Source: Hymenopellis radicata
Lineage: Eukaryota > Basidiomycota > Agaricomycetes > Agaricales > Physalacriaceae
Direction of reading: 5' to 3'
DNA length: 64,000 nt
NCBI GenBank assembly: GCA_015501595.1
Contig: JADNRX010000047.1
Coordinates: forward strand, 62,001-126,000
The translations under genes and the position numbers were made by a program. Shown here piece by piece: positions 1 through 64,000 of this stretch. The notes under the pieces are model-generated. The model worked only from the letters and a program-made list of their open reading frames with translations. It was not told where the DNA came from and made no database searches. Each line of letters starts with the position of its first letter. The stretch's first letter is position 1.

Positions 1-1260
1 CTCCGCTTGGTAAGAAGAATAACGCGACTCGGGGAACGTGGAGGCGGACACGACAGCAGTGGCGCCGTGGGGCTTCAGAGCGAAGGAGACGAGGTTGAAG
101 TACTGCGCGTAGTACTTGGAGCCTACGTGCTCCAGCATCTCCACAGAAACGAAGGCGTCGAAGGCGTGCTCCCAGGATGTGGGTATATCGCGATAGTCCA
201 TAAGGTGCACCGTGATCTTGTCGGACAGGCCAGCGGCGGCTATGCGTTCTTCCGCGAGAGTTCTCTGCTCGACGGAGAGCGTCAGAGTATCGACAGTGCA
301 CCCGTAGGTTGCCGCAGCCTAAACCAAATACATCAGTAACAGCTTTAGGCTCATAAGAGGGAGAAATCACCTGGATGGCCAGCCCACCCCATCCAGAACC
401 GAATTCGAGGATGCGGTCTCCCGGTTTTACTCGCGCTTGGCGGAGGACGTGGTGAATCTTGCGATGCTGGGCGGCCTCAAGATCCCCTGGTGTCGGACCA
501 AGCTCAAGATCGCCACGCACCCCACCGTCGGAATCGCCCCATAACGCGCACGAGTACATCATCTCCTTCGAGAGGAAGGCTTTGAACAGCTCGTTCGACT
601 GATCGTATGACGCGATCACATTCAAACGCGCATTCGATTTTGACTGGCCGAGAAATGAATTGTAGAAGCCGGAGATCGTAGATGTAATGCGGGAATACGT
701 CGACGAGAGAGTGTCTTCCATCCCCGCTTGATTTTCTAGCCACAACTAGAAGGCAAGTTGAACGATTACGGTAACGGGGTGACGAGATGAAGGAGTACTG
801 ACGTTCATTGCAGCTCTTAGATCCAGAAGCTCGATGTCGCCTATCATGTATGCTTCGCTGACTAAAATTATACTTAGCACACGAACAAGTGAGCAAGAGG
901 GCGACGAGACATACATCCAAGATCACCAGACCTGTAGGGAAGACCGATGGATTGAATCTTCAAGGGTACTTGGGACGACGAGCCAAGGGAGACTCACAGC
1001 ATGAGACGGAGCCAGAAATTGTCGTTCACGACTTTGATGTGGACAAAGTTGGCGTCCTTTTGTTTTATGCCAAAGGCATGCGAACCTTCGTCATCGTCGA
1101 GAATGAGATAGCCGTGTAGTATGGCGTGTGGTAGCGCGGCGAGGATCGACTGGCGAGCTAGTGACGCTAGCCATGACCGGGGAGAAGGTATAGAGATTGC
1201 GCGTCGGAAAGGTGAAAGGGCACCGCCCGAAGGAAAGGAGACGCAAGGCTGAGATGACAT
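1..1260 (-). CDS. Cyclopropane-fatty-acyl-phospholipid synthase (SAM-dependent), 3' part off the window
   Basis: Probable cyclopropane fatty acid synthase (CFA/Mycolic acid synthase family), which transfers a methylene from S-adenosylmethionine to double bonds of membrane phospholipid acyl chains. I chose the ATG at 1260. Exon 1 is 998-1260; a 17-nt micro-exon at 915-931 restores the family motif SGDLGFSEAYMIGDIE across introns 932-997 and 862-914; further introns lie near 736-802 and 320-371. The SAM-binding loop reads LEFGSGWGGLAIQ, followed by TLSVEQ and VEMLEHVGSKYY, all typical of the family. The frame stays open to the window edge (ends SRYSSYQAE), so the C-terminal third is missing only because the window starts there. 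A decayed paralogue lies at 26900-28930. Seen: motifs and splice sites. Family knowledge: reaction. Inferred: activity. Confidence 0.87.
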
Positions 1261-2814
1261 GGCGGGAAAATCTGGAGGAGGGAATGAATGCTAGAGGTCG
1301 ACATAATCTATAGACTTTATACCTCTCCGCGAGAAGGTAACTCAGCATCTACCGGGTGCTGGGTTAGTTCTGTGAGGCACTCAGAAGAGTAATCTGCGAT
1401 GTTCATCGTCTACAGGTCCCCGGGTCGCAGAGAAAGGACGCATCTCGGATCTGAATCTAGTTTCATTTTAGAAGTATCATCGGGTGGTATTGTGGATTTC
1501 CAGAACGGAGACAAGCGGCTATAATGAGTATCGCGACCGCCTGAAGGAGTGTCAACATAATAGAAGGCACGAGGGGCCGAATCTAAATCGCGTCGTCCAA
1601 AGAGGATGATACGCCCCAGAGTTGATAGTCCGAGGTTTAATCATGAACCGGCAGAGAATTTTGGGCGTATTTAGGACTGGGAAACATGTTTAGACATGTT
1701 AACAGCACGGGGCTGCGAACTATGTATCATGATGGAGGCGGAACGCGTGCTTGAGTTAGATTCTGACGGGACGGAAGATGTATATGATTGAATAGTGGAA
1801 TGATAATCCGCCTTCTGTAACTCCGTTGATGGTGTTGTTTGTGAGGCACGTGGGCCGAACCAGACTACACTCCGGCACTCTTGTTCTCCTGACAGTGCTG
1901 CCGTCTATTGTCCCACGATGAGAGTAAGTACTAACTCCGGCGTCGGGTTGGTTTCCGGATTTCTGTTCTTGAAAAGTATCTGGGAATCCAATGGGACGTT
2001 AAGAGTTGAGCATCTAGGTACGCTGATTGAATTTACCCTGAGATCTCTGGTCCCCGTGAATAGAAAGTCACACATTCACGAGTAGAGGGCGGGAGTCAAA
2101 CGAGCACATCCTGTCGTGGATGAGAGGTAATCACCATCAAGTAAAAGGTTTCGTATTCTGTTGGGGTCGGACATTACCTGGTGGCGTGCCGTGCGGCGGA
2201 GCGCGACATGCGGCTCCCCTCTAGGCTCTGAGGCTGCGGAGAATAGGGAACGAGCAGCCACACGGAGGCCGTCCTGTGCAGGACGCTTACGTGCCTCACA
2301 GATCAGCGTGGACTTCACCTGACTTGCGCTTCGAGCCTTGAGACGTAAGAATCGATGTCTATATGTGTATCCTCTCGCGAAGAGGAATGAGAAAAATGAT
2401 GCTGAAGGGATTGTCTCCTTCTTCCTTGCAAATCGGTCGTTCGGGAGCGCGTCACGTAAAGCGGTATTCATTGGGCGCAAGACACGCGAGCAAATCAACG
2501 AAAGAGAATCACTGCTGCGACGTACGCACTTTGAATGGCGATAAATGAAGAGAATCCTGGCGTTAAGATGGCACTCACTGAAAGCGATCGCACCGTGGGA
2601 AGTCGCATACGAAGAGGATTTGAGGGTGTCTGCGTATGCCTTCGCGGGATGGGCATGAGTGAGAATGGTTGCAGTTCTACGGGAGCGACGCATGATTCGA
2701 TGATACATTCGGCTCAACGTGGTAGCATGAACCGAAGAGAGGTAACACGGTGATAGCAGTGTTGAATAAACATGTCAAGGGGCGGTCGAAAATCGTGGAG
2801 AGTACACTCGGCCT
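1261..2814. other. Intergenic stretch, no supported gene
   Basis: About 1.55 kb between the fatty-acid synthase start and the ARL2 stop. The longest open frame (2076-2717, minus, 213 aa) is rich in Arg and Ser, has no recognisable motif and is overlapped by open frames on the other strand. It looks like chance. No tRNA-like cloverleaf was seen. The part next to 1260 must hold the promoter of the synthase, but no clear core element stands out. Confidence 0.5.
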
Positions 2815-3596
2815 TCAGGCGGTCTGAGTGAGAGTAGCATCGAGGGTAGCGGGATTACTAGAAGGAGAAGGAGTCGAGGCGGAGTAGTAATACAACCTCC
2901 CCGCTACTTCGCCGACGACCCATTGGAGGCCTTCGAAAACATTTGCACCCGTCATCGCGCTACATGGAAATATTTTCCAATGATGGGATTTGATGCCCTC
3001 GAGGTCTAAGGCCTGTTAAGACGCCGATCAGAAGACAAAAGGTAAACATAGTTCAAGACTTGCGGATATGATCTCAGGAAGACTGAGAGCACCCGGGAGG
3101 TCTTGTTTGTTGGCGAACACGAGGAGAGATGCTCCTGCCAAGCGCTAAAACGGGCCAACGGTCATTGAAATGCACGCCACATTGCTAACGGTACACACGT
3201 CTTCACTTAAAAGTCCGCGTAATTCATCTTTACAGTCCTGCATGCGCATGCGGTCCGCAGAGTCCACGACCCAGACAATGGCGTCTGTTTGCTCAAAATA
3301 GTTTCTCCAATAAGGACGAAGAGTCCGCTGACCCCCAACGTCCCAGATATTCAGTGTAAACGGGGATCCGGGGAGCGCCAACGTCTTGATATTGAACCCG
3401 AGTGTAGGTGAAGTCGTTGACGTGTCCTCGTGTGAAATGTACTTTAAAATGGTCGTTTTCCCTGCGTTATCCAGCCCGCTACAAGAGAATGAGTGGGTAC
3501 AATGATCGGACGTGATTGTTCGGTTGCTTACAGAAAAAGAATGCGCATCTCCTTCGATTTCATCCGATTCTTGCGTATTATTGTCAGTAGACCCAT
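2815..3596 (-). CDS. ARL2: ADP-ribosylation-factor-like GTPase ARL2
   Basis: Small Arf-family GTPase that, with tubulin cofactors, acts in tubulin folding and microtubule function. Four exons: 3532-3596, 3199-3478, 3064-3144 and 2815-3012, giving 207 aa. The start MGLLTIIRK keeps Gly2. G1 is [10 protein letters not shown]3 is WDVGGQ, G4 is NKQD and G5 is CSAMTG. The segment [20 protein letters not shown] and the motif KSHHW are characteristic of ARL2 rather than ARL3 or ARF. Human ARL2 is 184 aa; here the C-terminus carries about 20 extra Ser/Thr/Pro-rich residues. The third intron (3013-3063) appears to use a GC donor (GCAAGT), the only choice that restores [16 protein letters not shown]. 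Introns 1 and 2 are canonical GT-AG. Identity is secure; the exact exon 3 end is inferred. Confidence 0.93.
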
Positions 3597-4999
3597 TTTC
3601 AGTTGCGTGTACTATAGCTAGAGAGCGCTGAGTTGTTGGATACAGCGTACAAGTTCAAATGTTCGTGGTAAAAGTCAAGGCTCGCTGACTAAGAGCTGGC
3701 GCAGTGTGACGAATTGATCGACCTGTGACATCGTTGAGCTCAACGGCGACGCTGACACGGATCCTGTAGCTCGTCTACATCGCGAGCTCCAGCAGACACG
3801 CAAGAAAAGGACACCCTCGCCGCGCAATACCGGAATCTCCTTCAGGAACTTACTCGTATGAAGACCACACTCAGGACTCCATACTCGTTCTCTCAGGCTC
3901 GCGTGAGTGTACAGGAAAGGTGAGGAAACCCCGCACCCTTCAAGTACCAATCTCGAGCAAATGCTTTACGCGGTTCTTGCGTGGGACTGGGCATCCGGTG
4001 TCGAAAGTCAGACCCATCACCTAGTACTAACTACTTTCCCATTACTCCTTCGTTCTCTATCCTTTCTACGTCATCACGGTCTCAGCAGATGGTTCGCGCG
4101 ACTTGCTGTTCTTCTTCCCAGCCTAGTAAGTTGGTTTTTCCGTCCGATTCACTCTTTCGTTTGGGAGGTGCCATATTAGCTTCGGATACAGACTTGAACA
4201 ATTAGGAACAAGCTTGACTTCGCACGTTTTCTACTCCGAAGAGAATTGAGGTTAACAGGAGAGTTTGCATTTAGGTGTACATGCTTAAGGCCACAAAAAG
4301 ACCATACATGCTTTTAATGTTCGAAGGCACCCCTAAAAATCTTATCGAAAGAGAAGAGTCGATCCGCCGCAGAGGGGTGCCACGATGGCTATTGCTCACC
4401 GTGAGTACAGTTGAAGCTTGAAGGCTTTCTGGTGAGAGCTGCGCAAATTGAAACTCTCCTCAGCCTCCCCTCCGGGCATCAGATGATTAGTAGCGAGAGA
4501 GCGTCGTTTGCCCCGCTTGTCCCCTACTTTAGGTCCTGAGCCCACTTGCAGTTCGCAATTCACCAACACCCACGCCGGACCGTTGAACGGATTGCACAAC
4601 GCGAAGCCCATGTCTGCCTTCGCACCGGTCAGTCTCCAAGGCGCCATAGATCATGTGTAGCGCATCCAGAAATTAGACGTACATCTAGACTCCAAAGTAG
4701 CAGGCTAACCGAAGCTCCCGCCACAGATTATCCTTGGCGAAGGGGGCGTTGAAGGAAAGAGAACACGGCGTTACGTCCGCTCCAAAGTTGAGTTGTCTAC
4801 AAGACTTGTAGGTGATTGGAAAGCGTATGAATGACAAGCAATTGAAGAGCAAAAGGCGAAAGAAACAAAGACTAGGTAAGAGGTAGTAAAACCGTCTTTC
4901 TACAAGATGGAAACAGGAAACAAACGGTATGAAGAAGAAGAAAAGTAACAGTAAATCAAGAATCGACATATAGAGCCAAAGTATATTCTAGACACCTAT
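3597..4999. other. Intergenic, contains a decayed dispersed repeat
   Basis: No gene supported. The part from about 3907 to 4330 resembles 24230-24690 (separate entry). A minus-strand frame at 4396-4647 and a hydrophobic, low-complexity frame at 4685-4969 match nothing I recognise and are probably chance. The end near 4990 is the 3' flank of the permease gene. Confidence 0.5.
3907..4330 (+). repeat. Dispersed degenerate repeat, copy 1
   Basis: Shares ordered blocks with 24230-24690: an ACCCCGCAC block, GGGACTGGGCATC followed by AAAGTCAGA, a CTCTCTTT/CTCTATCC block, and near the end GGTGTACATGCTTAAGGCC versus GGTGTACAAGTTTAAGACC. The blocks occur in the same order and at similar spacing but are heavily diverged. 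It is an old dispersed element or relic of a duplicated gene. No terminal repeats or coding domain were found. Confidence 0.6.
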
Positions 5000-7167
5000 C
5001 TAGTCACGGTGGTCATCAGCTCGTTCATTGGATGCCGCCAGAGCCTGCAGAACATGCTCTCGGCGGAGCCACTTTTCCTCCGGCGTAAAGTACCAACTGA
5101 GGATACCGAAGACAGTCACAGATCCAAAGATGACACAGGCCTGCACTACGCATGAGCTATCAAGCTACAAAAGGCGGTAGACCACTCACAAAGTTGAAAT
5201 TCTCCGCGTCGACCGGGAAGAAGAACGGAGAGATCATGACCTGAACCCCCAGTCAGAGGTGTTTCTATATGAACACTACAGCAAGGACGTACAGAGAACA
5301 AAAGTCCATTGAAGAAGACCGCTGCAACATAGAACGGCTTTGCAAATTTCCCCAAACGGAAATGCGACGACTGGAAGTCATTGGGGGTCATGGTCAAACG
5401 GAGAAGGGCGATGAGCCCATAAGCAGCGATGGTGGGCACCCCTCCAGCCGACACCAACGACGTGAAGGCGACCTGGCTCGGTAAAATCGTGCACAGAATA
5501 GTCGCCCCAAAGATGTACATGACTGTGACAGCGTTTTTGGGCTGTCCGTCGGAATTCACTCTGCCAATCCAGCCGGACAAGGGGAGGACGCCATCACGAG
5601 CCACGGCGAATATCAGCCTCGACGCAGCGACAATAGCGACGCTGGTGTTCTACCGTACGTGTCAGTATGTAAGCAAAAGAGACGTGTTTGAAGAATTACC
5701 AGAATCAATCCCACGGCAGCGAGGATGGTCATGAATACACTGGGTCCCTTGCCCAAAGCTAGCGCGTAAAGCTGAACGAAAGGCTGAGGCGCGTCAAGAG
5801 CGAACAAGGTGTCCAGATCCGGAGTACAGAAAAGAAAAAGAATGGCCGTTGCAAAGCCGAAGACTGCTGTGGCGGCAGCACTGGTAATGATTCCTTTCCC
5901 AGCGACTACACTACACAAACCCGTTAGCAAAGGAGCAATGCATTTCAGGACAGTACATACCTAGCGTTTTTAGTTTCCTCCGCAATATGACCCGACGCAT
6001 CAAACCCAGTCAACGTTCCACCGGTAAACAAGCTAAATGTTGATGAGTATCGTATGAATCATGCATGGGCGGACGCGACTCACAAGCACAGAATCCAATT
6101 CCAACCAGCAGGTGCGCCAGTCCCATTATCTATGCAGTCGTCAGAACCACATTTGCGAAAGACTGGACATAATACCCACAGGTCATAGTAAAGACATCCT
6201 TCGCGCTTCGGAATCCATACGTGCGGGATACACCGATGGGGAGCCAGATGGCGCACAGCAAGAAATCAACGATCATCAACCCAGCGGAGAACTTGAACAC
6301 AGCAGAGTACATCCGCGGTGGGAGGTAGTTGATCGCAATGGCGATGACGAGGAGGACTTCGGAAAGGGCCCAAATGAACGCTCGCCACTTGACGTTGTCG
6401 TTCGAGGCCCCACCAGGAAACTCGACCTCCCAGACTTGCAGTTGAGATACGATGTAATTCGCGGTCGTCTATTGAACGTGAATATCTCGTTAGATACAGA
6501 GAGCTTCCCAGCTGACCTGGCAATTTCCAGCGGCGAATGTCATCCAAGCCGTGCACGACCACCACGCCACGATAAAGCCAAAGAAGCGAGCATATTTTGG
6601 TCCGGCACTCTCGGCAGCCCAAATGTAGATGGAACCGCTGAGAGGTAAAGCCGAGCAGATTTCAGCCAAAACAAAAGCCGTGATCATCATGAAGAAGATC
6701 GTGATAATGTACGACGACCTGCATGCATGATTAGACGAGGCTTGTCTGAATTGGAAGCACCGCACCATATCGCAGCCGGTCCACCAGCAAGCAGTCCAAG
6801 GAAGAGGGCCGATCTAAAAACACCGACTTTTAAGCCTACGCTTCCAACGACGGACCCTTTACAAACCTGACACCACCGATAAAGTTTAACGCGCAGAAGC
6901 TGGCAGCGAAGCTCTCCACGAGATGCCAAGTCCTATGAAGTTGCTGTACAAGGCAGGTCTATTTTCAGTACGAAGGAAAGAAGGCACTTTCTCAACTCAC
7001 CTGCTTATACCCTAGTTGTTCCTACACTAAACGTCAGTACACCTGTAACAGCTCCCAAAGGAGCGCAAAAAAAGTGGCGAAAACACTGGGGGCTTCCCTA
7101 CGCAGGTCTGAGCGCTGATCAGGTTCAAGCGGTATATCTCAACCCCCAGCGGTGAAATCTCGTTCAT
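5000..7167 (-). CDS. Amino-acid/GABA-type permease, APC superfamily
   Basis: Plasma-membrane amino-acid transporter of the fungal GABA/choline-type APC group (about 12 TM helices). Twelve exons can be joined from the ATG at 7165-7167 to the TAG at 5000-5002. Exon 2 is a 21-nt micro-exon (7001-7021) coding EQLGYKQ, the conserved block before the first helix. Then come ESFAASFCALNFIGGVRS, SALPLSGSIYIWAAESAG, NGTGAPAGWNWIL, GFDASGHIAEETKNA, LFLFCTPDLDTLFALDAPQP, AVARDGVLPLSGWIGRV and the tail WYFTPEEKWLRREHVLQ. The conserved order matches fungal members end to end and no frame is broken. Substrate cannot be told from sequence: GABA, choline, polyamine or bulk amino acids are possible. The first exon (MNEISPLG...) is the least certain part. 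Confidence 0.87.
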
Positions 7168-7730
7168 GGAACTCGATAAACAGCCGCTGGGGATACCCGC
7201 AGCCATTCCAGTTTAACCACTAGAGATGAACGTTACCGATGTCGCAGCCCAGCTATTGTAGGTGTTCCGCCTGTTTCTCCCAAGTCTGTACCAATTGCAG
7301 CTGGTCCTTATCGATGACTGCCTCTATGGAGGGCTCGCGGTCGTGGTCATCCTTTGTCTGCGATTGTACAGACATCTTGCTGGTGCTTTGGTGGTAGGAA
7401 TGAAGATCCGTGTCGGGCTGATGGCGGGCCTCGAATTAAAAAAAAGCTTAGTCAGGCACCGATCTGTGGGCCTTGTGCGGGCCGGTGGCGCGCATGCAGA
7501 TGAGCTTGCGAGGACACGTTCATGGGGAGTCGGATTCCTGAGGTTCTCCGCCTGAGCTCTGTTTGAGCTGTTATGGGAAGGTCTGCGTACCTCCGGAATC
7601 TCACTCGCGAGGACTCTTCCTGAGTCTCTCACCTCACATACTGTATTGTGTCCCGAGTGCTTAGACAGCATGGACATGAAGTGCTTGTATAGTCAGAGTA
7701 GTATTCAACTCGCAAATGTATCTAAAAGTA
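7168..7730. other. Intergenic between permease and eIF5B, no gene seen
   Basis: Holds the permease 5' flank and the eIF5B 3' flank. Open frames on both strands (for example 7324-7677 minus) overlap each other, lack motifs and are Arg/Ser/Pro-rich. None is supported. Confidence 0.5.
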
Positions 7731-10700
7731 CTACTGAATATTGAATTTCTACACAAGCAATGAGTAAAGCACACGAGGACGAACAAGGTCCTTACGGGTT
7801 TCAATGCCTTGATAAGCAACCATTCCTCATTCGTCACATCAGCCTTGAAAGAGGACTAACAAAAACGGTTAGCAGCTTTTCAACATAAACACAAACAGAA
7901 AACATTACCTTGAGAACATCAATACTCGTGCGCGAAATATGGCTCAGGACCTCATCCTTATCATCAAAATGTCTTCCGAACATCTTCGCAGACTGGTAGA
8001 CAGCATGCTCGATCTTGACAGCCACACCTCCGCCAGCCTGAGATTTCTTAACAATCTCTTGCGTCTTGTGGTTTATCTCCAAGGACGTGCTGCAACATCC
8101 CGTCAGCAAACGCCCGATTTCCACGCAAAACCAAAGATCCTTACATCTTCCCAAGGTCAATGATCTCCTTTTTACCGGTGGCGGCATCGACCTTGACCAC
8201 GGACAGAGGCGTTCCCACTCGGAGCGTCCCATCCAGAATATCAACACCAAGAATAATAGGATCCCGCTTACAGAACGCGGCAATGATCTTGAGCCGGCAT
8301 GGCCAAACCGCTTGCGGTGCCGCATCCTTCCGCTTCGCCTCGGTAATCTCAGCATTATACGCCATAAACTTGTCAAAGAGGTGGTAAATGATATCCGCTT
8401 AACAGGGCGTCAGAACGATGATATGTGACAGCCGGCGAAGAAACAAACCTTTGAACAGCCGGATACCCATCTCCTCCGCCATCCGCTCGGCCTCCTTGTC
8501 GACGGGCACATCAAAGCAAAGGATACACGCCAGCTCCCTGGCCTTCTCCAGCATCGTCGCAGAGCGCATAATGTCCTTCTTATGCACCGGCCCAATGTTG
8601 ATGCCAGAAACAGGAATCTTGCTCGTCTTCAAGAATTCGAGCAGCGCCTCCAGCGACCCAAGCGTGGACGCCTGCACGCACACCCCGCGGCCCGACTTGT
8701 CAATGTTGTTCATCAACGACGTCAAGTCCGACATAACCTCATCCCGCAGATCGTCCTCGTCATCATCCGGACCACACACAAGCAGCCGCGAACCCGCGAT
8801 GGCCTTCTCAAGGTCAGGCGCAGTGATTTTAACACCCAGCGCGGCCTTGACCTCCTTGTTGTGCACATACGCGGACTATAGTGAAATGCCATCAAGCTCA
8901 GATCCACTCAGTACAACACTAACACCGACCTTGATACGTAGCTCCCGAAGGGGTTGTGGCGTCAACAGCGCGCGCACCTGCGTGACAATCGGCCCGTTCA
9001 ACCCACACACGACAATCTTGTCTCCTTCATGAAGAACTCCATTCGACAGAACAACGTCAATAGTCGTTCCCAACCCTTCGATGACCTTGACCTCCAACAC
9101 GGTACACTCCAGCTCACTGAGATACATGAGTCTGTCGCTCATACGCTGCTGCGTGAGGTTCACAAGCAGCATGATCATGTCAGGCACGCCCTCGCCCGTT
9201 ATGGCGGACGTCGGCACCAGAGACACATTCCGCGCAAAGTTCTTGTTGTCGTAATAGAGCACAGCGTTGAGGCCCTCCTCGGCGAACGCCACGATCGTGC
9301 GCGAGACTCTGTCCTCAAACTCCCGTTGCACCGAACGGCTCTGCTTCGCGAGCGACTCCTGGAACGCACCGTCAGGAGTGGGAGTCCAGCCGTATATGCG
9401 GTCAATCTGTGGAGAGATCTTGAATATCCGTTTGAAGGTCACCAGTACAGGAACCATACCTTGTTCAGTGCAACAATAAACGGAGTTTTCCGATCTCTCA
9501 GGAGACGCAGCGACTCGAGCGTTTGAGCCTCCAAACCGTGCTAGAGTGTCTCATGAGCGCGGTCCGCAAAAGGGGAATGATATTCTCACCATGATATCGA
9601 CAACCAAGATCGCGATGTTGCACAGCGAACTGCCGCGAGATCGCAGATTTGTGAAAGACTCGTGCCCAGGGGTATCGATGACCAAAAGACCAGGTACTTT
9701 GTACTCTTGCGTGCCGTCCTAATCGACATGAAGCATTAGACAGAGTCTGGGACATGAGCACGCCACATGCCTTGTTCAGGACAGCTGTCTTGGTCTTGAT
9801 GGCATCCACGGGGAAGTAGGTTGCACCGATTTGCTGCGTGATACCACCAGCTTCGCCTTCCTGGACGTTTGTTTGTCGAATTTTATCCAGTAGTTTAGTC
9901 TTTCCGGTATCGACATGTCCCAGGATACAGCAAATCGGACTGCGAAGGTCGTCCTTGCTTCGAGCAGCCAGCGCGGCTTCGTGTGCTTTGGCTCTCCGTT
10001 CCGCTGCCTCCGCCTTCTTCTGAGCTGCAAGTTTCTGCGCAGCGGTAAGTTCCTCGTCGGATGACTCTTCGTCAGAGTCGTCCTCAGAGTCAGAATCAGA
10101 TTCGTCTTCATCAGAATCCTCATCCTCAGATTCGTCTTCTTCAGAGTCATCTTCTTCATCGGCGGGTGAAGATTTGGCTTTTGATGCGGGCGTCGGAGCA
10201 GCTTTACCTTTAGCAGGTGTAGGCGCAGGTGTCGGTGCAGCTTTGCCCTTGACGGGTGCAGGCGTGGCCGCTGGTTTACCTTTAGCGGAAGTTGAATGTA
10301 AATCCACAGAATCATAGAATGAGAATCACCTTTCGCGGTAGTCTCCTTCTTGGGCGCAGGCGGTTTCGCATCTTCGTCTTCACTCGACGCGTCCCAGTCG
10401 TCCTTGACACCTTCAACTTTCGTCTCTTCAGGCTTCTCGTCCTCGCTGCTTGCATCCCAGTCATCAGCAGCACCAGCACCATTCGTAGGTTCCTCTTTTG
10501 CAGGTGACTCGGGTTCTGGTTCAGGCTCAGGTGTCCGCGGCCGTGAATCTGTCGCGTTGTCCTTCTTTGCATTCTTTTTCTTGTTCCCATAAACCACCTT
10601 CTTCGGTCCAGAGCCGCCAGGCTGGGACTGCTGAAGACCCTCTATCTGCACGCCAGATGCAAGCAGCGCTTTCTTTCGCAGCTCAGCCATTGCACGCTCT

Positions 10701-12023
10701 TCCTTCTGCTTCTTCGTCAAGAGCCTGCCCTCCTTTCGCGCAAGCTCTTTTTTCACCTATAAAGAGCGTGAATCGCTATTTGGAGGTGAATTAAATGCAA
10801 AAAAACCGAACCTTTTCTTTCTCCTTTCGCCGCGCTTTCTCTTCTTCTTTCCGTTTCTCCTCCTCAGCAGCCTTTCTCTCCTCCTCCTCAATTCGCAATC
10901 GCTCTTCCTCCTCCTTTCTCCGTGCCTCTTCCTCTATCCGTTTTTTCTCTTCCATCAAAGCCTTCAACGCACTAATACCGCCACCGGCCTTTTTCTTCGC
11001 CGGCGTAGGCGCAGGCTCCTCCTCCTTCTTGGCGCCTTTCTTCTTTTTCTTCTTCTTCGACGCGGCACCAGTTCCGCCACCCTCGTCTCCTTCGGCATCA
11101 TCATCATCAGCAGGTGCAGGAGCTGGAATCTCGGCCGCTGGCGCATCAGCAACAGCATCGGTCTTTTTCGCTGCAGCTTGAGCTTTCTTTTTGGCCTACA
11201 CCAATAGTTGTGTTAAGAAATGTCATTTGAGGATAAACGCGCGATTACCTTTTCTCGTTCCTTCTTCAGTTTCTCTTTCTCTTTCTTGGACAAGATTTTG
11301 ACGCCGCCACCTTCATCATCGTCGCCTGCAGGATCTGGCGCGGGTGTTGAAGGTTCTGCTTCCGGTGCCGACAGTACTGCAGTGGTAGGTTCAAGTGTTT
11401 CTGCAGCTGTTGAGTAAGTCAATAATCCGTCGAATACAAAATCAATAAATGAATATACCAGCAGGTTCCTCCTCTTCATCCTCGTCCTTCTTCGCCTTGC
11501 CTGCCTTGGCCTTTTTACCCTTCTTAGCCTTGCCCTTCTCCTTGACGGGTCCCCATTCCTCGTCAGCCAATTCCTCGGCAGTCATCTCAACCGGTTTCTT
11601 GGCCGTTTCTGGCTCTGGTGCATCCTCGTCTACATCCAGATCCACGGCTTTGGGCTTATTCTTCTTCTTGTCTTTCTTGCCTTTTCCGCTGGCTTTTATA
11701 GCGCTCTATCGCTGGATCAGACCGATTGTCAATTCCATATATCATGACACGTACCATTAGGCCGCCGAAGTCCTCCTCCTCATCATCAGCACCGGCATCG
11801 TCGACCGCTAACGCTGCAAACGCAGAGGGCTTGGATGATGAAGGCTCATCGTCGTCCTTGAAAGTCAAATTCACAATTTCATTGTTTCCGGCAACAGTTT
11901 CGCCAGCATCCGCCCTTCATAATTGATATGTTTTAGTGATATAATTGTAGCTGATTGGACTCACCAGAAGTCGTCGTCGTTGGCCTTTTTACCTTTCTTT
12001 CCTTTGGCATTTTTTGGCGCCAT
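7731..12023 (-). CDS. FUN12: Translation initiation factor eIF5B (IF2 family GTPase)
   Basis: Ribosome-dependent GTPase that joins the 60S subunit to the 48S complex at the last step of initiation. The start [20 protein letters not shown] (ATG at 12021-12023) is the usual fungal eIF5B N-terminus. A long Lys/Glu/Asp-rich low-complexity region follows (about 9.8-11.9 kb), then the G domain with G1 GHVDTGKT, the conserved [13 protein letters not shown] and, in a neighbouring exon, the G3 region. Domain II ([22 protein letters not shown]), domain III (9.0-8.4 kb) and domain IV ([21 protein letters not shown]) follow. The last exon is tiny: after [11 protein letters not shown] an intron of about 47 nt joins KFNIQ and the TAG at 7731-7733. 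More than ten short introns cut the gene. Opposite-strand frames across the acidic N-terminus are shadows. Confidence 0.95.
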
Positions 12024-12744
12024 TTCCAGGGATAATTATGAGGGAATGGCGGGCTGATGGCGCGGCTCGGCGAGGCGCAGATGACGGTCGGAGGCGAGAT
12101 GGATAAATCTGGCTTAGTCAGACATGCCGTCACGTGTCACTCTGACTCTTCGACCCCCAAGTTGCCGCCAAGGCTTCAATGATAATATGCAGGGAAACAT
12201 CTTGATGGCTGTATCAAGATCGAGTTTAAAGAAGGGTGTGATGACCAAGTGCTTGTGCAATAGTTATAGTACAACTGCTGTAGGTACAGATAGGCTGATA
12301 GAGTATTAAACGCTGCAGTTTGAGTCACTACCTTCATGACAACATACGAAATTAGAACGCCCCACCGGCTCGCCACCAGCCAAAACATGCACTTTGGCCA
12401 GCCGAACCATGCATCCAAGTCGTGCGAATCAGACTATGCATCCTTCGCGCTGAAAGCGTCCATTATGTGTACCGAGATCATCCATGGCCGGCGAACCTAT
12501 GCATGGGCGTCGTTCGACCGTTGAAGCAGCATGGAAGTGTGGCTTTGTGAGCGCATCAAGAAAAAGCACAAAACACAAATCTCAGCGAATTAAGCTCCAT
12601 TTGATAACTCTTTCACTCATACCTATCTCAAATTACTTACTCAGTTACTGAGGACTCGGACGCACGACTCACGAGGAACATTCTTAGTACGCTCATCCGC
12701 TCGTATTTGGGATCCTGAGGGGACGACGTAATAGTGGTTGGGCC
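12024..12744. other. Intergenic, 5' flank of eIF5B
   Basis: No gene supported between the eIF5B start and the duplicated upstream block of PARP copy 1. Short open frames on both strands lack motifs. The first 100 bp must contain the eIF5B promoter, but no TATA-like box is evident. Confidence 0.45.
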
Positions 12745-13084
12745 ATAAAGACGCGAGAGGCGCGTCCTGACGTGCTACCAGTAGTATAAGAGCTGTGGGG
12801 AAGGCGGTGAAGGAAAGCAGAGGACATTAACAGCCGGACCCATCACGTGATGAGACCCAACCTTGATTATCATTGTGTTCTTAAGCTTAGGCTATCTTGA
12901 CAGTCAACCACCACTTGTTTCTTGACTCGGCTCACTTTCAAACCACATTGTGATATCTATCCCATCCGCTATTTCTCTCAAGAACGCCTTCACGGAACCG
13001 TTCTTCCTCTGAGTCACACAAGCGCCAGTCTGACCAGACTGAGACAAGCGCTGCCCTTCTGTCTGCCATCACCACCACGGTACC
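12745..13084 (+). promoter_or_regulatory. Upstream region of PARP copy 1, conserved in PARP copy 2
   Basis: Islands of this block recur, inverted, upstream of PARP copy 2 (26564-26925). These are the palindrome GACGCGAGAGGCGCGTC plus CTGACGTGCT (12750 on; its copy starts at 26908), CACGTG at 12844-12849 (copy 26810-26815) and TAGGCTATCTTGACAGTC close to the start codon. The sequence between islands has diverged more. ACGCG cores resemble MluI cell-cycle boxes, TGACGTG resembles a bZIP site and CACGTG a bHLH site. Conservation between copies is seen; the factors are inferred. Confidence 0.55.
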
Positions 13085-14825
13085 ATGCTAGCCGTAAACC
13101 GAAATGCAACTCCGGGGTCCTCTAGGGCTCTCGAAGTCATTGATATCTCAGACGACGAAGAAGCTACTCCTCAAACAAGAACCCCATTCCGCCGTCGTAA
13201 TCATGGGGAGAAACCGATTGATCTCACCATCGATAGCGACGAAGAGGTAGACGGCCCAGCCCCGACGACGTCGGCTCGGAAAGCACTGGGGAAGCGACCG
13301 GCCCTTTGGGACGAGGATATCCAGCAAAGGAGTCCGAAAGCGGTACGAAGTTTCCCGGCAACGTTATTGTTTGGCTCATTCTGTCAATAGAAAAGGGTTA
13401 ACAGTGCAGAACAATTGTTCCTCGACTTATCGGACGACGACGAAGACCAGTTTCTAAGGCCGCCGCGAGGACAAGGCCATGCTCCCCGGAACGAAAATGG
13501 CCCTTCTATTGATCTCACTATCGACAGCGCCGTCGAAGTGCTTGAGGGCGACATTGCCCTCGACGAAAACGATTCAGCCATGCCTGCACTTTTGGGTGAA
13601 GATCGACTTCTACAAGTACATCAAGAACGAGAGAGGCCAAAACGGGAGAAATTAAACGTGAGAACCCTCGTACACCTGAGACTCATCTCATCGCCTTTTG
13701 TTGTTAGGCTAAACAACAACGAGCGGATGAAGCGCTTGCGCGTCGCCTAGCCAAAGAGGAAGAGAAAGAACTCGGCAAGGTCATGAAGCAAGTCCAAGAG
13801 AAATCTGAGGGCATCGTGTTCAAAGTGGTCATCGACACCGAAACGAAACAATTAGAAGATGGCTCCCCAGCACACCCTGATGACCTCGCGCGCTTCGAAC
13901 CCTGGAAGGATAAACTCAAGACCTTTGGTGTCAAAGTAAAGAGATGTGAGCTACATATTTCTTCCATGTCGCGCTACTGATGTCTACTTCTGTTTGCAGT
14001 CCACTGGATAGTTAATTATGAGCTGGAAAAGAGGTTTGAAGAGTCCCGCGACATCCTCCGAGAGATCTGTGGAGAGGAACCTCAAGAACTGCAGCTCTTC
14101 CATGGCACAGCACCTGGAAACATCGATTCGTAGGTCAAACACTTTCCCTATAAACTTGCACTTAAACTTCAACAGCATTCTCAACACCGGCTTCCGCATT
14201 GGCGGAGTTGGAGGTCATGCCATTGTGAACGGTACCGGTCAGGGGTATGGCGTATATCTTGCCACGGACCCCAACTTGTCCCTAGGACATGCCAGCAGTG
14301 CTTCTAGGATATTTGCCTGCCGAGGTTGGTTTCCTTTGATGGAAAACATCCTTGCAGCCAATACTCAAAGTCGTCGTAGTCCTTCCAGGGCGCTTAACGG
14401 ACTCCGTGCAATATACAATGACCCTACCGAAAATTCCGGTGGGCAGCGGTGAGTTTGAGACCTTTGCAAACCGGGGGGTCTACGTGGTTCGGCACACCCA
14501 GCTCGTTCTGCCGTGCTACGTGAGTTTGCCGTCCTTTCCGCTTGCATATCATGCTCATCGGGGTACTTAGATGATTGAATTCGAATATCCGAGTCTCCCG
14601 AACTTCTATGGAGCTATATATGGAGGCATGGGCGCTCCCGCTCCCGCTCCCCTGCCTCCGATACTGGGAGCCTGGGGTGGTATAGCCGCTGGAGGACTTT
14701 GGGGCGGAGCGGCGCCACCTCCACCTCCAGCCCGCGTTAAGCCCGTTAGAAGACAAAAGAAGGTTGCTATTGCGACAGAGGCGAAGAGGCGTTCCGGGCG
14801 GCTTAGAGTCAAAGCTGAAGTCTAA
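13085..14825 (+). CDS. PARP-type ADP-ribosyltransferase with SUMO-interaction motifs, copy 1
   Basis: Probable nuclear ADP-ribosyltransferase that recognises SUMO. The N-terminal third carries acidic-flanked SIM-like motifs: VIDISDDEE, IDLTIDSDEE, FLDLSDDDED and IDLTIDS, the IDLT type known from PIAS proteins. A Lys/Glu/Gln-rich helical segment (about 13.62-13.80 kb) leads into the PARP catalytic fold: ELQLFHGT (NAD-binding His), GYGVYLATDP (Tyr) and VYVVRHTQLVLPCY (last strand). The glutamate needed for chain elongation is replaced by a hydrophobic residue, which predicts mono-ADP-ribosylation at most. The tail is Gly/Pro-rich and ends in a basic patch (RRQKKVAIATEAKRR). Phase-consistent introns include 13343-13390 and one near 14330-14378. 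Start MLAVNRNA is conserved in copy 2. Function is inferred from the fold. Confidence 0.78.
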
Positions 14826-15499
14826 CTTACACTGTCGGGCCTTATCATGTATGAATTTTACTATCGCAATGATCATGTACTTGTCTATACTTTATGTAGC
14901 AAAGGACAACGAGGCTTGACATCCTGATCAACTGCGTGGGAATGTTGAGCTCGGCCCGAAACGGAAGAGCCTTCACTCTTCCCTTCAGCCAACCTGCAGT
15001 CGTTCCCTGCACCTTCAAGTAGATTCTCGAGGCAGCTTCCTCCTAAGCGTTGACCTCCCTTTACTTGGCGCGAACCTGTCTTCTTTCGGCGATCTTAGAT
15101 TTCTCCCCCAGCGTCTATGCTCCGAGCTTTCACCTCTCCGATGCCTGCTAGTGTCTAGAAAAATGAATACGTGCCCTACAACGGATTCTCTTTCTTAGTG
15201 CGTGAAATTTTTACACAAGTTCCTACATAAAATACTCGACATTTCGCCCAAATCCCAGGGTTCTACTGGAATTCTGTAAGCCCTCTATATTTTTCATGGC
15301 CTGTGGGCGCAATATCATTCAGGCGCCGCAGGACAAGTGCGAAAGTGCTGCCATCTGTGGTGGCGGTGGACTGTCCTTGACACTTATATAATACAGGTCT
15401 GTTTACCAAACGGAGCTTCCAAGTCTTCCATGCGTGGGAAAATGCCACCATCTAGGAAGGACGTCGTTTTGTGGCTCTCACTTAACTCTCACCCGGTCT
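14826..15499. other. Intergenic, contains direct repeat A
   Basis: Between PARP copy 1 and the kinase-like gene. Nearly half is the 307-bp direct repeat listed separately. Nothing else is coding. Confidence 0.5.
14934..15240 (+). repeat. Direct repeat A flanking the kinase-like gene
   Basis: Matches 18115-18420 from CGTGGGAAT...GAGCTCGGCCCG to TTCCTACAT-AAATACTCGAC. Both ends are offset by about 3.18 kb, with moderate divergence between (many substitutions, small indels). It ends right upstream of the kinase-like gene. It could be the 3' flank left by a lost tandem copy of that gene, or an old pair of transposon ends; no TG...CA termini or target duplication were seen. Confidence 0.72.
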
Positions 15500-17843
15500 A
15501 TGACCACGACGCGTGAAGCGAGGTTTATGAACCTCAACCCACCGCATTACGGACGCGATGGTGTTGCATCTCCCAGACCCAAGTATCCCCCGGGCAATTT
15601 TCTCGACACGCACATTGACGAGAATCTCGTCCTAAGACGCGTCGTGATACATCTTCCTCTGCTGACAGCGCTAGCACACGTTGTCGATGCAAAACTTGGC
15701 GGTTTCTCTAATCGTCACTTGATACCAGATGACTTTTTTGGACGTCCCCAGGACTGGTATCAGAGCTCGGTCAATGTAAACACGGCGGAGCCTATAGCCA
15801 TGACACACCAACTGGGGGCCGGTTTTGTGGGTTCACAACTCGCGTCTAGCATATATATACACCCCGAGCAGCCGGAGATCCTCACGACACTTTCATGGGG
15901 ATATTTCTCGACTGGATACCTGTGACCAAGACTCGTCAAACGCCTTCCTTGTCGAACATGTCTTTCTTCGCTTCGCCAACTATAGCGCGATGGAGCCTCG
16001 CTTCTTACAGAAGTTTCATCCAGAAATGCGACCTAAAATGCTGGATATCGGAAAGCAGTATCCTCAATTCGCTACTGCCATGTTCTTTTGTCCAGCTGCG
16101 CATGAACTGCTTCGGAAGATGGAGCGTGTGGCAGAGATGAAGGAATTCCCGTGGACGTCTAACTCGACAACGGTCAATCCATCTCCAGCCCCGAAGGTGC
16201 CACGACCTCCTGATAACCCTCACCCGTTATGGACTTTTCCCAAGCTTGATCCCGCCCCGCGTCAGGATGGCCACATCCGACGTAGTTCCCGTACCGATTC
16301 TCCCGTCGTGGACTACTGCTCGCCTGGTCGTGTCATGTCCATCGGGAACGAAAACTGGCGTGACAACCCCGCTCAATATATTCAAAGGGTGAGTTCATTT
16401 CAGCTCTTGTCCTTTTGTTAAAATCGGTGCAGGCGTGGGCAATCGCAGTAAGAGCTGATGCGTCGGTCATTTTCTTTGACTGCGGGAACTATCTACGTAT
16501 TGGAATTCGTCATCGCGAGACGCAAACACTGATCTTGTCGGATTTACTCGACGTGTGTCATGCCAAGAACCCTGCGTATGGGAAGGTTTGGGCTGGTATC
16601 CATATCGCTATTGCACAGGATGTGATGGAACGTTATGAGATCCGTCTAGCGTCACAACCCGTTCCTGTACCTACTCCCGGTCTCAAGCGTGCATCTCCAG
16701 ATACCGAAGAAGGTTCCAACAAAAAGCGAAAGGCCACAGCGCAGGTGAAACTCGGTAGCAAGGTATGTAGTACGACTATTCTTAGGGATCTCACGCGAAA
16801 ACCGGCACGTCGAAACAGCAAGGGGAAACAGCCACGGGCCGTAAAGAGGTGAGATGAAGCCTCTAGATTAGTACTTACTGCATCGAGTAACGCCCCTCAG
16901 TCGTCCGGTGGAAGAATAATCAAATCAGTAGACCATGATAAGGCGAGCCAGCTTTTGATTTTCCAACCATTCTGCTAACTGACCTAACCCATGAAGGTGG
17001 TTGCTCTTTCTTCAGGCACGGTTACACAGATGAATGTTCTCTTTGTGGTTTTGTCTAGAGACTGTATCACTAATCAGTCTGCAGAACCTCGAAACATCGT
17101 TCTCTCGACACGTTGCGATCGCCATCTACATTCGCTTTGGGATATATAATTCTCCTTCACCTTCAATTCTTCTTCAACCCGGGCAAAGGCGAAGGGCAGC
17201 CTACCCTCCCGCTAGTTATCTTACGTTGGTCTTGAACTCCCGGCTCGGAACAGGTGCAACGGGTGATGTATTCGCGGCCACCCTTCCCAATGTCAAGCAT
17301 GGACCGATAGTCGTGAAGCTAGCGACGACTTTCAGACGCCTATGCCGATTACGACACGAGTACTCTGTTTACGCTCACTTGAAGAACGCCAACGTGAAGT
17401 GTATTCCACGAGTATTTGGCTTTTATCAGGATGCCCACCGCAGCGCTGGTGCACTGATCTTGAGCAACGATGGCCGCTCACTCGGTGGGCGCCGAGCTAA
17501 ACTCACGGCTGATGAAAAGTATGGACCCTAATCTCATCGAATGTCAACCCTCTGACCAATTTACAGAACTCTTATACGAGCTGCGATGTCCTCCATTCAT
17601 ACCGCGGGCGTTCTACATCGCGATCTGAGAACGTGGAACATCTTGGTCAATGATACGGGCGGCATTTCCATTATCGACTTTGACAGGGCAAACATTGATG
17701 CGCATGAAGAGGATTTCCGACTGGAATGGGAGCGGTTGGAAAAACTGCTGAAGGGGAAGCATGTTGAGAATGGTGAAGTCATCGGGAAAGATGGAATGCC
17801 TGCGAACATTGGCGATCTCGTCAATGATAACCCGGACGTGTAA
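15500..17843 (+). CDS. Basidiomycete protein-kinase-like protein with long N-terminal region
   Basis: The C-terminal half has a small, divergent kinase-like fold: LGTGATGDVFAA (glycine loop), IVVKLA (VAIK-type Lys), the hinge-like GALILSNDGRSL, then GVLHRDLRTWNILV (catalytic loop, HRD plus Asn) and IIDFDRA in place of DFG. This HRDLR/DFD pattern is common in agaricomycete kinase-like families of unknown substrate. The N-terminal 350 or so residues (PPHYGRDGVAS..., LRIGIRHRETQTLILSDLL) are not recognised. Introns fit at about 15923-15986, 16389-16432 and 17520-17568. Splicing between 16,760 and 17,220 could not be resolved, so this could be two genes or hold a lesion. Start chosen at 15500; an in-frame ATG at 15434 is possible. 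Confidence 0.65.
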
Positions 17844-18458
17844 AATTGCGATATTAGAAGTAGCTCTCAACAATGCTTGCACCCATCGTTCCTTAATGGG
17901 ACCCATGGCGGTTTCTACCTGCCTACCTACCTATCTACTACCTGTGTTATGGAGATAGTCCCTATGTCGTGTACATATCCTGCACAATCTCGTTCATATG
18001 GACTATATCTTCACCTCTGTGCTTAGTCTCCTCTCTGTGGCTTGGCCGATATCACGGGCTAACGCATGCGAGTGATGAGCAAGTTGAAGACGGGAGTCTT
18101 CACCCACAGAGCTTCGTGGGAATCTCGAGCTCGGCCCGAAGCGGAAAAGTGCAACCTTCTTTCCTCCAACGCAGTCGCTCCCTGGTCGTTCCCGCACCTG
18201 CAAGTAGATCCTCGAGGAAGCTTCATTCTAAAACCTCCCTGGACTTGACGCGAATCTGTCATTTTCGCTCGGCGGTCTTGGATTTCCCCACCAGCGTCTG
18301 TCTATGTTTCGTCCTGAGTTTCCGTGACCTCTCCGATGCCTGAATGGATACGCGCCCTACGACGCATTCTCTTTCACATCGCGTAAAATTCCCATAAAGT
18401 TCCTACATGAAATACTCGACTAATACATCTATACAGCTGCAGCGCGCTGTCCTTCAAG
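17844..18458. other. Intergenic, contains direct repeat B
   Basis: 3' flanks of the kinase-like gene and of the convergent proline-rich gene. Half is repeat B; the rest shows no gene. Confidence 0.5.
18115..18420 (+). repeat. Direct repeat B flanking the kinase-like gene
   Basis: Second copy of the repeat at 14934-15240, same orientation. Short conserved islands include GAGCTCGGCCCGAA, AAGTAGAT-CTCGAGG, CTCTCCGATGCCTG and TTCCTACAT-AAATACTCGAC. Confidence 0.72.
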
Positions 18459-19482
18459 TTACATAAGAGGATTGTTACGATAAATGAGATCCTTCCGTTC
18501 CTGCTCCTCTACGTTATAGATGCCCCAACACCTCTTCTTATGTTGCTTCCAGGCCTGCATCCGCTGATATGTCTCGCGTTTCTTCAGCACCACCCGCTTC
18601 CCGCATCCTTTGCACGACAGAGAAGCCCTTTCGCTCTTCGAAACGTTCACCCAGCGGTCGGTCGCGGCCCAATGCTGGATATCTCCAACATCAGAAAAAG
18701 TCCTAAAGCACTTCCCTACTGTCTGGGCATTGATAGGACTGTCTTGCTGAAGCTGCAAGTTCAAGGCCTCTGCAGTGATGGTCGTGGATTTTCTAAAATC
18801 AGGAATCAGTAACAGGAAGGCTTCGACCATTGTTATGGACCACGTACTTCAGGATAGACTTTGGCTGGCCCAGCACGGCGGCCTTCGCTGATGGCCCAGC
18901 AGGACGCCGCAGGAATTTCACGCCTTTCTTTTCTACCCGTCGCGTAGGCGCGGGCAACGGGAGACCGAGCGTGGATTCGCCGTAGAACGCGTTCTCCCGC
19001 TGGAGGGGGCGGGCGCTGAGCAATGGGATGTGCTCGTTCTTTGGGAACTCTCCGTAGAATGCATAGGTTCGCGTTAATGCGCGTGGTTTGCGGAGACAGT
19101 CAAAGTCTGCTTCGCCGTACAATGCGCCTTCTCGGCGTAGTGGACGCGGGGTGAAGCGACAGCGCCGGCGGGGGACTTGGTGTCTGATGATCAAGGTTTT
19201 TTGTCGTTGGAGGGGCTGTGGGGTAACGCTGGCGGGTTGACTGGGTGGAGCGGTGAGTTGGACTGGTGGTGGTGGCGCAAATAGATGGATTGCGTGTTGA
19301 CGTGTAAGAGGTGTCGGGCGTCCTTGTGAGGGTGCCGGTTGTGCTTGCATACCGGTGGTCTGCACGGGAGTGGAGGGTGGTGGATGAATTATGCCCATCG
19401 CAGACGGACGCCTGAGAGGCTGTCGATGTGCGAATGACTGCTGCATTTCTGCTAATGTAGGTTGGTTTTCGAAGGGTGCCAC
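18459..19482 (-). CDS. Hypothetical Pro/Arg-rich protein with RVxF and SILK PP1-docking motifs and a Cys/His C-terminus
   Basis: Not assigned to a named family. The N-terminal 225 residues are Pro/Gln-rich and hold three diverged repeats of RPL-RRE-A-YGE (LRREGALYGE, LTRTYAFYGE, LQRENAFYGE). Next come KKGVKFLRR, which fits the RVxF consensus for protein phosphatase 1 binding, and PKSILKYV, a perfect SILK motif. An intron near 18,785-18,840 joins a second exon: AEALNLQLQQDSPINAQTVGK, then CKGCGKR...HKKRCWG, a possible Cys2-His-Cys zinc site. The second exon closes at 18459. The pairing of KxVxF and SILK about 25 residues apart recurs at 30074-30769. Motifs are seen; PP1 binding is inferred. 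Exact donor site uncertain. Confidence 0.58.
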
Positions 19483-20501
19483 TGAGGTAGGTGCTCGCAG
19501 TGGTAGATCGAGAGGAGATGCTCATCGTTCGCTCAGCTGGGCTTTTTGTTGCTGCAGACACGTGACGGCGGTGGTCTTTGTTGTTGTGGCCCGTGGTCGT
19601 GGTGGTCAAAGCAGCTTGGCCTCTGCATTTTCAGACCAAGACAAGATATTTGACGGCCCAATGCTGGGAGTTATTCTTCACATCAATCTACTCAATTCCT
19701 TGGAGCATGCTCCAACTTACAGTTTCCATAGTTGCACGTCACACGCAGGCCGACTGGAGTTGATCTTGGGCTACGTTTAAGGAGTCGTGTCTCCATGTCC
19801 TAACTCCCTACGACGAATCAGATAGTCCGTCGTCGTTTCAGCATGAGGAAAGGTCGAAGACGGGCAGTGTGGTATTTGGCGTTGACCGCCTCATCCTGTA
19901 TCGAAAGATCCAGGTAAGATCCTGATTAGACGTGAAGCTATCGAAATAATCGATGAGTAATCGATGTCAACTAGACAGATAGAGTGAACTCACAAACCGC
20001 ATGCCATCATATTTCGCTTCGGGATTTTGTTTGATTCTGAAGGATAGAAGGATATTTACCCCGACCTTTTCGAGCAACGAATGCTCACTTACGATTGTGC
20101 GAGGTGGGATCATCATCTTATCTCTTCGCCACTCCGAGTGACAACATGGATATTCCAGTCCAGGACTCGGATCTCGAATACCTTTGTTCTGTGGCGCTAT
20201 GACTGCATCATGCCTTGTTCATGGGGTTGATGCTACGTCGCCTTCGCGTACACCGCCTTACTCCACGTCCATTCAACAGGGGGAGGTAGCGCGTCTATCT
20301 ATCTATTATTGTTCCGCATCCACCAATAATCACGGCCACCTCTCTCTCCCTAGTCTTCTGCGTTGAATTCTGAAACTGGCGCGCATATGCTGATAGGACC
20401 TGCTGATCGTTCTCAGTGTCGTACTTAACTAGTGGGAATCGATGTATCAGTGCCATGATTCTGCACCCAACGCCACGAACGTCAATATCGATTGTCTGTC
20501 T
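19483..20501. other. Intergenic, no gene seen
   Basis: About 1 kb between two divergently transcribed genes. It must hold both promoters. Open frames are short and motif-free; no repeat shared with the rest of the window was noticed. Confidence 0.45.
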
Positions 20502-21848
20502 ATGTCTCTGACTGAAGACGAGCTGCAGGAAACGGAGCTGATTAGCGGCGCTTATCTGAACTGCAACGTCCTTACGATATTCACGTATGGGCTCTACAGC
20601 ATGGTTTTCGGGGCGACTATATGTCAAATAGGTGAATGTCTACTTCTTCATAAGCATACCGCGACTGACGATCCCGACTAGTTGCGCGCCATCAATGGCC
20701 GCGACAGCGTATTGCCCTCACCGCTGTTCTTTGCACGATATGGGCCATGGCCACTTTGCACGTTATTGTTCGATGGAGGGAGATGTATCTTGCCTACGTC
20801 AAGCACGGGCAGACGGGAGACTCGCTCGTGGGTTACATTCAGGGAGTCGGCGTTGGTAACTGGTCAAGGTCCCGATGTGCCCTTGACATCGTCAAATATA
20901 CGACGGTTGTTCTGAATGCGGCTCTCGCGGAGCTGACGAATGTACGTGAACCCGTCATCATAGCTTCCTTCTCAGGCTGATTTTGATGTCAAGGTTTGGC
21001 GATGCTGGGAGCTATATCATCATAACTGGCTGATTGTCGTATTTCCACTGCTGGGTGTCATCTGTGGATTGAGTGCGTCGTCAATGACCTTTATCCAGCT
21101 CCTACTAATTACTACTCTCAAGTTAGCTATCCTTTCTATTTGGCGAACACGATTACTGTCACCTCAGGTCAAAGCGCGGCGCCTGCTGCCCAATTGAACT
21201 GGACCATCGTCTATTACTCGGTCACTGCGTCGATAAACATCATAACCACTTCTTTGATACTCATTCGAATCCTTTCGGTTGGCGGCTTGCGGCTTGCCCG
21301 TACGTACAGAGGCCTCGTTGAGATCCTCGTCGAATCGGCTTGTATGTATTCGACGACCTATGTCATTTACCTCGCCGTTTATTTGCAGAAGGTCCATGCC
21401 ACGCATTGGAGCAGCTCAGCGTGGTATGTTTATGCATTCATGAATGCTGTAACGGTATGATCTGCTCAATCCATCCGTTTGGTGCGCTCAATTAAATCAT
21501 TTATAGGCAGCAGCGCCAACCATGATCATCGGGCGAGTCATGGCGGGCAAAGCGCGTCCCAGTGATTCGTGGATGAATCCTTCCAGGCTTCCGGACATTT
21601 CGACAACGGTGCATAGCATCTTTCAGAGCATCCGCTTTGGGAGCGTCCGCCAAAACACGACAACGACGGTTGATCTGCCTAGTCATCGCGACGAATCGGA
21701 GGGCACCCCGTCGCTTTGGGATGAAGAGAGGTCGAAGATGGGGAGCGGCTTTGATGTTGCTCGTCATGTCGGATTGGAAGAACAAGGCGTAGCTGAGCAC
21801 GTTAAGCGTGAAGGTGTTGACATTGAAATGGGACGATTGAATGGATAA
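20502..21848 (+). CDS. Agaricomycete seven-transmembrane protein of unknown function
   Basis: Integral membrane protein of a large, uncharacterised agaricomycete 7-TM family. Start MSLTEDELQETELISG precedes the first helix (VLTIFTYGLYSMVFGATI). An intron near 20632-20681 (phase 1) joins VARHQWPRQR and helix 2 (IALTAVLCTIWAMATLHVIVRW). Helices follow around TTVVLNAALAEL, LIVVFPLLGVICGL, IVYYSVTASINIITTSLILI, LVESACMYSTTYVIYLAVYL and AMAPTMIIGRVMAG-like sequence after the last intron (about 21458-21508). The motif RCWELYHHNWLIVVFPL is typical of the family. The C-terminal 90 residues are hydrophilic and Ser/Thr-rich. All introns look intact. Ligand or role is unknown. An upstream in-frame ATG exists at 20442. 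Confidence 0.78.
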
Positions 21849-22151
21849 GGCTCCTCGGTTAAGCCACGATATCTCGGGTATTTTCTGGTATCGGACTGAC
21901 ATCTGTAACTCGACACGCGAAGGGGCGGCGAGTTGGGGGGTTTAATGGGGAATGTAATCAATTCGTGTAAAATATGACCCGCCTGCCGGGCTCATGCCTG
22001 CGCAGACCCGTGTCCTACTGTAGAGCTGTAAAATCAATGTCGGCTCAATTTGCTTCAAAGCTGTCAACGGATATCACGTCTGGTCGCGGATTTTCCAGAG
22101 GGGAGGGGAGTGTACTTAATCTCGACGTGGTTGGAATTAAGCGTGGCAAAG
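21849..22151. promoter_or_regulatory. 5' flank of F-box gene 1 with a short direct repeat
   Basis: A block at about 21908-21975 (ACTCGACACGCGAAGGGGCGG...CAATTCGTGTAAA) returns downstream of the same gene at 24103-24170. The section from 22024 (AGCTGTAAAATCAATG) to the ATG is conserved upstream of F-box gene 2 (35350-35514), including CACGTCT-GTCGCGGA and TTTTCCAGAGGGG-GGGGAGTGTACTT. Conservation suggests shared promoter elements. No TATA box is obvious. Confidence 0.5.
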
Positions 22152-23984
22152 ATGACTCAGCGATCAAGCAAAGCAGGTGACCGCAATCGGCGCGTGTCTT
22201 CCTCTTCAGCTTCAACAGAAATTGACAACACTGACAACAGCCACATCGGTAAGTCAATGTTTTCATGTGTTTTTCTCTGTACTCTAAACGAAGATAAGGA
22301 TATCGCAATGGATCCTGCCTCCAACACTGTCAGTCGTATCACGGACGTTGTGCCCGCCAACTTCCTCTGTGACAGCCAGACGCTGTCCGGAGTTGCCCAG
22401 TCAAAGCTAGCAGACGAGACGGCGTTATCGGCATTGGATGAAGAGATTCCTGCTCTTGAGGCTCGTCTACAACAGCTCAAGGCCGAGACGGCGACTCTTG
22501 AGCAGCTCATCGTCGACAAGGCCAACGAGCAGACGCGTCTGCGCTCGTCTATTGCCATGCATACGTCCCTACTTGCGCCTTCTCCCATGCGCGCTCTCCC
22601 ATGCGAGATCTTGAGTGAAATCTTCCTCGATTATGTCGCAATCTCCCAACCTGCGACATATAGTATTTTTAACGACATCGTTGCATTCCACCGCATCCAC
22701 ACACCTATTCTCCTAGTATGTCGTCGATGGCGTACGACCGCTCTAGCTGATCCACGGCTGTGGACCACCATTCCTTTCGCTGTTTCTAACAATCACGAAC
22801 GGAGATTCGCTCACCCTATGATATCTGGCTCTCGTGAGCAGCAGACTGCATATTGGCAGGCCCTTGAAAGACGAATAGGAGCCACTTCTACCCTTCCTAT
22901 CAACCTACTCTTCCACTTGGATTCTAACACTGATTTCGGCACTCCCACATACGCAATTTCCACCTTCCAGACGTTCCTTCGTTTGTTCCCAAGGGCGGAT
23001 ACCATTAGTGTTTACCTCTTCAGAGGCTTTTTAAACCACCATCTGCCACGCATTCCCGAGCTCGCCTCAATGATCGACGGTGCCGAGATTCCACTGGCCA
23101 CCCGCGTTCATACGGCCCGAGTATTTTTCTATGAAGACCAAGCGTTTTTTCGAAAAATCATGTCTGCCATACCCAATGTTGAAATCCTAGAGATACACTC
23201 CCTTGCCGGCGGCGAACTGAGTCTTCTTCAGCTTCCAAATCCAGGACATTGCCTGCGCAGCTTGCGAGTATCTGCGTCCATGCCTCTTGTCGACGTCCTT
23301 GCTCTTTTAGATCGTACACCACTCCTCGAGACCCTCGATGTCCGCATCGGAGCGCCCAGTACTGAAACCTGTCGCGTCGTAACCCATACCCGTATCTCGA
23401 CCTTGCGTCTCAGTGGGGTGGCTAGTACACAGGAAAACGATGCCATCTTCCAGCATCTTACATTGCCCGCCCTTCGTTCTTTGTCTTTCTCTACGATAGA
23501 TGACGAGAATGAATGGCCTCGTCCAAGTAATATTACCTTTCTGCGGCGCTCTGGCTGCAGGCTGACAGAGATTGCTCTCCGTCTCCTCAAAATCGACGAC
23601 ACACTCCTCATGGAACTCCTTTCGTTACAAAAGGATCTCAGTGTCGTCCAGCTTTTGTTTGGATATGCTGGTGAAGGGCACCTTTCGATGTCCATCCTCG
23701 ACTTTCTGTCCACAATACCCAAGGGTGCATTGAATCGTCCAGTCCCGGCACTGGAGGTCCTCACACTCGCGGTGCTTCCACGGCAATTGAAAAGGGTGCA
23801 ACGGCTTGTCGAATCGCGTTCTGGAGATCAAGCTCAGTCGGATGGCATTGCGCGCCTCGCCAAAGTTGACCTTCGAGTACGACTGAAAGGCAAGAAAACT
23901 GAAGTCAAACGGCTGGAGCACGCGGCTATGTTTGAGGCGCTTGTAAGTGCAGGCATAAACATCGAACTCTCATATGGAAGTTAG
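22152..23984 (+). CDS. F-box protein with N-terminal coiled coil, paralogue 1
   Basis: Predicted substrate adaptor of an SCF ubiquitin ligase. Start MTQRSSKAGDRNRR at 22152; a 45-nt intron (22249-22293, phase 1) carries no in-frame stop, so the open frame also reads through it. Order: basic N-terminus, coiled coil (ALDEEIPALEARLQQLKAETATLEQLI), the F-box (LPCEILSEIFLDYV ... ILLVCRRWRTTALADPRLWTTI) at about residues 150-210, then a leucine-rich C-terminal region of about 400 residues typical of agaricomycete F-box/LRR-like proteins. Roughly 600 aa. Close paralogue at 35515-37359, and 3' fragments of a third member in the MED13 array. Promoter, intron position and 3' flank are all shared with paralogue 2. 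Substrate unknown. Confidence 0.85.
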   Translation: MTQRSSKAGDRNRRVSSSSASTEIDNTDNSHIGKSMFSCVFLCTLNEDKDIAMDPASNTVSRITDVVPANFLCDSQTLSGVAQSKLADETALSALDEEIPALEARLQQLKAETATLEQLIVDKANEQTRLRSSIAMHTSLLAPSPMRALPCEILSEIFLDYVAISQPATYSIFNDIVAFHRIHTPILLVCRRWRTTALADPRLWTTIPFAVSNNHERRFAHPMISGSREQQTAYWQALERRIGATSTLPINLLFHLDSNTDFGTPTYAISTFQTFLRLFPRADTISVYLFRGFLNHHLPRIPELASMIDGAEIPLATRVHTARVFFYEDQAFFRKIMSAIPNVEILEIHSLAGGELSLLQLPNPGHCLRSLRVSASMPLVDVLALLDRTPLLETLDVRIGAPSTETCRVVTHTRISTLRLSGVASTQENDAIFQHLTLPALRSLSFSTIDDENEWPRPSNITFLRRSGCRLTEIALRLLKIDDTLLMELLSLQKDLSVVQLLFGYAGEGHLSMSILDFLSTIPKGALNRPVPALEVLTLAVLPRQLKRVQRLVESRSGDQAQSDGIARLAKVDLRVRLKGKKTEVKRLEHAAMFEALVSAGINIELSYGS

Positions 23985-24783
23985 TGGTAAACTGGTTCTG
24001 CTCAAACCAAAAGGGTGTACTATTACTTTTGCATTTAGTGTAGGCGACATTGGTGTCATGTACGTACTATCTGCTAAAGTGTTTGCTGGTATCGGACCAA
24101 CTCGACATGCGATGGGGCGGCGAGTTGGGGGTTCAAAGGAAATGGTCTGATTCAATTCGTGTAAATATCTGCGTTCGAAATTAGGTTTAGAAACCCAGTT
24201 GACTTCTTAGGCTCATGTGGGCGTGTATGAACCAGCCAGAAAACCCCGCACACTTTTTGAGGAAATGGTTTACGCCGAACTCTGTGTGGGACTGGGCATC
24301 AGTTGTCACAAAAGTCAGATCCACCACCTTCGACAACGAGAACAACCTAGTGGATTTCCCAACACTCCTCCGCTCTCTTTCCGATCTACACCTGGCCTAC
24401 GATTCGGATGCACCACCAAAACCCCGGTTGCCGTCCAATACCACTCGTTGACGTCGGACGAGTGTTCATCTCCCTATGTGTTGCCATCACAGTCTCAAAG
24501 AAGCAGTTTTTCTATCTCTCTTCCGGGCTATGTGTTTATTCTTCGTCCAAAACACTGGTTCGTTTCGGAGGTGCCACTCCAGGTGCACTGCTTCGGATAC
24601 AGACTCGACGTTGCACGTCTTCTACGGGTTAACAGCAAACTTTTCATTTAGGTGTACAAGTTTAAGACCACAGAAAGACTACTACCAAGCCGCACATTCG
24701 TTCCTTCATAGACTAAGTAAAGTACATGATCATTACGATAAGCAAAATACATTCAGCTCATAATAAGGCCTGACAGTCTAATG
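23985..24783. repeat. 3' flank of F-box gene 1 and dispersed degenerate repeat, copy 2
   Basis: 24103-24170 is the short direct repeat also found at 21908-21975. A single unit of the AT-AT-TGCG-TTCGAAA motif at about 24166-24190 is what appears sevenfold at 47357-47574. 24230-24690 is the second copy of the diverged repeat at 3907-4330. No gene is supported; three short frames here are fragments of the repeat. Confidence 0.55.
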
Positions 24784-26563
24784 TTAGGCTTCAGCTTTGA
24801 CGTTAAGCCGTGCGGAACGCCTCTTCGCCTCTGTCGCAGTAGCAACCTTCTTTTGTCTTCTAGCAGGTTTAACGCGAGCTGGAGGTGGAGGTGGCGCCGC
24901 TCTACCCCAAAGTCCTCCAGCGGCTATACCACCCCAACCTGGCGCTACTGGCATAGCCGGTAGCATGGGTAGCATGGGAGGTCGCGGCGGCAGGGGGAGG
25001 AGAGCGCCAATATTCAACAAACCTCCATACAAGTTCGGGATAACTCCGAATTCAATCATCTAGGTACCCCGCCTGAGTATGACATGAAAGCTGAAAGGAC
25101 GGCAAACTCACGTAGCACGGCAGAACGAGCTGGGTGTGCCGAACCACGTAGACCCCGGGGCTTGCAAAGGTTTCAAACTGACCGCTGCCCACCGGAATTG
25201 TCGGTAGGGTCCGTGTATATTGCACAGCGTTCGTTAAGCGCCCTGGAAGGACTATGGATATGAAAAGGACAATTAGTTACAGGATGTTTTGCATCAAAGA
25301 AAACCAACCTCGACAGGCAAATATCCTAGATGCATTCCTGGCATATTGTAGGGACAAGTTGGGGTCCGTGGCAAGGTATACGCCATACCCCAGAGCGGTT
25401 CCGTTCACAACGCCATGGCCTCCAAGTCCACCAATGCGGAAGCCGTTGTTGAGAATGCTGTTGAAATTTGGTGCAAGTTTATAGTAGGGAAAGTGTTTGA
25501 CCTACGAGTCGATGTTTTCAGATGATGTGCCATGGAAGAGCTGCAGTTCTTGCGGTTCCTCTCCGCTGATGTCTCGAAGGATGTCGCGGGACTCTTCAAA
25601 CCTCTTTTCCAGCTCATAATTAACTATCCAGTGGACTGCAAACAGAAGTAGACATCAGTAGCGCGACATGGAAGAAATATGTAGCTCACATCTCTTTACT
25701 TTGACACCAAAGGTCTTGAGTTTAGCCTTCCAGGGTTCGAAGCGCGCGAGGTCATCAGGGTGTGCTGGGGAGCCATCTTCTAATTGGTTCGTTTCGGTGT
25801 CGATGACCACTTTGAACACGATGCCCTCGGATTTCTCTTGGACTTGTTTCATAACCTTGCCGAGTTCTTTCTCTTCCTCTTCGGCTAGGCGACGGGCAAG
25901 CGCTTCATCCTCTCGTTGTTGTTTAGCCTAACAACAAAAGGCGATGAGATGAGTCTCAGGTGTACGAGGATTCTCACGTTTAATTTCTCTGCCCTTTTAA
26001 GCCTTTCTTGAATCTCTCGGTCCAGAAGTTGGTCTTCACCCAAACGTTCAGCCATCGTTGAACCGGTTTCGTCGAGGACGTCGTTGCCGTCAAGCGCTTC
26101 CGCGTCACTGTCGATCGTGAGATCAATGGCTGGGCCATTTTCGTTGCGAATAGAATGGCCTTTTCGCGGTGATACTGGAGACAGGTCTTCGTCGTCCTCC
26201 GATAAGTCGAGGAACAATCTTTCTGCGGCGTTCAACCTTGTCTATTGAGAGAAATGAGCCAAACAATAACGTTGTCGGAAAACTTTGTACCGCTTTCGGA
26301 CTCCTTTGCTGGATATCGTCGTCCGAAACGGCCGGTCGCTTTCCCAGTGCTTTCCAACTTGGACCAGACGTCGTCGGTGCCGGGCCGTCTACCTCTTCGT
26401 CGCCATCGACGGTGAGATCAATCGGTTTCTCCTCATGATGGCGACGGCGGCGTGGCCGGCTAGGTCTTGTCTGAGGAGTACTAGCTTCTTCTTCGTCCGA
26501 GATATCGATGATTTCGATAGCCCTAGAGGGCCCCGGAGTTGCATTTCGGTTTACAGCCAGCAT
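24784..26563 (-). CDS. PARP-type ADP-ribosyltransferase with SUMO-interaction motifs, copy 2
   Basis: Inverted paralogue of 13085-14825 with the same exon plan. SIM-like motifs: IEIIDISDEEE, IDLTVDGDEE, FLDLSEDDED and IDLTIDSD. Catalytic part: ELQLFHGT, GYGVYLATDPNLSLQYARN and GVYVVRHTQLVLPCY. It retains the SLQYA Tyr that copy 1 lacks (SLGHA), so it is closer to the general PARP pattern. The chain-elongation Glu is again hydrophobic. Introns occupy matching places and keep frame. The C-terminus is Pro/Leu-rich and ends in a basic RRQKKVATATEAKRR-type tail. No disabling lesion was found, so both copies may be active. Start taken at MLAVNRNA (26561-26563); an in-frame ATG 27 nt upstream exists only in this copy. 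Confidence 0.78.
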
Positions 26564-26925
26564 GGTACCGTGGTGGTGATGGTAGACCACAGGGCAGCGC
26601 TTGTTTTATCACAATAGACTGACGCTTAGCCGCCTCTGTGACTCGGAGGAAGATCGGTTCCGAGGAGACCTTCTTGAGAAAATCAGTGGATGACCAGGAA
26701 GAAGAGATGTCACAATATGGCTTAAAAGTGAGCCGAGTTATGAAACAAGTGGTGGTTGACTGTCAAGATAGCCTAGACTAAGACCACCGCGACCTAGGTT
26801 GGTTTCCATCACGTGGTCGGATCGGCTCGGAGAAATCCGGCTGCTGATGTCATCTGCTCTTCACCTTCACCACTTCAATTGCCTCGATCCCGCAGGGAGC
26901 ACGTCAGGACGCGCCTCTCGCGTCT
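26564..26925 (-). promoter_or_regulatory. Upstream region of PARP copy 2
   Basis: Inverted counterpart of 12745-13084. Retains the GACGCG...CGCGTC palindrome (26908-26924), CACGTG (26810-26815) and GACTGTCAAGATAGCCTA near the gene. It abuts the 5' remains of the dead fatty-acid synthase copy, so the two formed a divergent pair before the latter decayed. Confidence 0.5.
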
Positions 26926-28930
26926 CTGTGGCCAGCCGTTATCACGCCGTTCCCTCAGGATCTCCAACGATGACTGTGAAGGGACACCAGATTTCAACCA
27001 CGTCCACCTAAAGGTTAAGAGCGATGACTTTTGACTCCGCCTTTTATGAGCACATCGCGGTCCAACTTGTACTGACAATGTACACACATTCTGATCGGTG
27101 CTTCTTCCTCAGAACGGGTGATCTAGGCTGTATGTCGCGTAACTGCCCATCTTTCCAGTGTCCCAACCCTATATAGTCAGCGAATATGATTGGCGATATC
27201 GAGGTGCCTGATCTCAGAGAGGCCCCGGGAAACTCCCCTAGGACTCCAGCGATTTTGGCGGATTTGAGAGCCCAAAAATCGCGATTTTGGCGGTGAAAAT
27301 CCGCGGATTTGAGGCGAAAATGGTCAAAAGCCCGGCGGATTTCGCGGATTTGAGAGGATCAGCAGGGGTTCACACTAAATTTTGGCACCATGCCATGCTC
27401 GAATTCCGCCAGATATTACTCTCGAGCTGCACCTAACGCACTGTTCGGCTGGCCTACGGATGTGAGTGAGCTTCGGAGAGGCACAGAGCGAAATTTCACC
27501 CGAAGAAGTCACGAAACGTGATTTGGAAGCGTGACATATGGAAGCGTGACATATGGGCACGTGGCGTGACTTCCTCGGCGATTTTTGGCGGATTTGAGGC
27601 CCAAATCGTCCAAAAGTGCGCGGATTTGAGGACGATATTCGAAGGTCGCGCCGCCGGAGTCCTAGTGGAGTTTCCCGGGCCTTCTCAGAGCTGCTATGAA
27701 TGTAAGTACAGATTCGCGCTATGCTCTCAAGCAGTCGCTAACCTCGATGATCAACTAGCTTGTAACCAGTCTGGGATGGAAGACACCCTATCATCGACAT
27801 TTACCCGCGTCACATCGACTGTCTCCGGATTCTATAGCTCGTATCTCGGACAAACGAAGGAGAGCGCGCGACTTAACGTGATTTCATCGTACGACCGGTC
27901 AAACGAACTCTTCAAGGCCTTCTTGTCCCAGGAAATGATGTACTCATGTGCCTTATGGGACGACGCAGAAGGCGGCGTTCGTGGAGACCTCGACTTGGGC
28001 CCTACACCAGGCGACCTTGAAGCCGCTCAACGCCGCAAGCTTCACCATGTCCTGAGACAGGCGCGGGTGAAGCCTGGTGACCACATACTTACTTGAATTT
28101 GGCTCCGGGTGGGGTGGCCTGGTAATTGAGGTTAGCATTATTCGGCGCCTCACATGCTCTTGCTTATCGCGAAAGGGAACAGGCTGCCGACACTTTTGGC
28201 TGCACAGTCATCACCCTGACTCTATCAATTGAGCAGAAGACCTTGACTGAGGAACAAATCATGGCAGCTGGCCTTTGTGACAAGATTACGGTTTACTTGA
28301 TGGATATCCGGTAGTGTTGGGAAAATGCGTTTGATGCGTTCGCGTCGGTGAAGATGCTCGAGCACGTAGGATCGCAACACTACGCGCGCTACTTTGACCT
28401 CGTGTCCTTTGCACTCAAGCCCTACGGCGCTACCGCCGTTGTATCAGCGTCGACGTTCCCGGAGTCGCGGTATTCATCGTATCAAGCGGAGGACTTTATG
28501 CGAAAGTACATGTGGCCCAATTCCTGCCGTCGGCCACCGCTCTCATCACCCGCTTTAATCTGGATCGCGTCGGGAACCACGCTGCGATCCTCGAACCCTC
28601 AGGGAGTGGGGCAGGCGTTTGGAGAAGAACTTGACACAGGAGACGGTGGCGAGGGACTACCCGGACTACACGATAACCGGGCATACGACGCCTTCAAGAA
28701 GAAGTGGCTGTACCTGTTCTCATATGGTGGTGCTGGCTTTGCGAAAGGCTGCTGTTGACCTCTACGCGCGAGGTGAGTTCTCCACTTTCTTTGCGTGATG
28801 AATTCTCACTGACCTCTTTGCGCTCTACAGAACGATGCACCTGAAATTTGCGATTAGAAAACGCGTCCGCGTTGGCGTATCAAGAGTTCCTAAAAGGTTC
28901 GAACTCGCATTCACCTGGGGAAGCGCGTAA
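26900..28930 (+). pseudogene. Decayed cyclopropane-fatty-acid synthase copy
   Basis: Paralogue of the gene at 1-1260. Recognisable pieces: HVHLKVKSDDF followed by a stop where the intact copy has FW (about 27034), MIGDIEVPDLR (27188 on), GMEDTLSSTFTRVTSTVSGFY (27775), GGVRGDLDLGPTPGDLEAAQ, LSIEQKTLTEEQIMAAGL, MLEHVGSQHYARYF and TFPESRYSSYQAEDF. Lesions: a 463-bp MITE in the exon coding DLRAAMN, the stop above, a 4-bp tandem duplication (ACTTACTT near 28087-28094) that shifts the frame at ILEFGSGWGG, and a stop after YLMDIR (28312) where the intact copy continues YRDIPTSWEHAF. The micro-exon region is not recognisable. Clearly not functional. Confidence 0.9.
27220..27682. mobile_element. hAT-like MITE (463 bp) inserted in the synthase pseudogene
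   Basis: Flanked by perfect 8-bp duplications TCTCAGAG at 27212-27219 and 27683-27690. Termini are inverted repeats: AGGCCCCGGGAAACTCC, then CCTAGGACTCC on the left, and AGGCCCGGGAAACTCC, then ACTAGGACTCC reading in from the right (about 30 bp with one indel and few mismatches). Eight-base target duplications are diagnostic of the hAT superfamily. No transposase frame. Inside, GGATTTGAG occurs five times in the same orientation (27260, 27305, 27346, 27590, 27622), like subterminal transposase sites, and a GGAAGCGTGACATAT motif is tandemly repeated near 27521-27555. The intact paralogue at about 810-830 shows the empty site. Confidence 0.92.
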
Positions 28931-30060
28931 TCGGTATATCATTCGATTCTCTATATCCATCTTGTTATTTATAGTTGTCGAGTTCGCGTCAGCTTGGAAT
29001 AGCATCGTGTAGTTTTATCATGAGCATTATTGACATCGGACATCACCCTAGACTGTACTAGTATCAGATTATTCACGTACTTGTGCATTCAACTTCTTAC
29101 ACAATATAGAACACGTTCCCGCCGTAGTACAGCGCCACACACCCTGTACTATTTACACAAATAGAGCAGCACATGGCTGAGCCAGGATTATTTATCGGAG
29201 CGAGTCCTGGAGCAGCCGGTTTCTCAGAAAGAGATTAATCAGGTTCAGAAACATCATCTATTTTACCTGGGTGCGTTGAACTGTCTGATCAATGACCGTG
29301 GCGGGTGAACCTGAGATCCACGCACCTAAGCGCTATCCAGTTTGATGATGATACAGCAACCCTTGAAATTGATTCACCTGCCGCATACACCAACGTTGTA
29401 TAGAGTCGATTACACTAAAGGACAACGTAAAGCTTAGGAGGACTCGCCCCTTGAATATAACACTGTCAGCTTCCGATGTCAAAGATCCGTGCATAGCATA
29501 CAACCGAGCTACACCGTATACGTCAATTACAATCATTCAATCAAGGACCTCAGAGTATGGCATCCCATGAGTCACAATGATTATAACCGCCACCTGTAGG
29601 TCAAACGAATCGCCAACGGTAAGTTCAGCATCAGTATGAGTATCAGCACATCCCGAGAGCTATCCACTTTGGGTTTCGAAAGCTCCAGGTGAGCGCATCA
29701 ATCGCGCTGCCGCGCCCTGTGAGAAAACGAGAGGGGCGCGTCGACGTTCGGGTGAGTTACGAAGTTGTCGGGAATGTAAAGGTGCGGTGAACCCGAAAAT
29801 TCGAAACTGAATTCTACTGACTACATACAGGGCTTATATACTCTACGTGTATATACCATAAATACCAATCGGAGGATTACATGAGTCGGCGGGAATGGAT
29901 GCGAGTCGGCGGGAATGATACGAGTCGGCGGGGATGATACCGGTGGAGTCCGCCGGCATCGGGATGAGCGGTATCGGGTGCAGTGATGCACTTGAGATTC
30001 CAACACGCCCTCCCGTCCTAAAACTTCAAATTTACTAAAAGTTGACTAAAAGAGCGAACA
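28931..30060. other. Intergenic with a small minisatellite
   Basis: No gene supported over 1.1 kb. At 29882-29942 a GAGTCGGCGGGAATGATAC unit of about 19-23 bp is repeated three times in tandem. The rest shows only short open frames. Confidence 0.5.
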
Positions 30061-30073
30061 ATGACGCCATCAC

Positions 30074-30769
30074 GTGGACAGGTGGACGAGTTTGGGAGGG
30101 AGTCATTGTTGTTGCCTTTGTCCCACCACCACCAATACCATGACAAAACTAACGACTCCCAATCACCCTCGACCTCTCTTCCACAAGAAGGCTTGCTACG
30201 CCCCACGCAAGCTGAGACCACTCCCAGGAGGGCTTCCGCCTTATCCCCGGACTCTCCAGTGCGAGCCCACCAATACCACGACAAAACTAACGACACCCAA
30301 TCACCCTCGACCTCTCTTCCACAAGAAGGCTTGCTATGCTCCACGCAAGCCGAGACCACTGCCAGGAGGGCCTCCGCCTTATCCCCGGACTCTCCAGCGC
30401 GAGCCGGTCTATTGCCCCCTCCCCATCGACAGCCCACCCCGCTTCCCGCAGTTCCAGACCATCGGAGGGGGCGCGCTCAAGCGGGAGCCTGCGATGGATA
30501 ATTCCGTCTCTCCCGAACAACAGCCCTCGCGCATTCCTGCGCCAATTCATGCGCAAGGTGTCGCTCCACGACCTGCCGGTGTGGCGGCCGTTTACGTGGT
30601 CCCGAGGACCGTTAACGCTGAAGAAAAAAGGAAGAGAGTGCGCTGGCGCGGTTGGACTGACGAAAAGCCCAGGAGACGGAGTGGCAGCGGAGCCCAACGC
30701 CATGTCAACCTAAAGTCCATCCTGAAGTATGTGTCCCTTAGCCTTTCGACAAATGTATGTTGGAACTGA
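30074..30769 (+). CDS. Hypothetical Pro/Arg-rich protein with RVxW and SILK motifs and a 46-residue tandem repeat
   Basis: Unrecognised 231-aa open frame (ATG at 30074; an overlapping frame from 30061 is the shadow). Residues about 20-65 and 66-111 are a tandem repeat of 46 aa produced by a 138-bp duplication. Further on, KRKRVRWRGW fits the RVxF docking motif and, about 25 residues later, LKSILKYV is a SILK motif, the same pair and order as in the gene at 18459-19482. A splice near 30735 may continue to a second exon (ending KKVVLKGHNKWASFG near 30930), where KKVVLK echoes KRVVLKK of the other protein. Codon frame is open in the opposite strand too, so expression is unproven. Confidence 0.42.
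   Translation: MDRWTSLGGSHCCCLCPTTTNTMTKLTTPNHPRPLFHKKACYAPRKLRPLPGGLPPYPRTLQCEPTNTTTKLTTPNHPRPLFHKKACYAPRKPRPLPGGPPPYPRTLQREPVYCPLPIDSPPRFPQFQTIGGGALKREPAMDNSVSPEQQPSRIPAPIHAQGVAPRPAGVAAVYVVPRTVNAEEKRKRVRWRGWTDEKPRRRSGSGAQRHVNLKSILKYVSLSLSTNVCWN
30131..30406 (+). repeat. 138-bp tandem duplication, two units
   Basis: Units 30131-30268 and 30269-30406 differ at only a few positions. The length is a multiple of three, so the reading frame is preserved and the peptide is duplicated exactly. Confidence 0.9.
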
Positions 30770-31230
30770 CGATCTCTTTTACAAGACGACCACCCGACGC
30801 CAACTGCGTCAGCTCCTCAGACCGGGGAGAGACTACACAAGGATGGATCACACCCATCGTTGATCCCAACCTTTGGATCCAGCAAGAAGGTCGTCCTCAA
30901 GGGCCATAACAAGTGGGCGAGCTTTGGCTGAATTGTTATGAAGACTGTGCTTGTTGTACCCCGCTGTTTGTTGTATTCCATGACACGTATTTATTGTAAC
31001 GGATGGCATTTTAACTGATGCGGATGGACAGATACCCAAAGAAAGACTATAGAAATCTAGTCGCCAATCTCAGTCCAGCCATAGAAACACTCGAAGAATT
31101 CATAGAGCAGGCCTAGAAGTACTTAGTACCCCAGATCTCGACGATACTCTTCAGGTTCAGATTAGAGATGAGAAGTTTGTTTTTCCAGTCATACAACAAT
31201 TCAAGGGCACAGCGTAGTAGTATCCAAGAT
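30770..31230. other. Intergenic or terminal exon region, no firm gene
   Basis: May hold a second exon of the preceding gene up to about 30930. From there to 31230 no coding sequence is supported. Confidence 0.4.
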
Positions 31231-31771
31231 TCAACTTTCAACCAAAGAACAGCGACGGCTCATCACGGGAGTCAAAGGAGTAGGAGTCTTCTGTCCATCT
31301 AGGAGGAGCGGCGAGCAAGAGGGCGAGAAGTTGGAGTCTACAACTTGAATGAGACATCCCAAGCACTGAGAAGGGCATGCAGTGGTTGACTTGGAACACT
31401 TTTTCACGTTAAGCGGGCGCTTCGGAGTCTTGACAGGCGAGGCGAGGATAGTAGAAAGGCGATTTGAACTGAGAGAATCGTGCAAGGAGGAGCGTTGGGA
31501 GATAGACGAGCGAACAGGAGTAGTCGGCGCGGACTGCAATACAGAGCGGTTGTCTGTCTATAGTTCCAGCTGTCAGCAAGTGTATAGTTGCTCAAGCATT
31601 AGAACCTACTGGGATATAAATGCGCTTATTGAAACGCCTGGATCTCTTCCGGCGGGCCAAGTACAACGCGACAGTTACAGAGAATATTAAAAAGGCGAGA
31701 AAGAAACACAACACGTAAAACAGTGCGCGGCGTTTGACTTCTGGCGCTGCATCCGGGATAACCATCGACAT
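31231..31771 (-). CDS. Small single-pass membrane protein, unknown family
   Basis: Two exons, 31610-31771 and 31231-31557, joined in phase 0 across a 52-nt GT-AG intron (31558-31609), giving 162 aa. Exon 1 reads MSMVIPDAAPEVKRR, a clear transmembrane segment (ALFYVLCFFLAFLIFSVTVALYL) and a basic stop-transfer patch (ARRKRSRRFNKR), suggesting N-out, C-in topology. Exon 2 is Ser/Pro/Thr-rich with SPVKTPKRP, possible CDK-type sites, and has no known domain. It is divergent from SPT4 with start codons only 63 bp apart. Function not assignable. Confidence 0.6.
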
Positions 31772-31834
31772 GGTGGTTTTTGCAAGGTCGCGCTGATCAC
31801 GTGTCCATTTACAGCTTGATCTGCAACCGCCATC
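31772..31834. promoter_or_regulatory. 63-bp shared region between divergent start codons
   Basis: The ATGs of the membrane-protein gene (31771, minus) and SPT4 (31835, plus) face away from each other with 63 bp between. Any core promoter and both 5' UTRs must overlap or lie inside the neighbouring coding region. It contains TGATCACGTG (around 31793-31802), an E-box-like core. Confidence 0.5.
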
Positions 31835-32321
31835 ATGCCACACGAAAAGGAAGTCCCCGAAGTTATCCCCATGCCCAAAAACAGGAATAACAGGGCCTGT
31901 CTGCTATGTTCCATCATTCAGACCAGCGGTGACTTTCGCGCGAACGGTTGTCCCAACTGCGAGAACGTCCTACATGTAAGCATGCCCGCGCCTGCAGAAG
32001 TGTATACCTAACTGTGCTTTCCTGCTTCAGCTTGAAGGAAACCCCGAACGCATATTAAGCTGCACATCTCAGTACTTTGACGGCATGATAGCTATGATCA
32101 CCCCGGAGAAGAGCTGGGTAGCCAAATGGCAGAGAACCAGTGCGTTTTCCGTTTTTTCCTGCTCGCGCTTTTCTGACACATGTATATGTGTAGGTACATT
32201 TGTGCGTGGCATATATGCGGTCCGCGTGAAAGGAAGGATACCTGAAGATATCGAGGCTGAACTTCGGGACCAGGACGTCACATATCGACCGCGCGATCTG
32301 ACTGCCGCAGAGCAGGATTGA
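31835..32321 (+). CDS. SPT4: Transcription elongation factor SPT4
   Basis: Small zinc-finger subunit of the SPT4-SPT5 (DSIF) complex that holds the RNA polymerase II clamp closed and supports processive elongation. Three exons, 31835-31975, 32031-32139 and 32194-32321, give 125 aa. The four-Cys zinc site is CLLC...CPNC; it is followed by TSQYFDGMIAMITPEKSWVAKWQR and VRGIYAVRVKGRIPEDI, near-invariant in the family. Length is usual for fungi (about 100-125). The first intron follows VLH and the second splits the Ser codon of QRTSTFVRG. Nothing is abnormal. Confidence 0.96.
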
Positions 32322-33165
32322 TTAACCTGCTCCGTATCGAATCATCTGTACAACATATTTTCCCGTTGTATCATCGCTGTCGTTTTGGCTCTGTCATTGA
32401 TTTTCTGGCCATTTCATCGAGTTTAGCGCTCGCGCAGTCATCTGCTGATATCGAAGACAAGTATTGTGGTACCCTATTATGCTAGTGTCGAATATGTGGG
32501 CTGTGGAATGGCAAGTAACCTTTACTACTTGATGTTCAATATAACTAACAAAATGATTTAGCCTCATTCCCGCCGGGATTTTTTGAGGGGATCGAGATTC
32601 TATTCCAGAAACGATGACCTTACAACAATGAAGTAAATGCCAAGGCCTTGACGCTATTGTTCTCGCCGGGGACTTCAGACCACCACAGGATTTGGTAGGC
32701 GAGTGTTCTGCGATCATGCGAGAAATGTGAGTGGACGAGAGATGGTGTGATGAGGTTAAGGGAGAGGTGTGGTCATCGGCTATCGTCCTCTAACTCTGTT
32801 CCGGAGCTCCCAAGCCATTCATTTGTACGGCCTCGTCTGTACAACGTCGCGACAACAATCTACTGAGCGGACCTTTTTGTCAGAACTTCTTCGTCTCCCA
32901 TCGTCGATCCGCTCGCCTCTGTAGCTCTCGGCGACGTCGAAGCCTTCTTTTTACTCATCCCAAACGCGTACAGGACACGGATGCCCGGATGCATACCTTT
33001 GCAGGCGGATCGGCGGTTGTCCAGTCATGACTCTTGCTTTTGTCCTAATTCCGGCAACTCTCAGATCATTCGTTCTAACAGTTATGCCCAATCACAGGTC
33101 ATGGATTATCGCACACTCGTCAGGAGCCATGCTGCGAAGTTGGGGCAGCTTTACGTTGACGAGGG
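32322..33165. other. Intergenic, no gene seen
   Basis: SPT4 3' flank and peroxygenase 5' flank. A minus-strand 107-aa frame (32394-32717) has no motif. Nothing else is supported. Confidence 0.45.
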
Positions 33166-33172
33166 TATAAAA
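33166..33172 (+). promoter_or_regulatory. TATA box of the peroxygenase gene
   Basis: TATAAAA, 57 bp before the ATG at 33229, in a context (GAGGG-TATAAAA-CCC) typical of strongly regulated secreted-enzyme genes of basidiomycetes. It is the cleanest TATA box in the window. Confidence 0.6.
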
Positions 33173-33228
33173 CCCATGGTTGTTGAGGAAGAAAGGCATC
33201 TCACTCACCCCCTTCTACCTTATTCGCC

Positions 33229-34269
33229 ATGGTTTTCCTCTCGTCCTTGTTCTTTGTTCTTCCCGCTCTTGCTCTTGTCAAGCAAGCTAGTGCTTTTCCC
33301 GGTGGTGGCGATGATCATAAATTCATTGCGCCTGGTCCCGACGATGTCAGGAGTCCTTGTCCTGGATTGAACGCGTCGGTGTATTTTCTTTCATGCGCTA
33401 TATACACGTCTAACAAGCTTCAACTTATACAGTCTTGCCAACCATGGTTACCTTCCTCGCGACGGCAAGAACATCACTATTCCGATCATGATGAAGGCGG
33501 GGAACGGTGAGGCTTTCGCGCCTACCACAATTTATGGGCGTTTTCTGATCTGTATCTTTGAACTCCCAGATGGCTTCAACGTCCAGGCCCCGGTGATCCT
33601 CCTCGCGGCCAGAGTCAGTGTTATGACCTCGACGTACGCTTGGGATGCCTTCAGCTTGAAGGACGTCAGACTGTTCGTGTCCACCTCCCTCTCTCGGTGT
33701 GCTTATTCTGACTTGGGAAATGCAGTCACGGCAACATTGAGCACGACGCGTCCGTCTCCCGCATGGACGAAGCGCTCGGGAGTAACTGGGAGTTCAACGA
33801 AGAGATCTATTCCGTCCTAGCCAACTCGAACCCGGGCTCGGATAATTACAATGCGTCGTCTGCTGGGGCAGTTCAGCACGAGCGCCTTCAGCAGTCGTTG
33901 AGGGATAACAATCAGACGCATAACACGCTCAGCGAGATGACGATCCGGACCAGGGAGAGCGCGCTCTATTTAAGTGTTATGGGCAATGCGACAACCGGGG
34001 AGGCGCCGAAGAAGTGAGTTTGCAGTCGGTGTAGGGGGAATTTTAGAGTTTTCTGACTGCGTTGTAGATTCGTGGATGTGTTCTTTAGGGAGGAACGTCT
34101 GCCCATCGAAGAGGGTTGGGAGAAGTCGCCTGTACCGATCACGGGCGATACGATTGATCCCATTGAAGACATCATCTTCGCGACTTCGAATTGGGTCACC
34201 AGTGAGGGGCAATGCGCCTGGGTCAGGACCAGCCCCGGTGATGACCTGAATGTTGTTGGACCTCGCTAA
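33229..34269 (+). CDS. Unspecific peroxygenase / heme-thiolate peroxidase, short family
   Basis: Secreted heme-thiolate enzyme of the chloroperoxidase/UPO family (peroxide-driven oxygenation or halogenation). Five exons: 33229-33374, 33433-33506, 33570-33672, 33726-34013, 34068-34269, total 270 aa, the size of short UPOs. The signal peptide is MVFLSSLFFVLPALALVKQASA. The motif SPCPGLNALANHGYLPRDG holds the axial Cys (PCP); GNIEHDASVSRMD is the EHD motif that binds Mg near the heme; and EEIYSVLANSNPGSDNYNASSAGAVQHERL, TIRTRESALYLSVMGN, FFREERLPIEEGW follow as in the family. Several Asn-X-Ser/Thr sites. Intact and likely active; substrate unknown. A consensus TATA box lies upstream. Confidence 0.93.
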
Positions 34270-35514
34270 ATTCCGTGGCCGCGGCTACTTGGATTTTATA
34301 AATTTGTTTTCTGCTTTGCTGTTTCGTGAACGCCTCTTACATCATATCTTTCTTTTCGATTATTGCTTTGTTAAACCGAATTGAGCAATCTTTCTCATGG
34401 AACTGTGTCAGTCTAAAACTTTGTTGATGAGGCCTCCAGTTTAGAATCCGTCAAGTCCGAAGTGAGCCTTGGGCATCGTGGTACAAGTCCTCTCAGCTGA
34501 GGCCGCTGGTCTATTCAACCAGTGAGAGCCAAGAGGAGCCCCGGGCAATGCGTTTTGGGCTTCTCTTTGGTTCGTTGGGGCCCGTCATGCCGAACCCTTC
34601 ACGCACCTACGATGTATGAAAGTTGGACTCGTGTTCATTGGGCAGAACTGGACAGTGGCATATTGCTAACTCGTCTTCGATTCTTGGACATACTACGCGG
34701 GTAATCTGTTCTAGGTGACGGTCTCCTTCTTTGTGCTATTCCCCTGAGCAGATGGACTCGTCGAAGAGCTACTCGTTGTCCACGATCCCCGAGCGTACAG
34801 CCACGCGTCCAGCTGTTATCTCGATGCATCACCCGCTCACAGAGCCACGAAGACGTCTCCGGGACGATGTCAGCACGACGCGCCGGCACAAAGCAGGCGC
34901 ACCCTGGAAGAGCACTCCCTTGAAGACGCACCCCAGAGTAGCAGTCCCCGCGATGATGCATCCCAGAGGAGCACCCTCGTGAAGACGCGCCGTATAGGAG
35001 CAATCCCTTGAAAGGGTAGATACACAAACGACCATTGCGCCGAGTCAGGTGAAGAGTCACGGTCAGAAAAGCATTCCTTGCTCAAACAGGGAAGACGGCA
35101 AAAAGGGCTTTTATGGCGTCGTTTGAAGTTAACAGCCTCTCCCGTACCAAAATTACGAAGATAGTCAAAATTCGAGAGCTGTTCGCGACAACGTTCCAAG
35201 GCAGAGCACCAGACCCGAATTGGATAAAATCATGCGGCCTCTATTGGAGGCCGTCCGTACAAAATGGGTATTTGAGCACCAAGTTTCCAAGGCAGTAGAG
35301 CAAAAGGAACGTTAGCACTGCTGTGCTGCAAGATGATTGGGTTATAATTAGCTGTAAAGCTGTAAAATCAATGGCTGCTCAAATTGCATCATTCTCAACG
35401 AACATCACGTCTTGTCGCGGACTTTTCCAGAGGGGCGGGGAGTGTACTTGCAATCTTGTAATCCAGCGACGACGTGGTTGAGTCCGATTGAACGAAGGTG
35501 AAAGTGTGGCAAAG
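34270..35514. other. Intergenic, 3' flank of peroxygenase and 5' flank of F-box gene 2
   Basis: No gene supported. 34440-34484 (TTTAGAATCCGTCAAGTCCG and following) is repeated at 47570-47613. Around 34905-35010 short motifs (CCCTTGAAGACGC, CCCAGAG-AGCA) recur in a loose tandem way. From 35350 on the sequence matches the promoter of F-box gene 1. Confidence 0.5.
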
Positions 35515-37359
35515 ATGACTCATCGATCAAACAGAGCAGGTGACCGCAATCGGCGCGTCCGACTTTCCCCAGACTTTCCCTTTTTCCACAACAGCCACAT
35601 CAGTAAGTCAATGTTTTCATGTCTTTTTTTCTGTACGCTAAACGCAGATAAGGGTATTGGAATGGATCCTGCCTCCAACACTGTCAGTCGCATCACGGAC
35701 GTTGTGCCCGCCAACTTCCTCTGTGACAGCCAGACGCTGTCCGAAGTTGCCCAGTCAAAGCTAGCAGATGAGAAGGCGTTATCCGCATTAGAGGAAGAGC
35801 TTCCCGCTCTTGAAGCTCGTATACAACAGCTCAAGGCCGAGACGGCGACTCTTGAGCAGCTCATCGTCGACAAGGCCAACGAGCAGACGCGTCTGCGCTC
35901 GTCTATTGCCATGCATACATCCCTACTTTCGCCTTCTCCCATCCGCTCTCTCCCATGCGAGATCCTGAGCGAAATCTTCCTCCGGTATGTCGCGATCTCC
36001 CAACCTGCGACATTTGATACTTTTGACGACATCGTTGCATCCCACCGCATCCACACACCTATTCTCCTAGTCTGTCGTCGATGGCGTACGACCGCTCTGG
36101 CTGATCCGCGGCTGTGGACCACCATTCCTTTGACTGTTTCTAACGACGGCACTCACCCCTTGATATCAGGCTCTCCTGAGCAGCAGATTGCATATTCGCA
36201 GGCCCTTGAAAGACGAATAGAGGCCACTTCTACCCTTCCTCTCAACCTTCTCTTCCACTTGTCTTCAGTCTCCAATTTCAGCACTTCCACTTACGCAATT
36301 TCCACCTTTCAGACGTTCCTTCGGTTGCTCCCAAGGGCGGATACCATCAGTGTTTGCTTCTCTTTACGCGAATACCTGCCCATTGCCATTCCCGAGCTCG
36401 CTTCAATGATCGACGGTGCTGAGATCCCACTGGCCACCCACGTTCATACTGCCCGAGTATTTTGCCTACACGAGGCGCTTTTTCGAAAAATCATGTATGC
36501 CATACCCAATGTTGAACGCCTAGAGATAGGCACCGACTTCCCGAGCGGATTGCGTTTTCTTGATCTTCCGAATCCAGGATGTTGTCTGCACAGCTTGCGA
36601 GCACCCTATGCTTTCATGCCTCTTGTCGACCTCCTTGCTCTTTTAGAACATGCGCCACTCCTTGAGACCCTCTGGGTCTGCAGCATCAAAGGGCCCGGTA
36701 TTGGAAACTGTCGTGTCGTAACCCATACTCGTCTCTCGACCTTCTACCTCACCGTGACTGCACTCGAAAATGATGCTATCTTCGAGCATCTTACATTGCC
36801 CGCCCTCCGTTCTCTGTTTCTCTCTACAAGAGATGACAGGCAGCAATGGCCTCGGCCAAGTAATATTACCTTTCTGCGGCGCTCTGGCTGCATGCTCATA
36901 GAGGTTGCTCTCCATCTCCTCCAAATTGACGACACACTCCTCATGGAACTCCTTTCGTTACAAAAGGATCTCAGCTTCATGCAGCTTAACGTCTTTGACC
37001 TTGTTGGGCAAGGGCCCCTTTCGATGTCCATCCTCGAATTTCTGTCCACAATACCCGAGGGTGCATTGGATCGTCCAGTCCCGGCGCTGAAGGTCCTTAC
37101 ACTCGCGGTGCTTCCAGGGCAATTGAAAAGGGTGCGCGGGCTTGTCCAATCGCGTTCTGGAGATCAAGCTCAGTCGGATGGCATTGCGCGCCTTTCAAGA
37201 GTTGACCTTCGAGTACAAGTGAAAGAGAAGGCAAGTGAAATCGAACGGCTGGAGGAAGCGGCTATGTTTGAGGTGTTTGTAAGCGCAGGCATAGACATTG
37301 GGCTTTCGTACAGAAGTCGGTGTGTGATACGGTGGAACTTCGGAATCGTGGGAAGGTAG
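35515..37359 (+). CDS. F-box protein with coiled coil, paralogue 2, C-terminus replaced by LTR sequence
   Basis: Paralogue of 22152-23984 with the same 45-nt phase-1 intron (35603-35647), coiled coil (ALEEELPALEARIQQLKAETATLEQL), F-box (LPCEILSEIFLRYV ... LLVCRRWRTTALADPRLWTT) and leucine-rich C-terminal region. The open frame runs intact to FVSAGIDIGLSYRS and then crosses the left end of an LTR element at 37323, so the last 12 residues and the stop come from the LTR. Before insertion the frame would have continued about 19 residues into sequence now beyond 47064. The F-box and leucine-rich region are complete, so the protein may still work, but its native 3' UTR and polyadenylation signal are displaced by 9.7 kb. 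Confidence 0.85.
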   Translation: MTHRSNRAGDRNRRVRLSPDFPFFHNSHISKSMFSCLFFCTLNADKGIGMDPASNTVSRITDVVPANFLCDSQTLSEVAQSKLADEKALSALEEELPALEARIQQLKAETATLEQLIVDKANEQTRLRSSIAMHTSLLSPSPIRSLPCEILSEIFLRYVAISQPATFDTFDDIVASHRIHTPILLVCRRWRTTALADPRLWTTIPLTVSNDGTHPLISGSPEQQIAYSQALERRIEATSTLPLNLLFHLSSVSNFSTSTYAISTFQTFLRLLPRADTISVCFSLREYLPIAIPELASMIDGAEIPLATHVHTARVFCLHEALFRKIMYAIPNVERLEIGTDFPSGLRFLDLPNPGCCLHSLRAPYAFMPLVDLLALLEHAPLLETLWVCSIKGPGIGNCRVVTHTRLSTFYLTVTALENDAIFEHLTLPALRSLFLSTRDDRQQWPRPSNITFLRRSGCMLIEVALHLLQIDDTLLMELLSLQKDLSFMQLNVFDLVGQGPLSMSILEFLSTIPEGALDRPVPALKVLTLAVLPGQLKRVRGLVQSRSGDQAQSDGIARLSRVDLRVQVKEKASEIERLEEAAMFEVFVSAGIDIGLSYRSRCVIRWNFGIVGR

Positions 37360-37722
37360 CTTAGTAATCCTTTCCATATACGTTTGTTCGTGTCACAGTA
37401 GTTAGTTTAATTCATTACCATCATCTTACTCTCCCCAATGTGCTGAGCTTCGTCTCCGTAACTTGTACTTGATACTAACCACTTACTGCCCGCTGAGCAC
37501 CCGTGTAACGGCTTCCCGGGTGCGGGTCAAACACTCCCTACGACATATGGGTTACAATCTCTTGTCAACCATTCTCCTCGCGACCTGTCTCGTCATCCGC
37601 CGCGTCCTCATCGTACGCGCCGACGCGTCCCGCCTCCGGCTACGCGACCTTCCGACAGGTCATATCGGTATCCTCTCGCGGAGAAGTCCTGGAACTGGGT
37701 GGAATCGGGCACTCGATTCACA
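37323..37722 (+). repeat. 5' LTR
   Basis: 400 bp, begins TGTGATACGGTGG and ends CTCGATTCACA. Constant offset of 9,342 bp to the 3' LTR along the whole length; no difference was noticed by eye. Confidence 0.93.
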
Positions 37723-37723
37723 G

Positions 37724-37740
37724 TGGTGGGGTCACCCAGG
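37724..37740 (+). other. Candidate tRNA primer-binding site
   Basis: TGGTGGGGTCACCCAGG starts one base after the 5' LTR. TGG pairs with a tRNA CCA tail, and the rest could pair with an acceptor and T-stem. Which tRNA is not identified. Confidence 0.45.
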
Positions 37741-37840
37741 ACTTCACCGCTTCCCAGAGGATACCAAGCTGGTTGAGCTTCTGGCTCCCGGCTTGCAAGG
37801 ATACCAATCCGGTTGAGCTGCTAGCCTGCAGCTCCCGGCG

Positions 37841-40800
37841 AAGATAGAGCTTTAGCTCTCTTTGCATGCAGGCCTGACCGAGCTTCCAGCTCCTCTGGTC
37901 CGCTACAAGATAGAGCTCTAGCTCTCTTGTACCCTTGCATGATTGAGCGTGTCGCTCTCATGTTTGCGTTACTGGCACCGCTGACATTGCGACCACGGCT
38001 CCGCCACGGGTCTTCATTCGGATCATTCTCAGTGTGCGTAGGCGCATCCCAGCTGCACACTCTTCGGATTCCCCTCCTCACCATGCCGTGATTCGCGCAC
38101 CAGCTGCTGTCACTTCAACATCTCTCACCAAGCTCAACCCTTTCCATCTGCTCCATGTTTGACGCCCACTGTCACTCCATGTTCGACGACTGTCGCGATA
38201 TTGACTCTCGGCTCCTCCGGGCTCCTCGCTTGGTTGAATGACGCATGTGGTAGACGCCGGTCTCACTCTCACTAGTTTCCTCACGCACGGCGGGCTTTGT
38301 CGCATTTCGTATGACTCTTCCCATTTGGCTCTGTCCTTTCGAGCCGTATCTACTCACTGGCGTTATCTGTCGCCGGTGCCGATACGTAGAGATCATTTGA
38401 CACTGGCCGTAATACCACCATCTCGATAACCACGTCTCAACCTCAGGGCACTGACAACCTGTGCGCTTCATCGAGACTCAAGTTATGTCGACTCCGCGAT
38501 CTATTAGGAATGCTTGTCAGTCCTTGACCATATCAACGATTGCAACCCCTGGTCCCGCCCAGCTGCTAAACAACCCGAATGCTTACCTTACGAACGACTA
38601 AGCCTCAAACAAGAATCCTCGTTGGATCTGCAGCTGCGTATCGATGGACCATAGGTCCGCATTGGCTAGGACGACAGACGTCTAGATAATGTTTGATTGA
38701 TCCGCTCCAGCGTTATCAAGATCTCGACAGCTTGAGCGTTCTCGGCTTATGATTTAGCAACAGGACGGTCTTGGAACATGTCGTAGATAGACCCTAATGC
38801 TACCCTGCTCTCCCAAAGTTCGCTTGGAAAAGATCCCTGATGGTACTTGATGGAGTACCAGCAATGCATCCCCGAGATTGAGCTCTAGCTCTCTCTAATC
38901 CTATAACGAGTACTTGATTCTTGCGGCGACGTCAAATTGCTGTTATCTTTATGGAATCTCGTTTGGACACCTCCCAGCTAGGTTCATTGTTATGTTTGAG
39001 CATCTTTCATGGGACTTCCTTCCAATGTGTCAACAAGAAAGTACGCATCTGGAACGGACAATGCAGACAAACCGCTCGAAATCGATGACCGTTCACAGCC
39101 AGCACTGACCAAGAGCTTCTCTGCATTACCCAAACTAGAGGGAGATCCCGATCCGACAGCCCACCCGTCGCGGTTCACAAAGGATCTGCTTAGAACTGTC
39201 AGACTTCCCGCACGGCCAGAGGACATGACAGAGGAGTTCGAAGTCGAGGTGCTTGAGAAACAGCTTCGACATCTCAACAACGGATCCATCGACCAATCAT
39301 GTCCGCCTTCCCCAACGTCACACGCACCGCACCTTCCCTTCACAACCAATACCTGCTCTACTGACTACCCGTCATTGTCCTCGCTGTTTACGCGGATGAT
39401 TCGCTGTTACAAATGGTGTTCTCTCTGAAACTCGTTACACTTCAGTTGCGATATTTGCGGTGCTGGCATTATTGTTCTGAACCCACGATAACCTTGGACA
39501 GGACCTTCGAACCCGCTGTCTGCCTCTAACATTCCAGCCTCAACGACTGTGACCGCCGTCGTTTAGGAAATAAATGCTGGACGACGATTATCGCCAGAGC
39601 AGCTAGACCCCAGGCGCGAATGAGTACTGGCCTGCTAATAGCTATCAAACCACGGCTCCTTCTAGTTCGATTAATACGGTCTACGGGATATTGTGGCCTT
39701 CAACTCTCAACGAATTCTGTTGCTCTATATGTGTGGCTCGTAAAGCGACCTTGACTGGAAACAGCAAGGCAGAACTTCGTCTCTATAGGATTCGACAGGA
39801 TAGAGCTCTAGCTCTCCTACTTACTAGGCGTGATGGAGCTTTAAATTCCTTTGCCATATAGAGGTTGAGCTGTAGCTCTCTCACCGTCTTCGAGGCGCGT
39901 GCAAAAACACTGTAATCAATTTCTTGGTGCCTCCGAGCTTCATCCCACACTCGGCTGTCTGTTCAGGTGTTGTTACTTCCCAAGCTCGTACAGCCAGGCT
40001 TCTCGTCTTGGAGCCTTCTTCAACCCTTGTCGGCGCGGCCGCATGTATCAACCCGCCTAAAATGATTCGGAGTCTTGTTCTCCTTCCGATATCCGTGGGT
40101 TACTTGAACTTTTTGCCCGAGACTCTCTACTTTGGCCTTCCCTTGTCGTCGCGATTTACGTCCCCTTTGGCTATGCTTTGCTGCTCAAGATTCCGGTCCT
40201 TGGCATCAAACGTTCTTCGATACCGTGTATGACATCGTGACTTGACGAGTCTTGACGTCGCTATCAGGATCAAGGGTTTGGTGCTTGTCAATTGGTCGTT
40301 GTATTCTCCAGGACTAGCTCAGTAGCTGGACGAGGATGACTAATCCATCACCCTCTTTGCCATCTTCATCGACGACTCGTTACCGCTAACCCGCTCAATT
40401 TGGCCGTTTCTAGAGCGTCTCTGGAACTCGTTACGATGCAGTCGCGATATTCGTGACGTTGGGATTGGTTGTTTCCGAATCCACGGCAACCTTGAACACG
40501 ACCTCCGCATGACTCGTAAGGTGGCCAAAACAAGACTGATCTTCAGCTGTCTTGTGTTTTCAACAGGATGGAGCTTTAGCTCTCCTGACCGGCATGATGG
40601 AGCTTTCAGCTCCTTGCTATTAATAAGATTGAGCTTCTAGCTCTCTTGTGCATTCCTGGGCTGAGCCTGCAGATCTCATTCTATGCTTCCGCTAGCCATC
40701 ATTCGATTCTTGAGATCATGTTCGTACTTACTGTGCCATCAAGCGGCGTGCGGCCAAGGTCACGATCAACATGTCAACATCCGACCTTAGATTTCGTGCC

Positions 40801-43800
40801 TCCGCTTTAACCATTCTTTGATACTGCGTCTAATGCGCTGACTCTGCGAATCTCGACGCTGGACCGGTAGGATGAGCCTGGGTATGTCCTGGATATTGCT
40901 ATCATCGCTTTCACGACAACGATCTCAACTTGAACGCGACTCCTCTGTTTCTGTCGGGCGTCCAGAGTCGACTCATTACCCCTAACGCGCCAATGCGGCC
41001 GTTTCTAAGGCGTTGTCTTTGGAACTCGATACGCTGCAGTCGCGATATTCGCGTTGGGATTAGTTGTTTCTGAATCCAGGGCAGCGGTTGTATGCACTAT
41101 GTGTCGCCGTACTATCTCTTTTTCCGTCCTTCGAACTTGACATCTTCAGCTGTGTGTGCGACCACGGTCTGTTAGGAGATAAATGCTGGACGACGATTAT
41201 CGCCAGCAACCGGACCTCAGGCGTAAAGACTCCAGGAGCACTTCTATTCTATTGGCTTGCTGTCAAACCATAACCGTCGTTTGGGCTTCCTTGGAGTTCC
41301 GCGTCCAGCAACACGGATCGGGCTTCTGCCACCTGGAAAGACAGCCATGTTTCGGCGAAACCAAAAGTCTATCTGCTCTTAAAGGCACTCTCAAGTCCAG
41401 ACTAGCGTCCGCACCGGAGGGTTCGTTTACGAAGCGCTTGTTCCGCACGCCAATGTCTACATGTTCCACGATGCGCAAGTGCTAGCCGACCGGAAGACAC
41501 CCGTTGTCGAGACCATGCCAGGCATTGTGTCTTCGCTATGCCACCGCGTCCCGAGTACGATTAATGATGTGCCGTTACCTTCAGTCTCAATGGAACATGT
41601 TACCTTCCCGCGCGTGACATGTAAGACGACTTGGACTAGGAACAGCAAGACAGAACATCGTCTCTTCGTGATTTCAGGATGGAGCTCTAGCTCTCCTTAT
41701 TCAGGCATGATGGAGCTCCTTTGCCGTCTAGCCAGATTGAGCTTCTAGCTCTCTGCTTTGCTCCAGACTATTCTTCGCCACTTGGATTCAAGGAAGTCAC
41801 GGTTTCCAGCCACCGTCTTCAAAATTCGCCCAACCCCTAACACGGCTCATGCGCATTCAATTCGTTGTTGGAATCAATTCGTCTTTTAGTCCGGACCATC
41901 TCTTCAACCATGGGGGCGACTTGCTCTACCCGTTGCCCATATTGACCCGAACCAAGACCTCTTTCCTTCTGGCGAGCGTCTTTTCAGCCCTGTTCCACTG
42001 CCGTTTCGGGCTCAATCCTTCGAGTCTTGCCTCGCCATTGTAATGACTCACGTACCGTTTTGGATCTGTCGTTTGCGGTTGTTCCCCTGCTGAAGATTTA
42101 CAAACACCGTTTCTGATGCGTCATCGCTACGAAATGTGACGTTGGCACCAGTACTCTTCGGGCTGAAGGTTTGACGCGCTTTCCGAACTGTTGCCTTCTC
42201 TCGGACCGGCAGGAAGAGGTTTATCACCACTCTCGCAACATCTACATCAATAGCGGCCTTCAAGTGTACAATCAGCATTCCCGTAGTCAGCATTTCGAGG
42301 AATTTTCAGTCATGACTGTCAACCCCGACGGTTGATCTCGACTGCATGACGCGCGTGTGTTCTGACAGCTCAGTCTGCTACGATCAAGAGCTAGTTTGTC
42401 ATGGTCGGCTTGCCAGCTTGTGGGCTGCTTATCGCTGCCCGGATGCATCCAATCAAGATTGAGCTCTAGCTCTCTTGAGCCTACTAGCACGAATCACGAT
42501 AGAGCTGGTAGCTCTCGTGCCACGGACGGGATGGAGCTTTTAGCTCTCCTTCTACTACCTCAACCTACGTACCCCTGGGATCTCGTCGTCCTCATTTCGG
42601 GTCACCTGGACATTGTTTTATTATTACATTGACGACGTATTATGGCCTAGCTTGCAGCACTGGTTTTCGCGGTGTTCCTCTTCCGCTTTCTATCGATACC
42701 GCCGTACTCCAGGCTCGTTCTGCACTTGTCGCTGTTGTAACAGAGTTCAAACGTCGGTGCGGCTCATGATCACCTTGTTCACTTCTCCTAGGTATTGAGA
42801 ATTTGGACGCCATACATGTCCGAAGTTCAGACGAGGGTGTAATCGACATCTCAGCTCCGCGTGGCTGGAATATATACGGCTCTTGACAAACCAGGCGTTA
42901 GCTTGTCCGCTTTGACATTCGTCGACGTCCTGGAAGATAATCAATCTGTCTCGGTCTCGACGCGAGATTCCCGGCGTGTTTGACGGAGGTGTGCATTGAG
43001 ACAGGATTGAGCTATAGCTCTCTTGTAATTGTGACTTCGACGAGATTGAGCTTATAGCTCTCTTGACCTTTTTCGGCACGTGTGAACCAACATGTCCTTA
43101 CTCAATGACTCTGACAATGACTGTGGGGACTACTTACGATACTTGATCTCTGCAGCATCGTTCGCCCGATGACTATGATGTACCCGTGCCTTGGACATTA
43201 TGGATGATTATCTTCGGCGCCAACTCTCATCCGTCTCGACAGTTAAACTCGAGTCTCGCGCTGTTCTGCACTAGACAGAAAATTTGGCATCCGAGCACCC
43301 ACTCTTAAGACCACCACGGTACACAGTCAGTGCTGGTCTGGGGGGCGCAAGGGTGCTCCAGCGCGGGCCGCAGCAATACAAATTCACAGCAGTGAAATTC
43401 TTCATTCCACGGACTGCTACTTGGAGCTGTCACTCGTGACGCTTGGACGCTGGACGACACGAAGTCTCACATCAAGCTACTTCTGTGCTTCAAGCCATTA
43501 CAATCGCTGTCGCACGCACTTCGTGTGAACATCATCTAGCTCGTGTTAGGTAAAAGGCTGTCTTCAAGTCGTCATTGATTCGTACGAGATACAAACCCGG
43601 ATCATGCACTATTTATCGAGATGCTGCTTGTCAAGGAGGAAATCCCTCAGAAACGACTACCCTTACGCAGACATTCCGCCAGCATGAGCACGTTCTTGTT
43701 GATGCAGGCATACTAGTGACCAGCTTCCCGGTTTCATTTCACACGGAACACGATATGCCGGGTTCCCTCATCACCAGCATGAGCCATTTCGCGTGGTCAG

Positions 43801-45837
43801 TCGTTATTGTTGAGGTTGCTCGTCCTCGTCATCTCCATGTTGGTCGGGTCATTCGTCCTGATCGCTATGGCCACGTCGCTTGTCATCATTGTCGCTATTG
43901 CTGCGTCGTTCATCCTCATCTCCACCCACGGTCGGGGTTCCTGATGCATTTGAGCAAGATTGAGCTTTAGCTCTCTTGAAATGGCTTGGTGGAACTTTTA
44001 AACTCCTTGCCTTGAACGAAATGGAGCTTCTAGCTCTTTCGTCTTTCGTTAAACGCTAGCCGCGTCACTGTCACTGTCACCCTACTGCGTGAGCGTTGTC
44101 TCGTTCTCTTGCTCGCGCCATATGTCACCAGTGCGAACTCGGACTCTTGTGCTCCAGTCCATTCGAGGCCTTCCACGAACCCGGTCTAAGCCCACTACTG
44201 CATTAAACCGCCAGCACGACCTTCAGCCATTGTCGCTATTCGCCTGCCATCCGGCGACCGGTTGTTTCGTCATCTACGGTCCCGACTCATTGCTAGTAAT
44301 CAGTCAGCTTTCAATGTACGACTTCAGCGCACGCTAATGATGTTGAATCGGATGCTTGAATCGAACCATCATGCTTAGCAGGCTTCTTCAATCGCGGCAT
44401 GCACGGCACATATCTCTGATGTTTCCGGTCTTCGACCGACGACTTGCATAATCATTATCGTAGTATCATCGTGACATGCGTACCGAGCGCTCAGAGCACA
44501 TCAAGCTACTTCCGCGCTTCAAGCCGATACAGTCTCTGCCGGCGCGCACTTTGGGCGAATATCAGGATTCATCTGACCCGTACTAGCTGGCCGTCTTCAA
44601 GCTGTCGTCGTTCTGTACGAACTACAGACCTGGACCGGCATATCCCACACTACGCAGCGCTCCTGGCCATCCACCATCCGTCTTGTCCACCTTACTAGTC
44701 ATGTCCGGCTGTCGATATCATACTTCCGGCGCGCATCTTTGGATTGAGGTTCTCACTGTCGACTCGTTACTCTCAACATTGTCCCTAAGACGCCGTCAAT
44801 GCGCCCTGTCACGCTAACCTTGCGACATATCTTCACTGGCGCTGCCGTGGCTGCAGTAGGAGCAGAGTTCCTCCACCTTCATCTTGTCCCCGTTCATGGG
44901 CACAGCCTTTGACTGCGCAGAGACGGGGCTCGCGGTTTTGAATATCCCAGCCGTCGACCGGTATTCTGAGAATTGGAAGATATGGGCCTTAGTATTAGCG
45001 ATGCGAGCTGAGAGCTTCGTCTCTGCTTTTCGCAGTGCGGCGAACACCGTGCCGGCGCAGCCTCTCAAAGCCTGTCGACTCAAATCCTGAGCTACAGTGG
45101 CGGCATACTGCAGTTTTCCTTTCCGCTGTCAAGCTTCGTCCGGCGTCCACCCACCGTCACCAATCACTGGTGTCTGCACCAAATGCACACCGCATTTTGG
45201 CTACCGAACCACTTAGTGACAATTCTGAATCCTCGATTGGCGACGACTAGATGCTCATTGCCGTCAACGTTTGCAGCGGCAAGACATCTCGGTATAGGAT
45301 CGAGCTTTAGCTCTCTTGTATTTGAGCAGCCCGCCTTCAATCATCAACATCGCGACAGTTTCAATCACGATCAACTACTGGCAAATGGTCTCTGTACTGC
45401 TTCGTGCCGGTAGTCCTTGTTGTTTGACCACAGTTCTCATAACGGTGTCAGTTCGTCTCTGTCCCCGTCGGAGGCCCAAGGTACTCCAAGTTATATCCCG
45501 GTCACAACTTCGACTATGAGATTCTACGATGAGATATGTATCGCACGATTCACTGTTCATGCGCGCACGACTACTCTCCATGGCTCGAAACCGACATTCA
45601 CAGGGCCCAAATTTTTATTCAAGATAGAGCTTGTAGCTCTCTTGTATTATTCTCCTTTTGGCCAAGTACTCCTTACTCTACAATGTGATGCCATGATTTC
45701 GAATCTGATTCGTCTGCGTATACCGGCTGCAGTCCCTTCGGGTCTGGGAGGCAGAGGCTTACACCACATGCCGGACTCCAGTGATTGAGCTTTAGCTCTC
45801 TTTCCGTAGTATTAGCATCGAGCTTGTAGCTCTGCTA
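37841..45837 (+). repeat. Family of about 20 covarying hairpins inside the LTR element
   Basis: Each is 22-27 nt: outer stem of 4-6 bp, two unpaired bases on the left (TT, TA, TG or TC), inner stem GAGCT/AGCTC and a 2-4 nt loop. Clear members: 37905-37930, 37938-37962, 38874-38895, 39797-39818, 39861-39882, 40564-40587, 40625-40647, 41676-41697, 41733-41755, 42453-42478, 42495-42519, 42528-42550, 43001-43026, 43041-43065, 43955-43978, 44016-44042, 45296-45317, 45620-45644 and 45813-45837. Outer stems differ but stay complementary: CAAGA/TCTTG, CAGGA/TCCTG, CACGA/TCGTG, CATGA/TCATG, TAGCA/TGCTA, CGAAA/TTTCG. One member (37938) also covaries in the inner stem (GAGCG/CGCTC). Degenerate versions lie at 37841, 40595, 41708 and 45783. 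Confidence 0.88.
39420..44645 (+). repeat. Diverged internal modules of the LTR element
   Basis: Same-orientation repeats inside the element: about 39564-39612 with 41174-41222 (both contain GCTGGACGACGATTATCGCC); about 39425-39500, 40420-40500 and 41010-41090 (GGAACTCG-TACG-TGCAGT, then CGATATTCG); about 43470-43610 with 44500-44645 (CACATCAAGCTACTTC-G-GCTTCAAGCC). Spacings are about 0.6-1.6 kb. Hairpins tend to sit in pairs between such modules. Confidence 0.75.
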
Positions 45838-46664
45838 TCGAAGGAAATGGATTTCTTTGTGCCAAAAAGGAGTGTGCAGCTTCCGACTGAAACTCTAGCA
45901 TCAGTATCAGTTACTCAGCTCTGAGTCGAGCTGCGACTTGACGGGGACTCAGCGATTCCGACCAGACAAACCTGTTTTCGGAAGCTACCAACCAGGACAG
46001 CAGTGGCCCGTCGTCAGATACAGCTCAATAACGAAGACTTGCCTCAAAATTTATGCAAAAATTTTTTCTGCGCCATTGACGAATCGCATGTCCCAGCTGG
46101 GGGGCCACTGTTCATTGGGGCTAGGTTTTGTAAATCAGAAGCAAATCTGCGCAAGCAGCAAATTCGTTTCTGATGTGGGGGGCTGTAGGGGGTACTGGGT
46201 ACCAAGGATGACGCACACAGCGAGTCATCCTATACGAGGTCGGCAAGTGTAGACTGGATCACTGTCCGATGGCATCACCACGCAAGTTATTACCACCAGT
46301 AGTAGGGTGTAACGTGGCGAACACAGAGAGCCATGCTCATACTGCCACGGACACGACACGGACACGGGCGAGCTCCTTGACAGAGTCATTGGCGAGTCGA
46401 GGAGAGCCAGAGGAACCCGAAGGAGTGACGGTCCATTAGGAATCACCATCGCAGACTGGCGATCATCGAGAAGGAGTGTCGACCAGCATAGCAAACAAGC
46501 CGACTCACGCAGTTCAGATGCTGCAGTCTGAGCATCATGATTATGGAATCAAGCTGCTCAAATTTCTTGCAGGATTTCTGACTCGGAGGGTCAGATTTCA
46601 ATGCGAGTCTTCAAATCAATTCACCCAGGCTATTTGAACCTCCCTTGCCACGATTGGGGGGCAC

Positions 46665-47064
46665 TGTGATACGGTGGAACTTCGGAATCGTGGGAAGGTA
46701 GCTTAGTAATCCTTTCCATATACGTTTGTTCGTGTCACAGTAGTTAGTTTAATTCATTACCATCATCTTACTCTCCCCAATGTGCTGAGCTTCGTCTCCG
46801 TAACTTGTACTTGATACTAACCACTTACTGCCCGCTGAGCACCCGTGTAACGGCTTCCCGGGTGCGGGTCAAACACTCCCTACGACATATGGGTTACAAT
46901 CTCTTGTCAACCATTCTCCTCGCGACCTGTCTCGTCATCCGCCGCGTCCTCATCGTACGCGCCGACGCGTCCCGCCTCCGGCTACGCGACCTTCCGACAG
47001 GTCATATCGGTATCCTCTCGCGGAGAAGTCCTGGAACTGGGTGGAATCGGGCACTCGATTCACA
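46665..47064 (+). repeat. 3' LTR
   Basis: Second 400-bp LTR, followed directly by the target duplication CGGTG. The sequence after it (GTATGAAACTGGTT) matches the 3' flank of F-box gene 1 (GTAAACTGGTT), confirming that it is the displaced 3' end of F-box gene 2. Confidence 0.93.
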
Positions 47065-47671
47065 CGGTGGTATGAAACTGGTTGTTTTGGAACATTCTTG
47101 CACAGTCCAAATGGGCATTCGTAGGATTATGCGCGCCCTGGCGCGGTCGCTACGGATGATATATCTCTTGTAGATTCAACTAGCAGAGTCTGCCATCTGC
47201 ATCTAGTCTACACAAGCGACATTGACGTCGCGTACATAGGGCTTCGTCGTATAATCAATGCATGTTTGAATAATTATAACTCGCCGCCGAACTCGACATG
47301 CGATGGGGTGCACTAGCGGGTTAGTGATTAAAAGGGACTTGTAAGCAACTCGCAGTGCAAATATATGCGTTCGAAAGGTTTAGATGCGAATATATGCGTC
47401 CGAAAACAGGGTTGAATGCGAATATATGCGTTCGAAAACAGGTTTAGATGCGAATATATGCGTCCGAAAACAGGGTTGGATGCGAATATATGCATTCGAC
47501 AAAGTTTAGATGTGAATATATGCGTCCTAACAGAGATTTAGATGCGCATATATGCGTTCGAACACAGGTTTAGAAGCCGTCGAGTCCGAACCGAGCCTTA
47601 GGCATCGTGGCGCCAATAATAACACTGAATTTATGGGAGGTAAGCATTACATAATCACCAATGCTTCCTCG
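47065..47671. other. Displaced 3' flank of F-box gene 2 and 5' flank of MED13
   Basis: Contains the end of the former F-box coding region, the ACTCGACATGCGATGGGG block shared with F-box gene 1, the minisatellite (separate entry) and the short repeat at 47570-47613 shared with 34440-34484. MED13 transcription must start within or just after these repeats. Confidence 0.6.
47357..47574 (+). repeat. Minisatellite, about 7 units of 30-32 bp
   Basis: Unit core GCGAATATATGCGTCCGAAA, then ACAGGTTTAGAT. The seven units differ by a few substitutions each. The homologous place after F-box gene 1 (about 24166-24190) has a single unit, so the array grew here. It lies about 100 bp before the MED13 start codon. 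Confidence 0.88.
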
Positions 47672-50600
47672 ATGTCTCTCAATGTCGCGACGCTCGACGC
47701 CAACGTATCCAACGTAGCCTTCCTCGTCGTCTCATCGCCGGTGCCAGCGACAATCGAGACGCTGCGACGGCGCATCGTTGAGCAGAATGGCGACAGCGCG
47801 CTCGTCGACTCATTACTTACCAGTGTGCACATTGCTGCCACTTCGTGTATGCATATATTCCGAATACTGCCTCAGGTCGACCCGTTTAGCGACCTCGACT
47901 TATCGGGGCTGACTGGTGAGCTCGCTGTGCCGTCGTTGAGCATCGCTGACTTGAGCGCAGTCGTCGAATCGTCATCGTTTTCCCCGCAGGACCTCGTATC
48001 ACCAGCTTTCCCGCCAAAGGCCCTTCGGACGACCGTCTCCCACTTTCTTAATGCTGTCCGCGACTCCCTTATCGACAGCGTCGCCCGCGCCCTGTGTGTC
48101 CGAGGTCGCCTCAAGGCCGGATTCTTGATATCTTATGCCGCGCCTACTAATGAGTGGTCCGCTCCATGGGCAGTGACACGGTCCGTCGTCTATATTATCT
48201 TGTACTAGTACTTATTCATAACAGGCCATTTCTATACTGCTTTCTGCAGGTACACCTCACCCAGTCTCGCCTCATTGTCCATCCGATTCTGGTTCCGACG
48301 TCCTTTGTCTCCCTTGCCCCGTCTTTGCCTGCCGGGACACCTATATCTCTCCTGCCATATGGGACGCCGGCATATTTCCTCACTTGGTACCATGGTCCGA
48401 CGTCTGCATTGTCCAAGCAGTTTCGTGAATCCTTCATCGGTCTCGGCGCACACATACGGGATCCAGACACGTATATCATTGCTTGGGTTATTGTAGAGAA
48501 CAGGCAGGGCGAAGACAAGGGTGTAACCATCATCTATCCAACCTGTCTCTGCGTGCAATCCATCTCATCCAACCATCCACCATTGCCCTACATTCCTACT
48601 CTTCCGGCCACCTTACAATCTTCACCTTCAGGAACTAGTTCCCCTACCCCCGCCATGTCATTTCTCTCGCTCTCCACTCCCAGCTCTACCAATGCCTTTC
48701 GTACACTAACTGGCTCCAAAAGCCGCGATATTGATCGCATCGCGAAAGAGGTCGGTGGTTTTGTCGACGCAGTCGCAAAGGAGCGGGAGCGAGAAAGGGA
48801 ACGTCTGAAAAAGCTCTCCAGAACACCGTCGCAGGCATTTCCTGCACCGCAACAAACACCGCAGCCCGTACCACAACCGTCACCGCCCCAACAACCACCA
48901 TCAATACCAATCCAGCCTCCACCACACTCAGCACCAATTCAGCAAACCGCGGACACCTTCTATCCCTCTCCTCCCCAAGCTAATGCTGTTATTCCTCCTC
49001 CTCCGGGAAATGCCTCTCCAGTCGTCATGCAACAAGTTCCCATGGACGTGGACCCTCAACCCATTCAATCTTCTTATGGTTCTTTTGACTCGAATTGGAT
49101 GAACGACTTCCTCTCCTTCGAAGTCAACAACGTTGCAGAGACCAGTGGCATGATGGGTATGGCTGACTTTGAAGCCGATTTTACAGAAGACGATTTCAGT
49201 TTCTTCGACACGAAGCCTGCTGTGGTCCCGGGCATTACCACCGGTTTGACGCCAGCCGCTGGCGTTGCGGAGGAAATGTGGGACGTAGGTGGAATTGGCA
49301 GTGTTCACACGCATCTTGCTACGCCTGATGTGCATCATGCGCTTCCCAGTCCTGCGGCAGAGAAGACGATACCGGATTTTCGCATGGCGGATGTCAACGT
49401 GCATACTCAAGTGACACCTGACGAGCCGATGGGAGAATGGGACGCGATTCCTTTCGACGAGAGTTATCGGAGAGTAGATGGCAAGTATAGTGCAGGCAAG
49501 TTCCGGAGTGGGTTGATGAGCCCACCATACGAAGCAGATGGGTGGTATGAGCGGAAGACCGATCCGAGTCTCGGTGTGATCAAGCGGTTGGTCATGCTGA
49601 AGCAGAAGGTTGTTGAAAGATCTGAGAAGGATGACTGGGAGAAAGAGTGGGCCGAGGCGAGGGGCGACTGCGAGGACGATGAAGACGTTCAGGACAGCGA
49701 TGAGGATATGGATGACGATGACAGTGATGATGATGCGGAGGGCGAACGTCCGTCGACGCCTTTGCCGGTGTATCTCCCTCTAGGTCCAGCACTACTTCCG
49801 CTACAGTTCAAGCACGAATTCATGCTCCCTTTGAGCGGGCCTTTACGTTCCGGCGTCAATCCTGGCGGTAATACTGGAGTCGCAATTGGAACGGGCGTGT
49901 CGTCGGTACCTACACCGGTATCTCCTGGTCGTGGCGGTAAAGGGAGAATGCTGGAAGCGGCTGCTGAGAGCTTGGGCCGCGAGATAGTCGAGAACCAGAT
50001 CTGGTCGGCAGTGTGGTCAGATGTCAACTGCCAAGGTGCGACGACTCGTGGGGGGGAAATGTGGGGAAAGGACGTACAGGCTGTGAGCAGCTTGTTCGCG
50101 GCTGTTAACGGTGTGAAGGCGCCCGTTACGATGGATGAGCTGTTCAACCTTCGTAGGTTATTTTGCTCTGCGCCTGATGATAACTAAAGAATAACTTTGT
50201 AGACAGTCCAGACTCGCGTTTCGAGAAATTGGAGCCTCCTAGGGTGTTGGTCGGGAAAGGCGAGGCTGTTATTGAGTTGGTGCCTCCAGCCTTGAATTTT
50301 TGGGATAAGCTGGGCCTTGGCCCTCGGAGTGGCAAGAAGGACATTCAAGCGTTCTTTACGTTTGACGTGTCACAGGAAGACATTTCACATATCGCGAGAG
50401 ATTGGCTGTCGGCGCTGCATACGGCTTATGAGGTTGGTGTCCTTGTTAGATTCACGGGGAAATGCTCATGTTCTTTCTAGGCAAAGCATTTCGGCAAAGT
50501 CTCTCCAGGGAGAAGCGACTTCTGCGATGACGGGATCGTGAAAATGCGGTACGATTCGGCGCTGCGGAAAAGCTTCGGTGAGTGTCTCTGTATTTACCAT

Positions 50601-52040
50601 TTTACCGTGTTAAATTGTGTGTAGATGCTTTTGTCACCGGCATTCCCGAACCTCCTCCGAGAACGAACATAGTTGTCTTCATTCTGACGCCCATCGCCAC
50701 GATGCATGTTCAGTCGCCTGTGATGCGACAGCTTTTCTCTGTCGTCCGGAAAGCATCCAAGGCTTCCGACTCTCACATTCTCTTTCAGTTCATTCCCGAA
50801 CAGATACTACGATCGGAGTATAGCAGTCACCTTGACAGTCTATGCTTGTCTTTGTACGACCGTATCCTCGTCCCCGTCATCCGCTCCATGTCACGGAAAT
50901 TGTTCCAGATCGGGGAGGTGAAGAAGCACCTGGAGGATCCTGCTTTTGTTCTTGCCCGAACGCCCCAACAGTCGAAAGTCATTTATAGCCCGCTCAAGAC
51001 AGAGTCGCCTTCTGTGAGCCTCGATGTGATGGAGAAGGGAACGTTCCTCCATGTCGGGTATGCGATAAGCGATTGTGGTAAATGGCTCTTTGCTTCATGT
51101 GTTGATCAGCGTGGTGAAGGGCATGACCTGGGAGTGTGGTTGACTGTGAAGGGCGGAGGAGGTGATCCGGATACTGAGGTGGATGAGATGACATTCCTCG
51201 TTTCGAAAGTGTGGGACTTCACTTCGCGGTTTGCCAAGCGTGCAAATATTGAGTGGAGGATTGTCATTGCCAAGCTGGGGTCGATGGAGGAACCTGAGTT
51301 GGATGGTATGTTACTTCCCCTTTGTTTTGTCGAGCTGAAACTGACGGTTCACGTTAGCTTGGACTTCCCATCTCGAGAACGGCGCTTATGAGCCCACGGA
51401 AATGGGACCCGTTCATGTTTCTATAGTGTCGGTTGACCCATCCACGCCGTGGATGTTCACTTCGCGGCCAGACTTTGATTCCTCTCCCCCACACTCAAAA
51501 CCTGTTGGCCGATCCGTTTCGATGTCGAGCTCGAAACCTTCCAAGAGCACGTCCAACCCCGTCTTCATGGACGTCTCGGCTACCACCTACGCATTATTCC
51601 AACACTCGCCATTGCCCGTGTCTGTCCCGCCGACGTCTGCAGACATGGGCCTAGACAGCAGACACATACCCGATCCCTCGCCGGCCCATGGGGGTGACTC
51701 CGATAGCGCGTCCATGGAACTCGGACACGAGGAATACCCGCATACCCTCCCTCTCGTCCCCCACGCCAGCTCTACCCTCATCCGCGTTCCGTCCTCCGGC
51801 TCGTCGACGATGCTGCACGTGCATCTCCTGCACAAGATCCGCTCCGTGGGGTGTGCGTACCCCGCTGCAGACTACCAGCAGCTCCTGCGCGACATCACGC
51901 ATTCCTACTTTGCGCTCTCCGTGCTCTCTGCTGCGAAGCGAAGCAGTATTCGTCGTGGGACGATAAATCCTATTTTGCCGTGTCACCTTGCTGCGGTGGA
52001 GGCTATGAAGGCTGTGGCGGTCATTGATGCTGTTGAATAG
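47672..52040 (+). CDS. MED13: Mediator complex subunit 13 (CDK8 kinase module)
   Basis: Large scaffold of the Mediator CDK8 module, linking the kinase module to core Mediator. Start taken at MSLNVATLDANVSNVAFL; the frame is open further upstream, so MGGKHY at 47632 is possible. The N-terminal domain reads HLTQSRLIVHPILVPTSF and LLPYGTPAYFLTWYHGPTSALSKQFRE, conserved in MED13. A long disordered Pro/Gln and acidic middle follows (48.6-49.8 kb), then the C-terminal PIWI-like MID region (VVFILTPIATMHVQSPVMRQLFS; WRIVIAKLGSMEEPELD; YFALSVLSAAKRSSIRRGTINPILPCHLAAVEAM). Introns include about 48184-48249, 50153-50202, 50434-50481, 50578-50624 and 51305-51358. No lesion. The 3' part from 50262 is the first unit of the tandem array. 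Confidence 0.93.
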
Positions 52041-52296
52041 CCAGCCAGCCAGCCCCCCCTTTTTTTTCATGTTTGCTATCTTGCATTCTTTGTGTTGTAA
52101 TGTTCACGCTTGTTTTTTGCTTGCATTTGATGACAGTATTGCATGTATCATTAGCATTTATCCATTATATGATGTCGGGACGCTTTTCTGTCTTCCGCGG
52201 ACCCAAATTGGGCCAGGTGACCGCGTTCATGAGTGCCGAAAATCGTTGATGAGCCTTTCAAGTGACTTAGCAGATGGACATTGTACCTACGTGGCG

Positions 52297-52758
52297 CCAA
52301 TGTCGCCTACACTACACCCTATTCCGCTGAGCAAGGATACTTATTTAAAACAACCAGTTTACAGTCAAAGTCAGTATAAGAGCTTAATGTCTATACCTGC
52401 GCTTACAAACGCCTCAAACATAGCCGCGTGCTCCAGCCGTTCGACTTCACTTGCCTTCTCGTTCATCTGTACTCGAAGGTCAACTTTTGAAAGGCGCGCA
52501 ATGCTGTCCGACTGAGCAGAACGCGATTGGACAAACTGTTGCACCCTTTTCAATTGCTTTGGAAGCACCGCGAGCGTAAGGACCTTCAGCGCCGGGACTG
52601 GACGATCCAATGCACCCTCGGGTATTGTGGACAGAAAGTCGAGGATGGACATCGAAAGGGGCCCATGCCCAACAAGGTCAAAGACGTTTAGCTGCATGAC
52701 GCTGAGATCCTTTTGTAACGAAAGGAGTTCCATGAGGAGTGTGTCGTCAATTTTGAGG
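52297..52758 (-). pseudogene. Inverted 3' fragment of a third F-box gene, array junction 1
   Basis: Codes KIDDTLLMELLSLQKDLSVM...SAGIDIKLLY and a stop (52371-52754), plus about 70 bp of 3' flank. It resembles both F-box genes of the window but matches neither exactly (it lacks the GDQ of QSRSGDQAQSDG, for example), so the donor is a third family member outside the window. It lacks the F-box itself. Borders: CCAATGTC at 52297-52304 is shared with the MED13 flank, and GAGG at 52755-52758 is shared with MED13 at 50262. Confidence 0.9.
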
Positions 52759-55482
52759 CTGTTATTGAGTTGGTGCCTCCAGCCTTGAATTTTTGGGATA
52801 AGCTGGGCCTTGGCCCTCGGAGTGGCAAGAAGGACATTCAAGCGTTCTTTACGTTTGACGTGTCACAGGAAGACATTTCACATATCGCGAGAGATTGGCT
52901 GTCGGCGCTGCATACGGCTTATGAGGTTGGTGTCCTTGTTAGATTCACGGGGAAATGCTCATGTTCTTTCTAGGCAAAGCATTTCGGCAAAGTCTCTCCA
53001 GGGAGAAGCGACTTCTGCGATGACGGGATCGTGAAAATGCGGTACGATTCGGCGCTGCGGAAAAGCTTCGGTGAGTGTCTCTGTATTTACCATTTTACCG
53101 TGTTAAATTGTGTGTAGATGCTTTTGTCACCGGCATTCCCGAACCTCCTCCGAGAACGAACATAGTTGTCTTCATTCTGACGCCCATCACCACGATGCAT
53201 GTTCAGTCGCCTGTGATGCGACAGCTTTTCTCTGTCGTCCGGAAAGCATCCAAGGCTTCCGACTCTCACATTCTCTTTCAGTTCATTCCCGAACAGATAC
53301 TACTGTATACTTTAATTCAATTCGTCAGGCCATGTGACGTGTGACTGGCCTGACGAAAATTTGAATTCGTCAGATTACTATATGCGGTAATAGCCGCCGC
53401 GGCGGAGCGGCGGCGGGAGGACGGCGGGGGCCCCGCCGGGCCAGTTTTCGCGAAATTTTGAGTGACAAGTGTGACATTTCGTCAAATCCAGGTCGCCTGT
53501 GACCTGTGACTGACGAATTGATTAAAAGTCTACAGTACGATCGGAGTATAGCAGTCACCTTGACAGTCTATGCTTGTCTTTGTACGACCGTATCCTCGTC
53601 CCCGTCATCCGCTCCATGTCACGGAAATTGTTCCAGATCGGGGAGGTGAAGAAGCACCTGGAGGATCCTGCTTTTGTTCTTGCCCGAACGCCCCAACAGT
53701 CGAAAGTCATTTATAGCCCGCTCAAGACAGAGTCGCCTTCTGTGAGCCTCGATGTGATGGAGAAGGGAACGTTCCTCCATGTCGGGTATGCGATAAGCGA
53801 TTGTGGTAAATGGCTCTTTGCTTCATGTGTTGATCAGCGTGGTGAAGGGCATGACCTGGGAGTGTGGTTGACTGTGAAGGGCGGAGGAGGTGATCCGGAT
53901 ACTGAGGTGGATGAGATGACATTCCTCGTTTCGAAAGTGTGGGACTTCACTTCGCGGTTTGCCAAGCGTGCAAATATTGAGTGGAGGATTGTCATTGCCA
54001 AGCTGGGGTCGATGGAGGAACCTGAGTTGGATGGTATGTTACTTCCCCTTTGTTTTGTCGAGCTGAAACTGACGGTTCACGTTAGCTTGGACTTCCCATC
54101 TCGAGAACGGCGCTTATGAGCCCACGGAAATGGGACCCGTTCATGTTTCTATAGTGTCGGTTGACCCATCCACGCCGTGGATGTTCACTTCGCGGCCAGA
54201 CTTTGATTCCTCTCCCCCACACTCAAAACCTGTTGGCCGATCCGTTTCGATGTCGAGCTCGAAACCTTCCAAGAGCACGTCCAACCCCGTCTTCATGGAC
54301 GTCTCGGCTACCACCTACGCATTATTCCAACACTCGCCATTGCCCGTGTCTGTCCCGCCGACGTCTGCAGACATGGGCCTAGACAGCAGACACATACCCG
54401 ATCCCTCGCCGGCCCATGGGGGTGACTCCGATAGCGCGTCCATGGAACTCGGACACGAGGAATACCCGCATACCCTCCCTCTCGTCCCCCACGCCAGCTC
54501 TACCCTCATCCGCGTTCCGTCCTCCGGCTCGTCGACGATGCTGCACGTGCATCTCCTGCACAAGATCCGCTCCGTGGGGTGTGCGTACCCCGCTGCAGAC
54601 TACCAGCAGCTCCTGCGCGACATCACGCATTCCTACTTTGCGCTCTCCGTGCTCTCTGCTGCGAAGCGAAGCAGTATTCGTCGTGGGACGATAAATCCTA
54701 TTTTGCCGTGTCACCTTGCTGCGGTGGAGGCTATGAAGGCTGTGGCGGTCATTGATGCTGTTGAATAGCCAGCCAGCCAGCCCCCCCTTTTTTTTCATGT
54801 TTGCTATCTTGCATTCTTTGTGTTGTAATGTTCACGCTTGTTTTTTGCTTGCATTTGATGACAGTATTGCATGTATCATTAGCATTTATCCATTATATGA
54901 TGTCGGGACGCTTTTCTGTCTTCCGCGGACCCAAATTGGGCCAGGTGACCGCGTTCATGAGTGCCGAAAATCGTTGATGAGCCTTTCAAGTGACTTAGCA
55001 GATGGACATTGTACCTACGTGGCGCCAATGTCGCCTACACTACACCCTATTCCGCTGAGCAAGGATACTTATTTAAAACAACCAGTTTACAGTCAAAGTC
55101 AGTATAAGAGCTTAATGTCTATACCTGCGCTTACAAACGCCTCAAACATAGCCGCGTGCTCCAGCCGTTCGACTTCACTTGCCTTCTCGTTCATCTGTAC
55201 TCGAAGGTCAACTTTTGAAAGGCGCGCAATGCTGTCCGACTGAGCAGAACGCGATTGGACAAACTGTTGCACCCTTTTCAATTGCTTTGGAAGCACCGCG
55301 AGCGTAAGGACCTTCAGCGCCGGGACTGGACGATCCAATGCACCCTCGGGTATTGTGGACAGAAAGTCGAGGATGGACATCGAAAGGGGCCCATGCCCAA
55401 CAAGGTCAAAGACGTTTAGCTGCATGACGCTGAGATCCTTTTGTAACGAAAGGAGTTCCATGAGGAGTGTGTCGTCAATTTT
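52755..55482 (+). pseudogene. MED13 C-terminal copy 2, MITE-interrupted
   Basis: Starts inside the MED13 exon coding EAVIELVPPALNF with no promoter or start of its own. A MITE splits the exon between EQIL and RSEYSS and introduces stops. Downstream exons, the true MED13 stop (54766-54768) and the 3' flank are intact. Not expected to make protein unless transcribed through from copy 1. Confidence 0.9.
53303..53535. mobile_element. Tc1/mariner-type MITE, 233 bp, in array copy 2
   Basis: TA duplicated on both sides (53301-53302 and 53536-53537). The uninterrupted site GATACTACGATCGG is seen in copy 1 near 50804. Terminal inverted repeats of about 26 bp: CTGTATACTTTAATTCAATT then CGTCAG on the left; CTGTAGACTTTTAATCAATT then CGTCAG from the right. 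The core holds a GC-rich imperfect palindrome (GCCGCCGCGGCGGAGCGGCG). No coding capacity. TA target plus terminal repeats point to Tc1/mariner; the TIR family itself was not matched to a known element. Confidence 0.9.
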
Positions 55483-55486
55483 GAGG
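55025..55486 (-). pseudogene. Inverted F-box fragment, array junction 2
   Basis: Copy of the fragment at 52297-52758, displaced by exactly 2,728 bp, no difference noticed. Confidence 0.9.
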
Positions 55487-58210
55487 CTGTTATTGAGTTG
55501 GTGCCTCCAGCCTTGAATTTTTGGGATAAGCTGGGCCTTGGCCCTCGGAGTGGCAAGAAGGACATTCAAGCGTTCTTTACGTTTGACGTGTCACAGGAAG
55601 ACATTTCACATATCGCGAGAGATTGGCTGTCGGCGCTGCATACGGCTTATGAGGTTGGTGTCCTTGTTAGATTCACGGGGAAATGCTCATGTTCTTTCTA
55701 GGCAAAGCATTTCGGCAAAGTCTCTCCAGGGAGAAGCGACTTCTGCGATGACGGGATCGTGAAAATGCGGTACGATTCGGCGCTGCGGAAAAGCTTCGGT
55801 GAGTGTCTCTGTATTTACCATTTTACCGTGTTAAATTGTGTGTAGATGCTTTTGTCACCGGCATTCCCGAACCTCCTCCGAGAACGAACATAGTTGTCTT
55901 CATTCTGACGCCCATCACCACGATGCATGTTCAGTCGCCTGTGATGCGACAGCTTTTCTCTGTCGTCCGGAAAGCATCCAAGGCTTCCGACTCTCACATT
56001 CTCTTTCAGTTCATTCCCGAACAGATACTACTGTATACTTTAATTCAATTCGTCAGGCCATGTGACGTGTGACTGGCCTGACGAAAATTTGAATTCGTCA
56101 GATTACTATATGCGGTAATAGCCGCCGCGGCGGAGCGGCGGCGGGAGGACGGCGGGGGCCCCGCCGGGCCAGTTTTCGCGAAATTTTGAGTGACAAGTGT
56201 GACATTTCGTCAAATCCAGGTCGCCTGTGACCTGTGACTGACGAATTGATTAAAAGTCTACAGTACGATCGGAGTATAGCAGTCACCTTGACAGTCTATG
56301 CTTGTCTTTGTACGACCGTATCCTCGTCCCCGTCATCCGCTCCATGTCACGGAAATTGTTCCAGATCGGGGAGGTGAAGAAGCACCTGGAGGATCCTGCT
56401 TTTGTTCTTGCCCGAACGCCCCAACAGTCGAAAGTCATTTATAGCCCGCTCAAGACAGAGTCGCCTTCTGTGAGCCTCGATGTGATGGAGAAGGGAACGT
56501 TCCTCCATGTCGGGTATGCGATAAGCGATTGTGGTAAATGGCTCTTTGCTTCATGTGTTGATCAGCGTGGTGAAGGGCATGACCTGGGAGTGTGGTTGAC
56601 TGTGAAGGGCGGAGGAGGTGATCCGGATACTGAGGTGGATGAGATGACATTCCTCGTTTCGAAAGTGTGGGACTTCACTTCGCGGTTTGCCAAGCGTGCA
56701 AATATTGAGTGGAGGATTGTCATTGCCAAGCTGGGGTCGATGGAGGAACCTGAGTTGGATGGTATGTTACTTCCCCTTTGTTTTGTCGAGCTGAAACTGA
56801 CGGTTCACGTTAGCTTGGACTTCCCATCTCGAGAACGGCGCTTATGAGCCCACGGAAATGGGACCCGTTCATGTTTCTATAGTGTCGGTTGACCCATCCA
56901 CGCCGTGGATGTTCACTTCGCGGCCAGACTTTGATTCCTCTCCCCCACACTCAAAACCTGTTGGCCGATCCGTTTCGATGTCGAGCTCGAAACCTTCCAA
57001 GAGCACGTCCAACCCCGTCTTCATGGACGTCTCGGCTACCACCTACGCATTATTCCAACACTCGCCATTGCCCGTGTCTGTCCCGCCGACGTCTGCAGAC
57101 ATGGGCCTAGACAGCAGACACATACCCGATCCCTCGCCGGCCCATGGGGGTGACTCCGATAGCGCGTCCATGGAACTCGGACACGAGGAATACCCGCATA
57201 CCCTCCCTCTCGTCCCCCACGCCAGCTCTACCCTCATCCGCGTTCCGTCCTCCGGCTCGTCGACGATGCTGCACGTGCATCTCCTGCACAAGATCCGCTC
57301 CGTGGGGTGTGCGTACCCCGCTGCAGACTACCAGCAGCTCCTGCGCGACATCACGCATTCCTACTTTGCGCTCTCCGTGCTCTCTGCTGCGAAGCGAAGC
57401 AGTATTCGTCGTGGGACGATAAATCCTATTTTGCCGTGTCACCTTGCTGCGGTGGAGGCTATGAAGGCTGTGGCGGTCATTGATGCTGTTGAATAGCCAG
57501 CCAGCCAGCCCCCCCTTTTTTTTCATGTTTGCTATCTTGCATTCTTTGTGTTGTAATGTTCACGCTTGTTTTTTGCTTGCATTTGATGACAGTATTGCAT
57601 GTATCATTAGCATTTATCCATTATATGATGTCGGGACGCTTTTCTGTCTTCCGCGGACCCAAATTGGGCCAGGTGACCGCGTTCATGAGTGCCGAAAATC
57701 GTTGATGAGCCTTTCAAGTGACTTAGCAGATGGACATTGTACCTACGTGGCGCCAATGTCGCCTACACTACACCCTATTCCGCTGAGCAAGGATACTTAT
57801 TTAAAACAACCAGTTTACAGTCAAAGTCAGTATAAGAGCTTAATGTCTATACCTGCGCTTACAAACGCCTCAAACATAGCCGCGTGCTCCAGCCGTTCGA
57901 CTTCACTTGCCTTCTCGTTCATCTGTACTCGAAGGTCAACTTTTGAAAGGCGCGCAATGCTGTCCGACTGAGCAGAACGCGATTGGACAAACTGTTGCAC
58001 CCTTTTCAATTGCTTTGGAAGCACCGCGAGCGTAAGGACCTTCAGCGCCGGGACTGGACGATCCAATGCACCCTCGGGTATTGTGGACAGAAAGTCGAGG
58101 ATGGACATCGAAAGGGGCCCATGCCCAACAAGGTCAAAGACGTTTAGCTGCATGACGCTGAGATCCTTTTGTAACGAAAGGAGTTCCATGAGGAGTGTGT
58201 CGTCAATTTT
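55483..58210 (+). pseudogene. MED13 C-terminal copy 3, MITE-interrupted
   Basis: Same as copy 2 with the same lesion; MITE at 56031-56263. Includes MED13 stop at 57494-57496. Confidence 0.9.
56031..56263. mobile_element. Tc1/mariner-type MITE in array copy 3
   Basis: Same insertion as in copy 2, carried along by amplification of the unit rather than by new transposition (same site, same TA duplication). Confidence 0.9.
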
Positions 58211-58214
58211 GAGG
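57753..58214 (-). pseudogene. Inverted F-box fragment, array junction 3
   Basis: Third and last copy of the 462-bp fragment. Copy 4 ends before the position where a fourth would begin. Confidence 0.9.
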
Positions 58215-60488
58215 CTGTTATTGAGTTGGTGCCTCCAGCCTTGAATTTTTGGGATAAGCTGGGCCTTGGCCCTCGGAGTGGCAAGAAGGACATTCAAGCG
58301 TTCTTTACGTTTGACGTGTCACAGGAAGACATTTCACATATCGCGAGAGATTGGCTGTCGGCGCTGCATACGGCTTATGAGGTTGGTGTCCTTGTTAGAT
58401 TCACGGGGAAATGCTCATGTTCTTTCTAGGCAAAGCATTTCGGCAAAGTCTCTCCAGGGAGAAGCGACTTCTGCGATGACGGGATCGTGAAAATGCGGTA
58501 CGATTCGGCGCTGCGGAAAAGCTTCGGTGAGTGTCTCTGTATTTACCATTTTACCGTGTTAAATTGTGTGTAGATGCTTTTGTCACCGGCATTCCCGAAC
58601 CTCCTCCGAGAACGAACATAGTTGTCTTCATTCTGACGCCCATCACCACGATGCATGTTCAGTCGCCTGTGATGCGACAGCTTTTCTCTGTCGTCCGGAA
58701 AGCATCCAAGGCTTCCGACTCTCACATTCTCTTTCAGTTCATTCCCGAACAGATACTACTGTATACTTTAATTCAATTCGTCAGGCCATGTGACGTGTGA
58801 CTGGCCTGACGAAAATTTGAATTCGTCAGATTACTATATGCGGTAATAGCCGCCGCGGCGGAGCGGCGGCGGGAGGACGGCGGGGGCCCCGCCGGGCCAG
58901 TTTTCGCAAAATTTTGAGTGACAAGTGTGACATTTCGTCAAATCCAGGTCGCCTGTGACCTGTGACTGACGAATTGATTAAAAGTCTACAGTACGATCGG
59001 AGTATAGCAGTCACCTTGACAGTCTATGCTTGTCTTTGTACGACCGTATCCTCGTCCCCGTCATCCGCTCCATGTCACGGAAATTGTTCCAGATCGGGGA
59101 GGTGAAGAAGCACCTGGAGGATCCTGCTTTTGTTCTTGCCCGAACGCCCCAACAGTCGAAAGTCATTTATAGCCCGCTCAAGACAGAGTCGCCTTCTGTG
59201 AGCCTCGATGTGATGGAGAAGGGAACGTTCCTCCATGTCGGGTATGCGATAAGCGATTGTGGTAAATGGCTCTTTGCTTCATGTGTTGATCAGCGTGGTG
59301 AAGGGCATGACCTGGGAGTGTGGTTGACTGTGAAGGGCGGAGGAGGTGATCCGGATACTGAGGTGGATGAGATGACATTCCTCGTTTCGAAAGTGTGGGA
59401 CTTCACTTCGCGGTTTGCCAAGCGTGCAAATATTGAGTGGAGGATTGTCATTGCCAAGCTGGGGTCGATGGAGGAACCTGAGTTGGATGGTATGTTACTT
59501 CCCCTTTGTTTTGTCGAGCTGAAACTGACGGTTCACGTTAGCTTGGACTTCCCATCTCGAGAACGGCGCTTATGAGCCCACGGAAATGGGACCCGTTCAT
59601 GTTTCTATAGTGTCGGTTGACCCATCCACGCCGTGGATGTTCACTTCGCGGCCAGACTTTGATTCCTCTCCCCCACACTCAAAACCTGTTGGCCGATCCG
59701 TTTCGATGTCGAGCTCGAAACCTTCCAAGAGCACGTCCAACCCCGTCTTCATGGACGTCTCGGCTACCACCTACGCATTATTCCAACACTCGCCATTGCC
59801 CGTGTCTGTCCCGCCGACGTCTGCAGACATGGGCCTAGACAGCAGACACATACCCGATCCCTCGCCGGCCCATGGGGGTGACTCCGATAGCGCGTCCATG
59901 GAACTCGGACACGAGGAATACCCGCATACCCTCCCTCTCGTCCCCCACGCCAGCTCTACCCTCATCCGCGTTCCGTCCTCCGGCTCGTCGACGATGCTGC
60001 ACGTGCATCTCCTGCACAAGATCCGCTCCGTGGGGTGTGCGTACCCCGCTGCAGACTACCAGCAGCTCCTGCGCGACATCACGCATTCCTACTTTGCGCT
60101 CTCCGTGCTCTCTGCTGCGAAGCGAAGCAGTATTCGTCGTGGGACGATAAATCCTATTTTGCCGTGTCACCTTGCTGCGGTGGAGGCTATGAAGGCTGTG
60201 GCGGTCATTGATGCTGTTGAATAGCCAGCCAGCCAGCCCCCCCTTTTTTTTCATGTTTGCTATCTTGCATTCTTTGTGTTGTAATGTTCACGCTTGTTTT
60301 TTGCTTGCATTTGATGACAGTATTGCATGTATCATTAGCATTTATCCATTATATGATGTCGGGACGCTTTTCTGTCTTCCGCGGACCCAAATTGGGCCAG
60401 GTGACCGCGTTCATGAGTGCCGAAAATCGTTGATGAGCCTTTCAAGTGACTTAGCAGATGGACATTGTACCTACGTGGCGCCAATGTC
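58211..60488 (+). pseudogene. MED13 C-terminal copy 4, MITE-interrupted
   Basis: Last unit; the MITE at 58759-58991 has one substitution (TTTTCGCAAAATT). It ends with CCAATGTC at 60481-60488 and then runs into unique sequence (ATCAGGAAAAGC), which is presumably the original downstream flank of MED13. Confidence 0.9.
58759..58991. mobile_element. Tc1/mariner-type MITE in array copy 4
   Basis: Third copy of the same insertion, differing from the other two by one G-to-A change near 58906. Confidence 0.9.
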
Positions 60489-60898
60489 ATCAGGAAAAGC
60501 ACTTTGGCGTCTGGTTGACTTAAGTTTAGATCCCTATGTTCTGGTTGACCCAAGGAGCCTAAGTTGCCAGGGACAACTCGGGATAACTTTAAGCAACTTA
60601 AAGATCAGCCTTCTGCAAAAGTTGCTGTAAGTCCTCAAGAGTTAACTCAGGCATCACCCTTCTACTGAAGTTGCTGCAAGTTCTCAAGAGGTAACTTGAG
60701 TATGTGCCATATCATTGAAAATTTGAAATAGCTCCAATCAACTTCATGCATTGATGTAATACACAGTTGAACTCCAGTCATCATATTTCAGCTTCAAACT
60801 ACTTCAATTCAGCAATATAGAGTTAAGTACTTTAGATACATATAGTAATGATGTACGACGAGCTAAGCTGCCGGAGGCCCGCTTCTTCTAATCAATAG
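60489..60898. other. Probable original MED13 3' flank with a short tandem repeat
   Basis: AT-richer than its surroundings. From about 60605 to 60705 a unit of about 50 bp (AAGTTGCTG-AAGT-CTCAAGAG and following) occurs twice, with more single AAGTTGC/GCAACTT words upstream. No gene; no convincing transposon ends. Confidence 0.5.
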
Positions 60899-61373
60899 TC
60901 AAAAGGTATACAGGTTCAACTTTTGGTCGAAGGCATGCTGCTGGTTCAATGCCTCCTGCCACTCCTTGTTAAGTACGAGGTGCTTCCGGGGCTGTCGTAC
61001 GGTCAGTAGCGGTCTGGGAAGAGCAGAGGAGCCTACAGCACGGATACTGAAGAAGAGGGCAGCACTATCAGAGAGGCTGACGAGCACGCCGCCAAGGACC
61101 TTAAGGCCGTCGCTGGTCTTGCTTACAGGTGTGCGCGCGCCATGAGGACCAGATGAGACGTAGTATGCTGCTCGTTGTCAGTACGGCTGCGGCTGGGGAA
61201 TGAGTGCGACACGAACCAGCTTTCTTCTCGTCAATGGTGAGGTCCTTCCAGCTCTTCTGGTCGAGCACCTCGAGCTGGGCGCGCACGCCGTCCTTCCTCG
61301 GCGGTAAATTCGTCCACATCGCCTCGACATTGGATAAGGGAGGTATCTGCTTTCGCGCTTCGGTTTCCGGGAT
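60899..61373 (-). CDS. Cytochrome c oxidase subunit IV/COX5-like protein, N-terminus not found
   Basis: Nuclear-encoded subunit of mitochondrial complex IV. Three exons: 61217-61373, 61037-61167 and 60899-60991, with GT-AG introns of 49 and 45 nt. Conserved blocks: PPLSNVEAMW, SWKDLTIDEKKAAYYVSSGPHGARTPVS, the membrane helix VLGGVLVSLSDSAALFFSIRA and LNKEWQEALNQ...DQKLN. Two oddities: no targeting peptide or start codon could be joined upstream of 61373, and around 61270-61300 the expected TAEEG block is read out of frame (LPPRKDG instead), as if a -1 and a +1 change compensate. It may be a decaying duplicate of a true COX5 gene elsewhere, or its first exon may lie near 61.4-61.5 kb. Confidence 0.7.
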
Positions 61374-62080
61374 ATAATTTCGGGCTCTGATTCCGATGCC
61401 GGCTCTTGTAGAGATGGATCATCACGGACTACCTCTTCATGATGCACAGATTCATCGTGTTCGTGGGAGTGTGTTGAACACATAGGATAGACACAGAGCG
61501 GCTTTTCCCGGCTGTGATTTTCTACATCAGCTACTGGTGCACAAGTTGATAAAGAAAGACATACGGACGCGGAACTATTACGGACTATCGTAAGTTCAGT
61601 GAAGGTGAGTTGTCGTGTTCTGATTTCTCGGCGACAGGGAGGCTCTGCCTCGTCGTGGATTATGAGTTTCCGTAGTTGGTTTGTGGACGTGGATCTGCCG
61701 ATTTGAAGGAGTTCGTTCGACCTCTGCGTTTAGCTCCGTGCGCTACCAGGTCATCGTCGCTGTCTTCCTCGATTCTGGGTGCTCGTAATCGTCTTCATCC
61801 TCAGCGAGTTTCACAGTCGTCCTCCTGCGTGAACGCATCGAGCCCGAAGCTTTTGATCGCGCACTCGTACTGCCCGCCTTCGCTGAATGCCAAATCAGCG
61901 TCAGCACCTTGAGCAGCATGAAATGAATAACACTCACAAGAATTGGATAGTCCACCAACTTGTAGCTGACGAAATCACAACATCGCGACATATCATCTCG
62001 TGATGTTGGGCGAAACGGGCAAACATATACTTATGATGACCGAGAATATGACATTCACAACGACCAGTAGAGACAGTAGG
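61374..62080. other. Uncertain region upstream of the COX5-like gene
   Basis: A minus-strand frame ends in Glu/His-rich sequence (HSHEHDESVHHEE, 61430-61483) and may include the missing first exon of the COX5-like gene, but no mitochondrial presequence was recognised. Nothing else is supported. Confidence 0.4.
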
Positions 62081-62870
62081 GCGCGGGGCCTAATCCAGCC
62101 TCTTGAAGCCCGTCGCCGTCTTCTCGAAGCGTTGCTGCTCCGTCCTGGAGGCTTACGCGACGTCGCTCGGCGGGAGAGCAGAATGTAACAAAGTCGTCCC
62201 CACGGCTGCCGGAAGCCGTTCTCGCGTGTTATCGATCCAAAAGGAAAGAAGACGAAGAAAAGCATCCAGAGAGGACTCAGCAAACCGAGACACTGATATG
62301 AGATTTGTCGTTGGAGAGGGTGTCATTGTGGTCCGTGCAGCCTTGCGGGTTGACGCGTCTCGTTGCCGCGAGAGCCGCAGCGTCAAGTCCTGAGTCGTCG
62401 TACGCTGCCTCGCCGGGGCTTACGCGTCAATTAAAAGGAAAAAAGTAAGAAGAAATACGCACAGATTGAGGCTGGATGCGTCCGCGACGCCTTGCAGCCC
62501 GAAATCCGACTCATTGCCTCGTTGGAGGCACCAACATGACGGCGCGGGGGCTAATCCAGCCTCTTGAAGCCCGTCATCATTTTCCTGAAGCGCTGCTGCT
62601 CCGTCCCGGAGGCTTACGCGACGGCGTCGCTCACTGGAAGAGCAGAACGCAAGCTAGTGCTGCCGAGAGCCGTTCTCGCATATCAAACATCGCCGCTTCG
62701 GGTCAAGGCCAATGGCAGGAATGGACGACGAGAGCCTAGTATACATAAATGAGAATTAATTCAAAGAGAAAATAAATCAAACAATACACACCTTTGGCGC
62801 TGGACGCGTCCGCGGCGCTGTCCAGCTTACCCACTCGTTGGAGACATGGAGGTCCCGGAGGCTTACGCGT
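62081..62870. repeat. Decayed tandem repeat region
   Basis: Block A (62081-62189) and block B (62541-62655) share GCCTCTTGAAGCCCGTC, GCGTTGCTGCTCCGTCC/GCGCTGCTGCTCCGTCC and GGAGGCTTACGCGACG. A shorter piece (GTCCCGGAGGCTTACGCG) follows at 62853-62870. Between them TGGATGCGTCCGCGACGCC (62470) and TGGACGCGTCCGCGGCGCT (62798) repeat, each near a CTCGTTGGAG word (62518, 62835). Period is about 320-460 bp. No intact frame spans a unit. A minus-strand hydrophobic stretch (62000-62090) could be a lost membrane segment. Origin unknown. Confidence 0.65.
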
Positions 62871-64000
62871 TCGCGAATGGTGAAGAGTCATCCTCGACGG
62901 CCGTGCAAACGAGAGAGAAGGGTCCGGAGAGAGGGCCAGATGGCAGCACCTGCATTGAGGTGGTCGTGGTGAGAGAGAGAAATGATGATCGAGTGCAGAT
63001 CAGTACTCCCTCCTTGCTCCTACCTGCAACGGCTCTAGGACAACCTGCTCTCCGCTACATTCATTTCGTGTCTTGCTATCATTAAAGAGTTTGATGCTTC
63101 GCTTAGTTTTGCTTAAGTCACCGTGGTCTTGGAATCTGCTGCGAGTCCTTCCTGATTTCGCGATTGCGCTGTTGGCAACGTTCTCGTGCTCCTCTTCGCT
63201 AAGGCGACCTTTCGACGACACTGCGCTGTGAACGTGGATGCAGCAGGCCCTCGGATTGAGCCAGATATGTTGCTGGTGCGTGTGGTAGGTTTGTACTGTG
63301 TCTATTTTGCTCCCTATATGGGGAACTCCCCATGTAACACAGCTTGCCTCCAGTTGTGGGCCTACCTCTAGGACCTCTATGGAAGGCCCGCGCTATCCTC
63401 TGGGCTCCACATTGTGTTGTCCTCGATAGGCAGCGAGCGGATTCGGACACAGACCACGACCACGACTTTGACGAATTCGAGAGCATCTCTTCGTCGCATT
63501 CCGGTCACAAACGTAAACGACGAAAGGTGAGTACAAACTTCGTATTACTCCAGTCTAATCTAACACCGTTCACAGCACTTGCGTCGAACTACCGACAGCT
63601 TTTCATGCGATTTGGTACCGCTCTTTTTCTATTCGGTAACCTCATCGATCAAGATTCATGTCTTGCTCTTCCTGGCGAGCCAGAATCCCCAATTTCATAC
63701 TGGCTTGCGGCACTCGACGTCGAAATGTGTTGCGGCCTTCTGTGCTGATGAACAGCCGTGGCTCGTCATTGTGCTTCGCCGTCCAGCATCACTCGGCGTA
63801 TGCTTCTCTCTAAAGCGACGCCCAACAATCTCATGGTGCAGTTCTCTCGCGGTATCTTCCACATGCCCACCCGCAGCATGCCCAGCATCCTCATTCCTCT
63901 GTGGTCGTGACCATGAAAGCATCCACATCTTCGTTCGTGGCCTTCAGCCGTCCTAAAGAGGTGTACACTATCGAGGTGACAATCCTTACATACCATGTAG
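62871..64000. other. No firm gene; possible exon with an Asp/His-rich and basic segment
   Basis: A plus-strand frame at 63344-63530 codes RQRADSDTDHDHDFDEFES followed by SHSGHKRKRRK and a plausible GT donor (AAAGGTGAGTAC at about 63525). This looks like a nuclear-type exon, but flanking exons were not identified and the window ends soon after. Other frames here are short. Confidence 0.35.

What the first reader, a model, noticed from the sequence alone, without database searches (positions are those of the whole stretch)
37841..45837. About twenty covarying mini-hairpins scattered through a noncoding LTR element
Seen: a 22-27 nt motif with fixed inner stem GAGCT/AGCTC, a constant 2-nt left bulge and a variable outer stem recurs about 20 times over 8 kb, often in pairs. 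The outer stems differ in sequence but remain paired: CAAGA/TCTTG, CAGGA/TCCTG, CACGA/TCGTG, CATGA/TCATG, TAGCA/TGCTA, CGAAA/TTTCG. The inner stem covaries once (GAGCG/CGCTC). Flanking sequence is unrelated between members or far more diverged. Compensating changes on both sides, with the bulge and polarity kept, argue that the folded RNA or cruciform DNA is the unit preserved. Inference: packaging, dimerisation or protein-binding signals of a parasite RNA without genes, or a tiny palindromic element that spreads inside the host element. I know of no described LTR element with this architecture.
Basis: partly seen in the sequence, partly recalled or inferred. Interest (0 to 1): 0.88.

Follow-up and report, generated by a model that had tools for sequence, protein, structure and literature searches.

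The report
Retroelement RNA studded with covarying hairpins
A gene-less mushroom retroelement carries about twenty copies of one small bulged RNA hairpin whose stems keep pairing while their sequence drifts; its gene-bearing relatives carry a sister hairpin, which suggests a repeated tag by which the element's own machinery recognises its RNA.

Summary
The window carries a gene-less LTR element (37323-47064; two identical 400-nt LTRs; target duplication CGGTG) with 23 sites of a sense-strand hairpin: outer stem, 2-nt 5' bulge (mostly U-N), inner stem GAGCU/AGCUC, loop N(N)U. Chosen by inner stem alone, the outer stems still pair and covary. The motif is nearly confined to this LTR family (89 of 100 listed genome hits).

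The surprise lies outside the window. An LTR-related element with genes (a chromovirus: RT, RNase H, integrase, chromodomain) carries about 20 copies of a sister hairpin, GGC-N-GCU-NAU-AGC-GCC. They sit upstream of Gag and in linkers between protein domains, where all 18 serines of the repeated peptide A-x-S-A use AGC (background 42 of 306). Three further relatives have broken genes, two of them with near-identical LTR pairs; compared with each other, their hairpin stems are 91-100% identical, flanks 69-84%.

So the selected unit is an RNA hairpin needed in cis. The most likely role is dispersed packaging or recognition signals read by Gag, as in MS2-type RNA viruses; the binder is not shown. 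I found no description of this in LTR elements.

The parts
37323..37722 (+). 5' LTR (400 nt, TGTGATACGG...GATTCACA)
   Evidence: identical to 46665-47064; 52 matches to LTR plus start of leader in the genome, a lower bound
37318..37322 (.). target-site duplication CGGTG, left copy
47065..47069 (.). target-site duplication CGGTG, right copy
37724..37741 (+). primer-binding-site-like stretch TGGTGGGGTCACCCAGGA
   Evidence: 1 nt after the LTR; the same region in the coding relative C686; 12 leaders were found by CACAG[TC]GGTGGGG and share the bases after it; the tRNA was not identified
37767..37990 (+). leader hairpin array: hairpins at 37767-37793, 37839-37864, 37872-37899 (weak, E 0.17), 37905-37930, 37937-37963
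38872..38897 (+). hairpin
39795..39884 (+). hairpin cluster: 39795-39820, degenerate middle hairpin near 39835 (by eye), 39859-39884
   Evidence: sequence
40563..40649 (+). hairpin triplet: 40563-40588, middle unbulged GGAGCUUUCAGCUCC 40592-40618, 40623-40649
41674..41757 (+). hairpin cluster: 41674-41699, 41731-41757
42453..42552 (+). hairpin triplet: 42453-42478, 42494-42520, 42526-42552
43001..43066 (+). hairpin pair: 43001-43026, 43040-43066
43954..44042 (+). hairpin cluster: 43954-43979, degenerate middle hairpin near 43989 (by eye), 44016-44042
   Evidence: sequence
45294..45319 (+). hairpin
45619..45645 (+). hairpin (highest model score, 40.5 bits)
45779..45838 (+). hairpin pair 45779-45804 and 45812-45838 near the 3' end
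46654..46664 (+). polypurine-tract-like stretch TTGGGGGGCAC before the 3' LTR (read by eye)
   Evidence: sequence
46665..47064 (+). 3' LTR

Best explanation
The window holds a recently inserted, non-autonomous LTR retroelement with no genes of its own, belonging to the LTR family of a chromovirus (Ty3/Gypsy with a chromodomain integrase) in an agaric, probably Mucidula mucida or a close relative. Its RNA carries about twenty small 5'-bulged hairpins, densest in the leader just after the primer site and then singly or in clusters along the whole length. Shown here: the hairpins are structure-conserved, sense-stranded and nearly confined to these elements. A sister hairpin with the same plan (5' bulge, GCU stem end, NNU loop, AGC) is built into the gene-bearing relative, in its linkers and in codons that fit the RNA motif, and is kept by relatives whose genes have decayed. 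Inferred: the hairpins are multiple binding sites by which an element-encoded RNA-binding protein, most likely Gag with its zinc knuckle, picks the element's RNA for virus-like particles (dispersed packaging signals), so a parasite keeps only LTRs, priming sites and hairpins. Also inferred: hairpin types diverged along with the protein that reads them.
For: (1) Covariation with selection on the inner stem alone. Window, 22 of 23 sites: all five measures beat the shuffles (0 to 2 of 500). Family, 51 distinct 3-nt-loop hairpins: 89.8% of cells paired vs 77.5% shuffled, 70 vs 26.7 cells changed on both sides, score 0.362 vs 0.146, 0/500 each; sliding the partner gives 32-53% paired. Sister type, 62 distinct sites: 86.7% vs 73.0%, score 0.277 vs 0.085, 0/500 each; slid 22-55%. 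(2) Only a 2-nt left bulge makes type-A outer stems pair (81% of cells, 26-48% at all other offsets); only a 1-nt left bulge does so for type B (313/360 vs 93-166/360). (3) Stems outlast flanks: type A inner 0.957, outer 0.900, flank 0.812, loop 0.809; type B among the three gene-dead copies, inner 0.975-1.00, outer 0.909-0.967, flank 0.69-0.844. (4) Orientation: 120 of 121 GAGC-type hairpins in held pieces are sense to the LTR; the other overlaps a sense hairpin. (5) Confinement: 140 hits vs 10 control; 89 of the 100 listed in this family. Type B: 98 vs 1 control, 95 of 98 in five LTR-related elements. (6) In the coding copy C686, 18 of 18 A-x-S-A sites (x searched: H, N, D, Y, S, C) use GCT / NNT / AGC; Ser AGC background 42 of 306. 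(7) C686 has RT, RNase H, integrase and chromodomain matches and a CCHC knuckle (read by eye). (8) In the 12 leaders aligned, hairpins crowd the stretch just after the primer site (by eye), where retroviral packaging sites lie (PMC5454406, passages). (9) 12 of 14 LTR pairs found are at least 98.6% identical, 11 of them in gene-less or gene-broken elements. (10) MS2 packaging signals are likewise stem-loops sharing a loop motif and a 5' bulge base (PMC6281560, passages).
Against: No binding, expression or particle data exist here. The two covariation measures that the tool calls least prone to false alarm are not all passed outside the window: in the 51-hairpin set, pairs changed on both sides 266/500 and pair types 14/500 shuffles as high; in the sister set 7/500 and 156/500. 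The two hairpin types are not alignable: the type-A model finds no type-B hairpin at E<=1 and the type-B model finds none of type A below E=1, so their shared plan could be convergence. No gene-bearing element with type-A hairpins was found, so the helper of the window's element is unknown. Some hairpins prefer other pairings in context. In yeast Ty3, nt 429-4979 are dispensable when proteins come in trans (PMC4974528, passages), so dispersed signals are not a general need. Two related chromoviruses (C12, C741) show no such array in the parts held.
Confidence: 0.6

Rival explanations
1. The hairpins are RNA signals for another step or reader: nuclear export, stability or translation control of unspliced RNA, read by the basic, RS-rich product of the extra ORF (ORF3) or by a host protein, in the manner of export elements of complex retroviruses.
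For: C686 carries an extra arginine/serine-rich 674-aa ORF that itself contains three of the hairpins; the same covariation and confinement evidence fits any RNA reader.
Against: The leader location and retention in gene-less parasites fit packaging at least as well. ORF3 relatives also occur on six contigs besides C686 and C707, none of which is among the listed type-A or type-B hits. Not decisive.
Confidence: 0.2
2. A tiny self-mobile palindrome that spreads inside these elements, like mitochondrial double-hairpin or repetitive hairpin elements.
For: Copy number is high and varies; some leader copies are tandem-duplicated (C537, C712); 18 of 18 Gag homologues from elsewhere have the A-x-S-A peptide at most once; some aligned homologous places lack the hairpin.
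Against: About chance numbers outside the family, no separate antisense copy, compensatory changes between homologous hairpins, and no precise gap: 16 of 925 flank alignments looked empty, all at leader hairpins, where the leader alignment shows another hairpin in the same place. Copies appear to multiply with flanking sequence, by segment duplication.
Confidence: 0.08
3. A selected peptide repeat (A-x-S-A) in the coding relative, with the hairpin a by-product.
For: In C686 the coding hairpins all read A-A-x-S-A in frame.
Against: 18 of 18 use the same synonymous choices; two hairpins lie upstream of the Gag open frame; elements with broken genes keep the stems; the window family has no such coding.
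Confidence: 0.02
4. DNA-level sites (dimeric protein sites or cruciforms) rather than RNA.
For: The core is palindromic in DNA; G-U is not in excess over A-C at type-B pairs 1-3 (0 vs 9).
Against: Fixed sense polarity of the bulge, covarying outer stems across a bulge, codon placement in linkers, and G-U over A-C in type A (25 vs 10, p 0.017 without correction for relatedness).
Confidence: 0.08

Closest known systems
Dispersed packaging signals of ssRNA viruses (MS2-type, PMC6281560, passages)
   Same: Many short stem-loops along one RNA share a bulge/loop recognition motif but differ in sequence; in MS2 the motif is (x)xYA in the loop plus an A in the 5' bulge.
   Different: Here it is an LTR retroelement in a fungal genome, the number and covariation are visible from sequence alone, and no coat-protein contact is shown.
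LARD, large retrotransposon derivatives (Kalendar 2004; name and reference seen in PMC5718144 passages, details recalled)
   Same: Long, gene-less LTR elements that must rely on proteins in trans.
   Different: No repeated covarying hairpin array is described for LARDs that I know of or found; this one is fungal.
Chromoviruses (Ty3/Gypsy with chromodomain integrase)
   Same: The gene-bearing relative C686 has RT, RNase H, integrase and chromodomain, and its LTR and primer-site region match those of the window element in part.
   Different: Two further ORFs and about 20 hairpins, most inside genes; the window element has no genes.
Packaging (psi) regions of Ty1, Ty3 and retroviruses (PMC5454406, PMC4974528, passages)
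   Same: Several stem-loops near the primer site.
   Different: In those elements the signals lie near the 5' end (Ty1 within 580 nt; Ty3 nt 429-4979 dispensable); here copies continue almost to the 3' LTR.
Mitochondrial double-hairpin / repetitive hairpin elements (PMC2800124, search listing only)
   Same: Small hairpins in many copies.
   Different: Here nearly confined to one LTR family, single orientation, no evidence of independent insertion.

Membership tests
LTR retrotransposon | paired direct LTRs and short target duplication | tested here: met
   400/400 identical LTRs, CGGTG/CGGTG; by my reading, 5-bp duplications in 10 of 13 readable elements (not in C567, C463, C794; C88 unreadable)
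LTR retrotransposon | primer-binding site and polypurine tract | tested here: inconclusive
   sequences at the right places; primer tRNA not identified
LARD (gene-less LTR element over 4 kb) | no coding capacity, large internal domain | tested here: met
   longest stop-to-stop frame wholly inside the element is 142 aa; no tblastn match of C686 Gag, Pol or extra ORFs in the window or in any type-A locus then held, at 1e-4
LARD (gene-less LTR element over 4 kb) | mobilised in trans by a related element | not testable with these tools
   recent movement shown by identical LTRs; helper not identified
Chromovirus | integrase with chromodomain in the gene-bearing relative C686 | tested here: met
   Pfam RVT_1 2.6e-28, RT_RNaseH 1.6e-25, Integrase_H2C2 2.6e-14, Chromo 2.3e-9; rve 8.3e-4, below its cut-off
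Chromovirus | same, in the window element itself | tested here: not met
   no genes; it is a derivative, not a chromovirus
Dispersed packaging signals | multiple stem-loops with a shared motif along one RNA | tested here: met
Dispersed packaging signals | specific binding by the capsid/Gag protein and effect on assembly | not testable with these tools
   needs binding and particle assays
Mobile palindromic element (DHE/RHE-like) | occurrence at unrelated sites and precise presence/absence at homologous sites | tested here: not met
   genome count outside family near control; no precise empty site seen
Retrozyme or other self-cleaving ribozyme element | hammerhead or other known ribozyme | tested here: not met
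   only Rfam hit over 37000-47200 at E<=5 is an lncRNA model at E 3.8, 17 bits against a gathering score of 60

The most novel reading that the evidence does not exclude
A family of LTR retroelements uses a repeated, diversifying RNA 'password': bulged hairpins with a GCU-NNU-AGC head are written many times along the RNA, even through protein-coding linkers, and are read by the element's Gag. Gene-less parasites are reduced to LTRs plus passwords. Different sub-lineages carry different versions (type A in the window family, type B in C686 and its derivatives, perhaps a third type C in C113), as expected from an arms race between helpers and parasites. It would be, to my knowledge, the first dispersed packaging-signal system in LTR retrotransposons.
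Probability: 0.42. Interest if true: 0.94.

Novelty: new variant of a known kind. Interest (0 to 1): 0.86.

Why it matters
How LTR retrotransposon proteins choose their RNA is open: a review states that packaging sequences in Ty1 and Ty3 are not clearly defined and that scattered sites may contribute (PMC4974528, passages). Here such sites appear to be visible in sequence, in about twenty copies, with natural compensatory mutants, a coding and several non-coding versions, and two hairpin types in one genome. That makes helper-parasite recognition directly testable with short RNAs and one protein. It also offers a way to recognise gene-less LTR elements, and shows RNA structure dictating codon choice in a eukaryotic retroelement.

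Tried and rejected
Rfam: nothing real. No relative of the C686 integrase frame there. De novo recurrent-hairpin scan of the held parts of chromoviruses C12 and C741: none. C113 was first scored negative by the same scan; then weak model hits (R1 E 0.14, R2 E 0.72) led to hairpins with U bulges in its linker and in a later frame. Of 8 such C113 sites folded, 4 fold as drawn. The pattern TGTAGCTNNTAGCTCC has 8 genome hits vs 2 control: 4 in C113, 2 in or beside Gag-related matches (C225, C672), 2 (C607, C913) more than 10 kb from any match I know. I call this type C tentative; its covariation was not tested. Middle hairpin pattern GGAGCTTTNAGCTCCTTG with up to 2 mismatches: 15 hits vs 13 control, so not distinctive. 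A peptide-only reading was rejected by codons. A mobile-palindrome reading was rejected by orientation and gap tests; the listing was cut, so I saw all 16 'empty' and 13 'partial' rows but only part of the 896 'present' ones. G-U versus A-C as a test of RNA over DNA gave a mixed answer. Rows dropped: A2 and model R1 used 22 of the 23 window inner-stem sites (37880, a weak one, left out); A1 used all 51 distinct 3-nt-loop sites, while of the 42 distinct 2-nt-loop sites only the 12 of the window were aligned (in A2); A3 used all 62 distinct sites, chance cores included. Only parts of most relatives are held, so counts per element are lower bounds. Paper searches with no described case: (open-licence full texts only).


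Full report
WHAT THE ELEMENT IS. The window lies at C818:62001-126000 of a 75.5-Mb assembly of 1405 contigs. Position 37323-47064 is one LTR element: two 400-nt LTRs without a mismatch, TGTGATA...TTCACA ends, the duplication CGGTG on both sides, a primer-site-like stretch one base after the left LTR and a G-run before the right one. It sits in the last codons of a reading frame that resembles an F-box gene by eye: joining the flanks without one duplication gives a stop at residue 631 instead of 625. No frame longer than 142 aa lies wholly inside the element, and Gag, Pol and extra-ORF proteins of its relative find nothing in it at 1e-4. The host is probably Mucidula mucida (Physalacriaceae) or close: a 542-aa M. 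mucida protein is 85% identical over 79% of the relative's ORF3, with stretches identical by eye.

THE HAIRPIN. Inside the element, a structure-only scan for a 5-bp outer stem, 2-nt left bulge, inner stem and short loop gives 16 sense hits (13 after removing two shifted readings and one unrelated hairpin) and no antisense hit; with a 0, 1, 3 or 4-nt bulge it gives 0, 0, 1, 0. Choosing only by exact inner stem, there are 23 sites in the element, and 164 sites (102 distinct) in all held pieces of the same family. With the outer stem left free, 414 of 510 outer cells pair across a 2-nt left bulge (81%); all other offsets give 26-48%. Covariation in the window (22 of its 23 sites) passes all five measures. 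In 51 distinct family hairpins the score, the paired cells and the both-side changes pass at 0/500, but the number of pairs changed on both sides does not (266/500) and the number of pair types is borderline (14/500). Outer pair 3 alone appears as AU, GC, CG, UA, GU and UG; the inner closing pair as UA (44) and GC (7). At the last leader hairpin CATGA..TCATG in the window's subgroup faces CATGG..CCATG in C463, C537 and C794; a neighbouring leader hairpin of the same kind has the G-U form CATGG..TCATG. When homologous stretches of other elements are aligned to the window outside LTR and leader, inner stems are 95.7% identical, outer stems 90.0%, flanks 81.2%, bulges 83.1% and loops 80.9% (85 alignments, 33 with a hairpin): pairing is kept, sequence is freer.

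WHERE IT OCCURS. The pattern GAGCTN{1,2}TAGCTCTC has 140 hits in the genome against 10 for the reversed pattern. Of the 100 listed, 89 are in contigs of this LTR family, all in sense; the 11 others are single and match the control number; 40 were not listed. In held pieces, 120 of 121 GAGC hairpins are sense, the exception overlapping a sense one. In the 12 leaders aligned (found by their primer-site pattern), hairpins crowd the stretch just after the primer site (by eye); in the window, 4 of the 23 inner-stem sites fall in the 268 nt after the LTR and 19 in the other 8.7 kb. Elsewhere they come as singles, pairs or triplets, some with a weaker unbulged hairpin in the middle.

THE RELATIVES WITH GENES. 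LTR similarity led to C686, a 13.2-kb element with identical 320-nt LTRs, the same primer-site region, a 1481-aa Gag frame with a CCHC knuckle (by eye), RT, RNase H, integrase and chromodomain, and two extra frames. The window's hairpin model finds nothing in it. It has a sister: GGC-N-GCU-NAU-AGC-GCC, bulge 1 nt, outer stems GGAGC/GCUCC, AUGGC/GCCGU, GGGC/GCCC, GUGGC/GCCGC and so on, 20 copies. With selection on GCU-NNN-AGC alone, 313 of 360 outer cells pair across a 1-nt left bulge, other offsets 93-166 of 360. 62 distinct sites covary: score, paired cells and both-side changes 0/500, pairs changed on both sides 7/500, pair types 156/500. In the genome GGCNGCTNATAGCGCC has 98 hits against 1 control; 95 of 98 are in five LTR-related elements, all sense: C158 24, C224 19, C824 18, C686 17, C707 17; three single hits lie on C687, C797 and C1339. 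In C686 two lie upstream of the Gag open frame; the rest lie in Gag linkers, between protease (by eye) and RT, between RNase H and integrase, and in ORF3, none inside a Pfam match. All 18 coding copies read A-x-S-A with GCT, NNT and AGC; background Ser AGC is 42 of 306, Ala GCT 85 of 288. Against homologue P0001 the unaligned stretch between protease and RT blocks is 76 residues in C686 and 12 in P0001; four other proteins leave 6-63 residues of C686 unaligned there. None of 18 Gag homologues has the peptide more than once; the M. mucida ORF3 protein has it three times.

THE GENE-DEAD RELATIVES ARE THE KEY TEST. C158, C824 and C224 retain fragments of Gag and Pol with breaks. LTR pairs of C158 and C824 are 99.7 and 100% identical, so they moved lately; for C224 no pair could be compared in the pieces held. 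Their hairpins are intact (hairpins marked in the query by exact core and three outer pairs, then compared): C158 against C824, inner 1.00, outer 0.967, flank 0.844; C158 against C224, 0.975, 0.909, 0.69; C824 against C224, 1.00, 0.952, 0.82; C158 against C686, 1.00, 0.957, 0.773. The lowest outer value is 0.875 (C224 against itself, 32 positions, flank 0.71). Bulge bases vary freely in most comparisons (0.17-0.88), loop bases are in between (0.67-0.94), apart from that small self-comparison. The two coding copies C686 and C707 also differ in bulge and loop bases but not in inner stems (0 of 90), with outer stems 0.992 and the rest 0.958. Genes can go; hairpin stems stay.

A POSSIBLE THIRD TYPE. 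C113, 71% identical in the integrase frame and absent from the LTR match list, carries GG-U-G-U-AGCU-NNU-AGCU-C-C hairpins in the same protease-RT linker and in a later frame upstream of its ORF3 match. Four of 8 sites fold as drawn. The pattern has 8 hits against 2 controls. Two other chromoviruses (C12, C741) show no recurrent hairpin in the parts held. I treat type C as a lead.

HOW IT MOST LIKELY WORKS. Shown: an RNA-level, sense-strand, structure-conserved signal in many copies, kept by recently mobile elements whether or not they have genes. Reasons: the parasite must compete for Gag; the array starts where retroviral packaging sites sit; Gag is present in many copies per particle (general knowledge), which gives a use for many sites; and the design (5' bulge plus loop motif on a variable stem) matches the MS2 packaging-signal class (PMC6281560, passages). 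Against a strict reading, Ty3 does not need its middle (PMC4974528, passages), and the A and B hairpins do not find each other by covariance model, so the window family may use another helper. An RNA-export role with ORF3 as reader stays open.

NOVELTY. Gene-less LTR elements and dispersed packaging signals are each known; their combination, and hairpins written through linkers of a retroelement's own genes, I did not find in six paper searches (open-licence texts only). Hence 'new variant of a known kind', with a bolder reading in the section on the most novel reading.

Noticed in passing
window 35482-37359: The element interrupts the last codons of a reading frame that looks like an F-box gene (by eye); without the element the frame would end 6 residues later.
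   Followed up: partly
window 47375-47577: Tandem copies of a roughly 32-nt unit (GATGCGAATATATGCGTCCGAAAACAGG-like) just beyond the element.
   Followed up: no
window 22525-22548 and 35879-35902: The same 24-nt bulged hairpin (ACGAGCGCAGACGCGTCTGCTCGT, minus strand) occurs twice, perhaps within paralogous genes.
   Followed up: no
L067 3288-4085 and 4297-6318: The coding chromovirus C686 has two extra reading frames downstream of integrase, one arginine/serine-rich, without Pfam match; relatives occur at several loci in this genome, and the only database homologue found for the second is an M. mucida protein.
   Followed up: partly
window 41600-44600: The interior is a mosaic: blocks of about 40-400 nt at 63-95% identity are shared in scattered fashion with some ten other elements, as expected of template switching between co-packaged RNAs.
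   Followed up: no
L068 1483-1604 and 4013-4129: Gene-dead element C158 contains an internal duplication (74% identical), so hairpin-bearing segments may multiply by segment duplication.
   Followed up: partly
C463:81677-90968 (L029, L015) and C794:6845-16164 (L021, L023): The two family members with only 88.7% identical LTRs lack matching target duplications, but their flanking 5-mers look swapped (GTATG and ATGCC), as if two copies had recombined reciprocally or been mis-joined in assembly.
   Followed up: no
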